Shown here piece after piece: positions 1-64,000 of a stretch of 64,000 bases of DNA. This DNA comes from Halobacillus mangrovi (GTDB lineage Bacteria > Bacillota > Bacilli > Bacillales > Halobacillaceae). The stretch lies in the NCBI RefSeq assembly GCF_002097535.1, contig NZ_CP020772.1, forward strand, positions 2,728,001 to 2,792,000, in the 5' to 3' direction. How positions within the stretch are numbered: position 1 is the first letter of the stretch; every line of letters starts with the position of its first letter. Below the pieces are notes generated by a model, which was given only the letters and a program-made list of their open reading frames with translations, was not told the DNA's origin and ran no database searches. Both the position numbers and the translations under genes were made by a program.

Positions 1-1
1 T

Positions 2-79
2 ACAAAATCGGAACCCCCTTCCCTTGAAGCTTCTTCTACATTTGATGACTCTATAAAAGAAATTATGCCGGACAATTAA
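2..79 (+). CDS. C-terminal tail of an unidentified protein (partial)
   Basis: An open frame enters from the left edge and gives 25 residues ending in IKEIMPDN before a TAA. A hairpin follows directly, as expected for a real gene end. The tail is acidic and Ser/Pro-rich and carries no recognisable motif, so the product cannot be named. Confidence 0.4.
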   Translation, partial: TKSEPPSLEASSTFDDSIKEIMPDN

Positions 80-82
80 AAG

Positions 83-104
83 AGCCCCCATTTTAAAGAG
101 GGCT
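83..104. terminator. Bidirectional terminator
   Basis: AGCCC and GGGCT arms flank an AT-rich loop. A-runs on the left and T-rich sequence on the minus-strand side let it serve both the partial plus-strand gene and the amidase gene. Confidence 0.55.
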
Positions 105-111
105 ATCAAGC

Positions 112-885
112 TTATTTTAATTTGTCATACAAGCGCATAAGCGCAACAGCAAATTCTGCACGGGTAAGATTTTTGTCCGGCAAAAAGCGACCATCTGGAT
201 ACCCATTTAATAGACCAAGGTCTTTTGCCCGTTTAACTGCATCTGCATAATAGGAGTCAGGCGGGACGTCACTGAAATCAGTCTCATCCTCGTTCGAAGG
301 TGGGATATAAGAGACATTGAAGTATTCGCAGATTCCTTTGGCGTGTTCCACTGCTACCTCACGTTGAAAAGATTCATTTATCATAAGCAAAGCTTCTTCT
401 TTATTGTCCATAAACCCATTTTCCGTCAGTATTGCAGGCATGTTCGTTTCACGAAGCACGTGAAAGTCCGCCTCTTTAATTCCACGCCAGTTTTGCTTCG
501 TTCCTTGGCGAAGATATTTACCTACAGCTGTAGCAAGTTTTCCTGACTCTGCGTTTAAGTTACCTGGGTACACATAGATTTCTATTCCACTGGGGTTTTG
601 TCCAGAAAACGAACCATCAAATGCATTATAATGAATAGAAACGTAAATGTCTGCTTTCCGAACATTCGCTAAATCCGTTCTTTTCACTAAAGGGATATCT
701 TCATCTGTTGGAGCAACAAGTAGTGTAGCAAACCCGCACCTCTCAAGTTCCTGTCTCAAGATTCTTACAACCGCTCGGTTAAACTCATTTTCTTTAATTG
801 ACCTTCCTAATTCAGGTATAAACGGAGTACGTTTTCCAGCCGTATTCATACCATGGCCGTCATCCAACGCGATTAGTATTGTCAT
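112..885 (-). CDS. N-acetylmuramoyl-L-alanine amidase (Amidase_3) with one SLH motif
   Basis: Zinc-dependent amidase that cleaves the MurNAc-L-Ala bond of peptidoglycan. The Amidase_3 fold fills residues 1-190: DDGHG near the N-terminus, the glutamate-containing KENEFNR stretch, SIHYNA in the middle and TENGFM near the end. The last 50 residues form one S-layer-homology motif (ending in LTRAEFAVALMRLYDKL). The ATG at 885 is preferred because AAGAGAG lies at proper spacing; a GTG at 894 overlaps that site. There is no signal peptide, so export through lysis (like CwlC-type mother-cell hydrolases or phage endolysins) is possible. One SLH copy is fewer than the usual three, so wall anchoring may be weak. 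Confidence 0.85.
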   Translation of the reverse strand: MTILIALDDGHGMNTAGKRTPFIPELGRSIKENEFNRAVVRILRQELERCGFATLLVAPTDEDIPLVKRTDLANVRKADIYVSIHYNAFDGSFSGQNPSGIEIYVYPGNLNAESGKLATAVGKYLRQGTKQNWRGIKEADFHVLRETNMPAILTENGFMDNKEEALLMINESFQREVAVEHAKGICEYFNVSYIPPSNEDETDFSDVPPDSYYADAVKRAKDLGLLNGYPDGRFLPDKNLTRAEFAVALMRLYDKLK

Positions 886-1059
886 ATTTTTCACTCTCTT
901 AACTAATATTCAGGGATTTAAAAGGACCACGTATACCATTTGAATCCTATAATGAAAGCTTGTATACCGATTCATGAAAATACTTGTATATCCTCCAAAA
1001 CCCTACTATCAGTAAATGCGCCAGTATTAAAAAGGGATTGTGTGAATGAACCATTCTGT

Positions 1060-1090
1060 AAAAAAAGTCCTCGAGCATCAGCCCCAGGAC
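1060..1090 (-). terminator. Rho-independent terminator of the protease operon
   Basis: On the minus strand GTCCT and AGGAC arms are followed by seven T residues, immediately after the protease stop codon. Confidence 0.75.
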
Positions 1091-1093
1091 TCT

Positions 1094-2248
1094 CTATTCT
1101 TCCTCCTCTTCAGAGGTCAGCTCTTTCCCGCTTCCCTTGAAGATTTTCATCGACTTGTTTTCAAATTTAACCGGATAGGTCACTTTATACTTCTTCACCT
1201 GTACTTCTCCGTCTTTCGTCTCTTCGGCAGTCAAAAACACAGTCACTTCGACGTATTCATCTATTGGATCAGCCACCAAGTTATCAACAGTCACAGACAA
1301 GGTGTTATAGTATCCTGACCTGAACTCTTCAAAAGACATTTCCTCCTGCTGAGTGCTGCCAAGCAAGGAATACGCCGTAACAAAGTCCCCTTGATTGATA
1401 CTGTCATAAAAATAGTGGACCAAATAGGTCGCTTGCTCCGTCGGTGTTCCTGTTACCGGTGACTGAGGCTGATTATCGGTCAGTTCAGGGAAATCAGGCA
1501 AAGATTTCATTGGTTCAGCGCTCCAGTTATTAACCATCGGAAGGACACTGGCAATTGGTATGCTGAAACCGATAGACTCTTTTCCTAGCTTAGCCGAATT
1601 AATACCAATAACTTCCCCTGTATGGCTATCGATCAATGGCCCACCACTGTTGCCTGGAGAAATGGGAGCAGAAATTTGATACACATCCTTATATTCGAAT
1701 GGATCTATGTTCAAATTACGGTTCAATCCACTGATTTCCCCGCGTGTCACAGTGTTTTGCATCCCTAGCGGACTGCCCAGGGCTAAAACTTCATCGAGAA
1801 GCTCTGCTCCACCCTCTGGTCGAATCGGTAACGGTTCTTTTCCTTTCAACCCTGGGACCCTAACCACCGCGACATCTGTGTCACGGCTGACCCCGATTAC
1901 ACTGCCCTGCATTTCTTTTGAATCAGCGGTTACCACCTTCACTTCATTTGAATTAGCGACTACGTGAGCGTTGGTGATCACGTCGCCCTGATCATTGTAA
2001 AGAAATCCTGATCCAATCGAGCCATCTTCAAGCTCAATCTGGACCACCAGTTTCTGAGATTCATAGATAATATCTTTCGTTTTTTTCGATACTTTTTCTT
2101 CACTATCTTCCGCACTGAGTGGCTCAGTTAATGCAGCTGTCGCACGCAGTTCTTCTGAGATGGAGTCAGATATAAAATAAACAGATACCCCTCCACATGC
2201 GAGAATCAGAATCGATAGTGAAAGGCTGATGATCCAAGCGCGTTTCAC
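1094..2248 (-). CDS. Membrane-anchored HtrA/trypsin-like serine protease
   Basis: Secreted-face quality-control protease of the trypsin-like (HtrA/DegP) fold. Residues 6-27 form one membrane anchor. The catalytic triad is visible as H95 (TNAHVV), D125 (DTDVAVV) and S201 (SPGNSGGP). No PDZ domain follows; the C-terminal 130 residues look instead like an NTF2-like module. The GTG start at 2248 is chosen because AGGAGG sits 7 bases upstream; the longer frame (2275) would run into the preceding gene. It is second in an operon with the zinc-ribbon protein, whose stop codon overlaps this ribosome binding site, suggesting translational coupling and a shared envelope role. Confidence 0.85.
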   Translation of the reverse strand: MKRAWIISLSLSILILACGGVSVYFISDSISEELRATAALTEPLSAEDSEEKVSKKTKDIIYESQKLVVQIELEDGSIGSGFLYNDQGDVITNAHVVANSNEVKVVTADSKEMQGSVIGVSRDTDVAVVRVPGLKGKEPLPIRPEGGAELLDEVLALGSPLGMQNTVTRGEISGLNRNLNIDPFEYKDVYQISAPISPGNSGGPLIDSHTGEVIGINSAKLGKESIGFSIPIASVLPMVNNWSAEPMKSLPDFPELTDNQPQSPVTGTPTEQATYLVHYFYDSINQGDFVTAYSLLGSTQQEEMSFEEFRSGYYNTLSVTVDNLVADPIDEYVEVTVFLTAEETKDGEVQVKKYKVTYPVKFENKSMKIFKGSGKELTSEEEEE

Positions 2249-2259
2249 ATCTCTTCCTC

Positions 2260-3429
2260 CTATTCTACTAACCATTCCAAGTCGGTCACTTCAACAGTAT
2301 AATCACCCTTTTTCAAGTCATAATAGACTTTTTCAAAGGTTCCTTCGTCACCTGGATTCAAATATACAGGGTATACTTTTGCTGAATCTTCTTTTACCAC
2401 TTCATCCTTTTCATTGCGAATTTCATAATTAGCTGTGACAGTACTGAGTATTTGGGTGGCTACACTTTTCACCTTTCCACTCAATTTAATATCTCCGTAC
2501 TCGTCTTTCTTCATCTGGACATCTAAAACTTCAAGGGCAGCGTTCTGATTTTTCAATTCATCTTTTGCCGCCTGCTGCATGGCATCTTCCATACGATCTT
2601 GCTGTGCCTGCTCGAAAGATTCTCTTTCTTGCTTAATCCGTTCTTTCAACTGGATCAGCTTTTCATGGTTTGAGACATATTGAAGTCCCTGGTCCACGAT
2701 GGCGACAGCCTCGTTATACTGTTTATCCTCCAACGCAGCCTCTGCCTTTTTTGTAGATAGAGAAACGATCTTTTCATTAATTTTTTTTCGTACCTTTGAA
2801 GTTTCTTCTAAATTTAAACCCGATAACGTATTAAGCTTGGCAGCAAGGTCATCCACCTGCGTCAACTTACTTAATTCATCATTGATTTGTCTAAGCGTAA
2901 TCTGAGATTGAAGACGATTGGCTTCTGGAGTGAGAGTTGAAAAAAGTTTACTTTGTTCATCCTGAATTTGATTTTGAATCGCCGTCAGTTGTTCTTCTGC
3001 TTTATTTAAATGATTAGATTTTATTTGCTTCTCTACTTCCGTCATATCACTTTGAATTAACAACACCGTTTGTACTGCATCCAAGTTTTCCTGTAGCGGA
3101 GTAAAGTCAGGGCGTTTATCCACGGCCTTAATCAAGATTTTCTCAGCTTCTTTATATTCTCCGTCCAGCGCCAAACGCTCGGCTTTCTCATTATTCTGGA
3201 TGACTTGTTCATTCACTTCTTGTTGATGAGTGTAGGTCCAAAATAGTCCGCCTGCAGTCAAAAGCAAAGCTAAAACAGGAACTAAAATGGGCCACAGAAA
3301 TCTGGACTTCTTTTCTCCGCTTTCCTTATGTATGTGATTTCCTTCGTTATCTTTTAAACGCGTACCACACTGGGAGCAAAAACGGGAGTCCTCGTGTACT
3401 TCTTTCCCACAATGAGGGCAAAAAGTCAT
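2260..3429 (-). CDS. Zinc-ribbon membrane protein with extracellular coiled-coil domain
   Basis: The N-terminus has a zinc ribbon (CPHCG then CSQCG), a short linker, one transmembrane segment near residues 40-62, and a long Glu/Gln/Lys-rich coiled-coil region on the outer face that contains TPR-like repeats. The end (about 310-389) looks like a beta-rich domain. Topology resembles TcaA/YvlB-type envelope proteins of Firmicutes, but the exact family is not certain. The start at 3429 has AAAGGAGG 8 bases upstream; the longer frame (to 3483) has none. First gene of the operon with the protease, so it may be its partner or substrate adaptor (inference). Confidence 0.7.
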   Translation of the reverse strand: MTFCPHCGKEVHEDSRFCSQCGTRLKDNEGNHIHKESGEKKSRFLWPILVPVLALLLTAGGLFWTYTHQQEVNEQVIQNNEKAERLALDGEYKEAEKILIKAVDKRPDFTPLQENLDAVQTVLLIQSDMTEVEKQIKSNHLNKAEEQLTAIQNQIQDEQSKLFSTLTPEANRLQSQITLRQINDELSKLTQVDDLAAKLNTLSGLNLEETSKVRKKINEKIVSLSTKKAEAALEDKQYNEAVAIVDQGLQYVSNHEKLIQLKERIKQERESFEQAQQDRMEDAMQQAAKDELKNQNAALEVLDVQMKKDEYGDIKLSGKVKSVATQILSTVTANYEIRNEKDEVVKEDSAKVYPVYLNPGDEGTFEKVYYDLKKGDYTVEVTDLEWLVE

Positions 3430-3666
3430 CGGCCCGTCCTCCTTTTTTCTAAACTTTCCACTATTTTTTGGAATTTCAAGCAATCAACCTCATTATAGCA
3501 TGATAATCTAATGAGTCGAAAACAAAAAATTGAACCATTTTACCCCATTTCCCGTATTCGTTTCCTTTTCCAATTATGACAACTTTTAAAAAAACCGTGA
3601 GAGACGCACTGCCCGATTCTCTGCTTATGCATAAAATGAGATATCCCAAGCGAGAGGAGTGTAAGT

Positions 3667-3759
3667 ATGAGCAATCAAGCTAATAACAACAAACAGCCAA
3701 AACGTAAGCCCTCACGCAAATCCTGTTGTGGTAAAAAAAGAAAAGGCACATCTAGATAA
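3667..3759 (+). CDS. 30-residue basic peptide with a CC motif
   Basis: A short frame starting MSNQANNN and rich in Lys/Arg, with Cys-Cys near residue 20. AGGAG lies 7 bases before the ATG and a perfect hairpin follows the stop, so it has all the marks of a real mini-gene. I do not recognise the family. Basic composition suggests nucleic-acid or phosphate-surface binding, which is only an inference. Confidence 0.5.
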   Translation: MSNQANNNKQPKRKPSRKSCCGKKRKGTSR

Positions 3760-3766
3760 GATCTGA

Positions 3767-3795
3767 AAGAGTCGCTGATGGAAAGAGCGACTCTT
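3767..3795 (+). terminator. Perfect 10-bp hairpin after the small ORF
   Basis: AAGAGTCGCT and AGCGACTCTT form a perfect stem with a 9-base loop. The T-run is weak, so termination strength is uncertain. Confidence 0.5.
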
Positions 3796-3928
3796 ACCAC
3801 TTTAGCACTATTTACCATCGTTGATTGTAATTAAAATGTAACATAAATGTATCTGCACTGTACTTGAGTATAGGATTTATGACCTGTTATACTCCTCTCA
3901 GTTAACCTTTGAAAGGGGTAAAAAAGTC

Positions 3929-4456
3929 ATGAAGAAATCATTCATTTTATTATTTACAGTGGCTTTATATACGCTTGGTTTGTTGAACTTCGGCTCGCAA
4001 ACGTACACCTCAATTCATGCAGATGAAATAGACGAGCCATCTAAGAAAGAAACAACAGCTATGGAGCTGAAAACAATAAGTCTAGACGAAAAAGAAAAAG
4101 AGCACAAGCGTTTTGATATGAAGCAAAAGGATGAGAAAAACCAGGCTGCAAAAGCTGACGTTAAAAGAACGGTGAACGTAGAAGCAACTGCTTATACAGC
4201 TTTTTGTGAAGGATGCAGCGGAACCACTTATACAGGCATCGATCTCCGGGCCAATCCTGACAAGAAAGTAATCGCAGTCGATCCAGACGTTATCCCACTC
4301 GGTTCAAAAGTAAGAGTTCCTGGTTATGGAGTAGCCGTAGCAGGTGATATCGGCGGAGATATTGAAGGTCATCGTATTGATGTGTTTATACCGCAAGAAG
4401 GAAAAGCCTTCGAATTCGGCAGAAAGCAAATCAAAGTTGAAATCCTTGAATCATAA
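3929..4456 (+). CDS. Secreted 3D-domain protein (YocH/YuiC type)
   Basis: A signal peptide (about residues 1-30) is followed by a charged Lys/Glu linker (40-80) and a C-terminal 3D domain (about 85-175). The three aspartates that name the domain are visible around IDLRANP, AVDPDVIPLG and GGDIEGHRIDVF. The fold is shared with the MltA lytic transglycosylase family, so a role in peptidoglycan turnover is likely. The N-terminal wall-binding LysM repeats found in YocH are absent, leaving a linker only. GAAAGGGG lies before the ATG; a strong terminator follows, so it is monocistronic. Confidence 0.8.
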   Translation: MKKSFILLFTVALYTLGLLNFGSQTYTSIHADEIDEPSKKETTAMELKTISLDEKEKEHKRFDMKQKDEKNQAAKADVKRTVNVEATAYTAFCEGCSGTTYTGIDLRANPDKKVIAVDPDVIPLGSKVRVPGYGVAVAGDIGGDIEGHRIDVFIPQEGKAFEFGRKQIKVEILES

Positions 4457-4464
4457 ATCACAAC

Positions 4465-4499
4465 AGCCCAGCTCTGCAGGCTAAAGAGCTGGGCTTTTT
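4465..4499 (+). terminator. Rho-independent terminator
   Basis: An 11-bp perfect stem (AGCCCAGCTCT / AGAGCTGGGCT) is followed by TTTTT, 9 bases after the 3D-domain gene. Confidence 0.9.
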
Positions 4500-4503
4500 C
4501 TTA

Positions 4504-4740
4504 TCAGTCTCTGGAAAATCTTGTTCTTTTAGCACAGCGATCGAGATAAAAACTTTCTACACCACTTGTGTGCAGAGCAACCCCGTCTTCTAGAAACCAC
4601 CATGTTCCTCTATCAAGCTGCTTCACAATAAACTCTGTTGCTTCTCTTTCGTTCATGTCTTCACTTAATTCCAAATCATGTGTAACAACACGTTTACTGT
4701 CGAGCAGAAAAATAACATGCCATTCTCTTTTACTAGCCAT
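4504..4740 (-). CDS. Small conserved-looking protein, 78 aa
   Basis: Soluble, mixed-charge protein (MASKREWHVIF at the start) with a good ribosome binding site (AAAGGAGG, 7-8 bases before the ATG). No membrane segment, signal or metal motif is visible and I cannot assign a family. It lies downstream of the candidate small RNA and its terminator, so it may be transcribed by read-through or controlled by that leader; the distance from the terminator to the ATG is about 90 bases. Confidence 0.55.
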   Translation of the reverse strand: MASKREWHVIFLLDSKRVVTHDLELSEDMNEREATEFIVKQLDRGTWWFLEDGVALHTSGVESFYLDRCAKRTRFSRD

Positions 4741-4830
4741 ATAAATTCCTCCTTTATATGTAAATAGTTATATTCTATTTACCCCAGCACTTTTTAGTTT
4801 AATCTACCTCTTCCATAAAATACGCAAAAC

Positions 4831-4861
4831 AGAAAAAACTACGCCTTTTCAGACGTAGTTT
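4831..4861 (-). terminator. Terminator of the candidate small RNA
   Basis: AAACTACG and CGTAGTTT arms with a 10-base loop run into a T-rich stretch on the minus strand. Confidence 0.7.
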
Positions 4862-4987
4862 CATGATCTTTATGTAGGGGGAGGTGCGCCAGATGTTCGC
4901 CACGAAGTTCTTCGACTTGATTTCAACGGAACAAGGAAAAACCAACGAGTGACATGTAGGCAAGCGACAGGTATAAGACATCCCTCC
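4831..4987 (-). ncRNA. Candidate small RNA or leader RNA (~156 nt)
   Basis: A minus-strand promoter (4994-5022) points into a stretch with no plausible gene, and a hairpin plus six T residues ends it at 4831. Inside, CGAAG/CTTCG forms a small hairpin, and GGAGG near the 5' end can pair with CCTCC near the 3' end, giving an extended rod. I could not match it to a known RNA family (6S RNA, T-box, SAM and other common riboswitches were considered). It may be a free-standing RNA or a leader of the 78-aa gene. Confidence 0.4.
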
Positions 4988-4993
4988 AATTAG

Positions 4994-5022
4994 TTTATAG
5001 ATTGTCCTGTCTTCCGTTTCAG
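4994..5022 (-). promoter_or_regulatory. Promoter of the candidate small RNA
   Basis: On the minus strand CTGAAA (-35) and TATAAA (-10) are separated by 17 bases; the first transcribed base would be near 4987. Confidence 0.4.
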
Positions 5023-5187
5023 TTTACCACTTGTCCGAACGATTAGTGTTAAGTGTTCGTAAAAGTCAGTAAGAGTATTCTTTATAGTTCCATTATATGC
5101 AGAAAGCTTTACAAATAGACGAGCCATCCTTTAAAATAATTCACGTTTAATTACAGAGTAAACAAATAGGAATTAGGAGGTATTAAA

Positions 5188-6441
5188 ATGGCTCAATTAA
5201 TTACTCCGTCTAATCATTTAAATAAACAGGAAAAACAGTATTCAACTGAAATCGCTCCGTTGAATCCAATACAAAAACCACTTGTCTGGGTCGGTTTGAT
5301 TGCCGCACTTATTCTATTTTTCAGTATTGTAAGTGTAACCACATTTACTCAAGGCATTCTTTTCATAATCGGTTTAGGTTTCGGGCTTGCATTGCTCTAT
5401 GCCCGTTTCGGATTCACTTCAGCTTTCAGAAGACTGATATCTGTTGGAAATGTCCAAGGATTACAAGCTCATATGCTGATGCTTGCCGTTGCTACGACCC
5501 TTTTCGCTATTATTTTATCAACAGGTTTTAGTTTTACTGGACAAGGGCCTCAAGGATACGTGTTTCCTGTCGGACTTAGTGTTGTGGCTGGATCATTTAT
5601 GTTTGGTGCGGGAATGCAAATGGGTTCTGGCTGTGCATCTGGCACCCTCTATACGGTCGGAGGCGGAAAATCTTCCATGGTTCTTACCCTCTTTGGATTT
5701 ATCGCTGGATCAGTCCTTGGAGCTTATCATATTGGGTTTTGGCGTGAGCTTCCATCCTTGCCAGGCATCTCTCTTGCTGAGAGCACAGGATTGGGATACT
5801 TTGGGGGCTGGATCTTACAAATGGCTATCTTTTTGGGAATTTACGGGCTGACCTTGAAAATTGCTAAGAAAAAAAACCCACCTAGAATGAAGCCTCTCGC
5901 GACAACTACTGGGCTTAAAAAGTTATGGAGAGGTGCATGGCCGCTGCTTCTTGCAGCTGTTATTTTAGGTTTGCTAAACGCCTTGACGTTAACGATAAGA
6001 GGAAATCCTTGGGGCATTACCTCAGCGTTTGCCTTATGGGGTTCTAAGTTCTTGCAAATGTTTGGTGTCGATGTCGCAAGCTGGACGTATTGGCAGGGAA
6101 ATGATGCATTGAGTAAGTCTGTACTCGCAGACTCTACAAGTGTCATGAACTTCGGGATCATACTCGGTGCATTCATTGCTGCCGCTTTTCAAGGCAACTT
6201 CAAGCCAGGAAAAATTAAGCCAGGAATTGCAGCGGCTTCCACCTTTGGAGGGGTACTGATGGGTTATGGTGCACGCCTTGCTTTTGGCTGCAATATAGGT
6301 GCATACTTTGGCGGGATCGCATCCTTCAGTCTTCACGGCTGGGTTTGGATGATCATGGCACTGCTCGGAACGTATCTAGCCTTGTTTATTCGTCCCCTTT
6401 TCGGACTAAAAAACCCAAGTCCTAAAGACTCCATTTGTTAA
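5188..6441 (+). CDS. YeeE/YedE-family sulfur compound transporter
   Basis: Integral membrane protein of 417 residues with about ten helices, made of two homologous YeeE-type halves. Each half keeps the signature with a conserved cysteine: GMQMGSGCASGTLYTVGG in the first and RLAFGCNIGAYFGG in the second. YeeE-type proteins pass thiosulfate or related sulfur species through the membrane by cysteine relay. The length agrees with the double-module type. GGAGG is 7-8 bases before the ATG and a terminator follows, so the gene stands alone. No rhodanese or TusA partner is next to it, so the exact substrate remains open. Confidence 0.85.
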   Translation: MAQLITPSNHLNKQEKQYSTEIAPLNPIQKPLVWVGLIAALILFFSIVSVTTFTQGILFIIGLGFGLALLYARFGFTSAFRRLISVGNVQGLQAHMLMLAVATTLFAIILSTGFSFTGQGPQGYVFPVGLSVVAGSFMFGAGMQMGSGCASGTLYTVGGGKSSMVLTLFGFIAGSVLGAYHIGFWRELPSLPGISLAESTGLGYFGGWILQMAIFLGIYGLTLKIAKKKNPPRMKPLATTTGLKKLWRGAWPLLLAAVILGLLNALTLTIRGNPWGITSAFALWGSKFLQMFGVDVASWTYWQGNDALSKSVLADSTSVMNFGIILGAFIAAAFQGNFKPGKIKPGIAAASTFGGVLMGYGARLAFGCNIGAYFGGIASFSLHGWVWMIMALLGTYLALFIRPLFGLKNPSPKDSIC

Positions 6442-6447
6442 GTATAA

Positions 6448-6477
6448 AATCTCAGAGCACCGCTCTGAGATTTTTTT
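6448..6477 (+). terminator. Rho-independent terminator
   Basis: An 11-bp perfect stem (AATCTCAGAGC / GCTCTGAGATT) with a 3-base loop and a T-run follows the YeeE gene. Confidence 0.9.
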
Positions 6478-6680
6478 GCAAATAGAGAATCTCATCGATC
6501 TAGCTTACCCTAGCTAAGTGATGAAGATTCCTTTTCGGATTTTAACAGGTAGACCTCATTTACACCTATTCCATCTCTTTTCCTTTTCCACGCAAGCGAC
6601 AATAACGAAGCGTCCTTTGAAATCAGTGATGCTGCCTCATACGATCTAATCTTCGGTAACAACATTTATACTAAAATAGA

Positions 6681-6703
6681 CGCTTATCCTCTAAAGATAA
6701 GCG
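6681..6703 (-). terminator. Terminator of the TetR-MFS operon
   Basis: CGCTTATC and GATAAGCG arms, then a T-rich stretch on the minus strand, lie just after the MFS stop codon. Confidence 0.65.
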
Positions 6704-6710
6704 CCTATCA

Positions 6711-8159
6711 TTACCCACGCGCGGTTTGCTCATGCTTTCCTTGTGGATTAACTTGCGTTTGCTTTTCGCGTATTGGATTTTTTATGAAGAAGGATAATCC
6801 AAGTCCAACAATCGCTGTTATCCCAGCTACAATAAAGGACACATTTACTCCATGTACGAAACCAGCAACGCCCTCAGAAGGCTGAGCTGATGTAGTCATT
6901 ACTGTGACAAGTAAGGCTGTACCTACGGCTCCTGAGACTTGACGCATTGTATTGTTCATAGCTGTTCCGTGCGGGATTAATCTCTGTGGCAGCTGATTTA
7001 AGCCAGCTGTAGTCACCGGCATCATAACCATCGCTACACCTAACATCCGAACAGCGTTCACAATTGCTAAATAAGTAAACGTTGTTTGCGGCGTTAAGTT
7101 TGTAAACATAAAGGTCGTGACTGTGAGAATAAACAGCCCGATAATTGCAAGCCATCTGGCTCCGAACTTATCAAACAGCCTCCCTGTAATAGGGTTCATG
7201 AACCCCATGATTAAAGCTCCCGGTAAGAGCATGAGCCCGGATTCAAACGCAGAAAATCCTAACATGTCCTGCATCAGAATAGGCAATACAGTGGCAGCAC
7301 CAATCATGGCAATGAATACGACCATCCCCAGAGCCGTAGTCAGCGTAAACATATTAAATTTAAAAACACGAAATTCAAGAATCGGCTGTTTAAGTTTGAA
7401 TTGACGAAAAATGAATAAGGTCAAGGAGGTGGCTCCTAAAATCAGTGATATTAGGACCTGGGTGCTTCCCCATCCGTTTGTACCTGCGATACTGAACCCG
7501 TACAAAATCCCACCGAAACCTAAGGAAGATAAAATGATTGATAGAATATCCAGTTTCGGATACGTCTGTTTTGTCACATTTTTAAGAATAAAATAAGCGA
7601 CAATAAAATCAATGATAACAATAGGCAAAATAACGTAGAATAAGCTTCTCCACGGAAACTGTTCTACTAGCCAACCGGATAATGTTGGACCAATAGCTGG
7701 AGCAAAGGAAATGACGAGTCCAAACATCCCCATAGCTGCTCCCCTTTTTTCTAAAGGAAAAATAAGAAACAAAATCGTCTGCATAAGCGGCATGATGATC
7801 CCTGCTCCTGATGCCTGAACAACCCGTCCAACCATTAAGATACTAAAGTTGGGAGCAATGGCGCATATCAATGTACCGACTGCAAAAAGCCCCATAGCTG
7901 TTAGGAACAATCGTCTTGTGGTAAACCGTTCAATCAAAAAAGCAGTAATCGGAATCATAACGCCGTTGACGAGCATAAAAACCGATGTCAACCACTGAGC
8001 TGTACTAGCTTCTAAATTCAGATCTTTCATTATAGGTGGCAAAGCCGTACCCAGCAAGGTCTGGTTCAAAATAGCAGCAAAAGCACCTGAAATGAGTACG
8101 ATAATCAATGGTACTTTATTTATTTCCTGCGGGTTAGCTGTGTCTTGATGGTTGTCCAT
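6711..8159 (-). CDS. MFS drug:H+ antiporter, DHA2 (EmrB/QacA, LmrB-like) family
   Basis: Membrane efflux pump of 482 residues with about 14 helices, the DHA2 arrangement. Family marks are visible: LNQTLLGTALP in helix 1, QWLTSVFMLVNG in helix 2, the GRVVQASGAGI motif near residue 110, and the antiporter motif C region GLVISFAPAIGPTLSGWLV. It exports lipophilic drugs or cations by exchanging them with protons. The gene follows its TetR regulator by 15 bases and has its own AGAAGGA site, so both are one transcript. Substrate cannot be read from sequence; LmrB of Bacillus (lincomycin, puromycin) is the nearest type I recall. Confidence 0.88.
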   Translation of the reverse strand: MDNHQDTANPQEINKVPLIIVLISGAFAAILNQTLLGTALPPIMKDLNLEASTAQWLTSVFMLVNGVMIPITAFLIERFTTRRLFLTAMGLFAVGTLICAIAPNFSILMVGRVVQASGAGIIMPLMQTILFLIFPLEKRGAAMGMFGLVISFAPAIGPTLSGWLVEQFPWRSLFYVILPIVIIDFIVAYFILKNVTKQTYPKLDILSIILSSLGFGGILYGFSIAGTNGWGSTQVLISLILGATSLTLFIFRQFKLKQPILEFRVFKFNMFTLTTALGMVVFIAMIGAATVLPILMQDMLGFSAFESGLMLLPGALIMGFMNPITGRLFDKFGARWLAIIGLFILTVTTFMFTNLTPQTTFTYLAIVNAVRMLGVAMVMMPVTTAGLNQLPQRLIPHGTAMNNTMRQVSGAVGTALLVTVMTTSAQPSEGVAGFVHGVNVSFIVAGITAIVGLGLSFFIKNPIREKQTQVNPQGKHEQTARG

Positions 8160-8174
8160 TTTTATCCTTCTTTC

Positions 8175-8786
8175 TTATTCGCATAAACCTGTTCTTACCA
8201 GGTTGATCTCTTTTTCATATTTCTTCAAAGCTTCTTCTTTTGAAAAATCATTGGAGACACAATGAACAAGGTTATGAAAAGTCACGGCAATCACAACTTG
8301 CATCACATGGTAAAATTCTTTCTCGTCCACAACGTTCAAAGCATCCGTATTAACAAGGTCATATATGTTCTGAGTTCGTTCATCTTTCTCTTTTTCAGAC
8401 AAGTATTTCGTAAATGTATGCTCAATCTTGTAATTCATATTTAACAGCACATTTCGGATAAAATTAATTTTTCCATTATCCAGAGAATACTCGAATACCT
8501 CTTGATAGATTTCCTTTACTGCAGCAAAAAGATCGCCCTTATACTTTTCTAAATTGGCTAGGAAATTGGCATGCCTCTCCTTTGCATGCTCATTCAGTAA
8601 ATAGAAAAAGGCATCTTCCTTGTCTTCAAAGTATTGATAAAAACTCCCTCGTGGAATTTCTGCTTTTTTTAAGATGTTCGCAATCGAAGCTTCATACAAA
8701 GAGACGCGCGAGAATTCTTGTTTGGCCGCTTCAATCAATATTTTTTTCTTTTCTTCGTTTAAGTTGTAAAAGGTCTTCTTCGGCAT
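8175..8786 (-). CDS. TetR-family repressor of the adjacent efflux pump
   Basis: Residues 10-55 carry the TetR helix-turn-helix (SIANILKKAEIPRGSFYQYF). The rest is the variable ligand-binding, dimerising domain. The start at 8786 is chosen because AGGAG lies 7 bases upstream; the frame could extend to 8831 but that part lies over one operator. It is the first gene of the operon with the MFS pump, and two identical palindromes surround its promoter, so autoregulated repression released by a pump substrate is the expected mechanism. Confidence 0.88.
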   Translation of the reverse strand: MPKKTFYNLNEEKKKILIEAAKQEFSRVSLYEASIANILKKAEIPRGSFYQYFEDKEDAFFYLLNEHAKERHANFLANLEKYKGDLFAAVKEIYQEVFEYSLDNGKINFIRNVLLNMNYKIEHTFTKYLSEKEKDERTQNIYDLVNTDALNVVDEKEFYHVMQVVIAVTFHNLVHCVSNDFSKEEALKKYEKEINLVRTGLCE

Positions 8787-8808
8787 TTTAGATCTCCTCA
8801 TCATTTTG

Positions 8809-8865
8809 TGACACTGTGTCACATTGAACATTAATTACTATAAGTGACACCGTGTCATATGTCAA
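8809..8865 (-). promoter_or_regulatory. Promoter with two identical TetR operators
   Basis: The minus strand has TTGACA (-35, 8860-8865) and TATAGT (-10, 8837-8842) with a 17-base spacer. TGACACNGTGTCA occurs twice: 8845-8857 inside the spacer and 8809-8821 downstream of the -10 box, 36 bp apart start to start. Bound repressor would cover the promoter. Confidence 0.8.
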
Positions 8866-8976
8866 CAATGAAGCACTTATGTATTTGCAGATAGTTACTC
8901 GTATAGAATTTCTTCTAGTTCTTGAAGATAGAAAAGGATGGATTTAACAAGTTTGTATAAAGGAGCTTTTTATTGC

Positions 8977-9675
8977 ATGGATATCTTTGAACTAATATTT
9001 AGACTCGCTCTCGCCTTTTTAACTCTCCTTGTACTGACAAGAATTATGGGCAGAAAAGAAAATTCCCAGATGACTTTTTTCAATTTTGTTTCGGCCATTT
9101 CTATCGGAACACTAGGTGCCTCGCTCGCTATTGATGCCACACTGAGTATTCGAAATGGGCTCATCGCACTTGTAGCCTGAAGTGCCTTTACCATTTTTCT
9201 TGGATATATCGATATTAAATCAAAGAAAGCTCGCACTTCTATTGAAGGCGAACCGATCATTCTAATAAGAAACGGGAAAATTATGGATGCTGCTTTACGA
9301 AAGACTCGTCTTGATATTGATGCCCTTAATGTTTTATTGAGAAAGAAGAATGTTTTTTCTATATCCGACGTTGACTATGCAAACTTTGAGACGGACGGGA
9401 CTCTTTCGGTATTGAAGAGCCATATGAAGCAAACGGTCACTAAAGGCGACATGAATACTTCTACAAACCCAAACGAAATGTTTTCACTTCCTACAGCTGT
9501 TATAACAGCTGGCAAAGTGAATAGTCCGAACTTGAATAAGTTGAACCTAGACCAAAATTGGCTTGAGCAGCAGCTCAAGTTATCTGGAGTGAACTCTGTT
9601 GATGATGTATTCTATGCAGAGGTCCAAAAAGACGGTTCCTTATACGTAGACCGTAATGATGATATGCTTCATTAA
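8977..9675 (+). pseudogene. DUF421 (YetF/YdfR-type) membrane protein with in-frame stop
   Basis: The frame codes for a DUF421 protein: membrane helices in the first 70 residues (ending SIRNGLIALVA), then the soluble domain with IEGEPIILIRNGKI and a C-terminal YetF-like domain. Codon 68 is TGA (9178-9180) and the same frame then continues for 165 codons to a normal TAA. Family members usually have a tryptophan-like residue in this helix, so TGG to TGA is the simplest change. The start at 8977 has AAAGGAG upstream. Without read-through only the membrane part is made, so loss of function is likely. Confidence 0.75.
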
Positions 9676-9691
9676 GAAAAAGCTTATTCGA

Positions 9692-9721
9692 TATTCAACT
9701 ATATAGCAGAATAGTTGAATA
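9692..9721. repeat. Inverted repeat after the DUF421 pseudogene
   Basis: TATTCAACTAT and ATAGTTGAATA form an 11-bp perfect stem with an 8-base loop. There is no clear T-run, so it may be a weak terminator. Confidence 0.45.
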
Positions 9722-9744
9722 CTCGCTTTCGAGGTACTGTGAGC

Positions 9745-9914
9745 TTTCCGTTGCCCAAAGTAGAATTTGGAGGTCCGAGAAATCACTCGCTTTCCGTGGG
9801 CATGGGCTGAGCCTCCTCGAGCTAAAAGCTCTCCGGGGTCTCACCTATCATGTTCATCCCACAGGAGTCTCGCGATTTCTCGGACCTCCTTACCTCTGTA
9901 GGGAGGAACGGAAA
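9745..9914 (-). repeat. MITE-like palindromic element, copy 1
   Basis: Outer ends TTTCCGTT (9745-9752) and AACGGAAA (9907-9914) are inverted; inside, a perfect 16-bp inverted repeat (9769-9784 / 9874-9889, GGAGGTCCGAGAAATC) encloses a core with GAGACTCC, GAGACCCC, GAGGAGGCT and GGAAAGCGAG on the minus strand. It shares this core with copies 2 and 3 but is in the opposite orientation. No coding sense. Confidence 0.75.
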
Positions 9915-10007
9915 CGTTATTGTTACCGAAAACCTATCTGTAATTTTGGAAATCAGAACTTCCTTACTCCTGTTAAATGGGGCCGTTCCTTACACTATAG
10001 ATGGGTT

Positions 10008-10249
10008 GGATGGAAAATGGGGAGACTCCCGCGGGAGAAGCACTTAGGCGAGACCCCACAGAGAGCGCAGCGAGCGAGGAGGCTCGCCAGTTCCCCCGCA
10101 GGAAAGTGTTCAAATGCGGAATCGCCCCGGTAGACACGACTCGCATAAGCAGAAAATCAAAAGGACTGCGCCTTTTCATTCCGTTGATTTCCCGCTTATG
10201 ACACGAGTGACTGGGCGATGCAGCTAGACGAGTTATTTTCCAGCCATCC
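10008..10249 (+). repeat. MITE-like palindromic element, copy 2 (interrupted)
   Basis: The core GGGGAGACTCC, GGCGAGACCCC, GAGGAGGCT matches copies 1 and 3. Ends GGATGGAAAAT and ATTTTCCAGCCATCC are inverted. The conserved GGAAAGCGAG is broken after GGAAAG (10106) and resumes with CGAG at 10229, so 122 bases have been inserted. Confidence 0.7.
10107..10228. mobile_element. Second palindromic insertion nested in copy 2
   Basis: The 122-bp insert is itself a large imperfect hairpin: ATCGCCC (from 10121) pairs with GGGCGAT (to 10219), and the arms from GACTCGCATAAGC to GCTTATGACACGAGT pair around a central loop. It has no reading frame and would need a transposase or other enzyme in trans. Confidence 0.5.
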
Positions 10250-10413
10250 CTGCTGTCATTAACTTCCCAAACCCGCCTAGCTTTAGTATTTAGAGTGAGG
10301 CGAATTGAATTTCTATAAAGAAAACTTTTTGAAATTCATAGCAATCCTGTTCTCACAGGATACTTCCAAAGTGAATCATCAGAATTAAATGGATTTCTTC
10401 TACTTTTCATGCG

Positions 10414-10586
10414 TTTCCGTTCCGCCAATAAATAGCAAGGTGAGAGGGGGATGGGGAGACTCCTGTGGGAATGGAATGGCTGGCAAGACCCTACAGAGAG
10501 TATAGCGAACGAGGAGGCTTGCCGTCATCCCCGCGGAAAGCGAGCCATTTCCCCGAACACCTCTCTAGATTACTAGGTAACGGAAA
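10414..10586 (+). repeat. MITE-like palindromic element, copy 3
   Basis: The same outer ends TTTCCGTT (10414-10421) and AACGGAAA (10579-10586) as copy 1, with the core GGGGAGACTCC, GCAAGACCC, GAGGAGGCT and GGAAAGCGAG. Total 173 bp versus 170 bp for copy 1. The whole 9676-10785 stretch holds only these repeats and no gene. Confidence 0.75.
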
Positions 10587-10669
10587 GAGCCTCATCTAAA
10601 CAAAGCCATTATTTTGAATTTAAGTCTTCTGGATAAGGAGGCTTTATTGAATGGGGAAATGAACTAAAT

Positions 10670-10699
10670 AAGGTCCTGCCACTTAGGTGACAGGACCTT
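10670..10699. terminator. Terminator downstream of the CaiT-like carrier
   Basis: AAGGTCCTG and CAGGACCTT arms with a 12-base loop, AT-rich on both sides, about 90 bases after the carrier stop codon. Confidence 0.65.
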
Positions 10700-10785
10700 A
10701 TTCACTTACCTATTCAATAGTTGTTGACACATTTCCCTTTAAAATAAATCCTGTTGAATTTTCTCGTACCCGGTTCTCCTACCGA

Positions 10786-12279
10786 TTAGTTTCTCTCCTG
10801 CATCAATTTTAAAAAGGAAATAGATAGAAGAAATAGGATAAAACACGACGGGATAGCTATCAAAATGGTTACGGCTTGAAGTGTCGACAGGCTACCGATA
10901 AACAATAAGGCGGCTGGGGGAAGTAATAAAGAAAAGGCCCAGAACAAACGATTCCACCTTTCTGGATCACTGTCCACAGAACGCTGGGCTACAGCTGCAA
11001 TGATATAGGAAGAGGTGTCATACGTCGTCGCGGTAAAGATCATGGATAACAAAGTAAACAATGCCACCATGCCCCCACCTAATGGAAGCGTGTGAATGAT
11101 AGAAATAATCGCCTGGTGAGGGAGCCCTTCTTGAATAAAAGAGGTGACATTCAGGACATGGGATAACTGTAAAAAAAGACCGTAATTCCCAATGATACTG
11201 AAAAATAGCCAGCATCCTAGCGGACCGAATACAATGGTTCCTAAAATCATCTGCTGAATCGTTCTTCCTTTTGATACTTTCGCAATAAATAACCCGATCG
11301 AAGGAGCGTAAACGATCCACCACGCCCAATAGAACACCGTCCATTTTTCCGGAAAACCTGATTTACCGATCGGATCGATCCATGTATTCAGTCTGAAAAA
11401 GTTATTAGCAATTAGTCCAATACTATTCGTGGAGACCTCCATAATGAAGACTGTGGGGCCAAGAATAAAAATCAGGGACAAAAAGAGCAGAATTAAGTAT
11501 AGATTTATGTTACTCAGGGTTTTTATCCCTTTTTCTAGACCAACATATACGCTACCCGCAAAAAGAAGCGAACAAACCATAAGAATCATTAGGTTCATCT
11601 GAAAACTTTCCTGGATCCCTGTTACCTGGCTGACGCCTGCGGTCATCATTGGAACACTTATTCCAAGAGTCGTGCCAGAAGCTCCTAACAATCCGAGGAC
11701 AAAAAATAAGTCAATTCCCTTCCCTACCCACGTATCTGAATAATGACGTAAGATAGGACGGCAGGCTTCACTGATCTTAAGAATCGGCTGTCCCTTTACA
11801 TGATAAATGTAGGCAATCGGTAATGCAGGCAAAGTATAAATCGCCCATGCCGTCGGGCCATGATGAAACATTCCGTAAGCAGCACTCCATTCAATTGCAC
11901 TTGCGGTATTTTGCGCTAGCCCCAGGGGAGGGTCTACCATGTGAAATCCCCATTCAATCGTCCCCCAGTACATAATTCCAGAACCAATTCCAGCACAGAA
12001 AATCATAGCAATCCAACTTAAGCTTGAAAAAGCAGGTCTCTCCTGCTCTTTTCCTAATTTAATATTTCCGTATGAGCTGAATGCGACCCACAGTAGAAAG
12101 AGTAAAGCAGACATTCCCGCCCACAAAAAAACGATGCCCACAGCTTCATTGATCTGTATACGGATGGTATCAAACCATAGGTAGAGGGTCTCAGGAAATA
12201 AAAAAATGGAACTGCACACAACCGTCAAAAATAGTAGAGTTACAATAAAAAAGTGCCAATCAATGACCGTTTTTTTCAC
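10786..12279 (-). CDS. BCCT-family betaine/carnitine-type carrier, CaiT-like motif
   Basis: Twelve-helix BCCT carrier of 497 residues. The family signature WTVFYWAWWIVYAP is near residue 315. In helix 3 the loop reads CAGIGSGIMYWGTIEW, which resembles sodium-independent CaiT (carnitine/butyrobetaine antiporter) rather than the GMGMG of sodium-driven betaine carriers such as the second BCCT gene at 31.3 kb. The start is a GTG with AAAGGGG upstream. It is monocistronic. Substrate is a quaternary amine (carnitine, betaine or relative); choice among these is inference. Confidence 0.85.
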   Translation of the reverse strand: MKKTVIDWHFFIVTLLFLTVVCSSIFLFPETLYLWFDTIRIQINEAVGIVFLWAGMSALLFLLWVAFSSYGNIKLGKEQERPAFSSLSWIAMIFCAGIGSGIMYWGTIEWGFHMVDPPLGLAQNTASAIEWSAAYGMFHHGPTAWAIYTLPALPIAYIYHVKGQPILKISEACRPILRHYSDTWVGKGIDLFFVLGLLGASGTTLGISVPMMTAGVSQVTGIQESFQMNLMILMVCSLLFAGSVYVGLEKGIKTLSNINLYLILLFLSLIFILGPTVFIMEVSTNSIGLIANNFFRLNTWIDPIGKSGFPEKWTVFYWAWWIVYAPSIGLFIAKVSKGRTIQQMILGTIVFGPLGCWLFFSIIGNYGLFLQLSHVLNVTSFIQEGLPHQAIISIIHTLPLGGGMVALFTLLSMIFTATTYDTSSYIIAAVAQRSVDSDPERWNRLFWAFSLLLPPAALLFIGSLSTLQAVTILIAIPSCFILFLLSISFLKLMQERN

Positions 12280-12457
12280 AAAGTAAAACCCCTTTGAAAA
12301 GACTGGCCTTTTTCTTTCTGGCTTGTACTATTTTTATTCGGATTGCTATCCAATAGAACACTGGAATATCTTAATCTTTAAAACATTAACGATGGTCTTA
12401 AGCACTTCTTTATGTAATATGAAATACCCCCACTACTCCGGCTCAGGTCCGAACTGT

Positions 12458-12838
12458 TTATTTAATACTTTCATAAAAAACAATTCTATTTCCAAATGGA
12501 TCTCCAATCCGAATTTCTCTCGTACTCCAAGGAGTAGTTTCTACTCCAGGACGAGCATATTTATATTGTTTTGCACTCAACTTGGAATGAAGAGCATCTA
12601 AATTTCCTACTTCAATTCTAATTGAAGCTCCAGGACAGCAATCTCCATAATGCTCTGTCAGCTGGATAACACATTGATCAAAAGATACCTGCATGTAGAG
12701 CGGGAAGTCATTTTCAAATCTAAACTCCCAATCCAGCTTAAATTCTAAAAACGTTAAATAGAACTCTTTGGCTTTATCTTCATCAAATATCCGAAAAACA
12801 GGCGTGGGTGTTTTCATTACTAGTTCATCAGTGTTCAT
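12458..12838 (-). CDS. VOC-superfamily protein (bleomycin-resistance-like)
   Basis: About 126 residues with the paired beta-alpha-beta-beta-beta modules of the glyoxalase/bleomycin-resistance/dioxygenase superfamily. Visible marks are FRIFDEDKAKEFYLTFLEF at the N-terminus, QLTEHYGDCCPGASIRIEV in the middle and GDPFGNRIVFYES at the end. The GDPFGN close is common in bleomycin-binding type members. The ATG at 12838 has AAAGGTGAGG upstream; the frame extends slightly further to a GTG that lies inside that site. Monocistronic. Function as drug-binding or small enzyme cannot be told apart. Confidence 0.75.
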   Translation of the reverse strand: MNTDELVMKTPTPVFRIFDEDKAKEFYLTFLEFKLDWEFRFENDFPLYMQVSFDQCVIQLTEHYGDCCPGASIRIEVGNLDALHSKLSAKQYKYARPGVETTPWSTREIRIGDPFGNRIVFYESIK

Positions 12839-13135
12839 ATAATTCCTCACCTTTTCTATTAATTTTTCATTTGGATAACATGAATATCAAACTATGTATT
12901 ACACTACAGCCTCTATATCAATTCCATATTGGTCATCGGGATACCTCTTCTCTATAGAAGTTTTCTTGTTTTAAGAGCATTTACAGATTATGAGCAAGAA
13001 ACCTATTCGTAGATTTCAAACCATTTAACGTTCAGCTGCTCCACGAGTAAGATATGCTTCCCTAAGAAATTAAGTTAAATTTGGCGAATCCTATTGCATT
13101 TTATTTTCGTATAATCAAGAAAAGGAGGAAAAGTC

Positions 13136-13894
13136 ATGTTTAAAAAACTTTTAGCAAGTGTAGGTGTAGGCGCAGCAAAGGTGGATACGCAGCTAGAAAA
13201 AGAACATTTTATACCAGGGGAAGACGTCCATGGCAAGGTAGTGATAAAAGGCGGAGATGTTGACCAAACCATCGATTCTATCCATATATTCCTCATGACA
13301 GAAGCGGTCCGAGAAGTGGATGACCGAAAAGTTAAAGAAAAAGTAGCCCTGCAAAAGTATCCGATTACTAAGCAGGAAACGATTAAGGAAGGCGAAACAA
13401 AAGAAATTCCATTCTCCATCAAGATTCCTTATCATGCTCCTGCATCTCTCGGAAGACTTCCAATTTGGTTTGAAACAGGGCTCGATATTCCCAGGGCTCT
13501 AGATCCAGAAGATAGAGATCCGATCAAGGTTGCTCCACACCCTTACATTGAGAGTGTGCTAGATGCCCTAAGTCACCTGGGGTTCCAGCTTAGGAAAGTC
13601 GAGATGGAGTCATCTAAACGCTTCGGTTATGTTCAAGAATTTGAATTCACCCCTGGCGGAGAGTACCGTTCATACTTAGACGAACTAGAAGTGATCTTCT
13701 TTTTACAAAAAAATCATGTTGATGTCATGATTGAAGTCGATCGCCGTGCTCGAGGTCTTGGAGGGTTATTTGCAGAAGCTTTAGAAATGGATGAGAGCCG
13801 AGCTAAAGTTACTTTTTCCAGCCAGGAACTGAATGGGCCATTAGATGCTGTAACACGAAAGCTGCAACACATGATTGATCAATATAAACAGTAA
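13136..13894 (+). CDS. spo0M: Sporulation-control protein Spo0M
   Basis: Arrestin-like cytosolic protein of 252 residues, close to the 258 of B. subtilis Spo0M. The start MFKKLLASVGVGAAKVDT, the GEDVHGKVVIKGG strand and IPFSIKIPYHAP are typical. In B. subtilis it modulates early sporulation and cell shape. AAGGAGG lies before the ATG. A TATAAT box (about 13111-13116) is just upstream but no matching -35 could be placed confidently; known spo0M promoters use SigH/SigW, which I could not confirm here. Confidence 0.92.
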   Translation: MFKKLLASVGVGAAKVDTQLEKEHFIPGEDVHGKVVIKGGDVDQTIDSIHIFLMTEAVREVDDRKVKEKVALQKYPITKQETIKEGETKEIPFSIKIPYHAPASLGRLPIWFETGLDIPRALDPEDRDPIKVAPHPYIESVLDALSHLGFQLRKVEMESSKRFGYVQEFEFTPGGEYRSYLDELEVIFFLQKNHVDVMIEVDRRARGLGGLFAEALEMDESRAKVTFSSQELNGPLDAVTRKLQHMIDQYKQ

Positions 13895-14007
13895 GCAGGA
13901 TATTGGATAAGCGTGCAAGATTGTAACCGGACAACTTGAATAATTAGTTCATCCCTATTCATGAGTGACATCCTTAGCAAAATTATCCACTATCCTACAT
14001 AAATAAA

Positions 14008-14032
14008 ACGTCTAGGCTCCGCACCTAGACGT
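14008..14032. terminator. Bidirectional terminator between spo0M and the GerP-type gene
   Basis: ACGTCTAGG and CCTAGACGT arms flanked by AAATAAA on one side and TTTATTT on the other. Confidence 0.8.
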
Positions 14033-14098
14033 TTATTTGTGCTAATAACTTGTATCCTTAGTGATAGAGTATAAATATAAATTCATCGATTATTTATA

Positions 14099-14281
14099 CT
14101 AAGTAATATTTGGATCTGTAACTGCTTGACCAACGCCTGTGTCCACTACAGGAGTCCCATCTTCCTCATTGGTTTCAGAGATCGTTACATTTTCGGGAGC
14201 AATATACACCGAATCACCAAAATTAATAACACCACCACTAACGTTATTAATTTGAATTTTGCCAAAGATAATACAAGGCAT
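14099..14281 (-). CDS. GerPA/GerPF-type spore germination protein
   Basis: Sixty residues with the hydrophobic core KIQINNVSGGVINFGDSVYI, typical of the GerPA/GerPF family of small coat-associated proteins needed for germinant passage through the spore coat. The ATG at 14281 follows AAAAGGGATGG; the longer frame upstream has no site. It stands alone here, while gerP genes are usually a six-gene operon, so this is probably an orphan paralogue expressed in the mother cell. Confidence 0.8.
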   Translation of the reverse strand: MPCIIFGKIQINNVSGGVINFGDSVYIAPENVTISETNEEDGTPVVDTGVGQAVTDPNIT

Positions 14282-14422
14282 AAAACCATCCCTTTTCATG
14301 ATATCTACTATATCTATATGATGGACCTTATACCTCGTATAGTTACTATGCGTAGTTCTATCCAGTATGTATAGGGTGAGGAAGTTGACTTGATATCGAT
14401 TACGAATCCTTAATATACTAGC

Positions 14423-15295
14423 CTATCGTTTATCATAACTTGATTTGTTAAGAGAGTTTATAGAAATTGTTTTTCCCTCAGCGCTGGAGCTTGATCCTTT
14501 CACCTTCTTAAGAGTCGCCACTATAAGAAAACTGACAATAACTAATAATAGCCACGAACTCACCTTTCCTAGATGAACGAGACTCCATGCCTCTGATTGG
14601 TTTGGGTATTCCCAAGCACCAAAGAATGTTGCGATATTTTCTGCAACCCATATAAAAAAACCAATAAGAACAAAAGATAGTGATAGAGGCATCCGGTAAC
14701 GACTTCCATTAACCTCATAAGCCACCCATGATCGCCAAAAAACGATAAGAACTAGTCCAGATAACCACCAACGAACATCAATCCAATAATGGTGAGTGAA
14801 AAAATTAAAATAAATGGCGGCTGCAAGAGGTATAACGATCCAAAATCGCGGCCAATGAATTAACCGAACATTCAACCTCCTTCATGCCTGGCAGAGATAA
14901 CTCGCTACACTCGCATACATGAATCCACTATACAAAGGCACCCCGAAAAATTTGGTATAACCTTCCTCTGGATAAGACCAGGAACCCATATGCACCTTAA
15001 AAAGCTCGAGAGCAAGCCCGATAAGGTGAAACAAAGTAATAACTTTCAGTTCATCACGTGTCTCAAGTCCAGAACGTACCATCCACCACTGCATGAGAAG
15101 AAAGATCATAAGCAGCCAGTCGTACCTTGAAAGGAAGGGAAGCGGCAAAATTTGTGTAATGGCCAAAGACCCAAAAATAACGACAGGAAACAAACAGGAA
15201 AGGGCTTGCTCCCATCCAAAATGAAGGAGTTGCTGAAATGCTCTTGTGATGCGCCCGTCGACTAATCTTTTAGTAAGCTTAATCGTCTTGTTCAC
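14423..15295 (-). pseudogene. DUF817 membrane protein interrupted by an in-frame TGA
   Basis: Two open stretches (15295-14882 and 14875-14423) lie in one frame, separated only by TGA at codon 138 and two AGG codons. The first part ends GFMYASVASYLCQA and the second begins with NVRLIHWPRFW, which together read as one DUF817 protein of about 290 residues with 8-9 helices. The family has a CQAW-type junction here as I recall it, so TGG to TGA fits. The GTG start (15295) has GGAG 7 bases upstream and overlaps the end of the XRE gene by 17 bases. Function of DUF817 is unknown. Confidence 0.75.
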
Positions 15296-15494
15296 TTTTA
15301 TACTCCAATATATCCCCAGGCTGACACTCTAGTGCTTTACATATCGCCTCTAAAGTTGAAAATCGAACAGCTTTTGCCTTGCCGTTTTTTAAAATGGATA
15401 GGTTAGCCATCGTTATTCCAACCCTCTCTGAAAGCTCTGTCACGCTCATTTTCCTTTTCGCCAGCATCACATCAATATTGATAATAATTGCCAT
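15279..15494 (-). CDS. Small XRE/Cro-type HTH regulator (YozG-like)
   Basis: A 71-residue protein that is almost only a helix-turn-helix: MSVTELSERVGITMANLSI then FSTLEAICKALECQPGDIL. This compact type usually follows a DUF2975 membrane protein, as it does here (10 bases downstream of it). The start at 15494 has GAGGTGA 6 bases upstream. The pair probably forms a membrane sensor plus regulator, and the next gene (DUF817) overlaps its end, so all three form one operon. Confidence 0.88.
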   Translation of the reverse strand: MAIIINIDVMLAKRKMSVTELSERVGITMANLSILKNGKAKAVRFSTLEAICKALECQPGDILEYKSEQDD

Positions 15495-15504
15495 GTTATT
15501 CACC

Positions 15505-15990
15505 TCATACCGTGAGATCATTTTCTGCTTTTATGTCTATGGCATTTTCCAAAAGCTTTTGAAGAACTGCCGTAAATACGGCAATCACTAGGGAAGCGAA
15601 AATAAATACCAATCCGATCACTATGACACCTGGAGCGTCATCTTTTTCGCCAATGATATAAAAAAATGGCATAACGACCATATACACGATACTTATTGTG
15701 ACTGCACAGAATTTCACATTTCTTAAAGCTCTTACAGACGAATTAGAAAAAGCATGATCCTTGTCAATAAAACTTAAAAGCTTTAAGGCCTGGTACAATG
15801 CAATGAAAAATGGGATCGCTGCTATATACATCCCTATTATTACAGCATATAAAAAAGGAGCATAATTACTTTCTGATCCTTCACTCGCTATTAAGGGCAA
15901 GGCAAATATACATAGCAAAAGAACCGTTAATCCAATCAGAAATACAACTGCCCTCAAAAAGTTTGTTGAGCTTCGATTCATCTCATCCAC
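15505..15990 (-). CDS. DUF2975 family membrane protein
   Basis: Four transmembrane segments at about 12-34, 44-66, 93-115 and 124-146, with the conserved DKDHAFSNSSVRALRNVKFCA stretch (given in part: AFSNSSVRALR) on the cytoplasmic loop. DUF2975 proteins are regularly coupled to a small XRE regulator, as here, and are thought to inactivate or sense through it. GCGAGGTGG is upstream; the second ATG (15981) has better spacing than the first, so the start may be three codons shorter. Confidence 0.82.
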   Translation of the reverse strand: MDEMNRSSTNFLRAVVFLIGLTVLLLCIFALPLIASEGSESNYAPFLYAVIIGMYIAAIPFFIALYQALKLLSFIDKDHAFSNSSVRALRNVKFCAVTISIVYMVVMPFFYIIGEKDDAPGVIVIGLVFIFASLVIAVFTAVLQKLLENAIDIKAENDLTV

Positions 15991-16095
15991 CTCGCTTGGT
16001 TATGTAATATTGATTATAATGTAATTTTTATCGTTTTACAATAAAAAATTATTGTTATATTTGAGCGCAGTAAGGGGGAATTTGATTAATAAACA

Positions 16096-16132
16096 AAAAC
16101 GCAGCTCCTTTTCACAGAGAACACTGCGTTTT
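16096..16132. terminator. Hairpin in the 15991-16241 gap
   Basis: AAAACGCAG and CTGCGTTTT arms with a 19-base loop. No gene ends directly at it, so it may belong to a transcript from the left or be a remnant. Confidence 0.4.
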
Positions 16133-16241
16133 AAAAATTAGTGAGATTATTTACGTCTATAGAGTAAGATATGTTTATAAATTTTATATAAGGAAATATA
16201 TGGGATGAGGTATTTATCCTGTTTTTTTATGAGGTGTCTCT

Positions 16242-16424
16242 ATGAAATTATCACACAAAATTATTATAGGAGTTATAATCGGAATTGCCCTTGCGTTAGG
16301 GTTTCAGCTAGGTATGATACTCACAGACAACTTTTTATTCGTTTGGATCATTGCACTTTTGATTGGCTTGTTAGCTCGTATCATAGCCCAACTTGTTCTG
16401 AATAATTACAATGCATCAAAATAA
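16242..16424 (+). CDS. Small two-helix membrane protein, 60 aa
   Basis: Two hydrophobic helices (about 6-27 and 31-52) with a basic start and polar end. GAGGTG lies 5-6 bases before the ATG and a strong terminator follows. The family is not recognised. Size and shape resemble small stress or holin-like peptides, which is only an impression. Confidence 0.55.
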   Translation: MKLSHKIIIGVIIGIALALGFQLGMILTDNFLFVWIIALLIGLLARIIAQLVLNNYNASK

Positions 16425-16433
16425 CGATTATAG

Positions 16434-16464
16434 AAAAACACATTGCATAAGACAATGTGTTTTT
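16434..16464. terminator. Strong bidirectional terminator
   Basis: AAAAACACATTG and CAATGTGTTTTT make a 12-bp perfect stem with a 7-base loop between the 60-aa gene and the GrpB gene, which converge. Confidence 0.85.
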
Positions 16465-16485
16465 CTAGGTAAGCTAGTTTGTTCT

Positions 16486-17007
16486 TTATCTGTTTTCCCG
16501 CTGATTCCAGTGGATCGCTTTTTCTTCTATTTTTGAAACTAGCTTCTCCTTACCTTTTATATAAGCATTTATATCAAAAGGATAGCGCTTAGCCAACTCA
16601 CCTTTTAAGTTCCCGTACTCCATTCTTTCCTCTGAATGGGCCCTTAAATAGTCTCTAAAAGCAAGGTGGCGTTCAATCTGCTCATTTCCTGCCTCATAAA
16701 TATGAACATGATGAGTTCGATCATCGCCGTCTTTTTCAAAATACCTCCGACCTGGAATTCCATTTTCCCCTTTGGGGTGATAGCCGATCGCTTTCATTTC
16801 TACATTATAATCGTTAACTCTATGAATTTCTTTTACCACAGGCATTAGGTCAATAATGGGCTTAGCCTTCATACCTTTTACAGAAGTGCTTCCTATATGG
16901 TAGATAGCTACCAATTCCTCTTGGAAAATCCCTTTTATTTTTTTACTTTCTTCTTCAAACATAAACTCCCATTCTATTGTGTAAGGCTTAACCTCAACTT
17001 TCCTCAT
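16486..17007 (-). CDS. GrpB/UPF0157 nucleotidyltransferase-fold protein
   Basis: 173 residues of the GrpB (UPF0157) family: VEVKPYTIEWEFMFEEE at the start, YHIGSTSVKGMKAKPIIDL as the nucleotidyltransferase-like core (GST...KPIIDL), and HHVHIYEAGNEQIERHLAFRD. Catalytic activity is not established for the family; CoaE-fused members exist. The ATG at 17007 follows AAAAGGTGA; the GTG three codons earlier overlaps that site. It starts 15 bases after the nitronate monooxygenase gene and is in one operon with it. Confidence 0.85.
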   Translation of the reverse strand: MRKVEVKPYTIEWEFMFEEESKKIKGIFQEELVAIYHIGSTSVKGMKAKPIIDLMPVVKEIHRVNDYNVEMKAIGYHPKGENGIPGRRYFEKDGDDRTHHVHIYEAGNEQIERHLAFRDYLRAHSEERMEYGNLKGELAKRYPFDINAYIKGKEKLVSKIEEKAIHWNQRENR

Positions 17008-17022
17008 TTTATTCACCTTTTC

Positions 17023-18084
17023 TTAGCTCTTTATCCTTTTTGTCTGCGCAACAATGGATTGCACAATTTCAGCTGCGGATACACTTCGACTTAACCGCGG
17101 ACTCTGGCCGGACCATAGTGACATAAATTCAGGTCGGTTCTGTTTGGCTGCTTCCTTACGAATACCCTTCGTCAAAGAGTTTTGTAATGGATAGTCTAAT
17201 AGTTTACGTTCGTGACCTTCCATTTCTTTTACGAAGGTGTTAGTTATACCTCTAGCAGGTTTACCACTAAATGAACGAGTTATAACCGCTTCTGTTTCTT
17301 TTGTATGTAGAATGGCTTCTTTATGTTGCGGTTTGGCTCCGCTTTCTTTACAGGTAACAAAAGCAGTGCCTAATTGAGCGCCATCTGCACCTAATACTAT
17401 AGAAGCTCGTACCCCTCTCCCATCCATAATTCCACCTGCAGCAATCAAGGGAATGTTCAACTGATCTGCGACTTGAGGTACGAGTGACATCGTACCAATC
17501 ATCGATTGATTGTAGGAATTAGAAAATGTTCCCCGATGGCCTCCGGCTTCACTTCCCTGTGCTACCACGGTATCCATTCCATATTGTTCATTAAGGATTG
17601 CTTCTTCTACTGTAGTGGCAGTTCCAATCAGGACGATTCCTTCATTTTTAAGGTCTTGTATGATCCCTTTCGGTGGAATTCCAAAGGTAAAACTGCATAC
17701 GGGGACTCGCTCTTCTATAAGGATATTGATTTGATTTTCGAAAAGGCATTCATCCACTTGCGGTTTCGTTTCTTCCTTTATTCCGAGTTCATTTCGGAAA
17801 GGTTCGAGTAACCGGTTCGCTTCTCCTATTTCTTTCTCAGTGGCATAAGGATTTTCAGGGACAAACACATTTACGCCAAATGGACTTTTGGTTAAGTCCT
17901 TGATTCCCTGAATGCTCTCTTTCATAGTCTCAGGCTTCATATACCCTGCCCCCAGTGTACCAAGCCCACCTGCATTGGAAACCGCAGCGACGAGTGCTGG
18001 AGTAGTGACTCCTCCTGCCATTCCAGCTTGAATAATTGGATGATGGATATTTAGCAGCTCGAGTAATTGATTATCATTCCACAT
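17023..18084 (-). CDS. Nitronate monooxygenase / FabK-like flavoprotein
   Basis: FMN-dependent TIM-barrel enzyme of 353 residues (2-nitropropane dioxygenase family). Marks: HHPIIQAGMAGGVTTPALVA at the N-terminus, GTLGAGYMKPETM, then DTVVAQGSEAGGHRGTF with the histidine used in catalysis, and PLIAAGGIMDGRGV phosphate-binding loop with GADGAQLGTAFV. It oxidises alkyl nitronates to carbonyl plus nitrite, although FabK-type enoyl reductases share the fold. GGAG is about 8 bases before the ATG. First gene of the operon with GrpB. Confidence 0.85.
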   Translation of the reverse strand: MWNDNQLLELLNIHHPIIQAGMAGGVTTPALVAAVSNAGGLGTLGAGYMKPETMKESIQGIKDLTKSPFGVNVFVPENPYATEKEIGEANRLLEPFRNELGIKEETKPQVDECLFENQINILIEERVPVCSFTFGIPPKGIIQDLKNEGIVLIGTATTVEEAILNEQYGMDTVVAQGSEAGGHRGTFSNSYNQSMIGTMSLVPQVADQLNIPLIAAGGIMDGRGVRASIVLGADGAQLGTAFVTCKESGAKPQHKEAILHTKETEAVITRSFSGKPARGITNTFVKEMEGHERKLLDYPLQNSLTKGIRKEAAKQNRPEFMSLWSGQSPRLSRSVSAAEIVQSIVAQTKRIKS

Positions 18085-18296
18085 GTGGTCTACTCCTTTC
18101 GCTAAAGAAAATGAATTGATTTTAGCCTAACATATTTTTCCTGAGAATCAGATAACTTCACATTGTAAAAAAAGCCACCCTAACCGGGCAGCCGTTGTCG
18201 ATCATCTTATTTGAAACACTAATCATTCCACACCCAAATCAGTCAAGACTTTACAATCCATTTCGTAGAAAATTACAGAAAAAGATCCGACTCTAA

Positions 18297-18794
18297 TTAT
18301 CTACTCGTTGCAAATAATTCATCTACCCCTTGAACCCTCTGCATCGCTGTAATCTTTCCCTGATGCAGTCCTTCATGCCAAATCGAAAAGTTCAGCACCT
18401 CAGCTACGGTCGTTAAGACAATTCCATTACCGAGGTTAAAAGGCTTCTCTCCTTTTTCATCGAGCCGGCCTTGAATAGTCTCTTGAATACGATCCGTTTG
18501 TTTAGCAAGCTTACTACGAATTTCCTCTAAGGTTGGGGGTGTTATTGTCCATGAGTCCGGGCTGGTCCCACCGTTGAATAAGCTCTTGTATTCTTCCGAC
18601 AGCTGCGGTTCAAGATCAAGAAACCGATGAATCAGATTTTCCTGTGCCACATAAATATGGCCAAAATTCCAGCGAATAGTATTTGAAAAACCCTTAGGCT
18701 GGCCATCAGCAATTTCTTCTGTTGTGGCATCAAGCGCAGCGAGAGTTCGCATTCTTACAAATTCCATCTGCTGAAACAACATTTCTTCCTTCAT
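18297..18794 (-). CDS. DinB-like (YfiT/DinB four-helix) protein
   Basis: 165 residues of the DinB/YfiT superfamily of four-helix bundles that bind a metal through three histidines: NFGHIYVAQENLIHR, and SIWHEGLHQGKI. Members include bacillithiol transferases and DNA-damage-induced proteins. A paralogue lies at 51420 with about the same layout (GHIYVVQN, LYHEGVHTGTI). GAGGGG precedes the ATG. Monocistronic. Substrate unknown. Confidence 0.82.
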   Translation of the reverse strand: MKEEMLFQQMEFVRMRTLAALDATTEEIADGQPKGFSNTIRWNFGHIYVAQENLIHRFLDLEPQLSEEYKSLFNGGTSPDSWTITPPTLEEIRSKLAKQTDRIQETIQGRLDEKGEKPFNLGNGIVLTTVAEVLNFSIWHEGLHQGKITAMQRVQGVDELFATSR

Positions 18795-18848
18795 TGCTTC
18801 ATCCCCTCTCCAATTTTATCAAGTTCTTTTATATCATTCTCTTTTTCC

Positions 18849-19211
18849 TTATATATTTCCTTTGTTAGCGGGCATAGTTCTTTTTGGAAAATTTTCGCTC
18901 TTTAAGACAAAATAGATGAATGAGTTTAGCGAAGCAAAAGCAGCAATGAGTAAGAACAAATAAGTGCTTATTTCATCCCCTCCTAAACCAAACTCATCCA
19001 CGATAATGCCACTATAATAAAGCAATTGACAGGAAACTGCGAGAGATACAACAGATAACCCTACGACAGATAAACCATTTGTAAACCTTCTTCTTAAACG
19101 AGGAAATAGGATGATAAAAAATAGGGCAAGCATTATACATAATAATAAGACGAAGACAGGTCTCATCAAAGTGAATGCTCCGTCTGTTACAAAAGAATCA
19201 TAGGTAAACAT
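18849..19211 (-). CDS. Membrane protein with three helices
   Basis: 120 residues with hydrophobic segments near 13-36, 44-66 and 80-104. No known motif. The ATG at 19211 is chosen because TTGGAGG is 5-6 bases upstream; the longer frame lacks a site. It follows a lipoprotein gene by 36 bases on the same strand, so the two are probably co-transcribed and may work together at the membrane. Confidence 0.65.
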   Translation of the reverse strand: MFTYDSFVTDGAFTLMRPVFVLLLCIMLALFFIILFPRLRRRFTNGLSVVGLSVVSLAVSCQLLYYSGIIVDEFGLGGDEISTYLFLLIAAFASLNSFIYFVLKSENFPKRTMPANKGNI

Positions 19212-19247
19212 AAAAACCTCCAACATTGTGTAATGCAAATAAACCTT

Positions 19248-19610
19248 CTAATACCCAGCCAAAACTGCGATAACTTCCTGGGTATCTGGGTCTACTAGAA
19301 TAGTGGGATAAGCATCTCTTTTTTCGCTGTCCCCAGGTGTAACTTTCAAGACCGTTTCATTCAAATAATCTCCATCTAAATTCTGATGGGAGGCGATCTC
19401 TTCATCAATTACTTTCTCTTCAATTTCTCCAGTCAGCCATGCTTCCTTTTCCCGAAGTGCGATTTCAGATCTCTCTACATACGACCATACATTTTCTCTG
19501 ATTTTCTGATCGATCGCACTACCTTGATTGCTATTTTTTTCTGTTGCCGTTGACTCACAACCCACAACTACCAACAGAATGGATACAATCAAAATGACTA
19601 ATTGCTTCAC
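19248..19610 (-). CDS. Small lipoprotein
   Basis: A signal peptide ends in a lipobox (LVVVGC, cysteine 18) followed by a Ser/Asn-rich tether and a 90-residue globular part (IDQKIRENVWSYV... to TQEVIAVLAGY). The mature domain has no family I recognise. A GTG start with GGGGG upstream. First gene of the pair with the three-helix membrane protein. Confidence 0.7.
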   Translation of the reverse strand: MKQLVILIVSILLVVVGCESTATEKNSNQGSAIDQKIRENVWSYVERSEIALREKEAWLTGEIEEKVIDEEIASHQNLDGDYLNETVLKVTPGDSEKRDAYPTILVDPDTQEVIAVLAGY

Positions 19611-19763
19611 TTGGAAATCCCCCTTTGTGAGCTTAGTCGTTTTACTGATATAATCGTTACGTTTTCACACCCCCTCTAATTTTTACATCCTCCCCCTATC
19701 ACTTTTTACCGATGACCTTTATAATAAGGAAGCATGAACTTTTGTAGAAAAGGTGTTTAAAAA

Positions 19764-21323
19764 ATGAGTTTATTAACTGTACAAAATTTAACCCACGGAT
19801 TCGGAGATCGTGCGATTTTCGATGACGTTTCATTCCGTTTACTACAGGGAGAGCATATTGGACTGATTGGCGCGAATGGCGAAGGCAAGTCCACGTTTAT
19901 GAATATAATTACAGGTAAGGTAGAGCCGGATGCTGGAACGATCACTTGGTCGAAGCATACACGCGTCGGTTATCTGGATCAGCATGCTGATTTAAAGGAA
20001 GGCATGACAATTCGAGATGTATTAAGAACGGCGTATCAATATTTATTTGATATGGAAACAGAAATGAACGAGCTTTTTGCTAAAATGGGAGAAGTAGATC
20101 CCGATGAATTGACAGAACTTCTGGAGGAAACAGGTCGGATCCAAGATGCCCTGACCAACAACGATTTCTATACAATTGATGCAAAAGTGGAGGAAGTGGC
20201 CAATGGCCTTGGGCTGGATGAAATTGGACTTGAGCGGGACGTGTTCGATTTAAGCGGCGGTCAGCGTACGAAAGTGCTGCTAGCGAAGCTGCTCCTTGAA
20301 AAGCCGGACATTCTCCTTCTAGATGAGCCGACCAACTACCTGGACGTGGAGCATATTGAATGGCTGAGAAACTACTTGCTTGAGTATGACCATGCATTCA
20401 TTTTGATCTCACACGATATTCCATTCTTAAACAGTGTCGTAAACTTAATCTATCATATGGAAAACCAGCAGTTAACCCGCTATCCTGGCGACTATAACGA
20501 ATTTCAGCGTGTCTATGAAATGAAGAAACAGCAGCTGGAAGCCGCTTATAAAAAACAGCAAAAGGAAATCGCCAACCTGAAAGACTTCGTCGCCCGTAAC
20601 AAAGCGAATGCTGCAACGAGTAAAATGGCGATGTCCCGTCAGAAGAAGCTTGATAAGATGGATGTGATTGAGCTGGATTCGGAAAAACCGAAGCCCACCT
20701 TCAACTTCAAGCAAGCCCGCACTCCTGGAAAGTACTTGTTTGAAACGAAGGATCTTGTGATAGGATATGAGGAACCCCTTTCCCGTCCGCTTAACCTTAG
20801 TATGGAACGCGGCCAGAAGCTAGCATTATCAGGCGCAAACGGAATTGGAAAAACAACGCTCTTGAAGAGTATCCTAGGTGAAATCGAACCTGTTTCAGGA
20901 TCCGTCGAATTAGGCGATCACTTACACATCGGCTATTTTGAGCAGGAGCTTAAGGAGATGAGCAACCATACCTGTATTGAGGAAATCTGGGAAGAATTCC
21001 GGCATTTTACCCAATATGAAGTACGTTCTGCCCTTGCTAAGTGCGGATTGACGCGTAAACATATTGAAAGTAAGGTTCAAGTATTAAGCGGTGGTGAGAA
21101 GGCGAAGGTCCGCTTATGTAAATTGATCAATAAAGAAACCAACTTGCTTGTTCTAGATGAGCCCACAAATCACCTTGACGTTGATGCGAAAGCAGAGCTG
21201 AAACGGGCGCTTAAAGAGTATAAAGGAAGTGTCCTTCTTATTTCACACGAGCCTGAATTCTATCAGGATATTGTCACAGACGTTTGGAATTGTGAAGACT
21301 GGACGACTAAGGTCTTCCAATAA
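19764..21323 (+). CDS. ABC-F ATPase (YfmM/EttA-like)
   Basis: 519 residues with two nucleotide-binding domains and no membrane part. NBD1: Walker A GANGEGKST, signature DLSGGQRTK, Walker B LLLDEPTNYLD. Linker about 240-310, basic and coiled-coil (the P-site tRNA interaction motif). NBD2: GANGIGKTT, LSGGEKAKV, LVLDEPTNHLD. The length matches YfmM of Bacillus. ABC-F proteins act in the ribosomal E site in translation or antibiotic protection. The short linker argues for a translation factor rather than a drug-resistance type. Terminator follows. Confidence 0.9.
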   Translation: MSLLTVQNLTHGFGDRAIFDDVSFRLLQGEHIGLIGANGEGKSTFMNIITGKVEPDAGTITWSKHTRVGYLDQHADLKEGMTIRDVLRTAYQYLFDMETEMNELFAKMGEVDPDELTELLEETGRIQDALTNNDFYTIDAKVEEVANGLGLDEIGLERDVFDLSGGQRTKVLLAKLLLEKPDILLLDEPTNYLDVEHIEWLRNYLLEYDHAFILISHDIPFLNSVVNLIYHMENQQLTRYPGDYNEFQRVYEMKKQQLEAAYKKQQKEIANLKDFVARNKANAATSKMAMSRQKKLDKMDVIELDSEKPKPTFNFKQARTPGKYLFETKDLVIGYEEPLSRPLNLSMERGQKLALSGANGIGKTTLLKSILGEIEPVSGSVELGDHLHIGYFEQELKEMSNHTCIEEIWEEFRHFTQYEVRSALAKCGLTRKHIESKVQVLSGGEKAKVRLCKLINKETNLLVLDEPTNHLDVDAKAELKRALKEYKGSVLLISHEPEFYQDIVTDVWNCEDWTTKVFQ

Positions 21324-21332
21324 AAGAACATT

Positions 21333-21367
21333 AAAAACGGTCATCGCATATTGGGTGACCGTTTTTT
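21333..21367. terminator. Terminator of the ABC-F gene
   Basis: AAAAACGGTCA and TGACCGTTTTT with a T-run; serves also the convergent isochorismatase gene. Confidence 0.85.
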
Positions 21368-21370
21368 TGC

Positions 21371-21913
21371 TTATTTTACAAATGACCAATCAAGGTCACC
21401 GGATGATTTCAAATCGATGGAATTCGTTTCACTCCAAAAATTCGTTAATGTATGATGGGTATGGTCTATGATTTGCTGCGCCGTTAAGTGTTCGTTGTCA
21501 CACGTCGTGTGAGCATCTGAAATAAGCGTTACATTGTAACCAAAGTCAAAAGCACCTCTTGAAGTACAATCTACGCAGTAATCTGTCTGTGCTCCGCAAA
21601 TAAAAAGGTGATCGGCTTGAATATCATCCAGGGTTCTCTTGAGTGATGTGTGTACAAAAGCATTCGGCACAGTTTTAAAAATAATTGCATCTTGTTCCAG
21701 CGGCTTTTCTAAATCTGAGTGAAGCTGCCAGCCTTCTGCACCTCGCTTCATGGGACCTTCTGGATATTCATGCTGGACATATACAATAGGAATTTGTTTT
21801 TCTCTAGCCAAATGAATGGCTCGGTTCATGTTGTTGATTTTTTCTTCTCGTTTATAGGCGTTTGCTACAACAGCCTCTTGCACATCAATAATAACCAGGG
21901 CTTCTTTCCCCAT
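21371..21913 (-). CDS. Cysteine hydrolase, isochorismatase/nicotinamidase-like
   Basis: 180 residues with the Asp-Lys-Cys triad of the family: D10 (VIIDVQEA), K80 (IIFKTVPNAF) and C113 (TDYCVDCT). These enzymes split amide or enol-ether bonds; the exact substrate is not set by sequence. The ATG at 21913 has AAGGTGGG 6 bases upstream; the longer frame lacks a better site. Stand-alone gene, convergent with the ABC-F ATPase. Confidence 0.85.
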   Translation of the reverse strand: MGKEALVIIDVQEAVVANAYKREEKINNMNRAIHLAREKQIPIVYVQHEYPEGPMKRGAEGWQLHSDLEKPLEQDAIIFKTVPNAFVHTSLKRTLDDIQADHLFICGAQTDYCVDCTSRGAFDFGYNVTLISDAHTTCDNEHLTAQQIIDHTHHTLTNFWSETNSIDLKSSGDLDWSFVK

Positions 21914-22173
21914 GAATATCCCACCTTTTTTGTTGTCCATTCTTATTTCTCCGGTTCAACTTATAATTCCTGCGAATTCGAGGAATTTATCATTGGGTGA
22001 ACGTGGATTATAATCATTAAAATTGGTAACCAATATGTAACCATCGTTTTTCAATGGTATACTGGAATCGACAGTATGTCATTTCTTTTAAGATTCATTT
22101 TTTCGGCTTCTTCAAGTACCCCGTTTCGTATTTCTTTAATGGGGTAAAGATTGTTATTAAGGAGGATAGAACC

Positions 22174-22323
22174 GTGAACGATAAAAAAGGATTAGAATTA
22201 CAAATTGAAGAAGTAAGAGAAAAAATGTATGAAGCGTACAATGTCCCAAACAACTACAGTGAAGTGCTAAGAATTTCTCAACAGCTGGATCAATTGTTGA
22301 ATAAACTAAATGGAGAAGGATAA
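22174..22323 (+). CDS. Spo0E-like aspartyl-phosphate phosphatase
   Basis: 49 residues in the compact two-helix Spo0E form: LELQIEEVREKMYEAY, then SEVLRISQQLDQLLNKL. The SQxLD motif, which contacts the phosphoaspartate, is intact. Such proteins dephosphorylate Spo0A~P and delay sporulation. The GTG start at 22174 is preferred because AAGGAGG lies 8-9 bases upstream; the upstream frame to 22054 lacks a site. It ends 6 bases before the convergent Nudix gene. Confidence 0.88.
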   Translation: MNDKKGLELQIEEVREKMYEAYNVPNNYSEVLRISQQLDQLLNKLNGEG

Positions 22324-22329
22324 TGGAAT

Positions 22330-22749
22330 CTACATCGTTCCTCTAAACTGGTAAGGGATATTCCTTTTACGCATGTCTTTTAATTCATAGGGAAGTTGAA
22401 GATGCTTCTCAGCCTCCTCTTGCTCTACCCATCGAATTTCTTCAATCTCTTCAGGGAAAGATATCTCGATCTTTCCCCCAGTAATTTCACCTGTAAAAGT
22501 AAAGAAAACGGCGTGATGACCCCGTTCTTCTACAAATGCTTCACTTAAGCTGAATATCTGGTCAACTTCTACGATTAAACCCGTTTCTTCTCTTACTTCT
22601 CTGATAGCGGCCTGCTTTAGGGTTTCCCCTTTTTCTACTGCCCCACCAGGTAGCGTAAAGTATGACTCTTTTCTTCCTTTATTTTTCACCATCAATACTT
22701 GATCTTTTTCATTTAAAAGCAGCACATAGGCAACATCGACTCGTTTCAC
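22330..22749 (-). CDS. Nudix hydrolase
   Basis: 139 residues with a complete Nudix box, GGAVEKGETLKQAAIREVRE followed by ETGL. It hydrolyses nucleoside diphosphates linked to another group; MutT/8-oxo-dGTP type activity is possible but not shown. The GTG start has GGAGG 5-6 bases upstream, and that site overlaps the stop codon of the small upstream ORF, so the two are coupled. Confidence 0.88.
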   Translation of the reverse strand: MKRVDVAYVLLLNEKDQVLMVKNKGRKESYFTLPGGAVEKGETLKQAAIREVREETGLIVEVDQIFSLSEAFVEERGHHAVFFTFTGEITGGKIEISFPEEIEEIRWVEQEEAEKHLQLPYELKDMRKRNIPYQFRGTM

Positions 22750-22760
22750 TATTTACCTCC

Positions 22761-22919
22761 TCAATCGAATAGAATCAGTTGTCCGAAATAAACAAAGCTC
22801 ATAATGACAAATACGAATGAAAAAGTTGTAAGAGCGCGGGGAAGTTTTCCACGGAGAACTTCCAGGGATAGTCCTATGAGCAAATGGACAAACAGAAATA
22901 GTAATAAAATCAATTTCAT
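22761..22919 (-). CDS. Small two-helix membrane protein, 52 aa
   Basis: MKLILLLFLFVHLLIGLSLE then a short basic loop (LRGKLPRAL) and a second helix ending GQLILFD. A stop codon sits one frame-step above the ATG, so the start is limited to this ATG. The upstream ribosome binding site is weak. It reads into the Nudix gene, whose GGAGG overlaps this stop. The family is not recognised. Confidence 0.5.
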   Translation of the reverse strand: MKLILLLFLFVHLLIGLSLEVLRGKLPRALTTFSFVFVIMSFVYFGQLILFD

Positions 22920-22955
22920 GGTTCTCGATCAGTCTTTGCAAAAAAACTCTGCTCC

Positions 22956-23717
22956 TTATTCATCTTTTGAAAAATACTCATTTTCAACTCCATAATATTT
23001 TTCAATTACTTCCCACAGGTCCATTTTATAGGTTCTATCGTCTTTCTGTCCTCCATTAATCTTGAACTCTTCGCCGCAGTTTTCATGAGTGATTTCAAAA
23101 CCAGTAGACGATACTTTGATTTCTTGACCATTCACTTCCCCTTCAAAACCGCTCATTCCAAAAGGACTTACACAATCGTTACTGATCCTGGTTCGATTTC
23201 CCTCTTCATGAACGTAAAAATATTTATCTGTGACAGTTCCTCCACTCAGTTCTGGATTGGAGGTAACCGCATAACCTTCTTCGTTAATGGAATGAACATC
23301 AAACCCTTCCTCTACCTTTATTTCAGGTGCACCTTTGATGTTATAAAAGACATAGACTTCCCCCTCATACCCTTCCGGGAGTAAATACATGCGATCTGTT
23401 TCTTCTTTTTCAATAAGCATGTATGGAATTCCAATAATGACTCCTATGCTGATCAACAGGCTTATAGCAGTTGAAATGAGCATTTTCATTCGTGTAAACT
23501 TTTGCATCAGCCAGAAGCATAGCGTAAACACTACCACGATCCCAACGGAAAATGGTGCGACAATGAAAAATACCCAGATTAAACTCTCTAGAAATGAAAA
23601 GTAATACGTGTCCGATGAACGTTCAGAAACAGGTACGTAAGAAAGGATGGCAGCAATAGAAGCAGACAAAGCTGCAAGAAAAATAGCTGCCCCGATCATC
23701 TTCAAAAGTATTCTCAT
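22956..23717 (-). CDS. Membrane protein with extracellular DUF6843-like domain
   Basis: Three to four helices in the first 120 residues (about 8-28, 44-72 and 80-100), then an outside domain of about 130 residues with LPEGYEGEVYVFYNI and a pair of cysteines (NDCVSPFG and HENCGEEF) that could form a disulphide. I recall this domain as DUF6843; function unknown. The ATG at 23717 has AAGGGGA upstream; the frame extends two codons further. It probably heads a transcript with the small 52-aa ORF and the Nudix gene. Confidence 0.65.
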   Translation of the reverse strand: MRILLKMIGAAIFLAALSASIAAILSYVPVSERSSDTYYFSFLESLIWVFFIVAPFSVGIVVVFTLCFWLMQKFTRMKMLISTAISLLISIGVIIGIPYMLIEKEETDRMYLLPEGYEGEVYVFYNIKGAPEIKVEEGFDVHSINEEGYAVTSNPELSGGTVTDKYFYVHEEGNRTRISNDCVSPFGMSGFEGEVNGQEIKVSSTGFEITHENCGEEFKINGGQKDDRTYKMDLWEVIEKYYGVENEYFSKDE

Positions 23718-23813
23718 ACACAAGTCCCCTTCTCACCCTGCATTTTCTACGTATCTATTATTCCAAAATCAACCTTTTTTCACAATAGATAGAAAAGTAA
23801 CCTTTCTCCTTTA

Positions 23814-23850
23814 CCCCTCAGGTCATCCAAATTCTGGATGACCTGAGGGG
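23814..23850. repeat. Perfect 16-bp palindromic hairpin
   Basis: CCCCTCAGGTCATCCA and TGGATGACCTGAGGGG with a 5-base AATTC loop. There is no T-run on the minus strand; on the plus strand a T-rich stretch begins 6-7 bases later. May be a terminator for the minus-strand gene to the right, or a protein site. Confidence 0.6.
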
Positions 23851-23906
23851 GGGAGTATTTTTTACATATCTCCGCCACCCGAGAAATGCTCTTCTTACAT
23901 AGGTTC

Positions 23907-24596
23907 TTATTGAGTGTAATTATGAAACAATCTTCCTCCAAACGGAGTTAACATCTCGTCAATGAACTTGATTAACTCACTTTTTTCATTTTCTTTATAA
24001 AAATATTGGACACAATGAGTGAGTCTTTCCGCGATGTCCTCGTCAAATTCCTTTAACGAACGGTACATCCACTTCCCCTCTCCCGTCCACTTTCGATTGG
24101 CTCGTAAAATAAATGTATGAAAACTTTCGATAAGCGCACTAACGGTATAAACGTCTTCCTGCCAGACCTGAGAACCTTCAAGATCGTCAAGAAGGTCCGA
24201 GAGTATATAACGATATTCATCGATTTTATGTGACGGAAGCAAACTCGGACCCTCGGCCAAGCGGGCCTTTCCTTCTTCGATTAAGTCCTCCGCCTCTTCA
24301 CCGCCTTTAAGTACCACACCCTCTGCACACATACGAGTAATCAGTGGAGTCCCTTCTTGTTGTTCTATAAAAAACTGGAGATCAAGAGAATCGTCATTAT
24401 GAACAAAAGCTTCCACAGGAGTACTGTGGAATAGGAATGATTTACGAAATGAGTTTTTATCAATGATGATAATATCCAGATCAGAAGCTGGAGTCGCATT
24501 GCCATTCACAACACTACCTGACAATAATGCAATAGAGCAATCTGAAAAGTGAGTCAATACAAAATGACGGGCTGTATCCACCAATTCTTTTTTCAT
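23907..24596 (-). CDS. Nucleotidyltransferase-domain protein
   Basis: 229 residues. The first 100 form a polymerase-beta-like nucleotidyltransferase: LLSGSVVNGNATPASDLDIIII with GS and the DxD pair. The remaining helices (about 115-220) may be a substrate-binding bundle like kanamycin nucleotidyltransferase-type enzymes. It transfers a nucleoside monophosphate to an acceptor that cannot be named. GGGGATG precedes the ATG. Monocistronic. Confidence 0.8.
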   Translation of the reverse strand: MKKELVDTARHFVLTHFSDCSIALLSGSVVNGNATPASDLDIIIIDKNSFRKSFLFHSTPVEAFVHNDDSLDLQFFIEQQEGTPLITRMCAEGVVLKGGEEAEDLIEEGKARLAEGPSLLPSHKIDEYRYILSDLLDDLEGSQVWQEDVYTVSALIESFHTFILRANRKWTGEGKWMYRSLKEFDEDIAERLTHCVQYFYKENEKSELIKFIDEMLTPFGGRLFHNYTQ

Positions 24597-24619
24597 TGCT
24601 GTTCATCCCCTTATAAAAC

Positions 24620-24648
24620 AAGTCCAGACCTTTTTAAGGCCTGGACTT
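24620..24648 (-). terminator. Terminator of the YjcZ-type gene
   Basis: AAGTCCAGGCC and GGTCTGGACTT arms (one G-T pair) followed by a TTTTAT run on the minus strand, 10 bases after the small gene. Confidence 0.75.
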
Positions 24649-24657
24649 GGGTATTGA

Positions 24658-24768
24658 TTAATAATAAAACGCAGCTCCAACGATGATCAACAAGATAAAT
24701 AGAACGAGAATCAAAACAAAGGTATCCCCACGATTATACCTCGGTCCCCAGCATCCACAATGACTCAT
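24658..24768 (-). CDS. YjcZ-family sporulation peptide, 36 aa
   Basis: MSHCGCWGPRYNRG then one hydrophobic helix TFVLILVLFILLIIVGAAF and YY. This is the YjcZ type of short membrane peptides made in the spore-forming cell of Bacillaceae. GGAGG is 8 bases before the ATG and its own terminator follows. Confidence 0.82.
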   Translation of the reverse strand: MSHCGCWGPRYNRGDTFVLILVLFILLIIVGAAFYY

Positions 24769-24863
24769 GGCATATTCCTCCTTTTTTCTAATCACCATAG
24801 CCTATGTAGTTGAAGGAAAAGATGGATAGGCCACTGCCTATCTACCTTGAAGAGAACAAAAAA

Positions 24864-24883
24864 ACCCACCAGAGACTGGGAGG
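24864..24883 (-). terminator. Terminator of the DUF3189 gene
   Basis: ACCTCCCAG and CTGGTGGGT arms on the minus strand (one mismatch pair) followed by seven T residues. Confidence 0.65.
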
Positions 24884-24907
24884 TCTTAAAGAACCATTTG
24901 GTTAAAG

Positions 24908-25423
24908 TTAAGCCTGGAATTCGCGATTTTCAAGCACAATGACTTTATCAGTCGATTGGAAGTTAGCTATGCGTTTCGTTTCATCCACGAGTTGTCGAAT
25001 AGTGGGGTGACACTTTTGAGCTCCTTTGATCAATAAAGGAACTCCCAGCCAATCGATTCCTAATCCTCTAGACAAAATTCCTCCTATGCTCATAACAAAA
25101 GGAACCGTTGGCGACGTATTAGAAAAAATAATACGTTCATCAAGGTCAAATAAGCTCAGAAAAACATCACACAGTTCACTAAGGGCTGGAACAACCAGCT
25201 TCGAAGAGCTTCTTCCTATTGTATAAACAAAATTTCCTTTTTCATCTTCTCCGTGAAAAATAAGCTTTCCAAAGTCTTTCTTTGTAAGCTTATTAAAATA
25301 AGGAATGGCTAACACATCCTCAGGAGTGAGTGATTTATCAGAAGGGTCAATAAGATTCAAATGATACGCAGCTGCCATAGATGTGGAGTGGGTACCTCCA
25401 AAGTCATTATAAATATATATCAT
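24908..25423 (-). CDS. DUF3189 family protein
   Basis: 171 residues, starting MIYIYNDFGGTHSTSMAAAY, which is the conserved DUF3189 opening with a P-loop-like GGTHST stretch. No membrane segment. Function is unknown; the family is found in spore-forming Bacillales and Clostridia. The ATG at 25423 has GAGGGA 5-6 bases upstream; the track to 25465 lacks one. Monocistronic with a terminator. Confidence 0.78.
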   Translation of the reverse strand: MIYIYNDFGGTHSTSMAAAYHLNLIDPSDKSLTPEDVLAIPYFNKLTKKDFGKLIFHGEDEKGNFVYTIGRSSSKLVVPALSELCDVFLSLFDLDERIIFSNTSPTVPFVMSIGGILSRGLGIDWLGVPLLIKGAQKCHPTIRQLVDETKRIANFQSTDKVIVLENREFQA

Positions 25424-25509
25424 AAAAATCCCTCGTTTCTTCCATACTACAGTTAGCATGAACAATCATTTCTTCCTTATACTTTTAATAAAAAGGAGTG
25501 ACCGTCTCC

Positions 25510-25809
25510 ATGGAGCACTTTCCTGTAATTCACACTAATTTCTGGGATGCCATTATTGCCGTTCCCGTTGTCCTGATTCTGACTCAGATTACAAAATTAC
25601 TCTTTCAAGTCCCAAAACCTGTAGTGCCCTCAATAGCCAACGTTTTTGGCTTACTCATTTCAATCTTTTTTGCTCATCCACATAACTGGTGGGCAGGTGT
25701 GTTCATGGGTTTTTTCTATGGAAACGCGGCAGTAGGCGCTTATGCCTCGTTAAAAACCTCCTACATCTCTTATAAAAGGAAAAAAGAAAAGCCACCCCAG
25801 ACGGGATAG
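25510..25809 (+). CDS. Small membrane protein with two or three helices
   Basis: About 99 residues with hydrophobic segments near 12-32, 37-57 and 58-78 and a basic C-terminal tail (YKRKKEKPPQ). AAAAGGAG lies 12 bases upstream of the ATG at 25510; the GTG four codons earlier overlaps that site. No family recognised. The size and tail resemble small holin-like or stress proteins. Confidence 0.6.
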   Translation: MEHFPVIHTNFWDAIIAVPVVLILTQITKLLFQVPKPVVPSIANVFGLLISIFFAHPHNWWAGVFMGFFYGNAAVGAYASLKTSYISYKRKKEKPPQTG

Positions 25810-25962
25810 CCCAACTATTATTATTTCATTTTTCTTCCAGTTTTATATCCGTTCCTCGTAACATAGAGGGCTTCTATTTAATAGTGTACTGCACTCCCTC
25901 TCAGTCGAAACAGCGACATTAACCTCTTCTTCAGCAAGCCTTCCCCACTAAATATGTAAAAC

Positions 25963-26397
25963 TCATCGTTTTGTAAAAAGAATAACCGCAATGATCATAA
26001 GCACCATTCCAGCAATCCGCTGACCATCTAACTGAATCTGAGGCATGCCAAACCATCCATAGTGATCTATTAATGAACTTGCAATCAACTGTGCCGTAAT
26101 TAATGTTATGATCGCTGCCGCTACCCCTATGCGAGGAACGGATAATACCATCGTTGAAACATAAAACGCGCCAAGCAATCCACCTAATAGCTGCCATTTT
26201 GGCACTTGAAAGACATTCAACAGGTTCCCTCTTCCGAAAAACAACATAACAAGAAACAAAGCGACTGTCCCCACTAAGAAGGAAACAAATGCTCCTTCAA
26301 ATACACCTATCTTTTGCCCAAGGCCTCCATTTACTGTTGATTGTATTGCTACCCCAACGCCGCCTATGAATACAAGCAGCATTAATAACCATTGCAT
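25963..26397 (-). CDS. YdcZ/DUF606-type DMT transporter
   Basis: 144 residues with five helices, half the size of the 10-helix DMT carriers, as usual for DUF606/YdcZ proteins that work as dimers. Marks: GVAIQSTVNGGLGQKIG, VSFLVGTVALF, and GVAAAIITLITAQLIAS. GGGAGGAG lies 6-7 bases before the ATG; the longer frame to 26535 crosses a promoter-like gap and is rejected. Substrate unknown. Upstream 26398-26669 (about 270 bp) shows no gene and no promoter I trust. Confidence 0.82.
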   Translation of the reverse strand: MQWLLMLLVFIGGVGVAIQSTVNGGLGQKIGVFEGAFVSFLVGTVALFLVMLFFGRGNLLNVFQVPKWQLLGGLLGAFYVSTMVLSVPRIGVAAAIITLITAQLIASSLIDHYGWFGMPQIQLDGQRIAGMVLMIIAVILFTKR

Positions 26398-26669
26398 GAA
26401 TTTCTCCTCCCTCTTCTTGTTGTGGTAAATCCGAGCGGACTCTTCCAAGTGCCTTAAAATTATGAGATTTTTGGAAGTACATGATACCACAATTAGAATA
26501 ATTACAATTATTTCAAACTGAGGGTTGTTTCTCAATCATTTTTTTTGCACGACCTTTAACAGGCATATGGTTAGTAATGATGTTTTCTTGGATATCCTCA
26601 TCACTAATACTGGCTGACATCAATCCATCTGCTTTCAATCGATAGGAGGAAACTATTCTGCTCTCTAAA

Positions 26670-26698
26670 AAACCCAACCCCAGTAGAGGGTTAGGTTT
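26670..26698 (-). terminator. Terminator of the ArsR2-permease operon
   Basis: AAACCTAACCC and GGGTTGGGTTT arms on the minus strand (one mismatch) followed by six T residues. Confidence 0.75.
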
Positions 26699-26716
26699 GG
26701 CGTGTGAAGACTATTA

Positions 26717-26830
26717 TTAATTTTTCTCATATTTACAGCACTGCTTCCCCTGATCTGGTACTTCTTTTATTTCAATTCTGCAGCACTTCTTTTCTTCTTT
26801 CTTTCCTTTCAATTTTTTCAACCAGTTCAT
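26717..26830 (-). CDS. Small Cys-rich metal-binding-like protein, 37 aa
   Basis: MNWLKKLKGKKEEKK, then CC, an acidic/polar middle (RIEIKEVPDQGK), a second CC and KYEKN. GGAGAGTG lies about 9 bases before the ATG. The two CC pairs are ideal soft-metal thiol sites. It lies 15 bases after the permease stop in the ArsR2 operon, so arsenite chaperoning is plausible (inference). Similar small two-CC proteins are seen beside permeases in Bacillaceae. Confidence 0.62.
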   Translation of the reverse strand: MNWLKKLKGKKEEKKCCRIEIKEVPDQGKQCCKYEKN

Positions 26831-26845
26831 TACTATCACTCTCCT

Positions 26846-27715
26846 TTATATGAAATAAAACAGAAAGCCAGACAATGTAGACATCAACAAGACAGAACTT
26901 ACAAAAGCGATAACCAGTTTTCTTTTAAAAATGCTATGAAGCATCGAGAGTTCAGGCAGGCTGGCCCCTGCAGAAGCAATCATCAAAGCCATCACAGAGC
27001 CTAACGCCATCCCTTTTGTAATCAGAATTTGCGAGATGGGAATCATTGTGGTCAGCCGGATGTAGAGTGGGATCCCCACAATGGCTGCGATAGGAACAAG
27101 CCACCAATGGTCTCCTCCCAGATAAGTAACAATCCACTCGCTTGGAATGGAACCATGAATGATAGCTCCTATAGCTGCACCGATTAGCAAGAAAGGGTAA
27201 ACGGTCTTCATGAGAGAAAATGTTTCTTTAATAGCGGTGGTGACATTCATTCGATTTCCCGTATGAGGATAGGAAAAGTTCTCTACTGTTACATTTTTCA
27301 ACTGGTTTTCAAACCCAAAAGCGTGTAGAGAGAAACCAATCATAATAGAAAAGGCTGTTGTTACTAGCGTATAAGTAAGACTGACTTTCCACCCTAACAG
27401 TGCTGTCATCAATGTAAGAATCGTGAGGTCTAATACTGGTGAAGCGAATAGAAAGATCATAACAACTGGGAAACGGACGTGATTCCTTAACAGATTGACC
27501 ACAATCGGGATCGTTGAGCAGGAACAAAAGGGAGTCACAAAAGCGAACCCGACAGCCAGGAGCGCACTCACCATAGGATGGCTCTTATCCATCAGCTCCT
27601 CCATTCGCTTATAAGGGATAAACCCTTGCAGCAAATGAATGACGAAGGAGACACCAATGAACAAAGCAGTTAACTCTACCGCAATACTAAGAAAACTCTT
27701 CATGACATCCTGCAT
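26846..27715 (-). CDS. ArsP/YraQ-type permease (DUF318)
   Basis: 289 residues with about eight helices. The N-terminal half has PFCSCSTIPIVV, the cysteine motif of the DUF318/ArsP permeases, and a second half with PIAAIVGIPLYIR. ArsP exports trivalent methylated arsenicals. Homologues without this role exist, so substrate is inferred from the setting: an ArsR-type regulator, a Cys-rich peptide on both sides and a PAT-like gene upstream. GGAGG lies 8-9 bases before the ATG, and an ArsR operator copy is just upstream. Confidence 0.72.
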   Translation of the reverse strand: MQDVMKSFLSIAVELTALFIGVSFVIHLLQGFIPYKRMEELMDKSHPMVSALLAVGFAFVTPFCSCSTIPIVVNLLRNHVRFPVVMIFLFASPVLDLTILTLMTALLGWKVSLTYTLVTTAFSIMIGFSLHAFGFENQLKNVTVENFSYPHTGNRMNVTTAIKETFSLMKTVYPFLLIGAAIGAIIHGSIPSEWIVTYLGGDHWWLVPIAAIVGIPLYIRLTTMIPISQILITKGMALGSVMALMIASAGASLPELSMLHSIFKRKLVIAFVSSVLLMSTLSGFLFYFI

Positions 27716-27737
27716 CTATGTACACCTCCTTCGTTTA

Positions 27738-27753
27738 ATCAACTTTTTTTGAT
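27738..27753. promoter_or_regulatory. ArsR2 operator copy 1 (before the permease)
   Basis: ATCAACTTTTTTTGAT, extended to an outer perfect TTAATCAA / TTGATTAA pair (27735-27756). It lies between the 55-aa gene and the permease. Confidence 0.65.
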
Positions 27754-27775
27754 TAATTGCTCAAATTAGATTCAT

Positions 27776-27943
27776 TTAGCAACAGCAGCAGACCTCTTTG
27801 TGAGTTTCCATCAAAATAGGAGTAGAGAAAGTCCTTAGCTTTCCGTTAAACACCTGTTTCCTGTAATCCGCCTTTGAACGGCGATAAGATTGAACTGTAC
27901 TCTGGATTTCTTCTCTTCTTAGTTTTGCTAATTCAAATTCCAT
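27776..27943 (-). CDS. Small protein with a CCCC terminus, 55 aa
   Basis: Polar, Arg/Lys-rich N-terminal 45 residues (MEFELAKLRREEIQSTVQ at the start), ending in the run VCCCC before the stop. GGAGTG lies about 9 bases before the ATG. Four successive Cys at the very end are rare in cytosolic proteins and suit trivalent arsenic binding. Between ArsR2 and the permease, so it is part of that operon. Family not recognised. Confidence 0.62.
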   Translation of the reverse strand: MEFELAKLRREEIQSTVQSYRRSKADYRKQVFNGKLRTFSTPILMETHKEVCCCC

Positions 27944-27960
27944 TTTTGAGCACTCCTTAA

Positions 27961-27976
27961 ATCAATTTTTTTTGAT
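27961..27976. promoter_or_regulatory. ArsR2 operator copy 2 (before the 55-aa gene)
   Basis: ATCAATTTTTTTTGAT, the same 16-bp motif, 18 bases above the ATG of the small Cys gene. Confidence 0.65.
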
Positions 27977-27991
27977 GAATAACGTAAAAAA

Positions 27992-28312
27992 TTAGTCTCT
28001 TCTAAACAGACAGCAAAGCTCTTCGGATAGCAAATGGTTCATTTCCGAATGATTCAATGTATAATAGCTCCACGTCCCGCGCGTTTCTTTTTCAATAAGA
28101 TTTGCATCCATCAAGATCTTCAAATGGTAAGAAAGCTTCGATTGGGGCAGATGTAATTTTTCCGACAAGTCACAGACGCAAACCTCTCCGTGGTTCGTAA
28201 TCTCTTGCAAGATGTGAAGGCGCCTTTGGTCTGCTAATGCTTTGAATTTCTTTTCATATGTGCTGAAGGTCTGATCTAACGATACATCTTGGAAAGGAAT
28301 TTCCTCTTTCAC
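27992..28312 (-). CDS. arsR: ArsR-family metalloregulator (ArsR2)
   Basis: 106 residues with the winged HTH. The metal site is visible as EVCVCDLSEKLHLPQSKLSYHL: the CVCD pair in helix alpha-3, typical for As(III)/Sb(III) regulators. A second CC pair (EELCCLF) is near the C-terminus. The GTG start has AGGAGGGG upstream. Operators flank its promoter and repeat twice more downstream inside the operon. Confidence 0.85.
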   Translation of the reverse strand: MKEEIPFQDVSLDQTFSTYEKKFKALADQRRLHILQEITNHGEVCVCDLSEKLHLPQSKLSYHLKILMDANLIEKETRGTWSYYTLNHSEMNHLLSEELCCLFRRD

Positions 28313-28327
28313 GTTACCCCTCCTTAA

Positions 28328-28403
28328 ATCAATTTTTTTTGATGTAATTTCACTATATGGTGATTTTTAGAAAATGTCAACGATTTCATCAACTTTTTTT
28401 GAT
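28328..28403 (-). promoter_or_regulatory. Promoter of the ArsR2 operon with two operators
   Basis: Minus-strand TTGACA (28375-28380) and TATAGT (28352-28357), spacer 17. Operator copy 3 (28328-28343) is just past the -10 box, and copy 4 (28388-28403) is just above the -35 box, so bound ArsR would bracket the promoter. Confidence 0.75.
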
Positions 28404-28903
28404 TAAACACCAGTTCTCTTACTTCTCTTCTCTAATAAAAGCACGTCACGCCATTCTCCATCTATTTTCCCAATACGCTCTCTCCTTCCCACTTCTCTAA
28501 AGCCACACCTCTTATGTAAGCGAAGGGAACGCAGGTTTTCAGGAAATATACCTGATTGCAAAGTCCATATCCCAGCTTCTTCACTTCTTCTGATAAGCTC
28601 TTCTAATAAAAGAAACCCTATTCCATGCCCCTCGCAATCTTTTTCCACATAGACACTCACTTCTGCTACACCTTGATAAACACATCGGGATGAGACAGGT
28701 GCTAATGCTGCCCAACCCTTAATTTCATTATTCATCTTCGCTACTATTCTACAGTTGGTGAGATGACTCGAGGTCCACTCGTCCCATGTAGGTACTTCTT
28801 TTTCAAATGTTGCATTTCCCGAGGAGATCCCCTCCCGATAAATTTCTCGAACATTCAGCCAATCCTCTTCTTGCATTGGCTGGATCTTTACACTTTTATT
28901 CAT
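28403..28903 (-). CDS. GNAT acetyltransferase, PAT/ArsN1-like
   Basis: 166 residues of the phosphinothricin acetyltransferase branch of GNAT: VREIYREGISSGNATFE at the start, GWAALAPVSSRCVYQGVAEVSVYV, the acetyl-CoA loop CEGHGIGFLLLEEL, and LQSGIFPENLRSLRLHKRCGF. In arsenic loci this branch is often ArsN1, which acetylates arsinothricin. Plain PAT/MnaT (methionine sulfone and sulfoximine) is the alternative. Its stop overlaps operator copy 4 of the ArsR2 promoter; it is 154 bases below the ArsC gene, behind a terminator. Confidence 0.78.
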   Translation of the reverse strand: MNKSVKIQPMQEEDWLNVREIYREGISSGNATFEKEVPTWDEWTSSHLTNCRIVAKMNNEIKGWAALAPVSSRCVYQGVAEVSVYVEKDCEGHGIGFLLLEELIRRSEEAGIWTLQSGIFPENLRSLRLHKRCGFREVGRRERIGKIDGEWRDVLLLEKRSKRTGV

Positions 28904-29013
28904 GGCTGACCATCCCCCATTATAAGGATATGAATTTGTTCTGTATTTTACCTTTAGATGACAGGATGTGAAAGACTTCTTTTTAATCCGGGCTAAAACC
29001 TTTGGTGTTTAAA

Positions 29014-29043
29014 AAATAGCCGAGACACGGGTCTCGGCTATTT
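29014..29043. terminator. Terminator of the arsR-arsB-arsC operon
   Basis: AAATAGCCGAGAC and GTCTCGGCTATTT form a 13-bp perfect stem with a 4-base loop right after the ArsC stop. Confidence 0.85.
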
Positions 29044-29057
29044 CGTATTTCTAATTT

Positions 29058-29480
29058 TTATTTTTGTTCATCCGCAAACTCCTGTATACGTTCACCGATT
29101 TCGTCACGAACACGCTGGAAAAATGCCCATTTTTCATCCTCTGTTCCTTCAGCTTTTGCCGGGTCGTCAAATCCCCAGTGGAAACGGGTCACGTGTGGAG
29201 GGGTCATTGGACATTTGTCGTTCGCATCCCCACATAGTGTGATCGCATAAGCGGCATTGTTCAAAATATCTGGATCAATGATATCAGACGTTTGATCGCT
29301 GATGTCAATTTCGACTTCTTTCATTGCTTTTACGGCGTTCGGATTCAAGCCGTGCGCTTCAATTCCTGCTGATAGGACTTCGAATTGATCACCTAGAAAT
29401 TTCTTACCGAAACCTTCCGCCATTTGGCTGCGGCAAGAGTTTCCTGTACATAGAAAATAAATGACTGGTTTGTTAGACAT
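29058..29480 (-). CDS. arsC: Arsenate reductase, thioredoxin-coupled
   Basis: 140 residues of the low-molecular-weight phosphatase fold ArsC. Catalytic C11 lies in the CTGNSCRS loop; C83 and C90 ([10 protein letters not shown]) form the redox relay, in the same arrangement as pI258/B. subtilis ArsC. It reduces As(V) to As(III) with thioredoxin electrons. Third gene of the operon after arsR and arsB; ArsB then exports the product. Confidence 0.93.
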
Positions 29481-29509
29481 GGTGAATTTCTCCTTTATGG
29501 TTCAATTTT

Positions 29510-30805
29510 TTATATAATCAATAACCACACATATAAACCGACAAGCGTGATAAACAGCGTCGGAACGGTGAGGATGATGCCTACTTTAAAATAGTAGCCC
29601 CAGGAAATCCGGAACCCTTTCATCGATAAAACGTGAAGCCATAGCAATGTCGCTAGAGACCCGATTGGGGTGATTTTCGGTCCTAGATCAGAGCCGATGA
29701 CGTTCGCATAAATCAGCGCTTCCCGCATCGTACCTGATGTGTTCGTTCCGGCAATCGCCAATGCATCAATCATGACCGTCGGCATATTATTCATGACAGA
29801 AGAGAGAATCGCTGCAATGAATCCCATCGAGATCGTTCCCACAAATAAACCCTGATCGGCCGTTGCCTGAATGACATTTGCAAGTACATCAGTCAAACCG
29901 ACGTTACGCAAACCGTAAACGACGATATACATCCCGAGTGAGAAGAAAACAATCGCCCAGGGTGCTCCTCTGACAACATCGCCTGTTTTGACGGCTGCAC
30001 TTCTTCTTGCCATAAGTAAGAAAAAGATCGCTACAATTCCTGCGATGATGGAAACTGGAATTCCGAGCGGTTCACTGGCAAAATAACCGATGAGCAGGAC
30101 CACCAGAACCCCCCATGACATGCGAAACATTTTGTAGTCCAGTATCGCTTCATTTGGTTTTTTTAACTGAGATAAATCGTATTGTGCCGGTATACTCTTG
30201 CGGAAAAATACGAATAAGACCAACATACTCGCAGCTAATGAGAATAAATTCGGAACGATCATCCGTGAAGCATATTCGATAAATCCGATATCAAAAAAGT
30301 CTGCCGATACGATGTTCACTAAGTTACTGACAATTAAAGGGAGTGACGTGGTATCTGCAATGAATCCACTAGCCATAATAAACGGAAGAATCATCGTTTC
30401 TTTGAAATTCAAGTTTCTTACCATTGCCAAGACGATTGGCGTCAGGATCAAGGCTGCCCCATCGTTCGCAAACAGCGCAGCAACTACCGCTCCTAACAAG
30501 GTGACATAAATGAACATTCGTTTTCCATCACCTTTGGCTACTCTTGCCATATGCAGAGCCGCCCATTCGAAAAATCCAATCTCATCAAGGATCAACGATA
30601 TGATAATGATGGCAACGAATGCCAGGGTAGCATTCCATACAATGTCTGTAACAGCAAGGACATCCTGAAAGTCAACGACTCCAAAAATCAAAGCAAGAAC
30701 CGCTCCTGCACAAGCTGACCAGCCAATGCCTAAATTTTTAGGCTGCCAAATAACTAAAACCAACGTAAGTATAAAAATAACTGTTGCAATAAGTGCCAAA
30801 TTCAA
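29510..30805 (-). CDS. arsB: Arsenite efflux pump ArsB
   Basis: 431 residues with 12 helices of the ArsB/NhaD (IT) superfamily: [39 protein letters not shown] and [17 protein letters not shown] are standard. It exports arsenite/antimonite, energised by proton motive force. A TTG start with GGGG upstream. It lies 13 bases after ArsR1 and 29 before ArsC. Confidence 0.93.
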
Positions 30806-30818
30806 AAGTATCCCCCTA

Positions 30819-31163
30819 CTAGTCGCACTGGATTCTGAGACCTGCTTTTTCCAATGCGGTTAATTTCTCTTTTTGATCAGGTATTTGTTCTAAAATTTGC
30901 TGAATGATCGGGTAGGTTTCGTGTGACGTATTTAAGGCATAAAATACCCATTGGCCATTACGTCGCTCTTTCACTAACCCTGCATCTCTCAACTTTCTTA
31001 GATGCTGACTGACAGAAGGCTGACTCATTTGTAAAACCTCCACGAACTCACAGACACAGCATTCTTGATCTTTTAAAAGCCCGATGAGTGTCAACCTGGT
31101 TTTATCGCCTAAAAGCTTTAATGTTTTAGCCGCAAATTCTAACTCAATGATGGTTTTCTCCAT
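30819..31163 (-). CDS. arsR: ArsR-family regulator of the arsB-arsC operon
   Basis: 114 residues, wHTH of the SmtB/ArsR type. The metal site differs from the second regulator: [19 protein letters not shown] with three Cys (ECCVCE). GAGGTGATGAC lies before the ATG. A palindrome upstream (31185-31204) is the likely operator. First gene of the three-gene operon. Confidence 0.88.
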
Positions 31164-31184
31164 GTCATCACCTCGCCAACTATC

Positions 31185-31204
31185 ATATAAGCATATACTT
31201 ATAT
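31185..31204. promoter_or_regulatory. ArsR1 operator
   Basis: ATATAAG and CTTATAT around CATATA form a 20-bp inverted repeat 22 bases above the arsR start, unlike the ATCAA-type operator of the second regulator. Confidence 0.65.
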
Positions 31205-31235
31205 ATGCAATAGTTAATATCGAAAAAAATAAAAA

Positions 31236-31260
31236 TCCAGAAGCTAAGAGAGCTTCTGGA
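31236..31260 (-). terminator. Terminator of the sodium-type BCCT gene
   Basis: TCCAGAAGCT and AGCTTCTGGA, then TTTTTATTTTTTT on the minus strand. Confidence 0.85.
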
Positions 31261-31280
31261 CCCTTCGAAAAATAAAATAT

Positions 31281-32807
31281 TTATGAAGTTTTCTTCCTAA
31301 CTTCCTTTTCCCTTCCGTACTTTCGACTTCTGGAAACTTCCTGATTCGCAGCCTTAAAGAACGATGCTCCCATTAGAATAAGCACAATTGAAAAAGGCAA
31401 GGCAGAAATAATCAGGATATTCTGAAGTCCTTGAGTTCCGCCAAAATAAACGATGATGGCCGCCATGGAGGAGAGCATTACGCCCCAGACAATTTTTACA
31501 GTACTAGATGGTTCTAAAGACCCTGATGAACTAAGCATCCCTAAAACGAAGGTTGCCGAATCAGCAGAAGTTATGAAAAAGATAGCAATGACAAAAATGG
31601 TAATGAAGGACATAAACGTTCCCAGGGGATATTGCTCCAACACTCCAAAGGTTGCTGTTTCAAGTGCATACTTTGAAATGTCAGCTACACCATTTTGTTC
31701 AAGCTCAAGCGCAGATACACCGAAAACGGCAAAGAAGATAAAGCAAACGAGTGACGGAACGATCAGTACACCGAGCATAAATTCTTTTAACGTACGCCCT
31801 TTTGAAATACGGGCGATAAAGATGCCGACAAATGGAGACCAGGATATCCACCAGGCCCAGTAAAAAATCGTCCAGCTGTTGATCCATCCCCTGTTATCCT
31901 CATTTAAAGGAGCTATCCTAAAGCTCATTTCGATAAAATTGGTCAAGTAATTTCCAAGAGACGCAGTAAACATATTTAAAATGTGAAGCGTTGGTCCAAC
32001 GATAAACAAAAGAATTAGTAAAAAGAAGCCAAGTCCCATATTGATGTTGCTTAAATATTTAATCCCTTTATGAATCCCAGAATAAGCAGAAACGATAAAT
32101 AGAACCGTGGCTACCGTTAAAATAATCAGCTGAAATCCGTAGTTACTCGGCGTATTAAATAAAAAGGACAGCCCTTCATTGATCTGAGCAGACCCAAACC
32201 CCAGGGTTGCCGCTACGCCTACAACTGTTGCAAATACGGCTAACGTATCAACGAGCTTCCCAAAGATTCCACTCATTCTCTTTTCTCCAAACAAAGGAAC
32301 CAGTGTGGCACTCACCAATCCCGGATAACCTTTATGAAATTTGAAATAGGCGAGAACTAACGCGACAATTCCGTAGACCGCCCAGGCGGATATCCCCCAA
32401 TGAAAAAAGGAATACTGCAAGGAGTCTTTGATCGCTTGATCTGAACCGAGCTCTGCACTTGGAGAACTTTTGAATGCATGCGAAATAGGCTCCGCTGTTG
32501 TCCAAAAAACCATTCCCATGCCCATCCCTGCACTGAACAGCATCGCAAACCAAGTCGGAAGGTTAAAATCGGGCTTTTCCCCTTCTTTACCTAACCTCAA
32601 CTTCCCGAAGCGAGAAAAGATTAAGTACACACAAAAAAGAAATATACAGGCAACGAGTAATAAATAGTACCAGCCAAATTTATCTGATATGTATGAAGTA
32701 ACTGTACTGGAAACTGATTCTAAATGTGAAGGAGCAACAACTCCCCAGATGACAAACACGGAACAAAGACTAACCGCGTACCAAAACACTGCAGTGACGT
32801 TTTTCAT
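31281..32807 (-). CDS. Sodium-driven BCCT betaine carrier (OpuD/BetL-like)
   Basis: 508 residues, 12 helices. The loop FSAGMGMGMVFWTTAEPISH has the GMGMG sodium-coupled form, and WTIFYWAWWISWSPFVGIFIARISKGRT is the family signature. It imports glycine betaine or related osmoprotectants. The ATG at 32807 has AGGTGG 4-5 bases upstream; the frame to 32894 has none. Monocistronic. Confidence 0.9.
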   Translation of the reverse strand: MKNVTAVFWYAVSLCSVFVIWGVVAPSHLESVSSTVTSYISDKFGWYYLLLVACIFLFCVYLIFSRFGKLRLGKEGEKPDFNLPTWFAMLFSAGMGMGMVFWTTAEPISHAFKSSPSAELGSDQAIKDSLQYSFFHWGISAWAVYGIVALVLAYFKFHKGYPGLVSATLVPLFGEKRMSGIFGKLVDTLAVFATVVGVAATLGFGSAQINEGLSFLFNTPSNYGFQLIILTVATVLFIVSAYSGIHKGIKYLSNINMGLGFFLLILLFIVGPTLHILNMFTASLGNYLTNFIEMSFRIAPLNEDNRGWINSWTIFYWAWWISWSPFVGIFIARISKGRTLKEFMLGVLIVPSLVCFIFFAVFGVSALELEQNGVADISKYALETATFGVLEQYPLGTFMSFITIFVIAIFFITSADSATFVLGMLSSSGSLEPSSTVKIVWGVMLSSMAAIIVYFGGTQGLQNILIISALPFSIVLILMGASFFKAANQEVSRSRKYGREKEVRKKTS

Positions 32808-32963
32808 AAATCCACCTCTTCTAATGTTGTAACAATCATTCGCTGATTTGATTGCAATATTGTACTTACCACCCACTAAAAACTGGTAAACCACTTTTTA
32901 TTATTCTAAAAAAATATTTGATTCAAGGATGAAGCCGTTCCCGTTCGTTTCTACACACAAGAA

Positions 32964-32990
32964 AACACGACCCATAAATAGAGTCGTGTT
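32964..32990 (-). terminator. Terminator of the laminarinase gene
   Basis: AACACGAC and GTCGTGTT arms with an 11-base loop, about 10 bases after the stop codon on the minus strand, followed by a T-rich stretch. Confidence 0.65.
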
Positions 32991-32999
32991 CTTTCTTAG

Positions 33000-35963
33000 T
33001 TATTTTACTTCAAGTGATATATCATCGATCGAAATTTCATGACTATCAGCAAATTTCCCCATCAAAAACTTAAGCGAAGTGGTGTCATCCTCAGTCATAT
33101 CCCACTCAAACTCGTACGTCTGCATTTCATCCGTCAGAGAGACGACCTCGCTAAGGTAGCGGTGATATGCAGCATTCTCCATTGTTACCTCAATGTCTCT
33201 TGGATTAGTAGATTTCGCTTTAAAGGATAGCGTATACGTAATGTTTTTGCTTAACGCAAGCCCAGGCTGTTCTACAAGAACACTCCACGTTTCATTTCCA
33301 CCATTCTCAATATCTACTTTTAACATTTCATTAATGGCCGACACATTCGCCTGTGCATCATAATGAATGTATGGAGACCAGGCTTCCATTCCGTTGGCAA
33401 AATCCCCATTCTTCAATGGCTGTAGTTCCACTTGGTTGGATGTTTGTATAAGTCTTACATCATCCAAATATACGACTTCGGATTGACCTCCGAGCTTGAA
33501 AAGCAGCTGTGATTCTAAGTCCGTTGTGTTATCCGGCATTTGAAACGTAACGGTGTGAGATTTCATTTCCTTAGTTAAATCAATCACTTCTGAAGAAAAA
33601 TTTTCAGATCCATCTTGGCTGACGAGATCTACCTGGACGGTTCTATCATCCTCTGCACGTGCATGGAAAGTCAGTTCATATTCCTGTCCTTCCTGCAGTT
33701 GAATTCCGGTTTGTTTGAAAAGGATGTCATCAGCTTCTTCACCTTCTTTTAAAGGCTCAATTTCTGCTTCGCGTGTTTCTGGTGATACGCTTACTTCTGC
33801 TGAAGCTCCTTCTTGGGAATGTAATTCCCAATAGTTCAAACGTGTCATATCCCCTTGATCAAACGTGCCATTATAGATCCGGTTTCCGTCACTTAGAGGC
33901 GATTTGGAAGTTTCTTCTACCTGTTGATCCGTTACATCTTCTACCCGGACATTTCCTATCCAGACAGGGGCTAGTCCATTGCTTCCCATGTTGAATTCAA
34001 GTCTCGCTGCTAAGTCCGTATCCTGATTCAATGTAAACGTGTAATTGTAGGATTGGACCTCGTCACTAAGCTGGAAGGTCTTCTCACCAGAATAATTGGC
34101 ATAACCCCTTTCAGCTCCTCCTGAAACCTTTGTCATCAAATTCCGATTCGTGTTCGATTTCGCATCAAAGGTTACTTCGTACGTGTGACCTTTCAAGATG
34201 GCGATCTTCTGAATTTGCTGCAAGGACCACAAAGCGTTTCCAGGGTTTTCAATGGTTGTTTTTGCGAACCGCTCGCCGTCAACTTCTGTAGCCTCTATCG
34301 TCCCTTTCCCTTCAAATTGAGGCAATTTTAGGAAGTTCCAAAAGGTTGGATCAAGAGAATCTTCAGGTTGATCTACAATCGTAATCGGTTCTTGATAAGA
34401 CTGATCATAGATTAAATTTCCATCCTCCAGAGGCTGCTTAGCATCCTCTGGTAATTCTTCATCTTCGACTACTGGTTCAACAGGCTCCTTATAATCTCTC
34501 CCTGTCAACTCATAGACTCTTACATAGTCTACTTCCATTTCTCCAGGAAACTCGGTTGTTTCATCAGGGTTACCCCCATACCATCCGCCAACAGCTAGAT
34601 TTAAAATCATATAGAATTCTTGATCAAATGGAGCTGGGTAAGCATACTTGTCCGCTTGGTTCGTTCCTTTGCTGAACCAGTCATTCAATGTCTGATAAAG
34701 CTTTCCATCAACATACCAGCGGATCTCACCAGGTTCCCACTCTACAGAATAGGTATGATATCCAGTAATATCCTCTCCATCTGGAAAGTGATAGTCTCCA
34801 CTCGTATACGTGTTGTTCGGGTATTCTTCTCCGTAATGGATCGTACCACCGATCTTATGTGGAGTACCCCCTGCCGCTTCCATGATGTCGATTTCACCAG
34901 ATACAGGCCATGCGCCGTAAACATCATCTTCAGGCATCATCCAAAATGCAGGCCAATACCCCTGTCCTTCTGGCAATTTCATTTTTGCTTCGAACTTTCC
35001 GTATTTTTTACTGAAAAGTCCTTTCGTCTTCAGTTTTGCTGAAGTATAATCATATGTTCCATATTCGCCTTCTATAGGCTCTTCTTCTTTTTGTGCTCGA
35101 ATAACAAGTTTTCCGTCCTCTGTAAAGGAATTTTCACTTGAGTCGGTATAGTACTCCAATTCATTATTTCCCCAGCCCGGAGCAACAGGTTCACCATCTT
35201 CATCAATGATCCAGTTTCCGATATCATAGTCCCATTTGGTGCGGTCGATTTGATTGGATATAAACTCATCAGCCCAAACGAGCGACCAATCTGAGTTTTC
35301 CTTAGACGCATCAAAGACACGCACATCATTTAGGTCAGAATCAATGGTTAAGACATTATTTTGAATCGAATGATCAATATAAACGGTTCCCGTGACAGTA
35401 ATTTCTTCTAAAACAATATTCTTACCACTCGTGATCACCAGATCACCGTTTATTGTACTTTTTGAAAGTGTGACATTAGAGTGGTTGATCCAAGCGTTCC
35501 CCTTAATCTTTTCTCCTTCATATTTTCCTTTCTTGCCATAATACCCTTTTACAAAAGAACCGGCCATAGAAAGAACATCTAAACGTTTCACTGGCTTGTC
35601 GGAATCTTGATGCTGATTGAATTCATTTTCTAGTTGTGATGGAAGCAAGCGATCGCTAATTTCCTTTGCTTCCTCTTGCTTGATGACCTTGTTCAGATTT
35701 ACCTGTTGACCCATTACTTCTTCAATGGTTTGAATGACCTCTGCAGTCTCGACCCCGAACAAGTTGCCAAGAAAGGTCGCATACTCTTGATACGACATCG
35801 CTGCCTGATGAGTCTTTTGTTCCTTCAAACCATCTAACCATTCGCTCTCGTATTTATACTCTTTTGCTTCTCCATTCTTTGCTGAAGATTTTTCAGCTTG
35901 AACGGGTGAAAAACTTCCAAGGACAATCAGCACCGCCATGAAACAACAGAAAATTTTATTCAA
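33000..35963 (-). CDS. Secreted GH16 laminarinase with three C-terminal CBM4_9-type modules
   Basis: 987 residues. Signal peptide 1-23. An unassigned N-terminal part (24-225) includes beta-repeat-like TLSKSTINGDLVITSG. GH16 catalytic domain about 230-490, with the active site GEIDIMEAAGG: E357 nucleophile, D359, E362 acid/base; the DIME order is the laminarinase/lichenase type. Three modules of about 150 residues follow (515-665, 680-835, 840-987), each with the CBM4_9 pattern (WSLQQI, TYEVTFDAKS). It breaks beta-1,3-glucan outside the cell. TTG start with GGAGGAG upstream; a LacI operator stands just before it, so it is co-regulated with the transporter. Confidence 0.9.
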   Translation of the reverse strand: MNKIFCCFMAVLIVLGSFSPVQAEKSSAKNGEAKEYKYESEWLDGLKEQKTHQAAMSYQEYATFLGNLFGVETAEVIQTIEEVMGQQVNLNKVIKQEEAKEISDRLLPSQLENEFNQHQDSDKPVKRLDVLSMAGSFVKGYYGKKGKYEGEKIKGNAWINHSNVTLSKSTINGDLVITSGKNIVLEEITVTGTVYIDHSIQNNVLTIDSDLNDVRVFDASKENSDWSLVWADEFISNQIDRTKWDYDIGNWIIDEDGEPVAPGWGNNELEYYTDSSENSFTEDGKLVIRAQKEEEPIEGEYGTYDYTSAKLKTKGLFSKKYGKFEAKMKLPEGQGYWPAFWMMPEDDVYGAWPVSGEIDIMEAAGGTPHKIGGTIHYGEEYPNNTYTSGDYHFPDGEDITGYHTYSVEWEPGEIRWYVDGKLYQTLNDWFSKGTNQADKYAYPAPFDQEFYMILNLAVGGWYGGNPDETTEFPGEMEVDYVRVYELTGRDYKEPVEPVVEDEELPEDAKQPLEDGNLIYDQSYQEPITIVDQPEDSLDPTFWNFLKLPQFEGKGTIEATEVDGERFAKTTIENPGNALWSLQQIQKIAILKGHTYEVTFDAKSNTNRNLMTKVSGGAERGYANYSGEKTFQLSDEVQSYNYTFTLNQDTDLAARLEFNMGSNGLAPVWIGNVRVEDVTDQQVEETSKSPLSDGNRIYNGTFDQGDMTRLNYWELHSQEGASAEVSVSPETREAEIEPLKEGEEADDILFKQTGIQLQEGQEYELTFHARAEDDRTVQVDLVSQDGSENFSSEVIDLTKEMKSHTVTFQMPDNTTDLESQLLFKLGGQSEVVYLDDVRLIQTSNQVELQPLKNGDFANGMEAWSPYIHYDAQANVSAINEMLKVDIENGGNETWSVLVEQPGLALSKNITYTLSFKAKSTNPRDIEVTMENAAYHRYLSEVVSLTDEMQTYEFEWDMTEDDTTSLKFLMGKFADSHEISIDDISLEVK

Positions 35964-35997
35964 ACAAGCTCCTCCTTTAAATTTTATACCTACTCAG

Positions 35998-36009
35998 GAA
36001 ACCGGTTTC
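35998..36009. promoter_or_regulatory. LacI operator before the laminarinase
   Basis: GAAACCGGTTTC, the inner part of the larger palindrome at 41687, in the 64-base gap between the GH1 and GH16 genes. Confidence 0.7.
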
Positions 36010-36027
36010 GTTAAACAGCAAAAAAAA

Positions 36028-37374
36028 TTATCGTTCAAACCAATTGTTCGTAACCGTTTGCTTATACCAGTAAAAGCTGTCTTTTCTCGTGCGTTCAAAG
36101 GTTCTGAAATTGACGTGGATGATCCCAAACCGCTTTTCATATCCTTCCGCCCATTCAAAATTATCAAGCAGTGACCAGACAATATAGCCTTTGATTGGGA
36201 CACCGGCTTGGATGGCTCTTTGTAAGGACGTCAAATGTTGTTTTAAGTAATCAATCCGCTCTTGGTCGTTGACTGTTCCATTTTCGACTTCGTGGTTATA
36301 GCAGGCCCCGTTCTCCGTAATATAAATCGGGACTTCCCCATACGTTTCGTGAATGTTGGTCAGAACTCGATAAAAACCGTCCGCATAGATTGGCCAACCG
36401 ATATCTGTGCGACGCTCATCCAAAGGAACTTCTTCCACTTGGAACAACCCGTCATTCTCTTGGTAGCGACCTAGACTACCTGAATAATAGTTGATACCCA
36501 TGAAATCGATCGGCTGTGAAATGACGTCAAGATCGCCTTCTTCCACTTTCAAAAATGCCTGATGTTCTTCGAAAAGCTGAACTAGCTCATCAGGATAAGA
36601 TCCTTTGAATACCGGATCCATGAACCATTCCTTTTTCCACATCATTGAACGTTCACACGCTTTTTTGTCTGCTTCAGTTGGAGTGTAGGGCTGTAGCCAG
36701 TCCACATTCGGAGCGTAGCCGATTTCACCATCTGGAACAAGTTCTCTAAAGGACTGTACTGCCTTTCCATGAGCGAGCAACAAATGGTGTGCAACATCTA
36801 CACCGGCCTGCAAATCAGTCTTTCCTGGAGCGTGAATGCCTAAGTAGTTTGATAGAAACGAAGCACACCAGGGTTCATTAATCGTAATCCATTTCTTCAC
36901 TCGATCTCCGAATTCATTGAACATGGCGACCGCATAGTCATGGAACGCATCTGTTGTCGACCTGTTTTCCCAGCCTCCGTCTTCTTGTAAAACTTGCGGA
37001 AGGTCCCAGTGATAGAGTGTAATCATAGGCTCTATGCCGTTTTCAAGAAGCTCGTCAATTAAGTTCCTGTAGTAAGCAACCCCATTTGGATTAAGATCAC
37101 CAGTTCCTTGAGGGATGACCCTCGACCAGGAAATCGAAAACCTGTATAAATCTACACCTAAATCTTTCAGATGCTGCACGTCTTCTTTATAACGGTGATA
37201 GCTATCGCAAGCTTCATCACCATGGTCTCCGTTTTTAACGTTTCCCGGAGCATGAGCAAATGTATCCCAAATCGAAGGCGTTCGTCCGTCTTTGTGAGCC
37301 GCACCTTCGATTTGATAGGAAGCCGTTGCTGCTCCCCATTTCAATGTATCTGGAAATTGTATAGTAATTGTCAT
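36028..37374 (-). CDS. GH1 beta-glucosidase
   Basis: 448 residues, TIM barrel of family GH1. Acid/base E167 lies in TINEPWC and nucleophile E354 in YITENGACYN. N-terminal FPDTLKWGAATASYQIEGA is the family signature. It hydrolyses imported beta-glucosides such as laminaribiose in the cytosol. No signal peptide. The ATG at 37374 has GGAGG 8 bases upstream (five codons below the longest frame). Fifth gene of the locus read downstream from the transporter. Confidence 0.92.
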   Translation of the reverse strand: MTITIQFPDTLKWGAATASYQIEGAAHKDGRTPSIWDTFAHAPGNVKNGDHGDEACDSYHRYKEDVQHLKDLGVDLYRFSISWSRVIPQGTGDLNPNGVAYYRNLIDELLENGIEPMITLYHWDLPQVLQEDGGWENRSTTDAFHDYAVAMFNEFGDRVKKWITINEPWCASFLSNYLGIHAPGKTDLQAGVDVAHHLLLAHGKAVQSFRELVPDGEIGYAPNVDWLQPYTPTEADKKACERSMMWKKEWFMDPVFKGSYPDELVQLFEEHQAFLKVEEGDLDVISQPIDFMGINYYSGSLGRYQENDGLFQVEEVPLDERRTDIGWPIYADGFYRVLTNIHETYGEVPIYITENGACYNHEVENGTVNDQERIDYLKQHLTSLQRAIQAGVPIKGYIVWSLLDNFEWAEGYEKRFGIIHVNFRTFERTRKDSFYWYKQTVTNNWFER

Positions 37375-37416
37375 CTGTAAAACCTCCAACGCTTTATGAA
37401 GGAATGGCTTATTTCT

Positions 37417-38424
37417 CTATACGCTAGATGACCGTATGACTAGCTCAGGATCCACTTTAACTGGGTAAATACCCTGGTTTTCCTGAATGAGATCATCAAG
37501 CATATAGGCAGCCAGTTTCCCTAATTTTTGTTTGTCTTGCTTCACGGTTGTTAAGGGTGGATCACTGTAACGGCAGGATTCAATATCATCACAGCCGATC
37601 AGTTGAATATCTTTTGGAACAGCCATTCCTTTCTCCTTGATGGCCTTCAACGCTCCTAACGCCATCATGTCAGAAGCAGCGAACACAGCTTGAGGCAATT
37701 CATCTGTCTCTAAGATCTGTTTCATAGCTCCATAGCCGCTTTCTTCAAAGAAGTCCCCGTACTTGATCCACGCATCATTAATCGGTAACCCGAATTGCTT
37801 CATGCCTTCCATGAATCCCTCATTCCTGATTCCCGCAATCAAGGAATCGGGTTTCCCGCCAATATAAGCCACTTTTCTAATTTGATTTAAGTAGAGGTGC
37901 TCCACCACTTTTAAACCGATTTTTGTATTATCTGTCATGATGTAACTCGAACGAGGTCCCTCTAATTTCAAGTCGATTCCCATACAAGGAATCTCGCTTT
38001 TCGCAATTTCTTTAACCTCTTCTTCAATCTCATCCCCTGCAATGATCAGGCAGCCGTCTACATGGAAATGTTTACACCGTTCCAAGTACTTGCTTTCTCC
38101 TTTGTAAAATTTCTCATTTGAAAACAAAAGGATGTCATAACCTAAACCGCCTACCGACTTTTTAAAAGCGTTGACTACTTCATTGAAGAACGGGTGGGTA
38201 AAATCAACATTAATTTTACCGGCATAAATCAATCCGATTAAATTGGATTTCTTAGTTGCTAATGATTTTGCAGAAAATGTTGGCTGGTACTTTGTGTCCT
38301 CTATGATTTTATAAACTTTTTCCCGTGTCGCTTCGCTGATTCCTCCATAATTGTTGATAATTTTGGATACAGTGGCTGGTGATACTCCAGCCATTTTAGC
38401 GATATCTCTGATTGTTAAGTCCAT
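37417..38424 (-). CDS. LacI-family regulator of the laminarin locus
   Basis: 335 residues. N-terminal HTH MDLTIRDIAKMAGVSPATVSK with the hinge helix KSLATKKSN; the rest is the periplasmic-binding-like sugar domain. The palindrome TTTACGAAACCGGTTTCG... present in the locus is a typical LacI target. It lies between the permease and GH1 genes. Expected to repress until a laminari-oligosaccharide binds. Confidence 0.88.
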   Translation of the reverse strand: MDLTIRDIAKMAGVSPATVSKIINNYGGISEATREKVYKIIEDTKYQPTFSAKSLATKKSNLIGLIYAGKINVDFTHPFFNEVVNAFKKSVGGLGYDILLFSNEKFYKGESKYLERCKHFHVDGCLIIAGDEIEEEVKEIAKSEIPCMGIDLKLEGPRSSYIMTDNTKIGLKVVEHLYLNQIRKVAYIGGKPDSLIAGIRNEGFMEGMKQFGLPINDAWIKYGDFFEESGYGAMKQILETDELPQAVFAASDMMALGALKAIKEKGMAVPKDIQLIGCDDIESCRYSDPPLTTVKQDKQKLGKLAAYMLDDLIQENQGIYPVKVDPELVIRSSSV

Positions 38425-38496
38425 CCGTTACAGCTCCTTACACATATCCAAGTTCTTATTTCTACATTGTACCAACAATTAGAAGGAGTAGCATGG

Positions 38497-39336
38497 TTAT
38501 TTGATCGATCCTTCTGTGATACTTGAAATAAACCATTTATTGAAGAAAAGAAAGATAACGATCAATGGAACAGTTGCCCAAAATACTCCAGAAAGCAGCA
38601 TTCCAAAATCAACCCGAAACGCATTGTTTAGAGATGCAAGTGCAACTTGTAAAGTATAGGACGATGGGTCGCGAAGTACGGTAAACTGCCATAAGAATTC
38701 ACCCCATACAAGAGTGAACACGATAATACCAAGCGTAGCAAATGCAGGTTTAATGATTGGTAAGACGATACTCCAATAAATTCTGAAATTCGAGCAACCA
38801 TCCAGTTTAGCAGCTTCCATCAATTCATCAGGAACCGACTGGCTGATATATTGCCGCATCAGGAAGATTCCCAGTGGATTCAGCAAGAAAAGCACTCCAG
38901 CTCCAAGCAGTGTATCCAGCCACCCTAGTTGAGAAATCAGATAATATTGAGGAATTAATCCCAATTGTGGCGGAATTACCATCGTAAGTAGAATACAAAT
39001 GAACAAAAAGTTTTTGCCTGGAAATTCAAATTTCGCAAAGGCGTAGCCTGCCAGTGAGCTGATTATGAGAACAGCCACTGTGACAGTCGTACATAGGAGG
39101 ATCGTATTCCACATCGCCTGGAAAAATGGAATGGTATCCAACACTTTCTGGAAATTCTCGACCAGCATTCCCCCTGGAAGGATCGTAGGCGGAATTGAAT
39201 TATAAGCAGCACTCGGTCTTGTGGCCATAACGAACATCCAGTAAAACGGAAATAAGGATAAAAGAGAAGCAATCGTCAGCACAACATAGACCGGTATTGT
39301 ACTCTTATTCAACTTGCTTTTGTGTTGCTGCTTCAT
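38497..39336 (-). CDS. Sugar ABC transporter permease (MalG type)
   Basis: 279 residues with six helices and the EAA loop ELMEAAKLDGCSNFRIYW-type sequence (EAA...G...IVLPIIKP). The ATG overlaps the stop codon of the upstream permease (ATGA, 39333-39336), and GAGGTG lies 7 bases above. Carbohydrate uptake type 1 subfamily. Pairs with the next permease and the lipoprotein. Confidence 0.9.
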   Translation of the reverse strand: MKQQHKSKLNKSTIPVYVVLTIASLLSLFPFYWMFVMATRPSAAYNSIPPTILPGGMLVENFQKVLDTIPFFQAMWNTILLCTTVTVAVLIISSLAGYAFAKFEFPGKNFLFICILLTMVIPPQLGLIPQYYLISQLGWLDTLLGAGVLFLLNPLGIFLMRQYISQSVPDELMEAAKLDGCSNFRIYWSIVLPIIKPAFATLGIIVFTLVWGEFLWQFTVLRDPSSYTLQVALASLNNAFRVDFGMLLSGVFWATVPLIVIFLFFNKWFISSITEGSIK

Positions 39337-40286
39337 GATTTGACACCTCTCTTCTTGCTGCCTGCTCCAGAAGTCAGCCACGTGTTCAGGGCAGCTGCTC
39401 CAACAATGATGATTAACAATAATACTGCCGTAGCTGATGCTGTACCAAAGGAACCTAAGTTAAAGGCATCTCGATACAAGTACATGACTACAGTCATTGC
39501 CTCATCACGACTGAATGCTGATGACCCTAAGAAAACAGTTGGCTCGGCAAATAGCTGTAAAGCTCCTACTGTGGACATAAATACGGTCAGAACAATAAAT
39601 GGCTTCAATAATGGAATCGTAATATGAAAGAATTGCTGGACTTTGTTCGCTCCATCAATTGTTGCTGCTTCATACAAATCTTTCGGAATACTTTGAAGAC
39701 CAGCTAAATAGATGATGGTGTTATACCCCACCCAACGCCAAAATACCATGAGCGAGATCGCAATTTTTGCTCCCCATTCAGAGGTCTTCCAACTGACAGG
39801 GTCAAATCCAAACCATCCAATCACGTAGTTTGCAAGAGCACTCTCATTGCTGCTGAAAAATACTCCGAAAACTAATGCAACAGCTACCATGGAGGTAATG
39901 TAAGGCATAAATATTGTGACTCTGAAAAAATTTGTGAAACGTATGACAGCCATATTTAAGAAGTAGGCTAAAATAATCCCCACAATTAACTGTGGAGCTG
40001 TCCCCATTAATCCCATAAGGACTGTGTTATATAACGATTTCCAAAACAAAGGATCCTGTAGAACGATAGCAAAGTTGTTCATCCCTACAAATTCCATTTC
40101 ACCTAAACCATTCCACTTCTGAAAAGCAAGGACAATACTAAAAATGGCTGGATAAAGCCCAATGATACCAAAAACGATAAAGAAAGGAGCCACATATAAA
40201 TATCCTGAGATCATATCCTTCTTCTTCTCAGATAATTTTTTGGCTTTTACCGTAGATGCTCTTGCTTGCTTGTGTACGTTCTCCAA
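39333..40286 (-). CDS. Sugar ABC transporter permease (MalF type)
   Basis: 317 residues, six to seven helices, EAA loop EAATIDGANKVQQFFHITIP. Basic N-terminus. It follows the binding protein gene by about 60 bases. No ATPase subunit is in the locus, so it likely shares an MsmX-type ATPase from elsewhere. Confidence 0.9.
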   Translation of the reverse strand: MENVHKQARASTVKAKKLSEKKKDMISGYLYVAPFFIVFGIIGLYPAIFSIVLAFQKWNGLGEMEFVGMNNFAIVLQDPLFWKSLYNTVLMGLMGTAPQLIVGIILAYFLNMAVIRFTNFFRVTIFMPYITSMVAVALVFGVFFSSNESALANYVIGWFGFDPVSWKTSEWGAKIAISLMVFWRWVGYNTIIYLAGLQSIPKDLYEAATIDGANKVQQFFHITIPLLKPFIVLTVFMSTVGALQLFAEPTVFLGSSAFSRDEAMTVVMYLYRDAFNLGSFGTASATAVLLLIIIVGAAALNTWLTSGAGSKKRGVKS

Positions 40287-40346
40287 ACTTTCTCCCCCCT
40301 TATGTAATCAGGGCTAGATGAAAGCTTCATCCAGCCCGATTGACTT

Positions 40347-41633
40347 TTATCGCTTCATTAGATCTTCAATACGCTTGACGGCAGCCTCCCACTCTTTCTC
40401 AGGATCTCCGCCTTCTTGCACATTACGTAATGCTGTCAAAATTTCATTGTTCACAGTAACGTATTTTGGTCCTTTGTAAACTTCAGGAATTTGTTTAGCG
40501 GCTTCAGCAAAATATTTCGCTGTATTTTGGCCACCAAAATACTCATCAGAATTATTCTTGAACTCTTCCATTTCATAAACAGATGGTGCGGATGGGAATA
40601 GTCCACTTTCAACAAAAGATTTTAGTTGGTTTTCTGGAGATAGAAGCCATTTCGAAAATTCATAAGCTGCTTTCTCATGTTCCGTTTCTGCAGGAATCGC
40701 TACATAAGAACCGCCCCAGTTACCTGCAAATTGTTCTGGTAATGTGGTCACGCGCCATTTCCCTTTGCCTTCCGGAGCATTTTCAGTCATGTACCCCTTC
40801 AACCAGGCTGGTGCCATTTCTACTGCAAATCCGCCTTTATTCAAAGCGTTTGCCCATTCAGGCGTCCACATTTCAAAATTACCAACGTAACCTTCTGAAT
40901 CTAAATCAACAGCGAAATCATAGGCTTCTTTAACGCCGCTTTCACCGTTGCCAATTAATAGTTCACCGTCCCGGTTAAAATAACTATCCTCAAGTGCATC
41001 CATATGGGCACGAAACGCCATTTCCATACTGTCTACCATGGGCTGGCCTGTCTCATCAAGAACTTTCTTGGCTGCATCCTTGAATTCATCAGGAGTAGAA
41101 ATAACTTCACTTACTTTATCAGGATCTGTCGGCAGGCTGGCATTTTCGAATACATCCGTGTGATAATACATGGCTTTTGGACCGATATCTGTCGGAAGAC
41201 CGAATAAGAAGTCTCCTTCCCCATTCTCAGCACCATTCCATTTCCAATCTAAGTATTGATCTTGGACTTCTTCTGCACCTAAATCATATAAGTTCACGAA
41301 TCGATCTTGCGCTTCACGGTAGCGGTCTAATTGATCCACTTCAATCATCGCTAAGTCTGGAGCTCCTGTTCCAGCAGAAATCGCTGTGAACAAACTATTA
41401 TGGTGATCCCCAAGTTCTGACGTCTTCACATTGATTTTCACGTTTGGATTTTCTTTCTCATATTCTTTTGCTAATGCTTCATAGTTGGTTGCACCAAATA
41501 CCCAAAAATCTAATGTTATCTCTTTATCCTTCTGCCCTTCACCAGATGCAGAATCTTCCCCTCCGCTACAGGCAAAAAGAAACGCACTTAAACTAAGTAA
41601 AAGAACAGCCAGCAAACCTTTTCTAAAATTCAT
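40347..41633 (-). CDS. Sugar-binding lipoprotein of an ABC transporter
   Basis: 428 residues, family 1 solute-binding protein. Lipobox LFACSGGED near residue 22, so it is a lipid-anchored extracellular receptor. Trp/Tyr-rich pocket residues (GGSYVAIP, WTPEWANAL) fit oligosaccharide binding. First gene of the laminarin transport operon; GGAGGGG lies before the ATG. The substrate, laminari-oligosaccharides, is inferred from GH16/GH1 neighbours. Confidence 0.9.
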   Translation of the reverse strand: MNFRKGLLAVLLLSLSAFLFACSGGEDSASGEGQKDKEITLDFWVFGATNYEALAKEYEKENPNVKINVKTSELGDHHNSLFTAISAGTGAPDLAMIEVDQLDRYREAQDRFVNLYDLGAEEVQDQYLDWKWNGAENGEGDFLFGLPTDIGPKAMYYHTDVFENASLPTDPDKVSEVISTPDEFKDAAKKVLDETGQPMVDSMEMAFRAHMDALEDSYFNRDGELLIGNGESGVKEAYDFAVDLDSEGYVGNFEMWTPEWANALNKGGFAVEMAPAWLKGYMTENAPEGKGKWRVTTLPEQFAGNWGGSYVAIPAETEHEKAAYEFSKWLLSPENQLKSFVESGLFPSAPSVYEMEEFKNNSDEYFGGQNTAKYFAEAAKQIPEVYKGPKYVTVNNEILTALRNVQEGGDPEKEWEAAVKRIEDLMKR

Positions 41634-41686
41634 TTGTTTAACCCCTCCAAATAGACTTTTTCGATCCCTGTACCAATTGTTTCTTG

Positions 41687-41708
41687 TTTACGAAACCGGT
41701 TTCGTAAA
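41687..41708. promoter_or_regulatory. LacI operator, full 22-bp palindrome
   Basis: TTTACGAAACC followed by its exact inverse complement, GGTTTCGTAAA, 54 bases above the binding protein start and 39 bases below the -10 box. Confidence 0.85.
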
Positions 41709-41746
41709 CGTCTAAAAAAAATCAATTGATTTCTTGCGTTGAGTCG

Positions 41747-41775
41747 ATTATATCGATAATTGAATCCGTTTTCAA
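41747..41775 (-). promoter_or_regulatory. Promoter of the laminarin transport operon
   Basis: Minus-strand TTGAAA (41770-41775), spacer of 17, TATAAT (41747-41752). Confidence 0.75.
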
Positions 41776-41818
41776 TACTTTTTTTGATGAAAAAACAGGA
41801 AATTCGCAAAAATTAAGT

Positions 41819-41833
41819 AAACCGGTTTCGTTA
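41819..41833. promoter_or_regulatory. Upstream LacI operator copy
   Basis: AAACCGGTTTCGTT, matching the main palindrome for 14 bases, about 44 bases above the -35 box. With the downstream copy it could allow loop formation. Confidence 0.65.
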
Positions 41834-41936
41834 TCATTGAAACTTGCCTTTCAATTAAAAGACTTCTTTCTTTAAGAGAGCTTTGACTTTATGTATGAGA
41901 TGTCTCAAAATAGAGAAGAGCGAAGAGGTGAAACGG

Positions 41937-42347
41937 ATGGCAGAAAAAGTGTCTAATACAAGATGGTTCGGCATGGCGCTAAAAGCATTGATTGTTTTAG
42001 CCAGTAACGAAGGCCTGTGCCCAAGTGGTAAATTAGCGGAAAAACTTGAATCCAAATCGGTATTTTTAAGAAAAATATTGACCCACCTCGTTAAGGCGGG
42101 TTTAATTCAGGCAAAAGAAGGCCGTGATGGTGGGTATTCGTTGGTTAAAGCACCGAGTGAAATCACACTTTCAGAAGTTTATAAAGCGATGAAGGTTGAG
42201 ACGTTTCCGAAAGAATTCTTAAGCGTTGAAAGTAAAGTATGCTTTGACCCTTCTACTAGAGATGCCCTATGTGAATTACGTGAAGAAATGGAAACCTGGA
42301 TTCTCGAAGGGTTAGAACAAAAAACCATAGCTGATCTCATGAAGTAA
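41937..42347 (+). CDS. Rrf2-family transcription regulator
   Basis: 136 residues. Wing-HTH of the Rrf2 type: TRWFGMALKALIVLASNEG, then SKSVFLRKILTHLVKAGLIQAKEG and GGYSLVKAPSEITLSEVYKA. Two cysteines (VCFDPS and ALCELRE) are present but not the three-Cys cluster of Fe-S types like NsrR/IscR, so it may be a YwnA-like regulator. The ATG at 41937 has GAGGTG 6 bases upstream. Nearest target is the nitroreductase behind it. Confidence 0.85.
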   Translation: MAEKVSNTRWFGMALKALIVLASNEGLCPSGKLAEKLESKSVFLRKILTHLVKAGLIQAKEGRDGGYSLVKAPSEITLSEVYKAMKVETFPKEFLSVESKVCFDPSTRDALCELREEMETWILEGLEQKTIADLMK

Positions 42348-42348
42348 T

Positions 42349-42378
42349 AAACGAAGCCGTAGACGGTTTCGTTTTTTT
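42349..42378 (+). terminator. Terminator of the Rrf2 gene
   Basis: AAACGAAGCCGT and ACGGTTTCGTTT (one mismatch) followed by Ts, right after the stop. Confidence 0.85.
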
Positions 42379-42393
42379 TATAAGTAACTGTAA

Positions 42394-42429
42394 TTGACAA
42401 AAGAACAGTTAGCGAAATATACTGTTCTT
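42394..42429 (+). promoter_or_regulatory. Promoter and palindrome of the nitroreductase gene
   Basis: TTGACA (42394-42399) and TATACT (42418-42423), spacer 18. AAGAACAGT (42401-42409) and ACTGTTCTT (42421-42429) are exact inverse copies that bracket the spacer and -10 box; a repressor, perhaps the Rrf2 protein, would fit. Confidence 0.6.
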
Positions 42430-42463
42430 GTATGAAATACAGTTAATGAAGGAGACCAGTGTT

Positions 42464-43171
42464 ATGACTCAGAAAACGATGAGTAAAGAAGAATATCTAA
42501 ATAAAGTGAAGGACCTAGATACAACCAGCGAAGCACCTAAAGTGCTTGAGAACACAGATTTTCTAACTGTGGCTAAAGAGCGCCGTTCCGTACGTCAGTA
42601 TGATCAGAACTATAAAATCGAAGAAGGAGAAATCCGTGAACTGTTAGAAACAGCTATTCTCGCTCCATCTTCCTCTAACTTGCAACCATGGAGGTTTCTT
42701 GTCATTGAAGATCAAGCAGAGAAAGAACGTCTCTCCCCTATTGCCAATGGGCAGCAGCAAATTACAGAAGCTTCTGTTGTTATTGCCGTTTTAGGGGATA
42801 AAAAAGCGTATAACAATGCCGATCAAATCTACAGCCAAATCGCTGAAAAAGGCAACATGCCTGAAGATATTAAAGAAATGTATGTAAATAGCATTTTGGA
42901 GAATTACGGGAACTTTTCTGAGGAGAAATTAACTCGCATTGCCATGATTGATGGCGGTCTTGTATCCATGCAGCTTATGCTCGCTGCTAAAGCGAAAGGA
43001 TACGATACCGTTCCAATGGGTGGATTTGATGAATCTGAATTTGTGAAAGCCTTCGATGTTCCAGAGGACTACGAACCAGTGATGCTGATCTCTCTTGGTA
43101 AAGGGAAAAAAGCAGGGTTTGAAAAAACTCGTCTGCCGCTAGATGACGTTCTTCAGTGGAATCGCTACTAA
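42464..43171 (+). CDS. Nitroreductase-family FMN enzyme
   Basis: 235 residues. FMN/NADPH-dependent reductase fold: VAKERRSVRQYDQNYKI at the N-terminus, APSSSNLQPWRFLVIED and MGGFDESEFVKAFDVPEDYEP. It reduces nitroaromatics, quinones or related electrophiles. The ATG at 42464 has AAGGAGA upstream. Own promoter with an inverted repeat, and a terminator after it. Confidence 0.88.
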   Translation: MTQKTMSKEEYLNKVKDLDTTSEAPKVLENTDFLTVAKERRSVRQYDQNYKIEEGEIRELLETAILAPSSSNLQPWRFLVIEDQAEKERLSPIANGQQQITEASVVIAVLGDKKAYNNADQIYSQIAEKGNMPEDIKEMYVNSILENYGNFSEEKLTRIAMIDGGLVSMQLMLAAKAKGYDTVPMGGFDESEFVKAFDVPEDYEPVMLISLGKGKKAGFEKTRLPLDDVLQWNRY

Positions 43172-43225
43172 AAGCGTAAGTGCCTGACCAACTATGTTTG
43201 CATATAAAATTCCTAGCTAATAGGA

Positions 43226-43257
43226 AAGCACACCTATCCGTGTCGGAAGGTGTGCTT
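43226..43257 (+). terminator. Terminator of the nitroreductase gene
   Basis: AAGCACACCT and AGGTGTGCTT with a 12-base loop and T-rich tail; overlaps the last codon of the convergent gene. Confidence 0.8.
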
Positions 43258-43738
43258 ATTTTTTCTTAACCGGAATCCATACTTCCTCTACTGCATTAGG
43301 ATCCAAAGGATCGTATTCTTTTGTAAAACGTTCAAAATGCTCCCTTTCGTCTATAAGATAATCGGATGCTGGCAGCCATTCTTCGTAAAATGATTGTAAG
43401 GTCTTATGGAATTCACTCGCAGGTCCATGGTGGTAAAACATAGCGTAAAGACCTCCGTTGAGAATGATCGGCTCGAGTTCATTTTGTTTTTCATCAAATT
43501 CTCGTACTTCCACTGCTGCCCACTTATGAAAAAGGGTGTCTGGTGTAAAACGGGCAGGATCAAGTTTCTCCTCGAAAACTTTCATATTATAAAGATTATC
43601 GTCAATTCGATCCTTGATTGTTTTGAGTTTAGGCATAAAGCTTCTCCAAAGCTCAACGGTATGATCATCGTTTAAAGACATTTGCATTGATTTGCCGATT
43701 AGTTTCTTTGTCTTCAGCTGTATCAGTTCTGGAGTCAT
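43256..43738 (-). CDS. GyrI-like/AraC effector-binding protein
   Basis: 160 residues of the GyrI-like small-molecule-binding fold (SHS2 module pair): KTKKLIGKSMQMSL at the start, EVREFDEKQNELEPIILNGGLYAMFYHHG and the closing EEVWIPVKK. Such domains bind hydrophobic cations or drugs, alone or fused to HTH domains. No DNA-binding domain here. AAGGA precedes the ATG. Confidence 0.78.
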   Translation of the reverse strand: MTPELIQLKTKKLIGKSMQMSLNDDHTVELWRSFMPKLKTIKDRIDDNLYNMKVFEEKLDPARFTPDTLFHKWAAVEVREFDEKQNELEPIILNGGLYAMFYHHGPASEFHKTLQSFYEEWLPASDYLIDEREHFERFTKEYDPLDPNAVEEVWIPVKKK

Positions 43739-43872
43739 CTCTTAAATCCTTTCAATAAGGTTAGTTATTCAAGCCCTTTCACTTTTTAAATAAGTAGTTA
43801 TACGAGTAATTCAGAAAGAGAGATAATATTTATTTTTACCTGCTTCTACAGTAAATTAGGTTTAATTATTTA

Positions 43873-44097
43873 TTAAATAGTTAGAATGGCAACGGTAAGT
43901 ACGAAGGCAGAAGTAACAAATGAAGCAACAGCGTTCGCATTCCTGCCTTTTTTAAGCTCATGAGATCCTGAAGCTAATAACATAAAGCCTAAAGAAGTTA
44001 ACATGAATGGTGCTAAATGGCTGCTCTCTGTTATAAACACATAAGTGGCGAATGCAAATGTTACAAGAGCAAAAATGATTCGGATTATATTTGCCAA
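43873..44097 (-). CDS. DUF3953 (YczI-like) two-helix membrane protein
   Basis: 74 residues starting at a TTG with AAGGGGA upstream, reading LANIIRIIFALVTFAFATYV and LTSLGFMLLASGSHELKKG then a third hydrophobic stretch. This is the DUF3953/YczI type of small membrane proteins, function unknown. It runs after a second small membrane gene (44144-44308) and probably shares its transcript. Confidence 0.65.
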   Translation of the reverse strand: MANIIRIIFALVTFAFATYVFITESSHLAPFMLTSLGFMLLASGSHELKKGRNANAVASFVTSAFVLTVAILTI

Positions 44098-44143
44098 GAC
44101 CGATCCCCTTTCTTCTAACAGAACAATAATTGTATGTAAGAAG

Positions 44144-44308
44144 TTAATTCTTTCGCTTCCAATCTTCATAAAACCTTTTTAAAACAGACTTAATTTCCAT
44201 TAAGGTAAGTAATAGTAAGAGAAGCATCATGAATGTAACCATTTCACCAGTGAAAAATGAAAGAAGACCAATAATGACAATCCAGAACCAGAAATATTTT
44301 TCATTCAT
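44144..44308 (-). CDS. Small two-helix membrane protein, 54 aa
   Basis: MNEKYFWFWIVIIGLLSFF, GEMVTFMMLLLLLLTLMEIK, then a basic tail (VLKRFYEDWKRKN). The site GGGATGA before the ATG is moderate. It is in line with the DUF3953 gene. Not recognised. Confidence 0.5.
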   Translation of the reverse strand: MNEKYFWFWIVIIGLLSFFTGEMVTFMMLLLLLLTLMEIKSVLKRFYEDWKRKN

Positions 44309-44460
44309 AGGGCGTCATCCCATTCCCTTCATTTGCAACTCCTCGATCATAGCGATCACAGAATTTCATCCAGGAGAAGTGAATTCCACTTGCGTCTTAC
44401 CAATTATTTCAAAACCTATGAGCCTACTCAAGATTTTTTTTGAGTCATTACTTATAAAAA

Positions 44461-44486
44461 CGGACTTTCCCAATTGAGAAAGCCCG
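44461..44486 (-). terminator. Terminator of the dacB-type gene
   Basis: CGGGCTTTC and GAAAGTCCG arms on the minus strand (one mismatch), then TTTTTAT. Confidence 0.75.
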
Positions 44487-44493
44487 CTTCTTC

Positions 44494-45987
44494 TTACTCT
44501 TCTTTGTTCAGTTCATATTCAGCCAAAGTTACAGCAATTTCATCTTCAATTTCCTGCACAGAGCCAAGATAATTGTTTAACAAGACTGAGAAGATCAACT
44601 CTTCACCATCTGCAGACGTTACATATCCAGAAAGCGACGTCACACCTGTTAACGAACCCGTTTTAGCACGCACATTATCTTCTGCTGCTGTATCACCCAT
44701 ACGATAACGAAGCGTACCACCTATAAAACGTTCACTATTGCCTGCTACAGGAAGGGACTTCAAATAAGTTGGGAACCACTCTTTTTCTTTTACTTGGTAC
44801 AAAAGATTTGAAATCTCGTTGGCAGGCACCATATTGACATGAGACATACCTGATCCGTCACGAAGACGCATCGTATCTGCATTTACTCCGCTGTCATTTA
44901 AGAAATCCTCTACAACCTCCATCCCTTTATCCCAGCTACCTTCGTCATGGACCACTTTCCCCATTTCTTTGATTAACACTTCAGCATGACCGTTATTACT
45001 GATTTTCATAAACGGGGTAAAAAGTTCTTCCAAAGGGATGGACTCCTTCGAAACAATCAATTCAGCGGACTTAGGAGTTTTTCCATTTACAATCTCTTTC
45101 CCTTTGACTTTGATCCCTTCTGCTTTTAATGATTGACTGAAAAGATCTAGCGCCAGGCCAGTCGGTTCAGAGACGGCCACCCAGGACCTTGAGCGGCTTG
45201 CATCTACAGGAATGGCACCTTCCACCACAATTTGATTTGTCCCATGTTTACGTTCAATAGAAATATCTTTGGACTGATCTGAGTCCACCGTTTTGGCTTC
45301 GTTAACGATTTCCACATAATCATTTTCAGGCGTTACCTCTATTTCAGCAGGCTCTCCCGCTGTATCTGAAGGGTAAGCCGCAACAATGACAGTACCTGCA
45401 TCATAATCTTCGTTCGGTGAAGCAGTGAGTGCTGAGATTTGTGCCCCCGTATAGTTGGTTTCATCGTTCCATGAAATGTCTTCTGATAATCGAATATCAT
45501 CATACCATGTATCATCAGCAACGAGATTGCCTTTAACTTCTCTTATTCCTGCCTCTTTTAAGGATTGAGCCATGGTGACAAAATCCTTCTCCATCAACGT
45601 TGGATCGCCTTTTCCTTTTAAGTATAAATCACCGTGAAGTTTGTTTCCTTTTATGTCCCCTTCAGCTAGTACCTCCGTCGTAAAAGTGTATGCTGGTCCA
45701 AGGGTTTCAAGTGCCGCAGCTCCCGTCAGCAGCTTCATGTTTGAGGCGGGTTTTAATCGGAGATCAGCATCATGTTCATAGATCACTTCGCCGGTCTCAG
45801 CTGAACGGATACTCACTCCAGCCAGGGCACCGTCAAGCTTCTCATCCGCTAAAATCTCATTGATTTCTTCACCAAGCGCATCATTCTCTGCGTTCACTTC
45901 TGTGTCTTCATACGATTGATAAGGGGCGAGCATTAAAATTGCTACAAAAAACAGGACAGCCATTTGCTTGCTTTTGAACGAGAACAT
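44494..45987 (-). CDS. dacB: D-Ala-D-Ala carboxypeptidase/endopeptidase (PBP4, peptidase S13)
   Basis: 497 residues. Signal peptide about 1-26. Class C PBP motifs: S82-x-x-K85 (KPASNMKL), SNN (KISNNGHAE) and KTG (RAKTGSLTG). It trims the terminal D-Ala and splits cross-bridges in peptidoglycan. Length and order fit the S13 family (PBP4/DacB or PbpX type). GGAGG lies about 12 bases above the ATG. The gene name is by family and may differ in other annotation. Confidence 0.88.
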   Translation of the reverse strand: MFSFKSKQMAVLFFVAILMLAPYQSYEDTEVNAENDALGEEINEILADEKLDGALAGVSIRSAETGEVIYEHDADLRLKPASNMKLLTGAAALETLGPAYTFTTEVLAEGDIKGNKLHGDLYLKGKGDPTLMEKDFVTMAQSLKEAGIREVKGNLVADDTWYDDIRLSEDISWNDETNYTGAQISALTASPNEDYDAGTVIVAAYPSDTAGEPAEIEVTPENDYVEIVNEAKTVDSDQSKDISIERKHGTNQIVVEGAIPVDASRSRSWVAVSEPTGLALDLFSQSLKAEGIKVKGKEIVNGKTPKSAELIVSKESIPLEELFTPFMKISNNGHAEVLIKEMGKVVHDEGSWDKGMEVVEDFLNDSGVNADTMRLRDGSGMSHVNMVPANEISNLLYQVKEKEWFPTYLKSLPVAGNSERFIGGTLRYRMGDTAAEDNVRAKTGSLTGVTSLSGYVTSADGEELIFSVLLNNYLGSVQEIEDEIAVTLAEYELNKEE

Positions 45988-46444
45988 AGTTATGTATCTT
46001 CCTCCTTGAAAATTATGGATAATACTAACATTAGCAGAAAAGACAGAAAATTATAATTATTTCCGGTGTATTCATTATAAAACAGGGCCATAGTCGTAGT
46101 CTGTGGTACTTAACATTCCTTTAAACGATTTTGAGAGTTCATCTTGCCAATGGGGTTACAGAGGATGATAGTTCGCCAAAAAAGACAACCTCCACGGGTA
46201 GGAAGCTGCCTGACTTTAATCATACACTTATGTCTATTCTTCTTTGTACGAATTATTTACTCAGGGAAATTAGAAGCAGCTGCAGACTTTACGTGTGTGT
46301 GCAATTTAGATTGATTCAATTTTCCATCCTTGAAATTACGCATAACCATCCAGAGCATATAACTAATTTCGTCTGCATGAAATCTCTTAATGGACGGCGC
46401 ATTTACTGGTATACTAGTAACATTGTGTATATAGAGGTGAAATC
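45988..46444. other. Intergenic 457 bp, nothing assigned
   Basis: Upstream of two divergent genes. It holds a TATACT box near 46413 for the carrier gene, but no convincing -35, no repeat and no coding frame with a ribosome site. Confidence 0.5.
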
Positions 46445-47695
46445 ATGAAAAAAATCTGGGATTTATACAAAGATTCTTCTTTTCTATTAAAAATGACAAT
46501 TGGCTTTTTACTCGGCATTGGATCAGGAATGCTCATTGGCCCTGAGATGGAAGTCGTTAAACCACTTGGCACTATTTTGATTAACTTATTAAACCTAGTA
46601 GCAGTACCTGTCATATTCCTTACAGTGGTCCTGGCTATTAATCAAATGAATCCTAACCATTTAGGAAGACTCGGTGGAAAGCTGCTTATTTACTACGGAC
46701 TTACAACCGCTGCAGCTGTATTAATCGGGGTTGGTCTTGCTTTATGGATTACTCCCGGAGCAGGGCTCAGCCTACCGGATGCTCAAGTGGAAAAGCCAGA
46801 AACTCCAAGCTTTTCTGATGTCTTATTAAACATTGTTCCTGACAACTTGTTCCAAGCCTTTACTTCCGGTGAGCTGATGGGCATATTATTTCTCGCCGTC
46901 ATCATCGGATTAACAATGGCCAAAATGCGCTATTCAGGTAAAGAAGAGCTTCAACTTTCAGGGGAGCGTCTGCACCGTCTGTTTTCTTCAGCGAATGACT
47001 TGTTCTTCCTCTTATTACAAGGCATTCTTTTATATGCGCCCATTGGAATCTTTGCCATAGGAGCGTCCGCCTTTGGCAGCCAGGGATGGCAAACCTTTAA
47101 ATCCCTGTTAGCATTCACAGGAGTCTTTTATCTGGGTGTTCTATTGTTGTGGTTATTGGTTTATACGTCATTCCTTAAATACGCACACGTGAACATTAAA
47201 CATTTTTTTGTAAAAACAAAGGACGCTTACTTTACTGCGTTCTTCACATCAAGTAGTATTGCTTCTCTGCCGGTTGCTATAGAATCGGCTAAAAAAGCAG
47301 GGATTTCTGAACGGACTGTCAACTTCTCGCTTCCTATTGGCGCTGTCTTTAACTCAGACGGAGGAGCACTACGAATGGGTGTGTCTATCGTATTCGCAGC
47401 TAATGTAACAGGATTAAATTTGTCTGTCATGGACTTTATTACGATTGTTGTAATTGGCACGCTGCTATCGATCGGGACAGCAGGAATCCCGGCGGCCGGA
47501 CTTGTCACACTGGCAGCCGTCCTTACCATGTTTAATCTCCCCCTTGAAATTGTCGCTTTGATTGCGGGAGTCGACGTTCTGATTGGCATGGCCGGTACAG
47601 CCTCCAACGTACTTGGAGATATCGTAGGATCGGCTGTTGTCGACAATAAGGAAACGGATTCATCTTCAAGACAAGCCCCATCAACAACTGTATAG
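46445..47695 (+). CDS. Dicarboxylate/amino acid:cation symporter (DAACS/GltP family)
   Basis: 416 residues, eight helices and two hairpins. Hairpin 1: FTSSSIASLPVAIE (SSS present). Helix 7: FNSDGGALRMG in place of the usual NMDGT. Hairpin 2 and helix 8: GTAGIPAAGLV and NVLGDIVGS, with N and D kept. It takes up glutamate, aspartate, C4-dicarboxylates or cystine with Na+ or H+; the altered helix 7 makes the substrate uncertain. A TATACT box is at -30, GAGGTG before the ATG. Confidence 0.88.
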   Translation: MKKIWDLYKDSSFLLKMTIGFLLGIGSGMLIGPEMEVVKPLGTILINLLNLVAVPVIFLTVVLAINQMNPNHLGRLGGKLLIYYGLTTAAAVLIGVGLALWITPGAGLSLPDAQVEKPETPSFSDVLLNIVPDNLFQAFTSGELMGILFLAVIIGLTMAKMRYSGKEELQLSGERLHRLFSSANDLFFLLLQGILLYAPIGIFAIGASAFGSQGWQTFKSLLAFTGVFYLGVLLLWLLVYTSFLKYAHVNIKHFFVKTKDAYFTAFFTSSSIASLPVAIESAKKAGISERTVNFSLPIGAVFNSDGGALRMGVSIVFAANVTGLNLSVMDFITIVVIGTLLSIGTAGIPAAGLVTLAAVLTMFNLPLEIVALIAGVDVLIGMAGTASNVLGDIVGSAVVDNKETDSSSRQAPSTTV

Positions 47696-47728
47696 CTTTA
47701 AAAGCACACGTCTTTGGATCAATACTAT

Positions 47729-47762
47729 AAAGCTCAGAGCATTCTGTTTAACTCTGAGCTTT
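47729..47762 (+). terminator. Terminator of the DAACS gene
   Basis: AAAGCTCAGAG and CTCTGAGCTTT with a 12-base loop. Confidence 0.8.
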
Positions 47763-47821
47763 TATATGATTTCAACTTCGACAACATTCATGGCTTCTTC
47801 TGCACCCATCCTACCTTCTTC

Positions 47822-48409
47822 TTAATCATTTAATCCCTTCCCATCGAGAATTTGCGGTATATATTTTTCAACCCTTGACTCACGAGTTTTGGATTGTTTG
47901 GCTTTAGAAAAATAAAGACAGTAGGCTCTTTGCCGACCTGGCGTCAGTGATTCAAAAGCTGATTTTAAGCCAGAGATTTCATCGAATTTATTTTGAAGTT
48001 CTTCGGGAATTTCTGGTTTCTTATTAAATTTCACTTCCAAGCCAGCTTTTTCAACTTCAATGGCTTCATCAATATAGTCTTTCAAAATAAATTCCATTTC
48101 TTCAATTTCCTAAAGATTCTTGAACCGGATCTGGCGCGCAGCCTGTACATTCTCTGTTTGCTGGATTAGAATGCCATGACTATCCTTTAACAAGGTACCT
48201 TTATGGAAAAGGAAAGCACAATAATCTTTAAAGCCATGGATTAAAACGACGTTTTTATCTTTAAATGTATAACAAGGCTTTCCCCACTTCAATTCTTCAG
48301 TCAGTTCACACTCAAGGGCGATATTTCTTAACTTCTTGAATTCTTTCTGCCATTGCTTAGCATTACGTAAGAATTCATCTACCTTAGGGTTCTTTCTACT
48401 ACCTGACAT
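47822..48409 (-). pseudogene. YdeI/OmpD-associated (DUF1801 + OmdA) protein with an in-frame TAG
   Basis: The stretch 48409-48113 gives a DUF1801-type front (KVDEFLRNAKQWQKEFKKLR, LKWGKPCYTF) ending QAARQIRFKNL, then TAG (codon 100). The same frame continues for 95 codons with EIEEMEFILKDYIDEAIEVE, FESLTPGRQRAYCLYF and the close RVEKYIPQILDGKGLND. Both parts belong to one YdeI-type protein. Family members usually have Gln about this position, so CAG to TAG is the simplest change. The start at 48409 has AAGGAAG upstream. Confidence 0.75.
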
Positions 48410-48651
48410 CAAGGACCACTTCCTTTTGTAAAACTTTTGAACTTTACTTGAATATACATTCACCTTTAATAATATTCCATTTTTCTAAGTTGATTAAAAG
48501 CCTCTCAAGTTAGTTATCCAGCTCCTTTGACGCTTCCAAAGAGGCCTTAAGTGAGAAAATAAAAAGGTAAGATTACGTTTAAATGTTCTTCCCAAATGGA
48601 ATACCCCTAAGAATCAACCTTTTAAAAAACTCTCGCAGAAGGAAGGATACT

Positions 48652-49521
48652 ATGAAATATGGCGGAATAATTTTTGTTATACTTGCGGCAATTCTCTGGG
48701 GGATTACCGGAGGGATAGCTAATATATTGATGGACAAAGGATGGGATCCTATAGTTATATCCTTTTACCGTGGAGCTGTAGGACTATTATGTGTTTTTTT
48801 CTGGTTTCTTCTTCGCTCAAAGCAAAATTGGCCAAGAGCTTCCTCTGTTTATTTATGGTCCACGCTTGCCGGAATTGGTGTTGCAGGAAACTTCACCTTT
48901 TATTTTCTAAGTATTGAAGCATCAAGCATCGCCATTGCAGCCACTTTAATGTATACCGCACCAGTGTTTGTACTGTTAATTTCTTTTTTACTAAGGATAG
49001 AACGTTCAACTTGGACAAAATGGGGATCGATTATTTTAGTGCTTATCGGAATAATTTTGCTTACAGGTGCTTATAAATCCGGATCCTCCTCTGTCACCCT
49101 GCTAGGTATTGCTACAGGACTTGGGGCAGGTCTTTCGTATGCGTTGTTTATCTTTAGTTTTAAAAAGTCTTCCGAACTCACTAAGCCGCAATCTACATTA
49201 AGCATCGCTTTTTTTGTATTTTGCTTAATCCTTTCACTGTTCATGGACTCTCAAGAAGCCGTTTCTGTTCTGACTTCCGGTGATATCGGGTGGTTTATTC
49301 TGCTAGGACTTGTTGGAGCAGGAATATCTTTTGTCCTGTATGTCATTGGAATTCAATGGACGGCTCCCTCGACGGCCTCCATGATCGCAATGGTAGAGCC
49401 AGTTACAGCTTCCTTATTTGGTGTGTTGCTGCTTAATGACCGTTTGACTTTCATCCAACTTATTGGAATGGTCCTTATATTAGTCACCATCACCATCTTA
49501 AGTGTCAAGCAGTCCGAATAG
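48652..49521 (+). CDS. EamA/DMT-family transporter
   Basis: 289 residues, ten helices in two EamA repeats: AAILWGITGGIANILMDKG and MYTAPVFVLLISFLL in the first, MVEPVTASLFGVLLLNDRLT in the second. Small-metabolite exporter of unknown substrate. The ATG at 48652 has GGAAGGA 3-4 bases upstream; the longer frame has none. Confidence 0.88.
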   Translation: MKYGGIIFVILAAILWGITGGIANILMDKGWDPIVISFYRGAVGLLCVFFWFLLRSKQNWPRASSVYLWSTLAGIGVAGNFTFYFLSIEASSIAIAATLMYTAPVFVLLISFLLRIERSTWTKWGSIILVLIGIILLTGAYKSGSSSVTLLGIATGLGAGLSYALFIFSFKKSSELTKPQSTLSIAFFVFCLILSLFMDSQEAVSVLTSGDIGWFILLGLVGAGISFVLYVIGIQWTAPSTASMIAMVEPVTASLFGVLLLNDRLTFIQLIGMVLILVTITILSVKQSE

Positions 49522-49590
49522 CTAATGATGGTCGTTATAGAGTATCGAATCATGGAGTTATTATATCTGTACAACCTATATAAGATAATA

Positions 49591-49614
49591 GAACATGAGG
49601 GTCTCCTCATGTTC
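49591..49614. terminator. Terminator between the EamA and esterase genes
   Basis: GAACATGAGG and CCTCATGTTC (10 bp perfect, 4-base loop), Ts on both outer sides. Confidence 0.85.
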
Positions 49615-49706
49615 TTTAATTAGATATTTTTATGATCTATTTCATGATTAATGCAGTAATTCCTTGAGTCTTGAATGGTCAATACTTTTTTCACAAAAGG
49701 CTTAGA

Positions 49707-50465
49707 TTAAATACAAGAAAATATTTTAGGAACCCTGCTTCTAAAGGAAGTATAATTATGTTCACCGTCAACGATTACCGAAGAGTTAACGTTAAGTGAC
49801 TTTTCTCTTAATAAGCGAGCAACTTCTTCATTCGAAACTATAAATTTTCTTCTTACCTCTTCATCTTCTGCTTCTTTGTCTCCCCAGTCTAAGTATATAC
49901 TTTGAAGAAGTGAAAGGTCGCATTCTCTGATAAACTCCACTATTTGTTCTTGGTTACGCCAAAAAGCAGATGAGAAAGCCACTACCCTTCTGAAAATATG
50001 CGGATATTTACATGCTGCATAAATAGAAATCAGCCCTCCTAATGATATCCCAGCCATTGATGTATTTTCTTTTATAGTTTTGTACTTCCTATCCATTAAA
50101 GGCTTAAGTTCTTTAGCTATAAAATCGATATAGTGATCTCCTTTACCCCCTAGGCTGCATTTATACCCTAGAACCTGCTCGCTGTACTTCCCATTTATCC
50201 ACGGACAGTATTCATTAATTCTCTCTTCTGGATTTTGATCGATACCAACCACAATAACATTTAATTTATTTTTATCTAAGTAATCTTCAAGCGATAATGA
50301 AACACCGCCAATGGCATCAGCATCCCTAAAAACGTTCTGACCATCGTGCATATATATAACCGGATAACGTATTTTGTCACTTGGATTATAACTTTGAGGG
50401 AGGTAAACCCTCACTATTCTATTTCCTTTACAAAACTTCATTTGAACTTGAAGGTTTTCTAGCAT
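49707..50465 (-). CDS. Putative esterase, enterochelin-esterase-like alpha/beta hydrolase
   Basis: 252 residues. The nucleophile serine is in AGISLGGLISIYA (GxSxGG), with YMHDGQNVF at the front and VDGEHNYTSFR holding the histidine near the end. This is the Esterase_D/Fes type (YbbA-like in Bacillus), acting on ester bonds of siderophores or other acyl compounds. The ATG at 50465 has AGGGGAG upstream. Confidence 0.85.
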   Translation of the reverse strand: MLENLQVQMKFCKGNRIVRVYLPQSYNPSDKIRYPVIYMHDGQNVFRDADAIGGVSLSLEDYLDKNKLNVIVVGIDQNPEERINEYCPWINGKYSEQVLGYKCSLGGKGDHYIDFIAKELKPLMDRKYKTIKENTSMAGISLGGLISIYAACKYPHIFRRVVAFSSAFWRNQEQIVEFIRECDLSLLQSIYLDWGDKEAEDEEVRRKFIVSNEEVARLLREKSLNVNSSVIVDGEHNYTSFRSRVPKIFSCI

Positions 50466-50614
50466 GTACTCCCCTCTTCTCTTTAGAAACCCACTTCGCA
50501 TAACGAAAGATATATGCCCATTATATGAAATAGAAAATTCATTCACACTCTGGTCGCCTTTTTTTACTATTTTTTACGCATAGATTGGTAGATTAAAAAT
50601 AGAACCCGCAGTGG

Positions 50615-51208
50615 TTATGTACCATTATTTTGTCCCTTATAAAGTAGACCTTTCTCATCTAGCTTTGATTCTATCTCTTTTGCAAATGGAACATTTTTTG
50701 CTAACACAAATTGCCAATTCTGTTCCTTTAGAAACTCTTCTTTTTCTCGTAGTTTCCTTATTTCTATTAAGTCTTCTAGAGATCTGTTAATTGGACTCGT
50801 ATTACTCTTTGCTAACTGATTTCGATAATGCTTTCTAAAATCTTTTTCCGTACACTCATTGACTCTCATAAAATGTTTTTTTAGATTCTGCATTACAAAA
50901 CCTCTCGTGTTACTATCTTCTATTCTGCGTGTTACGTGGTGGATGTGCTTTAAATCGTGACAGGACTTACACAAAGACTGTATATCTTTTAAGATTAACA
51001 GAAAATTTTCCTCGTCATACTCCCAAACTTCATGAGCTTGTAGTTTTTCTTCAACACGATAGCCGCATATTTGGCATGTAAAATCACTATTCTCTTGAAC
51101 ATGGTTCCGAACAGAGTTCCACAAAGAACGAGGTATTGAATTCCTTACCGTTTTATTCTGTGCATAAGAAGGCTTTCGAATCTCTACAGTTAGCTTAAAA
51201 TCAGACAT
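50615..51208 (-). CDS. HNH endonuclease-like protein
   Basis: 197 residues. The HNH core reads CQICGYRVEEKLQAHEVW and LCKSCHDLKHIHH, with the CxxC zinc pair, a His before the fold and the CxxCH close. The C-terminal 100 residues are basic and helical. No restriction methylase, intron or phage genes are nearby, so the role (defence nuclease or remnant of a mobile element) is open. AAGGAGG lies before the ATG. Confidence 0.78.
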   Translation of the reverse strand: MSDFKLTVEIRKPSYAQNKTVRNSIPRSLWNSVRNHVQENSDFTCQICGYRVEEKLQAHEVWEYDEENFLLILKDIQSLCKSCHDLKHIHHVTRRIEDSNTRGFVMQNLKKHFMRVNECTEKDFRKHYRNQLAKSNTSPINRSLEDLIEIRKLREKEEFLKEQNWQFVLAKNVPFAKEIESKLDEKGLLYKGQNNGT

Positions 51209-51384
51209 AACAACCTCCTTGTGATACTAGTTACTTTTATATTCGACAATACACATTAAATCCCTTCTAATCATTGAAGTAATGCTATCTTTTTTGCTTG
51301 ATATGCTACGTTTACCGCTATGGAAGAGACGCATATCCTTCGCCAAATACGTAATAGTCTTTCTTACTTCCTATAGCAAAAGAA

Positions 51385-51413
51385 AAAGCCGACTATAACG
51401 TCTAGTCAGCTTT
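51385..51413 (-). terminator. Terminator of the second DinB-like gene
   Basis: AAAGCTGACT and AGTCGGCTTT (one mismatch) followed by TTCTTTT on the minus strand. Confidence 0.75.
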
Positions 51414-51419
51414 CCCCCT

Positions 51420-51878
51420 TTACTCTGCCGTATTTGCTTTTATTGCTTTAATTGTACCGGTATGTACCCCTTCATGGTACAACGTGAAATTAAGAATTTC
51501 TCCCACCGTCGGTAGAGATAAAAAGGCTTCTGCCGCTTCATCCTCCAGCTGTCCGGCGAGCACTTTCTTCAGTCTGAACGGCTGCTCATTAAGCTCCTGC
51601 CTCAGTTCGTCAAGTGAGGGGACCTCGCCCTGCCAATCCGATGGTTTTGTTCCTGGTGCGAACAGTTTAAGGTAATGGGACTGAGTTTCGATCGGTTTGC
51701 CACCGAATTTAGCAATCAATGAGTTTTGCACCACGTAAATGTGACCAAGATTCCATCGGATCGTATTTCTAAATCCTTCCGGTTGTTTATCCGCCTGCTC
51801 TTCTGTGACACTGTCCAATCCCTTCAGAGTCGCTTTTCTCACCAGGTTGATCTGTTTAAAAATCTGTTCTTCGTTCAT
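51420..51878 (-). CDS. DinB-like protein, paralogue of 18297
   Basis: 152 residues. Close to the protein at 18297-18794 over its full length (NTIRWNLGHIYVVQN, LYHEGVHTGTIKAI), with the same three-His metal site. A duplication inside this lineage is likely. The ATG at 51878 has GGAGGGA upstream; the longer frame lacks one. Confidence 0.82.
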   Translation of the reverse strand: MNEEQIFKQINLVRKATLKGLDSVTEEQADKQPEGFRNTIRWNLGHIYVVQNSLIAKFGGKPIETQSHYLKLFAPGTKPSDWQGEVPSLDELRQELNEQPFRLKKVLAGQLEDEAAEAFLSLPTVGEILNFTLYHEGVHTGTIKAIKANTAE

Positions 51879-52026
51879 AATATCATTTCCCTCCTTACCT
51901 ATTATTCTAGCTTTCCAACTTATCGTCCTCAACCATCGAGATCGGACCTGCTGTCATTATAATTCCATATGAAGCCAGTAACCACTTATCGTTTCAGCAC
52001 TAAATAAGCTCTTCCCAAATGACTAA

Positions 52027-52065
52027 AGAACAGCCCTCAAATATGTAAAAATCGAAATCGAGATA
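52027..52065 (+). repeat. Array repeat copy 0
   Basis: AACAGCCCTC, then ATGTAA, then ATCGAAATCGAGATA. The most left copy, diverged. Between the DinB-like gene and the small ORF at 52186. Confidence 0.5.
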
Positions 52066-52185
52066 CAATGATTGGTTTAATCACTCCGTCCCTCTTTATT
52101 ATTTTTAAATGGTAGTCAGCCTGAGGAAGCAAAACAGTTTGAAATTGGTTTCATTAAGGTAACACACCTATTAGCAGGGAGACTA

Positions 52186-52359
52186 ATGAAGTGGAAAGTG
52201 ATTTTTAAGATTATTTATGTGCCTGTTATGGTTTATTTAATATATTCGACTTTGGATCTATATATTAATTTTGATCCCGCAGCTAAGATACCGATCCTTA
52301 CTTCTGTAACCTTAACGGGATATTGGCAAGTGTTCTTTATGAAAAAGAGTAAGAGTTAA
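52186..52359 (+). CDS. Small two-helix membrane protein, 57 aa
   Basis: MKWKVIFKIIYVPVMVYLIY and a second weak hydrophobic stretch (ILTSVTLTGYWQVFF), ending in a basic tail (MKKSKS). AGGGAG is 4-5 bases before the ATG. It is not similar to a known family that I recognise. It lies between array repeats 0 and A and is the first of the three plus-strand genes in that region. Confidence 0.5.
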   Translation: MKWKVIFKIIYVPVMVYLIYSTLDLYINFDPAAKIPILTSVTLTGYWQVFFMKKSKS

Positions 52360-52430
52360 AGAAAAGTGGCTGCCCTCCTATTAATAGAGGTGAAATAGAG
52401 TTAGGGCTATGTCCAGACCACGAGCACTCT

Positions 52431-52475
52431 ATTGAACATTCACCCCCTAAAGTGGAAGACTCGGTATTAAGATAA
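52431..52475 (+). repeat. Array repeat copy A
   Basis: ATTGAACATTCACCCCC, then GTGGAAGACTCGG, then TATTAAGATAA; 122 bases after the VOC stop codon on the minus strand. Confidence 0.65.
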
Positions 52476-52597
52476 TCAACCATACAGGTTAAGTGAATAT
52501 GAACTTTATAGCCTCCTAACCCAATCCCTTTATATTCATTCTTATTTTATTTGTGATCCTTTTTGAAGAGGTTATATTAGAGAAACGCAGTCCTATA

Positions 52598-52978
52598 TTA
52601 ATTTTTTTCCATTACAGCAAAATAATTATCTTCATTGTCCGCAAAATTAAACACTCTACCCGATGGCATATTTACAATTTCTCCCACAGTTATTTCTCTG
52701 TTTAGCAATTCACTATGTAGTTGCTCAAAATTCTCAGAGTAGAACATTAAAGAAGGGGTATCAAGGTTTAAACCTGGAGACATCTTAGCAACGAACTCTT
52801 TGTTGTGAAGAACGATGGTCGTTTCAGCACCTCTTTTTGGAGCAATCTCAATCCACCTCATTCCTTCACCGTTATTTTCTTCTGAAGTCACAATAAACCC
52901 TAAATTCTCTGTCCAAAAATTCACTGCTTCGTCTTGGTTATCAACATATAACATAATTTGACCTATTTTAGTAAACAC
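52598..52978 (-). CDS. VOC-family protein (array gene)
   Basis: 126 residues, glyoxalase fold: IGQIMLYVDNQDEAVNFWTE, RWIEIAPKRGAETTIVLH, and NMPSGRVFNFADNEDNYFAV. The usual metal residues (H/E) are partly replaced, so it may bind rather than act on a ligand. GTG start with GGGAGTGGAG upstream. Flanked by repeats A and B. Confidence 0.82.
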   Translation of the reverse strand: MFTKIGQIMLYVDNQDEAVNFWTENLGFIVTSEENNGEGMRWIEIAPKRGAETTIVLHNKEFVAKMSPGLNLDTPSLMFYSENFEQLHSELLNREITVGEIVNMPSGRVFNFADNEDNYFAVMEKN

Positions 52979-53157
52979 AATTCTCCACTCCCTAAAGGTT
53001 ATCTTCTGTTATTCTCTTTCTAGGAAGTGAATCCCTCCTTTTCTAAACTGCTTCATAATAATCTTCTCCACATTCCCTAAGTATGTAAATATTGATGTTT
53101 TATTTAAGCATTCGCTTGAGACTTATTATTGCTTATAACTGTCTAACACATAAAAAA

Positions 53158-53214
53158 GGAACGATCCCTCTGTTTGAGAATCGTTCCCTTCCGAAAGACT
53201 CAGATTCAAGATAT
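53158..53214 (+). repeat. Array repeat copy B with terminator-like hairpin
   Basis: AATCGTTCCC, AAAGACTCAG, TTCAAGATAT. On the minus strand GGAACGAT and ATCGTTCC pair and a T-run follows, so this copy acts as a terminator for the gene at 53269. Confidence 0.7.
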
Positions 53215-53268
53215 TTTTAATCATCTTTAAACCTACCTTACTTTTCTTTTACACCAAAATCTATCATG

Positions 53269-53574
53269 CTAAATCCTCGTTAATCCTATAATAATTAATA
53301 CGATCATAAAAATTGCATTGGGACCACTAACCAGCAACAGCCCAATTAACCACCTGCTTTTGTTGTCTCTATCCTCTTTAACTTCTGAATGGTAATTTGC
53401 TCTATTCCTATCTCCGTCTACAAAAGCACCAGTTAAAACCCCAGTTAGTAATAAGGGTACGACTGCACTAATGCCAATAATTTTTAAAGGTAATCCCCAT
53501 TCATTTGAATAAAGCCCGTAAGCTACTGAGGAAAGTGTACCTAACAGTCCTATCCCTAAACATTTTACTTTCAT
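53269..53574 (-). CDS. DUF5316-like small membrane protein
   Basis: 101 residues with helices near 5-22, 30-52 and 76-98. The loop reads GAFVDGDRNRANYHSEVKED, which resembles the DUF5316 pattern (GDRxRAN). Function unknown. GGAGGA lies 6-7 bases before the ATG. Between repeats B and C. Confidence 0.7.
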   Translation of the reverse strand: MKVKCLGIGLLGTLSSVAYGLYSNEWGLPLKIIGISAVVPLLLTGVLTGAFVDGDRNRANYHSEVKEDRDNKSRWLIGLLLVSGPNAIFMIVLIIIGLTRI

Positions 53575-53670
53575 TATAGATCCTCCTACTTTATGTACGA
53601 GTGGAATTAAATTAAGTTTCCAAGATAGATCTTAAATATAACCAAATAAAAAGACGACTACCTGTAAATT

Positions 53671-53710
53671 AGATAACCGCTCTGATGCTTGAAGACTCAA
53701 TATCGACATA
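53671..53710 (+). repeat. Array repeat copy C
   Basis: GATAACCGCTC, CTTGAAGACTC, TATCGACATA; 33 bases after the stop of the next gene. Confidence 0.55.
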
Positions 53711-53743
53711 TACAAAGTTTCCGTTCATGTATGAAGTAGTTTT

Positions 53744-54121
53744 CTAATTAAACTTATGTACAAGAAAAATATCAATAATGGTTAGCATAATAAAGATAAA
53801 GGCACTACTATATATATAGCTTTTTTTCTCTTTGCTCCACCATGTAGTTAAAGTCATAAGTGCAAAGACAACTATGGCCACTTGAATTTTTTGGATTCTA
53901 TCTTGCTTTTGAAATAGGTTAAGCGCTTCTTTAGCCTCACCTTTAAAAGGTTGCTCACTTATTACTTTCCCATACCAATTGTAATTAATTACTTGATGAG
54001 TTGTAGGTCCCTCTAAAGACTCTAACTTCTTAAAACCTAATACAGGCAGTTCAATAGAAAAAGTAAATAGTAAACCACCTATAATAAAAATTAGTATCAG
54101 TGACATTGTCTTTCTATTCAA
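53744..54121 (-). CDS. Membrane protein with three helices
   Basis: 125 residues. One helix at 7-27 (or a signal anchor), an outside loop of 55 residues, then two helices at about 78-95 and 102-121. TTG start with GGAGGAGG upstream. No known family. Between repeats C and D. Confidence 0.65.
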   Translation of the reverse strand: MNRKTMSLILIFIIGGLLFTFSIELPVLGFKKLESLEGPTTHQVINYNWYGKVISEQPFKGEAKEALNLFQKQDRIQKIQVAIVVFALMTLTTWWSKEKKSYIYSSAFIFIMLTIIDIFLVHKFN

Positions 54122-54160
54122 AAGCCTCCTCCTTCTGCTTCATTTTATTCAAGTTCTGTT

Positions 54161-54202
54161 GCGTTATTGCCCTCGATTGTTGAAGACTCGGAACCAAGAT
54201 AT
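54161..54202 (+). repeat. Array repeat copy D
   Basis: TTATTGCCCTCGATTGTTG, AAGACTCGG, ACCAAGATATC; 30 bases after the GNAT stop codon. Confidence 0.65.
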
Positions 54203-54232
54203 CATGGGATAGCCATTCGACTAACGAACCCT

Positions 54233-54709
54233 TTAGTTGAATTTAATCTCCATTTTTCTACTTTTAGTAGTCATCCCCAATGATCTATAAAATTCAATGG
54301 CAGATGTATTTTTCTCGGATACTCCCAATTCAATACTATCAACTCGGAGGTTCCTCCCAAAATCAAAAACATATCTAGTTAGTTTTTTTCCGATCCCCTT
54401 CTTTCGATACGTCTCCGCAACGCATAAACTATTTATAAATAACACTTTCCTCAATTTGAGAAAAGAATTTTCAATTGTTTCTTCTTCCTTCGTCACTATA
54501 ACCCCGACGATATCATTGCCTAGAGTAGCCACAAAAATGTGCTGTTTGCTATCAATTAACTGGCTTTCAAAGAACTCTTGCTCGACTGGAGTTGAATTTT
54601 CTTTGTACAAATCTGGTCTTTCAAAAACGTGGAATTCATGAACCTGTCTAAACAAAGGCAACAATGACTCATAATCGTTTTGCTCGGCGGTTCGAATAGA
54701 TATATCCAT
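54233..54709 (-). CDS. GNAT N-acetyltransferase (array gene)
   Basis: 158 residues of the GNAT fold. The acetyl-CoA loop is CVAETYRKKGIGKKLTRYV (RxxGxGK), followed by ELGVSEKNTSAIEFYRSLGM. RAEQNDYESLLPLFRQVHEF at the front is common in RimI-like members. Substrate unknown. AAGGAG lies 8-9 bases before the ATG. Repeat D follows its stop. Confidence 0.88.
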   Translation of the reverse strand: MDISIRTAEQNDYESLLPLFRQVHEFHVFERPDLYKENSTPVEQEFFESQLIDSKQHIFVATLGNDIVGVIVTKEEETIENSFLKLRKVLFINSLCVAETYRKKGIGKKLTRYVFDFGRNLRVDSIELGVSEKNTSAIEFYRSLGMTTKSRKMEIKFN

Positions 54710-54811
54710 ATTTTTTACTCCTTAATGATTGAATAAATGATTATGTACCACTTACTTGTTTTCAAGATTTCTCTTGATGTATCTGTAACTAAAGTATCCC
54801 TTCATTGAACT

Positions 54812-55363
54812 TTAAGTGCCATAACGGTCAATAACTTCCCCATTTTCGTCTAAAAATTTTATTGGACCCCAGGCATTCACTTGATAAAAGTAACGACCGG
54901 ATTTAGTGGATAGTATTTCTATTTCTTTTTTCTCATTTTTTACTTCTGCAGTTACAGAAGCTATATTTTCATTTTTCAATATCCCAAACGCTATTGGCAT
55001 CTCCTGTACATTTCCTTTTTCGGTTTCATAATGAAATACATTGTGTCTTGCACTAAATGAGTCGTCAGTCATGGCGATCATAGTAGAAAAGATAAACTCC
55101 CAACTTTTATCATTCTGACCAGTTACTAATGCAAACCCCAATTTTTTAAATTTTTCACTCTTATCTACATCTTGTGCAGTAAAAAGAACTATTGTTCCGT
55201 CATCTGTTTTTTGTCTAGAAAGGACATCATTTACTTTTATTTCTCCAGACCAGCCATTGTTTATGGCCTCTGCAGGTGATTCATAACTACATCCTGTAAA
55301 TACAAACACAACTAATAGTAACAGTAAGTGCATACTAAATTGTGTTGTTTTTCTTTTCAGCAA
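54812..55363 (-). CDS. Lipoprotein of unknown function
   Basis: 183 residues. The lipobox FVFTGCSYES is near residue 25, after a hydrophobic signal. The mature domain is beta-rich with GEIKVNDVLSRQKTDDGTIV and a C-terminal FLDENGEVIDRYG. TTG start with GAGGAG about 10 bases upstream. It has no family name I can support. It continues the minus-strand series between the GNAT gene and the plus-strand Arr gene. Confidence 0.72.
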   Translation of the reverse strand: MLKRKTTQFSMHLLLLLVVFVFTGCSYESPAEAINNGWSGEIKVNDVLSRQKTDDGTIVLFTAQDVDKSEKFKKLGFALVTGQNDKSWEFIFSTMIAMTDDSFSARHNVFHYETEKGNVQEMPIAFGILKNENIASVTAEVKNEKKEIEILSTKSGRYFYQVNAWGPIKFLDENGEVIDRYGT

Positions 55364-55669
55364 TTGTCATGACTCCTCTTTTATAACTCGGTTAAACTAT
55401 CATTCTTCAAAATTCACGTATAAAATCTATTAAAGATTTCTAATCCAAACTGTCCTTAAACAATCCTGTTCTCATAAATAAGGAGGCCATCCCCCCTAAC
55501 GAGAATCGCCCCGATTGTTTACTATCACTTTCTGTATATGTAATTGTCGACGAACTACATTCCCTCTACTTACATTATACTACCAATTGCATATTATTTA
55601 TAGACTACTCTTTCTATAGTTCCTCTTCTATACTTTAAAATACAAATCCAAAATTAGAGGTGTATCTTT
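55364..55669. other. Intergenic 306 bp with a possible partial repeat
   Basis: Between divergent lipoprotein and Arr genes. AATCGCCCCGATT (55504-55516) matches the first half of the array repeat only. No other feature seen. Confidence 0.4.
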
Positions 55670-56086
55670 ATGAATGAAAAAAAAGATGTCTTAGATAAAG
55701 GTCCTTTCTTTCATGGTACTAAAGCAGAATTAAAAATTGGAGACCTATTAAAACCTCACCACTTATCAAATTATCAAAACAAAAAGTCTAACTATATCTA
55801 TTTCACTGCAACATTGGACGCTGCTAAATGGGGAGCTGAATTAGCAATAGCTAATTCAAAAGAAAGAATTTATATTGTAGATCCATTAGGTGACTTTGAA
55901 AATGATCCGAACTTAACTGACAAGAAATTCCCTGGAAACCCAACACGTTCTTATAGGTCTAAGTCGCCTTTGAAAATCATAGCTGAATTAAGTTCATGGG
56001 AAAGACATTCAAATGAAGAGATCAAACATATGCTTACTTCTTTGAAAAAGTTACGTGAACAAGGAAAAGATGTAATCTACGATTAA
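55670..56086 (+). CDS. arr: Rifampin ADP-ribosyltransferase
   Basis: 138 residues, the full size of Arr enzymes. It opens with GPFFHGTKAELKIGDLL, where the His/Tyr pocket for NAD+ begins, continues with NYIYFTATLDAAKWGAELA and RIYIVDPLGDFENDPNLTD, and ends with RSKSPLKIIAELSSWERH. Arr moves ADP-ribose from NAD+ to the C23 hydroxyl of rifampin and inactivates it. AGAGGTG lies before the ATG. Plus strand, inside the cassette-like region. In other bacteria arr genes are known as integron cassettes. Confidence 0.92.
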   Translation: MNEKKDVLDKGPFFHGTKAELKIGDLLKPHHLSNYQNKKSNYIYFTATLDAAKWGAELAIANSKERIYIVDPLGDFENDPNLTDKKFPGNPTRSYRSKSPLKIIAELSSWERHSNEEIKHMLTSLKKLREQGKDVIYD

Positions 56087-56253
56087 CTCCAGCATCAATA
56101 AATTTATAACAGGAATAATATGGTTTCAAAATGCCAATCAACTTTCCTAATACACCTATAGCCAGAAACATAGGCTACTCTACCATCAATAAGACTGTCA
56201 TTATTCTTTTTCTATTTTTGGCTTTACGGGGTTTTTAAATGAAGGCTTAAAAA

Positions 56254-56275
56254 GACGCCCTGATATAAGGGCGCC
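56254..56275. terminator. Terminator between Arr and the OYE gene
   Basis: GACGCCC and GGGCGCC with an 8-base loop; a TTTTT run follows on the minus strand. Confidence 0.75.
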
Positions 56276-56293
56276 TGTATTCGGACTATAAGA

Positions 56294-57394
56294 TTAATAT
56301 AGTTTTTGCAGTGCTTCTTTATTAAAGGCTAATAGATCATCCACTCTACCTTCATGCACTTTCTTCACCCATGCAGGATCCATTAATAACGAACGACCGA
56401 TGGCTACAAGGTCGAACTCATCACGATCAAGTTTGTCCACTAAACCGTCAAGACTTGCTGTGCCGGCACCTGAAAAGTCCGTAAAGACACCATCAAGGCC
56501 AACAGACCCGACAGAAATGACCGGTTTGCCAGATAGTTTTTTTGTCCAGCCTGCAAGGTTTAAGTCAGAACCCTCAAATTCAGGCTCCCAGAACCTGCGT
56601 GTGGAGCAGTGGAAAATATCCACACCCGCTTCAACAAGCGGCTGTAAAAAGCGTTCCAACTCATCGGGATTATTGACCAATTTCGCTTGGAAGTCATTCA
56701 TCTTCCATTGGGAGAAACGAAAAATGATTGGGAAATCTTCACCAACTTCACGCCGGCACGCCTCTACGATCTCTACGGCAAATTGCGTGCGCTTAACGAA
56801 ATCGCCGCCATAACGGTCGGTGCGTTTATTGGTGTTTCCCCAAAAGAACTGGTCGATTAAGTAACCATGAGCCCCATGAATTTCAATAGCATCGAAGCCG
56901 ATGCGCTTCGCATCTGCTGCTGCTTTGGCATAGGATTCCACCAAGGCCTCTACTTCTTCTGTAGATAATGGTTCGTTCACTTTCTCCCCATCCAAGCTTA
57001 GGCCTGAAGGCCCCACCGGCTGTGCCTCTTCGTTTGGAAGATCCCCTTTGCTGCGAGTCATTCCTACATGCCACAGCTGCGGGGCAATTTTACCACCGGC
57101 CTCATGTACTTCTTTCACAACATCCGCCCAGCCGTTCAACGCCTTCTCTCCATGAAATACAGGAATATTCGCACCAGATACAGAAGCTGGATGGTCAATT
57201 CCAGTTCCTTCTGTAATAATCAATCCAACTTCATTCTCAGCACGTCTACGGTAATACGCCGCCACTTCCTCGTCGGGAACGTTCCCAGGTGAAAATCCAC
57301 GTGTCATCGGTGCCATTACGGTACGATTTGGTAAATTTAATTTATCACTAGTAAAAGTTTCAAATAAAGGTTTCGTTGTTGTTTGGTTTGTCAT
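56294..57394 (-). CDS. Old Yellow Enzyme-family NADH:flavin oxidoreductase
   Basis: 366 residues, FMN-binding TIM barrel. Marks: NRTVMAPMTRGFSPGNVP, APQLWHVGMTR, IEIHGAHGYLIDQFFW with the catalytic His pair region, NKRTDRYGGDFVKRTQFA. It reduces alpha,beta-unsaturated carbonyls and nitro compounds with NAD(P)H. The ATG at 57394 has AAAGGAGG upstream; the frame above (to 57550) is not used. First unpaired metabolic gene within the series; a terminator follows. Confidence 0.88.
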   Translation of the reverse strand: MTNQTTTKPLFETFTSDKLNLPNRTVMAPMTRGFSPGNVPDEEVAAYYRRRAENEVGLIITEGTGIDHPASVSGANIPVFHGEKALNGWADVVKEVHEAGGKIAPQLWHVGMTRSKGDLPNEEAQPVGPSGLSLDGEKVNEPLSTEEVEALVESYAKAAADAKRIGFDAIEIHGAHGYLIDQFFWGNTNKRTDRYGGDFVKRTQFAVEIVEACRREVGEDFPIIFRFSQWKMNDFQAKLVNNPDELERFLQPLVEAGVDIFHCSTRRFWEPEFEGSDLNLAGWTKKLSGKPVISVGSVGLDGVFTDFSGAGTASLDGLVDKLDRDEFDLVAIGRSLLMDPAWVKKVHEGRVDDLLAFNKEALQKLY

Positions 57395-57489
57395 TGATCT
57401 GCCTCCTTTTCCAACGATGTATGTAATTATCACAGATGAAAGGAGGAAACAAAAGAAATCTGTTTCTGTCCAGCACATCCATACTTCGA

Positions 57490-57684
57490 CTAGAACTGGG
57501 GAGTCTGCTCTTTTGCTTGTAAAGACGCGCCTGCATCTGCACTTCTGCATTTAATCTCTGTCCATATTGTGTTACCTTTCTGGACTGTAAAACCTTCTTT
57601 TTCAACGTTCTCCTTAGCTTTATGTATTAGGATATGTAAATCCTTATCTACTTCACTAAATGGTACTGATACAGCATTGACGTC
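57490..57684 (-). pseudogene. Remnant small ORF without a start codon
   Basis: A 64-codon minus-strand frame with protein-like composition (PFSEVDKDLHILIHKAKE, KGNTIWTEIKCRSADA) ends in TAG. There is no ATG, GTG or TTG in frame; an ATG with GGGG before it exists one frame off and stops after nine codons, which suggests a frameshift at the front. The protein is not recognised. It lies directly left of repeat F, as a cassette gene would. Confidence 0.4.
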
Positions 57685-57740
57685 CCCTTTTTAAAATTTG
57701 CCAAGATAACACATTATTACGTAAATTAATTAGATTGAAA

Positions 57741-57800
57741 AAGAGCGACTATCTTTTTCGATCATCACCCCCGTTGGTTTAAAACTTGGTTTCAAGATAA
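57741..57800 (+). repeat. Array repeat copy F
   Basis: ATCATCACCCCCGTTGG, then AAAACTTGG, TTTCAAGATAA. On the minus strand TGATGATC and GATAGTCGC may pair before CTCTTTTT. 57 bases after the CPBP stop. Confidence 0.65.
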
Positions 57801-57857
57801 TTTGGATTTAGAAATGTATTTTAGACTTTATTATTCAGTTCTCCAGAAAAAACTCCC

Positions 57858-58682
57858 CTATGCCTGAAGATGGTATCCTTTTTCCCTTGGATAAAGTTTG
57901 ATTAATCCAAACACCGTTGCAAAAAGTAATATAGCAGCAATGATAATTATTACTATCAAATCCACTTGAGTTGGTAATGATTGAGTTTCTTCACTCCCTA
58001 ACAAAGGTGAAAGATAAAGTTCATTCATAAACGCTAAAAAATTACCAAAAGAGTGTAAGAAAATTGGAACATATATTTTACCCGTTTTTAAATAGGCTAT
58101 TGAAAATAATATGGACATCAAGAATGCACTAATAAAACTAAATGGGTGACCAATTGTAAATAAGATTGCAGTAAATATTACACCCTTAAGACGGCCATAT
58201 TTTAAAACAAACTTGTTAAGCATCATTCCCCTGAAAAATAGCTCTTCTATAACTGGAGCTAATGCAACAGCTATAGTAATTTTTAACAGAATATTAGCAG
58301 GCAACGCTTGGTTCTGCAGTCTTTGATCTGCTAAAGGGACATCACCTATACCAGGGAATGCAAAAAGAATGGATACTCCAAGAGTCATAAATAATGCCGA
58401 TGCAGTTATTTTTACTACTGGAACAAAGGTAAACAAACTAATCCAAGGAATCTTAACATCATTTTTAGTGCTTATATTTGCATATCTCAACCCTCTTTTG
58501 GATAACTCAAGGCAAATCCATAAAAAAATGAATATGTATAAAGTAATATCTGCTATCTCAGTAATTGATTCACTGGGATCAAAGCCAATTGAAAATACCG
58601 TGTAAGATATTTCCCACACTAATACGAGAGGTATGATGTGCCATAGTTTTATATTTCTTAATCCTATCTTCTTTTGATTCAT
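57858..58682 (-). CDS. CPBP-family intramembrane glutamic endopeptidase (Abi type)
   Basis: 274 residues with seven to eight helices. Motif 1 PVIEELFFRGMM, motif 2 FTIGHPFSFISAF and motif 3 VPIFLHSFGNFLA are the CPBP active-site glutamates/histidines. Members process prenylated proteins or protect against peptides/phage. GGAGGAA lies 2-3 bases before the ATG. Between repeats F and G. Confidence 0.9.
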   Translation of the reverse strand: MNQKKIGLRNIKLWHIIPLVLVWEISYTVFSIGFDPSESITEIADITLYIFIFLWICLELSKRGLRYANISTKNDVKIPWISLFTFVPVVKITASALFMTLGVSILFAFPGIGDVPLADQRLQNQALPANILLKITIAVALAPVIEELFFRGMMLNKFVLKYGRLKGVIFTAILFTIGHPFSFISAFLMSILFSIAYLKTGKIYVPIFLHSFGNFLAFMNELYLSPLLGSEETQSLPTQVDLIVIIIIAAILLFATVFGLIKLYPREKGYHLQA

Positions 58683-58839
58683 TTGTTCCTCCTTTCAATT
58701 CTATTACCTCATCCCCATCCTTGAGAAGTATGTTTACCGAACTATGATTGTAAAGGGATTGTTTTCAGATGAATACTCTAAACTTCTATAAACCTGGATA
58801 TACTCAGCTAATTCAAGATTAGAAAAATAGTATATTGAA

Positions 58840-59031
58840 TCAATACCGCTTATAAACCCAAAAAAGTTCTATTTTTTCCCATCTGTCTTCGTTAAACTCA
58901 AAGCTATGTCCCAACACGTATAGAAGGGCAATTTCTTCAGTATTTAGAAATTCTTTTGCTTTCCTAAGTAAAGGAGAAATGTCTTCTGAGGCCTTATGCT
59001 CCTCCGTGAGATTAAATACTCTATTAAATAA
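58840..59031 (-). pseudogene. Remnant small ORF lacking a start codon
   Basis: A 63-codon minus-strand frame (FNLTEEHKASEDISPLLRKA, LYVLGHSFEFNEDRWEKIEL) ends in TGA. The ribosome site AAAAGGAG exists at 59033 but the codon after it is TTA, not a start. Protein-like, charge-balanced sequence with no family I can name. It looks like a decayed cassette gene between the CPBP gene and repeat G. The rest of 58683-59352 shows nothing coding. Confidence 0.42.
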
Positions 59032-59128
59032 TTACTCCTTTTTTACTCTCCTAACCTCATATTGCTATCGATAATTTTGTAATTCTATTGTTAAAACTAT
59101 TCAATTTTTTTCTATGTAATTAGAAAAA

Positions 59129-59186
59129 GGGAACAGCCTCTTGCTATGAATTAGCCCTCTATAGGTGAAGACTCAGTATCGAGATG
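59129..59186 (+). repeat. Array repeat copy G
   Basis: ATTAGCCCTCTATAGGTG, AAGACTCAG, TATCGAGATG. GGGAACAGCC with AGGGC may make a hairpin before TTTTTC on the minus strand. No minus-strand gene ends here; it is 160 bases upstream of a plus-strand gene. Confidence 0.6.
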
Positions 59187-59352
59187 TTGAGGTAAATACA
59201 TATATTTTAATTATAATAAAGCATTAGTGTAGGGAGGCATGCAAGGTTTCATCATTAGGACCTTATGGAGCCTCCTACTCATGTTTTTGTACGCTCTCCC
59301 ATGTATGAAGAGAATGTCTCCTGAATACTATATTCAATGGAGGTGACATCTC

Positions 59353-61311
59353 ATGGAACAAAACCATAACAAGAGGATGGAGGCAGAACTCACCCCTTTT
59401 CGCAAGGATGCCACAAAGAAAACGAAAAAAATTAACGAATTTATAAAAACGAACCTTCCGTGGGAAAGATTGAAGGTTGAACAGGAGTGGGCTACGAGAA
59501 ATGTGCTGAAAAGCGTCTCCCTCCCCGTTATCAAACCAGATGACTCGTTTCTCCCTGTTTGGGATTTAAAACGCTATGAATTCCTGTTGAAAGACAAACT
59601 TCCTTCATCCGTTAACCCAAAACTATGGCACCAGGGAAAACTAAATTTAAATGCCGGTCTTTTCCAAGTGACAGAAAACATTTACCAGGTCAGAGGATTT
59701 GATCTTGCTAACTTGAGTATTATTCGCGGAAAGACAGGCTGGATTGTTATCGACTGCCTCACAAGCAGAGAAACAGCAGAAGCCGCTTTTGAATTAATCG
59801 ACAGCTATTTTGGAAAGTTCCCGATTAGTGCCATCATCTTTTCTCATTCACACGTCGATCATTATGGGGGTGTTGATGGAGTCCTGAATAGCGGAACTAC
59901 CGATGATGTAAAAATTTATGCACCAAGCGGCTTTTTAAGTGCAGCCCTGGAAGAGAATGTGACCGCAGGTGTGGCCATGTCGAGACGAGGATTATACATG
60001 TATGGTGAGGTGCTGCCTCGTGGAGAAAAAGGTCAAGTAGACAGCGGCATTGGAAAGTATGTATCCACTGGTGTTGTGACTTTAGTCCATTCTGCTGAAG
60101 AAATTTCACTATCCAGGAATGAATCCTATGTAGAGAAAGTCATCGATGGTGTTAGAGTGCAATTCCAACTCACCCCGGATACAGAAGCTCCAGCTGAGAT
60201 GAATACGTTTATCCCTGAAGAAAAAAGCCTTTGTATTGCAGAGAACTGTACAGCTTCGCTTCATAACATTTATACATTACGCGGAGCTGAAGTGCGGGAC
60301 CCCGTCGCTTGGGCTAAATATATCCAACAGGCCATTGAGCTATTTGGAGAACAATTGACATCTGTATTTGAAGTGCATAATTGGCCAAGACACGGGAGAG
60401 AATACTGCATCGATTATATGGAAAAACAGCGAGACATGTACCAATATATAAATGATCAAACACTAAGATTGATCAACCAAGGCTATACTATCGATCAAGT
60501 AGGAAGAATGGTAACCTTTCCTGAAAGTTTAAAAGACGAGTGGTTTAACAGCTCTTTTTATGGAACGGTCAATCATAATTCTAAAGCAGTATACCAAAAA
60601 TATATGGGATGGTACAACGGAAACCCTGTCGATTTAAACAAGCTGCTCCCGGAAGAGTCATCAAAAAAATATGTGGATTTTATGGGTGGAGAGGAAGAAG
60701 TCATCAAAAAAGCTAATGAAAGCTTTAGAGATGGTGATTACCAATGGGTAGCTGAAGTTACCAAGCACGTTATCTTCGCAAACCCATCCAATAAGAATGC
60801 CAAATACCTTTGCGCGGATGCTCTGGAGCAGCTTGGCTACATCGCAGAATCCGGGCCATGGCGTAATGAGTATTTGATGGGGGCTCAAGAACTTCGTTAT
60901 GGAATTATTCCTATACAGCAATCTACCATCACAACAGAGGTTTTGGATATCATGACACTCGAACAAGTGTTGAACATGTTGAGTATCCGTATAAACGGAT
61001 TGATCGCTGGGGAGTATGACTTCAAATTGAACTTCATTATTCCGGATAGAAAAGAAGGAGCCTTGACGGAGATTAAACGAGGCATCTTCCGTTACTTATC
61101 TAATGAATTAAAAGAGGATCAAGTTAAGGTCATCATGAGTAAAGAAACCTTATATGAGTTAGCCACCACCAACAACCGTCCTTCTCCTTCTTCGATCAAA
61201 GTCATAGGAAATATTCAAAAGTGGCATCAATTTTTATGGGCTCTTGATCAAATAGACACAGACTTCCCTATTATGACGCCCTTGAGTAAAAAAAGAACCA
61301 ATGATTTGTAA
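59353..61311 (+). CDS. Alkyl/aryl-sulfatase (SdsA/BDS1-type metallo-beta-lactamase fold)
   Basis: 652 residues. The N-terminal MBL-fold domain has H165-S-H167-V-D169-H170 (SHSHVDHYGGVDGV) and further metal ligands (AENCTASLHN, EVHNWPRHG). A dimerisation helix block (about 430-530) and an SCP2-like C-terminal domain follow, as in SdsA1. It hydrolyses alkyl sulfates such as SDS, giving alcohol and sulfate. No signal peptide, unlike the secreted enzyme of Pseudomonas. Plus strand, inside the repeat region. Confidence 0.9.
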   Translation: MEQNHNKRMEAELTPFRKDATKKTKKINEFIKTNLPWERLKVEQEWATRNVLKSVSLPVIKPDDSFLPVWDLKRYEFLLKDKLPSSVNPKLWHQGKLNLNAGLFQVTENIYQVRGFDLANLSIIRGKTGWIVIDCLTSRETAEAAFELIDSYFGKFPISAIIFSHSHVDHYGGVDGVLNSGTTDDVKIYAPSGFLSAALEENVTAGVAMSRRGLYMYGEVLPRGEKGQVDSGIGKYVSTGVVTLVHSAEEISLSRNESYVEKVIDGVRVQFQLTPDTEAPAEMNTFIPEEKSLCIAENCTASLHNIYTLRGAEVRDPVAWAKYIQQAIELFGEQLTSVFEVHNWPRHGREYCIDYMEKQRDMYQYINDQTLRLINQGYTIDQVGRMVTFPESLKDEWFNSSFYGTVNHNSKAVYQKYMGWYNGNPVDLNKLLPEESSKKYVDFMGGEEEVIKKANESFRDGDYQWVAEVTKHVIFANPSNKNAKYLCADALEQLGYIAESGPWRNEYLMGAQELRYGIIPIQQSTITTEVLDIMTLEQVLNMLSIRINGLIAGEYDFKLNFIIPDRKEGALTEIKRGIFRYLSNELKEDQVKVIMSKETLYELATTNNRPSPSSIKVIGNIQKWHQFLWALDQIDTDFPIMTPLSKKRTNDL

Positions 61312-61317
61312 ACATAA

Positions 61318-61351
61318 AAACAAGTAATATCGTGTGCGATATTACTTGTTT
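61318..61351 (+). terminator. Terminator of the alkylsulfatase gene
   Basis: A 15-bp perfect stem, AAACAAGTAATATCG and CGATATTACTTGTTT, with a 4-base loop. Confidence 0.9.
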
Positions 61352-61460
61352 TCTTATCACAGCTTTATATCGGAAAGGGCGATGGCGTTTTCGAATGCAA
61401 CTAGAACTCATGCATCATTTTGTTGAATATTACGAAATCAACTCTTCAACAAAGTGAAAA

Positions 61461-61519
61461 AGCGATCGTTTATATTGAACAATCGCCCCCGATAAAGTAA
61501 GACTTGATTTCAAGGTATT
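61461..61519 (+). repeat. Array repeat copy H
   Basis: AACAATCGCCCCCG, GTAAGACTTG, ATTTCAAGGTAT. CTTGATTTCAAG inside is a perfect small palindrome. On the minus strand GCGATTGTT pairs with AAACGATCGC and TTTTT follows. Confidence 0.7.
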
Positions 61520-61641
61520 TTGTATAAATTATTAACTAACGCACCTTTCAGCGCTGTAAGTGATTGACATTATTCCACTCTTATTCGAAAGTAACTACCA
61601 AGTCACATGTTAAATCTTCGTGACTTGATTTACTCTTATAC

Positions 61642-61947
61642 TTAAGTATTCTTTTTAGTAAATAGTTTTCCAATTGTAAATATAAGCCCTATGAAGAAAT
61701 GTATTAATCCATTACCTACTGTAACAAGACCTACAAAAGCTGCCATTATTGCTCCTCCTTGACCGGAGTTACCAGGTCCTATCAGAAATCCACCAACAGC
61801 AAAGCCAAGCCCAACGCCAAAAATTGCTAATAAAAGACCAGAAGCCCAGAGGGGAAAATTCCCTCTTCTATGCCAATTGATTGCGTATATGTTTGCTGGG
61901 ATTATCAATGCTGCAAGAAATAACCACATTAGTACGTCATAAGCCAT
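61642..61947 (-). CDS. Small membrane protein, three helices
   Basis: 101 residues with helices near 5-24, 32-58 (glycine-rich) and 68-93. TAGGAGG lies before the ATG. No family recognised. Between repeats H and I. Confidence 0.68.
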   Translation of the reverse strand: MAYDVLMWLFLAALIIPANIYAINWHRRGNFPLWASGLLLAIFGVGLGFAVGGFLIGPGNSGQGGAIMAAFVGLVTVGNGLIHFFIGLIFTIGKLFTKKNT

Positions 61948-61991
61948 ACAATCCCTCCTAAAATACTTATGTTTAATATAATTAATATAGA

Positions 61992-62050
61992 AGGACGAGT
62001 ACTCTTTTAAACAATAGCCCCCATTAGTTGAAGACTCGAAATCAAGATAA
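61992..62050 (+). repeat. Array repeat copy I
   Basis: AACAATAGCCCCCATTAG, TTGAAGACTCG, AAATCAAGATAA; near consensus, 43 bases after the stop of the 136-aa gene. Confidence 0.75.
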
Positions 62051-62092
62051 ACTCTATAAATACCCTTCCTTAAATATTTTTATTAGTAAATA

Positions 62093-62503
62093 TCATGGTA
62101 AAGGGTAATCAATGACTTTCAGGATTAAATATACGATTCCAACTAAAATAAATGGAGCGAGTGTAGTCAGACAAATAAACAAAAACTTTTTAACTTCTTG
62201 CTTAGGAATTAACTGTTTTACTCTTTTACTAAACAACCAAGTCAAAAATAAAATAATACCAGAAATCCCTAAAAAGTACCCGCTAACATACTCTGGACTC
62301 TCCCCAGTTAATTCAATAAGATATATTCCGGTAATGATACTGAAAATTATAACTGTTGATATGATCACTTTAAATTTCCACAGCCACCACATTATTCTAA
62401 AGTGCTTTATACCTTCTATAAAATCACCTCTTATCACTTCTAATTTTTCCTTCAAAAATTCGATTAGCCTTTTAATCGTATATAATCCCCTTTCTTTTAT
62501 CAT
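62093..62503 (-). CDS. Membrane protein with four helices
   Basis: 136 residues: charged N-terminal helix (EFLKEKLEVIRGDFIEG), then membrane segments near 42-66, 72-92 and 106-131. The ribosome site (AAGGTAAG) is moderate. No family recognised. Part of the minus-strand series; repeat I follows its stop. The 62504-62663 gap shows nothing. Confidence 0.6.
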   Translation of the reverse strand: MIKERGLYTIKRLIEFLKEKLEVIRGDFIEGIKHFRIMWWLWKFKVIISTVIIFSIITGIYLIELTGESPEYVSGYFLGISGIILFLTWLFSKRVKQLIPKQEVKKFLFICLTTLAPFILVGIVYLILKVIDYPLP

Positions 62504-62663
62504 GACTCTCTTACCTTTAATACCAAATAAGTTAATGATAATACCAGAAGCTAACTCTAAGTGTGGATTCTAACACGAGATCAATATCTATTACTTTTAG
62601 AAGAGTATAGCAAATGTTATTGGATATATAATTGAACAAAATAAAATAAGTAGACGAAAAAAT

Positions 62664-63066
62664 CCTAGACTCTCCCGACAATGGGAAACCGGCACAAAAA
62701 GCAAAGGCAGCCTTATTGGAACGATCTTCTGCTTCTACCCAATTTTGTTGGATTGCTTTTCGAGAGAACTTTTCTAATTCAGGATTAAAATGAATTCTAT
62801 ACCATCCTGGTAATTAATTGACTGAACTTCTTTATTTACTGGGGCCCAAAAATCATAGGCTTGCATAGAATTGTTACCTAGCAATTTTGCTTTTTGGTTT
62901 AAGTATCGACCCCATCCACAGAATCTTCCGTATTTCCAATAAGAACCTCTAACTTCGTTACTTCCTGATCTATCTCATTTAAATGATTATGTATAACAAC
63001 TGAATCTGAAGACACGTTAAAAATTGAGTTGATTTCCCATCTTTCTGGATACATGAATTCCTCCAT
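62664..63066 (-). pseudogene. Frameshifted gene of unknown family
   Basis: The start at 63066 has ACGGAGGAG 5-6 bases upstream and reads MEEFMYPERWEINSIFNVS to about LIGNTE. Then the sense moves to another frame (GRFCGWGRYLNQKAKLLG, DFWAPVNKEVQSINYQDG) and, after GAATTC at about 62790, to a third (HFNPELEKFSRKAIQQNW, ending FPLSGES). Each part is protein-like and together they give about 130 residues, so two frameshifts are inferred. Left end is uncertain. Between the 136-aa gene and repeat J. Confidence 0.5.
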
Positions 63067-63200
63067 CCAATCTCCTCCGTTTATAAATATTTCCATATAA
63101 TTCAGAATAACAGAATATACGTTCTCGTCCCAGCTCATTTAAGACATTAAAAAGTGTACTCTGACTTAATGAGTACACTAAGTAATGATCCAATTAATTT

Positions 63201-63240
63201 TTAGATACCCCCGTTTATGTAAGACTCGAAATCAAGATAA
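63201..63240 (+). repeat. Array repeat copy J
   Basis: TAGATACCCCCGTTTATG, TAAGACTCG, AAATCAAGATAA; 18 bases after the VOC stop. Confidence 0.75.
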
Positions 63241-63258
63241 TTGAATAACATCTTATGA

Positions 63259-63654
63259 TTATAGGGCAACAAATTCTACTTTTATCCTATCCGGGTCTTC
63301 AAAGTAAACCGCATAATAATCCTCACCACCTGCAAAAGGATGTTCGTTTTCGTATAAAATATTTATACCTCTCTCCTTGAGCATTTTTGTCATTTTGTCT
63401 ACTCTTTCACGTGAAGATGCGTGAAAAGCCAAATGATTTAAACCAGTCCTGCATCTGTGGTAAGGTACGTCTAAAAACTTATTTTTTGTTTGGACAAACA
63501 CTAAATAAGTTTCTCCTAACTTCCAACTTTGTCCCTCATCCCATTTTTGATAAGACTGGTAACCTAACTCTTCCAAAAACCAGCGCCAAAATGATTCTGA
63601 CTTCTTTAAATTGGAAACATAAATTTCTACATGATGAAGTAAGCCTTCACTCAC
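63259..63654 (-). CDS. VOC-family protein (array gene)
   Basis: 131 residues of the glyoxalase/dioxygenase fold: LLHHVEIYVSNLKKSESFW, LNHLAFHASSRERVDKM, and YAVYFEDPDRIKVEFVA. The metal-binding His/His/Glu are in place (HHVEI, HLAFH, VEF), which suits a lactoylglutathione-lyase-like or fosfomycin-type metalloenzyme. GTG start with GGGGAGG 5 bases upstream. Flanked by repeats J and K. Confidence 0.87.
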   Translation of the reverse strand: MSEGLLHHVEIYVSNLKKSESFWRWFLEELGYQSYQKWDEGQSWKLGETYLVFVQTKNKFLDVPYHRCRTGLNHLAFHASSRERVDKMTKMLKERGINILYENEHPFAGGEDYYAVYFEDPDRIKVEFVAL

Positions 63655-63702
63655 TAAAACCTCCCCTTCCTATGCATAATTACATCATAACAATGTCAGA
63701 TT

Positions 63703-63748
63703 TATTAAAGAATCGCCCCCATTTGCTTAAGACTCGATTTCAAGATAA
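63703..63748 (+). repeat. Array repeat copy K
   Basis: AGAATCGCCCCCATTTGC, TTAAGACTCG, ATTTCAAGATAA; 31 bases after the stop of the 51-aa gene to its right. Confidence 0.75.
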
Positions 63749-63779
63749 TATTAGTCACTAGTAAAGAAACTACTATTTA

Positions 63780-63935
63780 TTAAAATTTATCTTTTTTCTT
63801 TTTCCCAATGTTATAACCCGTAATAATACCAGCAATAGTAAAGATAAGTATGCCCTCATCAAAGTCATCGAAAATCAATCCAAAGCCTGTCCAGACTACT
63901 AGAAAAGCTAATATTGAACTTATTAAAGCTCTCAA
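63780..63935 (-). CDS. Small two-helix membrane protein, 51 aa
   Basis: A TTG start with GAGAGGTGG 6-7 bases above; RALISSILAFLVVWTGFGLI, then FDDFDEGILIFTIAGIITG and a basic tail (KKKKDKF). Not recognised. It is the rightmost gene seen in the repeat series and repeat K follows its stop. Confidence 0.58.
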   Translation of the reverse strand: MRALISSILAFLVVWTGFGLIFDDFDEGILIFTIAGIITGYNIGKKKKDKF

Positions 63936-64000
63936 CTTACCCCACCTCTCCCCAAGTACTCTTCTTTGTGCACCTACCCGGTTTTTAACTATGTATTGAG

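Follow-up and report, generated by a model that had tools for sequence, protein, structure and literature searches.

Repeat sites and genes of the array

Small genes separated by copies of one repeat occupy the last 12 kb of the window, the 64,000-nucleotide stretch of Halobacillus mangrovi DNA analysed here (contig NZ_CP020772.1, positions 2,728,001 to 2,792,000), and the locus raises the question of whether these genes are mobile cassettes and which system moves them. These 12 kb are probably an array of mobile gene cassettes without an integrase, part of an integron-like system of Bacillales.

All eleven repeat copies counted in a preliminary description were found, each on the minus strand, where the higher coordinate is the first base of the copy. 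The spacer is GGGGGC in sites K (63702..63747), I (62004..62049) and H (61472..61517), GGGGGT in sites J (63194..63239), F (57754..57799) and A (52429..52474), and GAGGGC in sites G (59141..59186) and D (54156..54201). Site K consists of the accessory segment TATCTTGAAATCGA, the left arm GTCTTAAGCAAAT, the spacer and the right arm GATTCTTTAATAA, and site I is the top match of the whole genome to the repeat model R1. Site C (53665..53710) is decayed, site B (53168..53213) strongly so, and site 0 (52020..52065), the last one recognised, has a decayed left arm. A weight matrix derived from R1 matches in stretches of other species (R1 itself has 18 seeds, window copies among them) recovered ten of the eleven copies with scores of 23.5-51.7 (23.5 for site C, 25.4 for site 0), compared with a maximum of 11.8 in 20 dinucleotide shuffles of the window; only the copy at 53213 was too decayed. 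One more copy was found by the matrix on the plus strand at 10610. Rfam gave no match at gathering scores in the window, that is, no known RNA element or riboswitch. Past the window edge the array continues as far as a 60-bp palindrome at genome position 2795175 (67175 in window coordinates).

A cassette would typically be one small gene between two copies of the site. The distance from a minus-strand stop codon to the site was 20-59 bp in seven of nine genes, close to the 18-60 bp described earlier, and 124-125 bp in the remaining two. The small genes had been called unrelated; those with Pfam matches are two glyoxalase/VOC genes (Glyoxalase; 63259..63654, 131 aa, and 52598..52978, 126 aa), a CPBP membrane protease gene (Rce1-like; 57858..58682, 274 aa), a GNAT acetyltransferase gene (Acetyltransf_1; 54233..54709, 158 aa) and a DUF5316 gene (53269..53574, 101 aa), all on the minus strand. 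The minus-strand cassette genes of 136 aa (62093..62503, in a unit that also has a remnant-looking 79-aa ORF), 101 aa (61642..61947) and 125 aa (53744..54121) are without a Pfam match, and that of 183 aa (54812..55363) is lipoprotein-like by eye. A 418-aa ORF on the same strand (56294..57550) is flavin oxidoreductase-like by eye, its real start probably lying further in. On the opposite strand are the Arr-type ADP-ribosyltransferase gene (55670..56086, plus strand, 138 aa; Pfam Arr-ms, 1e-46), as had been described, and a 652-aa ORF (59353..61311, plus strand), for which alkylsulfatase is a name from the preliminary description only. Four genes lie within 54201-57799 with no recognised site separating them.

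Elsewhere in Halobacillus arrays, the cassette genes include acetyltransferases, NUDIX hydrolases, and BacA-like and phosphotransferase genes, and some cassettes have an ECF-type promoter at their start. Terminator-like hairpins were seen by eye after many sites, among them site H (directly downstream, with a T-run), site F and the otherwise decayed site B, which would give many cassettes a leading terminator. An enrichment of cassettes in defence genes was considered and rejected; among the PADLOC matches listed (25 of 35 families), each stood for one of 150 proteins, and many were reverse-transcriptase models.

Shuffling of units and the point of exchange

The uniform orientation noted for the window (11 of 11 copies) recurs in other arrays: across 34 array stretches 401 sites follow the majority direction and 30 oppose it, the majority being defined as whichever direction has more sites in a stretch, and a 3-kb overlap of two stretches counting two sites twice. 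Second arms of full sites account for 28 of the 30.

Gene-plus-site units recur singly in other species at unrelated places, and segments of the window array match other Halobacillus genomes (numbered with G) one by one at scattered locations. The unit of the 131-aa glyoxalase gene, bordered by site K, is common to G012 at 91.5% identity and ends at both of its sites. The unit of 61642..61947 matches G007 at 88.6%, with one end at +32 in both sequences; its second end is at +6 on the window side alone. The CPBP protease unit occurs in G020, G006 and partly in G010, high-scoring alignments (HSPs) with three other genomes end at +30/+35 of site F, and the breakpoint upstream of the 125-aa gene at site D is common to G007 and G012. 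Pairs of neighbouring units recurred in 3 of the 35 cases in which each of the two clusters was found at least twice. The cassette-like architecture proposed for the locus is thus supported by other species, which have the units elsewhere and in other orders, the breakpoints lying inside the repeat. The comparison of strains suggested at the time was borne out in part: reordering with breakpoints in the repeat was found, but no pair of the form A-B versus A-C-B, with one cassette gained or lost between kept neighbours, was present in the fetched stretches. No excised circle was seen.

The breakpoints cluster at one place in the site. Among 31 unit pairs with at least 88% identity and unrelated neighbours on both sides, a choice that favours ends near sites, 23 begin and end at a site in both sequences. 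A homology test free of this selection bias placed 49.5% of 701 ends at a site (-12..+50), half of its ends falling elsewhere, compared with a random mean of 6.6% and maximum of 9.3%. With gapped alignment, 31 of 34 upstream and 31 of 39 downstream ends were at the site. Ungapped single estimates scatter (20 of 39 downstream at 21-33; 12 of 34 upstream reaching the test edge), and the composite estimates are +26 downstream and +52 upstream. The identity profiles cross over at offsets +26 to +33, and two exchange junctions were worked through between G004 and G020.

The general site reads TATCTYGAAWYCRA (accessory), GTCTTMANNWAAC (left arm), GGGGGC (spacer) and GATTNTTCAATAA (right arm), with inverted 13-bp arms flanking the 6-bp spacer in a 13-6-13 core; the inverted-arm register is best at offset 33 (6.0 of 13 matches, versus 2.5-4.5 at the other offsets tried). 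As read from the alignments, the exchange point maps to the GGGGGC spacer, the geometry of a tyrosine-recombinase core. Arms of the same site pair like arms of different sites (6.04 vs 6.02 of 13); this lack of within-site covariation gives no sign of a hairpin constraint. The site has the look of a double-strand core plus an accessory palindrome and does not resemble a decayed attC.

The preliminary description had also offered a terminator-bearing repeat family, and genes might have been shuffled by homologous recombination between copies of a plain dispersed repeat of this kind. Hairpins of terminator type do follow many sites, and elsewhere in the genome the same repeat forms the inverted ends of dispersed short elements, of about 0.2-0.65 kb (by eye) and seemingly non-coding, so that R1 matches include both such ends and array sites. 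Terminators fail to explain the shuffling, however, and the breakpoints lie in the 6-bp spacer of sites having only about 45 partly conserved bases in common, which is too little and too diverged for RecA to exchange efficiently. Nor would a dispersed repeat be expected to keep almost strictly to one orientation or to have a start palindrome at fixed spacing, and this explanation is considered very improbable.

Start palindrome and recombinase in related genomes

Arrays start at the 60-bp palindrome, which may serve as the insertion (entry) site, a counterpart of attI. In the four closest copies of a 280-aa Xer-like recombinase (at least 85% identity; G001, G005, G020 and, from another genus, G031), the gene has its stop 79-102 bp before this palindrome, and for the three from Halobacillus the array continues in the direction of the gene. 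A tyrosine recombinase beside the array, which the preliminary description had proposed to look for, is therefore present at arrays of some relatives but not at that of the window. The recombinase query (E<=1e-20) found only XerC- and XerD-type genes in the window's genome, none of the six PF00589 matches of this genome lies at the array, and the ORFs beyond the palindrome at 67175 include no recombinase, so that the absence of an integrase noted for the window holds for the whole genome.

Such absence is common. The recombinase is missing from 10 of 13 Halobacillus genomes with arrays read, namely the window's genome and nine of twelve others, and over 22 Halobacillus genomes it occurs at 85% identity or above in 3, with sites in 21. 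G009 has no recombinase, yet all 150 of its 150 scored site candidates match, a lower bound like every per-genome R1 count (150 scored candidates per genome, 17 in one search). Because the recombinase is missing from the window's genome, its array looks stranded, with sites present and recombinase absent as in a CALIN. This genome may once have had the enzyme, or it may obtain ready-made cassettes, for instance through homologous recombination with DNA that enters the cell.

Recombination of the sites by the host XerC/XerD instead of the 280-aa enzyme, with dif-like cores exploited by the cassettes in the manner of Xer-using mobile elements, would account for arrays without a special recombinase. 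Of 22 Halobacillus genomes, 21 have XerD-type genes and 20 have XerC-type genes without stops (G018 has neither, and in G014 the XerC-type gene has stops). The dif of the window's genome, which we take to be ACTTCCTAGAATTTATATTATGTTAACT (two mismatches to B. subtilis dif), is likewise built around 6 bp at its centre, with arms faintly reminiscent of those of the cassettes (CTTC..TA.A, TGTT.AA; by eye). However, the 280-aa enzyme adjoins the array start site in its four closest copies, XerC (2.41 Mb) and XerD (2.10 Mb) lie far from the array (2.78-2.80 Mb) in the window's own genome, and the spacer is GC-rich in cassette sites but AT-rich in dif. The host enzymes are thus an unlikely, though not negligible, explanation.

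Relatives of the recombinase form a separate family, nearly uniform at 280 aa, and occur in 63 of 397 genomes and 33 of 135 genera sampled from the order. K162, H229, R232, H255 and Y264 are invariant in 31 sequences and R138 nearly so; with an alignment with XerD as aid, these are presumably the catalytic R..K..HxxR..H..Y residues of Phage_integrase. The nearest solved structures are XerA and XerD.

Descent from the true IntI/attC integrons, with diverged attC sites, would fit the layout of recombinase, start site, one-way single-gene array and integrase-less arrays, and small gene cassettes in one-way arrays that exchange at the site, as expected of integrons, were indeed found. The best model for the recombinase, NF040815 (218-226 against a cut-off of 220, reached by two of three proteins), carries the words 'integron integrase', and the accessible text of PMC9024848 reports a few CALINs in Firmicutes genera. 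Against this, the integron-integrase model TIGR02249 gave 96-103 bits in two pieces versus a cut-off of 265, and IntI4 turned up no earlier than row 17 of the fold search, behind XerA, XerD and XerH chains, a ranking that is no more than supportive given the moderate fold model (mean pLDDT 79, pTM 0.59, last 25 residues below 50). The arms pair no better within a site than between sites, and the exchange falls inside the site and not at the GTTRRRY edge, the place of exchange in integrons. Integron ancestry of this kind is thus scarcely credible. Since the recombinase falls below the integron-integrase cut-off and the arms lack within-site covariation, the sequences identify the system as an integron analogue, not an integron.

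In the preferred reading, an integron-like system with its own enzyme, the 280-aa recombinase would most likely pair two sites and swap strands inside the spacer. Cassettes would be excised as circles and inserted at the start site or at the site of another cassette, and the asymmetric spacer would make all of them enter in one orientation.

The sites become rare around more distant recombinases. No site was found at the loci L189 and L201 (53-54% identity) and L203 (45%), and among 26 of the 28 other-genus loci L204-L231 examined, a matrix site lies no more than 200 bp behind the gene in L220 alone, and anywhere in the locus in five. The 60-bp palindrome was unrecognised beside most distant relatives. 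A general palindrome search near recombinases was weak (16 of 35 loci vs 11 of 35 shuffled), while a motif-specific search gave four sites in 44 loci, one being the Halobacillus palindrome of L188, against 0.0 in shuffles. Direct repeats downstream of three other-genus recombinases included no clear cassette repeat. The 397 genomes contain 60 copies of the short core TTCAASTAAMGGGGGC, against 1 for a reversed-pattern control; it is present in 12 of 63 recombinase-bearing genomes versus 31 of 334 others, a modest overlap in which the two 397-genome samples are taken as identical.

Two further candidates were rejected. SOS control of the recombinase was considered from a LexA-type box, of a consensus assumed by us, 154-167 bp upstream in three of four Halobacillaceae copies; other genera were no better than shuffles. 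G006:C6:88670 was considered as a broken recombinase copy, and its 10-kb stretch has no sites.

Comparison with known systems

We favour, with some reserve, the broader reading of a gene-capture platform of Bacillales, Xer-derived independently of integrons, with double-stranded 13-6-13 sites and from a few to well above 100 one-gene cassettes in a genome. Its cassettes would bring stress-type promoters and leading terminators of their own, by which each would be expressed separately instead of relying on a shared promoter. If true, such a system, parallel to integrons and equipped with a recombinase and site of its own, would account for the single accessory genes common to Halobacillus species, with the Arr gene of the window as one example, provide a second, simpler model for the origin of cassette arrays, and possibly yield a double-strand cassette tool. 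With recombinase relatives in so many genera, the question is open to testing in tractable species.

The bcr repeats of Bacillus cereus and REP/REPIN are likewise dispersed short palindromic repeats, and we know of none that bound genes in one-way arrays with a fixed place of exchange. No description of this system was found in mostly open-access literature, bioRxiv preprints excluded, on cassettes, integrons and recombinases in Halobacillus, Bacillus, Firmicutes and Bacillota, on Halobacillus genomes and on bcr repeats. Firmicutes are among the integron-bearing phyla in the accessible text of PMC8618304, and that of PMC9024848 gives their integrons as extremely rare, with one complete integron (Limnochorda pilosa) besides the few CALINs.

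Sedentary chromosomal integrons, such as the Vibrio superintegron, and CALINs resemble the Halobacillus system in their tandem one-way arrays of small single-gene cassettes, a start site that, at least for the closest recombinase copies, lies by a tyrosine recombinase gene, unit-by-unit shuffling and many arrays without an integrase. In contrast to integrons, the Halobacillus system has an Xer/XerA-like recombinase, a site made of a 13-6-13 core and an accessory palindrome without arm covariation, ECF-type promoters in some cassettes and a leading terminator in many (by eye), and, in the Halobacillus cases, a recombinase gene directed into the array. With the Xer-dif systems (XerC/XerD, XerA, XerH) it has in common the recombinase family and, judged by the genome's own dif, the 6-bp centre between inverted arms. 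It differs from them in having many gene-bounding sites instead of one chromosome-dimer site, and a recombinase of a separate family of about uniform 280-aa proteins that lies beside the arrays in its closest copies.

Sites and their arrangement

The eleven repeats that the preliminary description had placed in one orientation were all confirmed on a single strand (window 52020-63747, minus strand). The site consists of two inverted arms, at positions 14-26 and 33-45, with a 6-bp spacer between them; positions 0-13 hold an extra near-palindromic element that is mirrored in the start palindrome, a 60-bp palindrome at the array start. The arm register stood out, with 6.0 of 13 matches against 2.5-4.5 at the other offsets tried. 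Arm agreement within a site was no better than between sites (6.04 vs 6.02 of 13), and arms without a within-site preference fit the core of a double-strand recombinase, not a hairpin-dependent attC.

A 37-position sequence model (R1) was built from 18 copies and searched in relatives, as had been proposed, giving matches at E<=0.01 in 21 of the 22 Halobacillus genomes; only G015 had none at this threshold. The window's own genome contained 115 matches at E<=1 among 150 candidates scored, and twenty stretches from relatives contained 141 at E<=0.05. One-direction rows were found in L102 (24 sites in 20 kb), L096 (19 sites) and L101 (17 sites), the exception being one second arm in L102. Over 34 stretches, 401 sites followed the majority direction and 30 ran against it, a tally in which two sites are counted twice because L103 and L181 overlap by 3 kb; 28 of the 30 opposing sites were second, inverted arms, each lying no more than 130 nt from its partner in a full site.

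The palindrome with an arm distance of 59 nt occurred 13 times in the stretches scanned, always as the first, gene-upstream site of the fetched array. L107 held a further array about 10 kb upstream of its start palindrome, and L122 and L138 had an additional site on the palindrome's far side. Ten more full sites showed arm distances of 98-105 nt with a terminator-like insert in between. Most of the 30 loci that a fixed-length pattern taken from the palindrome hit in named genomes belonged to Halobacillus, and others to Thalassobacillus, Sediminibacillus and Salimicrobium.

Exchange of units between arrays

When the 12.7-kb array was used as query against 22 genomes (its own included), it matched in single segments that lay dispersed through the genome of each relative. 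Array 1294-1785, 2932-3433, 6465-7404, 8000-10030 and 11921-12450 are examples, and identity among the matches listed was 68-93%. The 357 units (gene plus site) fell into 291 clusters, 51 of them multi-member, and among neighbouring pairs in which both clusters recur, 3 of 35 were seen in more than one array. The proposed reordering of units between relatives was thus borne out, since units match singly at scattered places and so few neighbour pairs recur.

Homology ends were taken from 220 alignments between fetched stretches (>=80% identity, >=150 bp). Inside arrays, 49.5% of 701 ends fell in the interval from -12 to +50 relative to the beginning of a site, compared with a mean of 6.6% and a maximum of 9.3% in 200 random placements; the remaining half, approximately, fell elsewhere. 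At least one homology end at a site, in both sequences, was shared with another genome by six window units, the clearest being the unit with the glyoxalase gene (63220-63749), which has both ends at sites and shares 91.5% identity with its G012 counterpart. For the window gene at 52598-52978 and those encoding GNAT, the lipoprotein and Arr, the ends of matches either did not coincide with a site or had no site opposite them in the partner sequence.

Among 47 unit pairs with >=88% identity over >=85% of the length, 31 had unrelated neighbours on both sides, and 23 of these 31 started and stopped at a site in both sequences. The switch in identity by position was placed at +26 to +33, an interval that contains the spacer GGGGGC (27-32); single-pair estimates, made ungapped, scatter (downstream 20 of 39 at 21-33; upstream 12 of 34 reaching the test edge). 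In a worked example, a G004 unit (L112) agreed on the left side of one junction with a G020 array as far as GGGGGC. On the right side of the next junction it agreed, from the spacer onward, with a different G020 array.

For the 340 units that span 200-3500 bp from one site to the next, the median length was 681 bp. The longest ORF was co-directional with the array in 293 of the 357 units and opposed in 45, and 19 units had none of >=50 aa. In 150 representative cassette ORFs, 95 Pfam families were matched, Acetyltransf_1 being the commonest (12 matches). A predicted ECF-type promoter (consensus TGAAAC-N15-17-CGTA) was present in 31 of the 357 units, within 170 nt of their beginning; it was found neither in their last 200 nt nor in the reverse complement.

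A probable cassette recombinase

A search for a tyrosine recombinase beside the array had been suggested. PF00589 matches covering the whole of the window's genome comprised XerC, XerD, two more 3 kb apart and one split beside a groEL-like ORF, with none at the array. Such a gene was found in three relatives, G001, G005 and G020, where a 280-aa tyrosine recombinase stands immediately ahead of the start palindrome, with the array continuing co-directionally behind it. In another genus (G031), a 92% relative likewise precedes such a palindrome; the distances from stop codon to palindrome were 79, 102, 102 and 102 bp in these four copies. The split gene is a phage-type integrase in two frames (G000:C1:3851197-3851774, L150), and a related integrase adjoins groEL close to the cassette recombinase and array of G020 (L181:6244-7422).

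By sequence and fold, the recombinase was closest to XerA and XerD, and it scored below the integron integrase cut-offs. The proteins form a uniform family: thirty-one sequences, chosen from 120 listed, aligned gap-free over 280 columns with the presumed catalytic residues kept. The best 120 of 1034 database relatives were 69-96% identical, with named sources including Sutcliffiella, Rossellomorea, Peribacillus, Metabacillus, Lysinibacillus, Pontibacillus and the B. cereus group. At E<=1e-100 the recombinase was present in 63 of 397 genomes of the order, distributed over 33 of its 135 sampled genera, at E<=1e-60 on 8 of 72,556 plasmid records, and in phage records there were 3 matches at E<=1e-40, none above 38% identity.

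In several genera a conserved TTTGAAATAATTGGTATTAAG-like stretch, possibly a promoter or a binding stretch for the enzyme, follows the recombinase stop and precedes the start site or the point where that site would be expected (several of L204-L211, and L186-L198). Boxes of the CGAACATGCGTTCT type, presumably resembling the Bacillus LexA operator, lie 154-167 bp upstream of the gene in three of four Halobacillaceae copies (L186, L187, L198); in other genera such boxes were not above chance.

Sites beyond Halobacillus

R1 matched 75 of the 397 genomes at E<=0.001, and G292 had 11 co-directional sites of the same kind in 18 kb around its recombinase, while L239, L241 and L243 had a single weak site apiece. 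Among 26 other-genus loci read with the Halobacillus matrix, five contained a site at any position, and in one locus (L220) a site lay at most 200 bp downstream of the gene; L189, L201 and L203, with distant recombinase relatives, had none with this matrix. Elsewhere the core was kept with a different accessory part, as on a Sporosarcina plasmid (TTGTTCAACTAAC-GGGGCAG-GTTAGTTGAACAA), adjoining the recombinase gene; the same scan found no core on a second plasmid (L244, CP053689.1). Across the 397 genomes, the short core TTCAASTAAMGGGGGC was counted 60 times, in 43 genomes altogether, against 1 for the reversed control.

The second plasmid, labelled Arthrobacter citreus, encodes a recombinase that has 62% identity with the cassette recombinase. 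It adjoins a row of small genes, NUDIX and CPBP among them, that lie mostly on one strand and resemble Bacillaceae; the organism label of the plasmid may be wrong. Group II intron-type reverse-transcriptase genes were seen inside arrays or gene rows at L182:15601-17448 and L113:10051-11898 (by eye or PADLOC RT match) and on this plasmid at 16418-17746 (by annotation).

State of the window's array

The window, which spans 2728001-2792000 in a 4.14-Mb genome made up of one contig, does not contain the whole array. The array runs past the window end to its start palindrome at genome 2795116-2795175 (TATCTTGAAACTGAGTCTTCAAC-N14-GTTGAAGACTCAGTTTCGAGATA). The simplest view is that this array is stranded and decaying, because it is without a recombinase, 8 of its 11 sites have a spacer other than GGGGGC, and it includes a 3.6-kb stretch without sites. 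G025 (L236) also has an array with no recombinase within the stretch, and in G023 and G040 the recombinase copies are cut-down or broken, yet sites are present in their loci. In genomes without the 280-aa gene, the arrays may be explained by gene loss after array building, by supply in trans from a plasmid, or by host XerCD.

A solitary site copy lies distant from the array at window 10610 (+), with a score of 32. Elsewhere in the same genome there are dispersed elements in which no gene is obvious (for example L001, L002, L003, L005, L006 and L008). Many measure 340-650 bp, and they have inverted copies of the cassette arms as ends and similar interiors (about 25-30 pairs by eye); in appearance they are MITE-type elements that share their ends with the cassettes.

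Comparison with integrons

The system is a cassette platform that is integron-like in its working and departs from integrons in two defining features. Like integrons, it has a one-way array with exchange at the site; it differs from them in the integrase score and in arms without hairpin-type matching.
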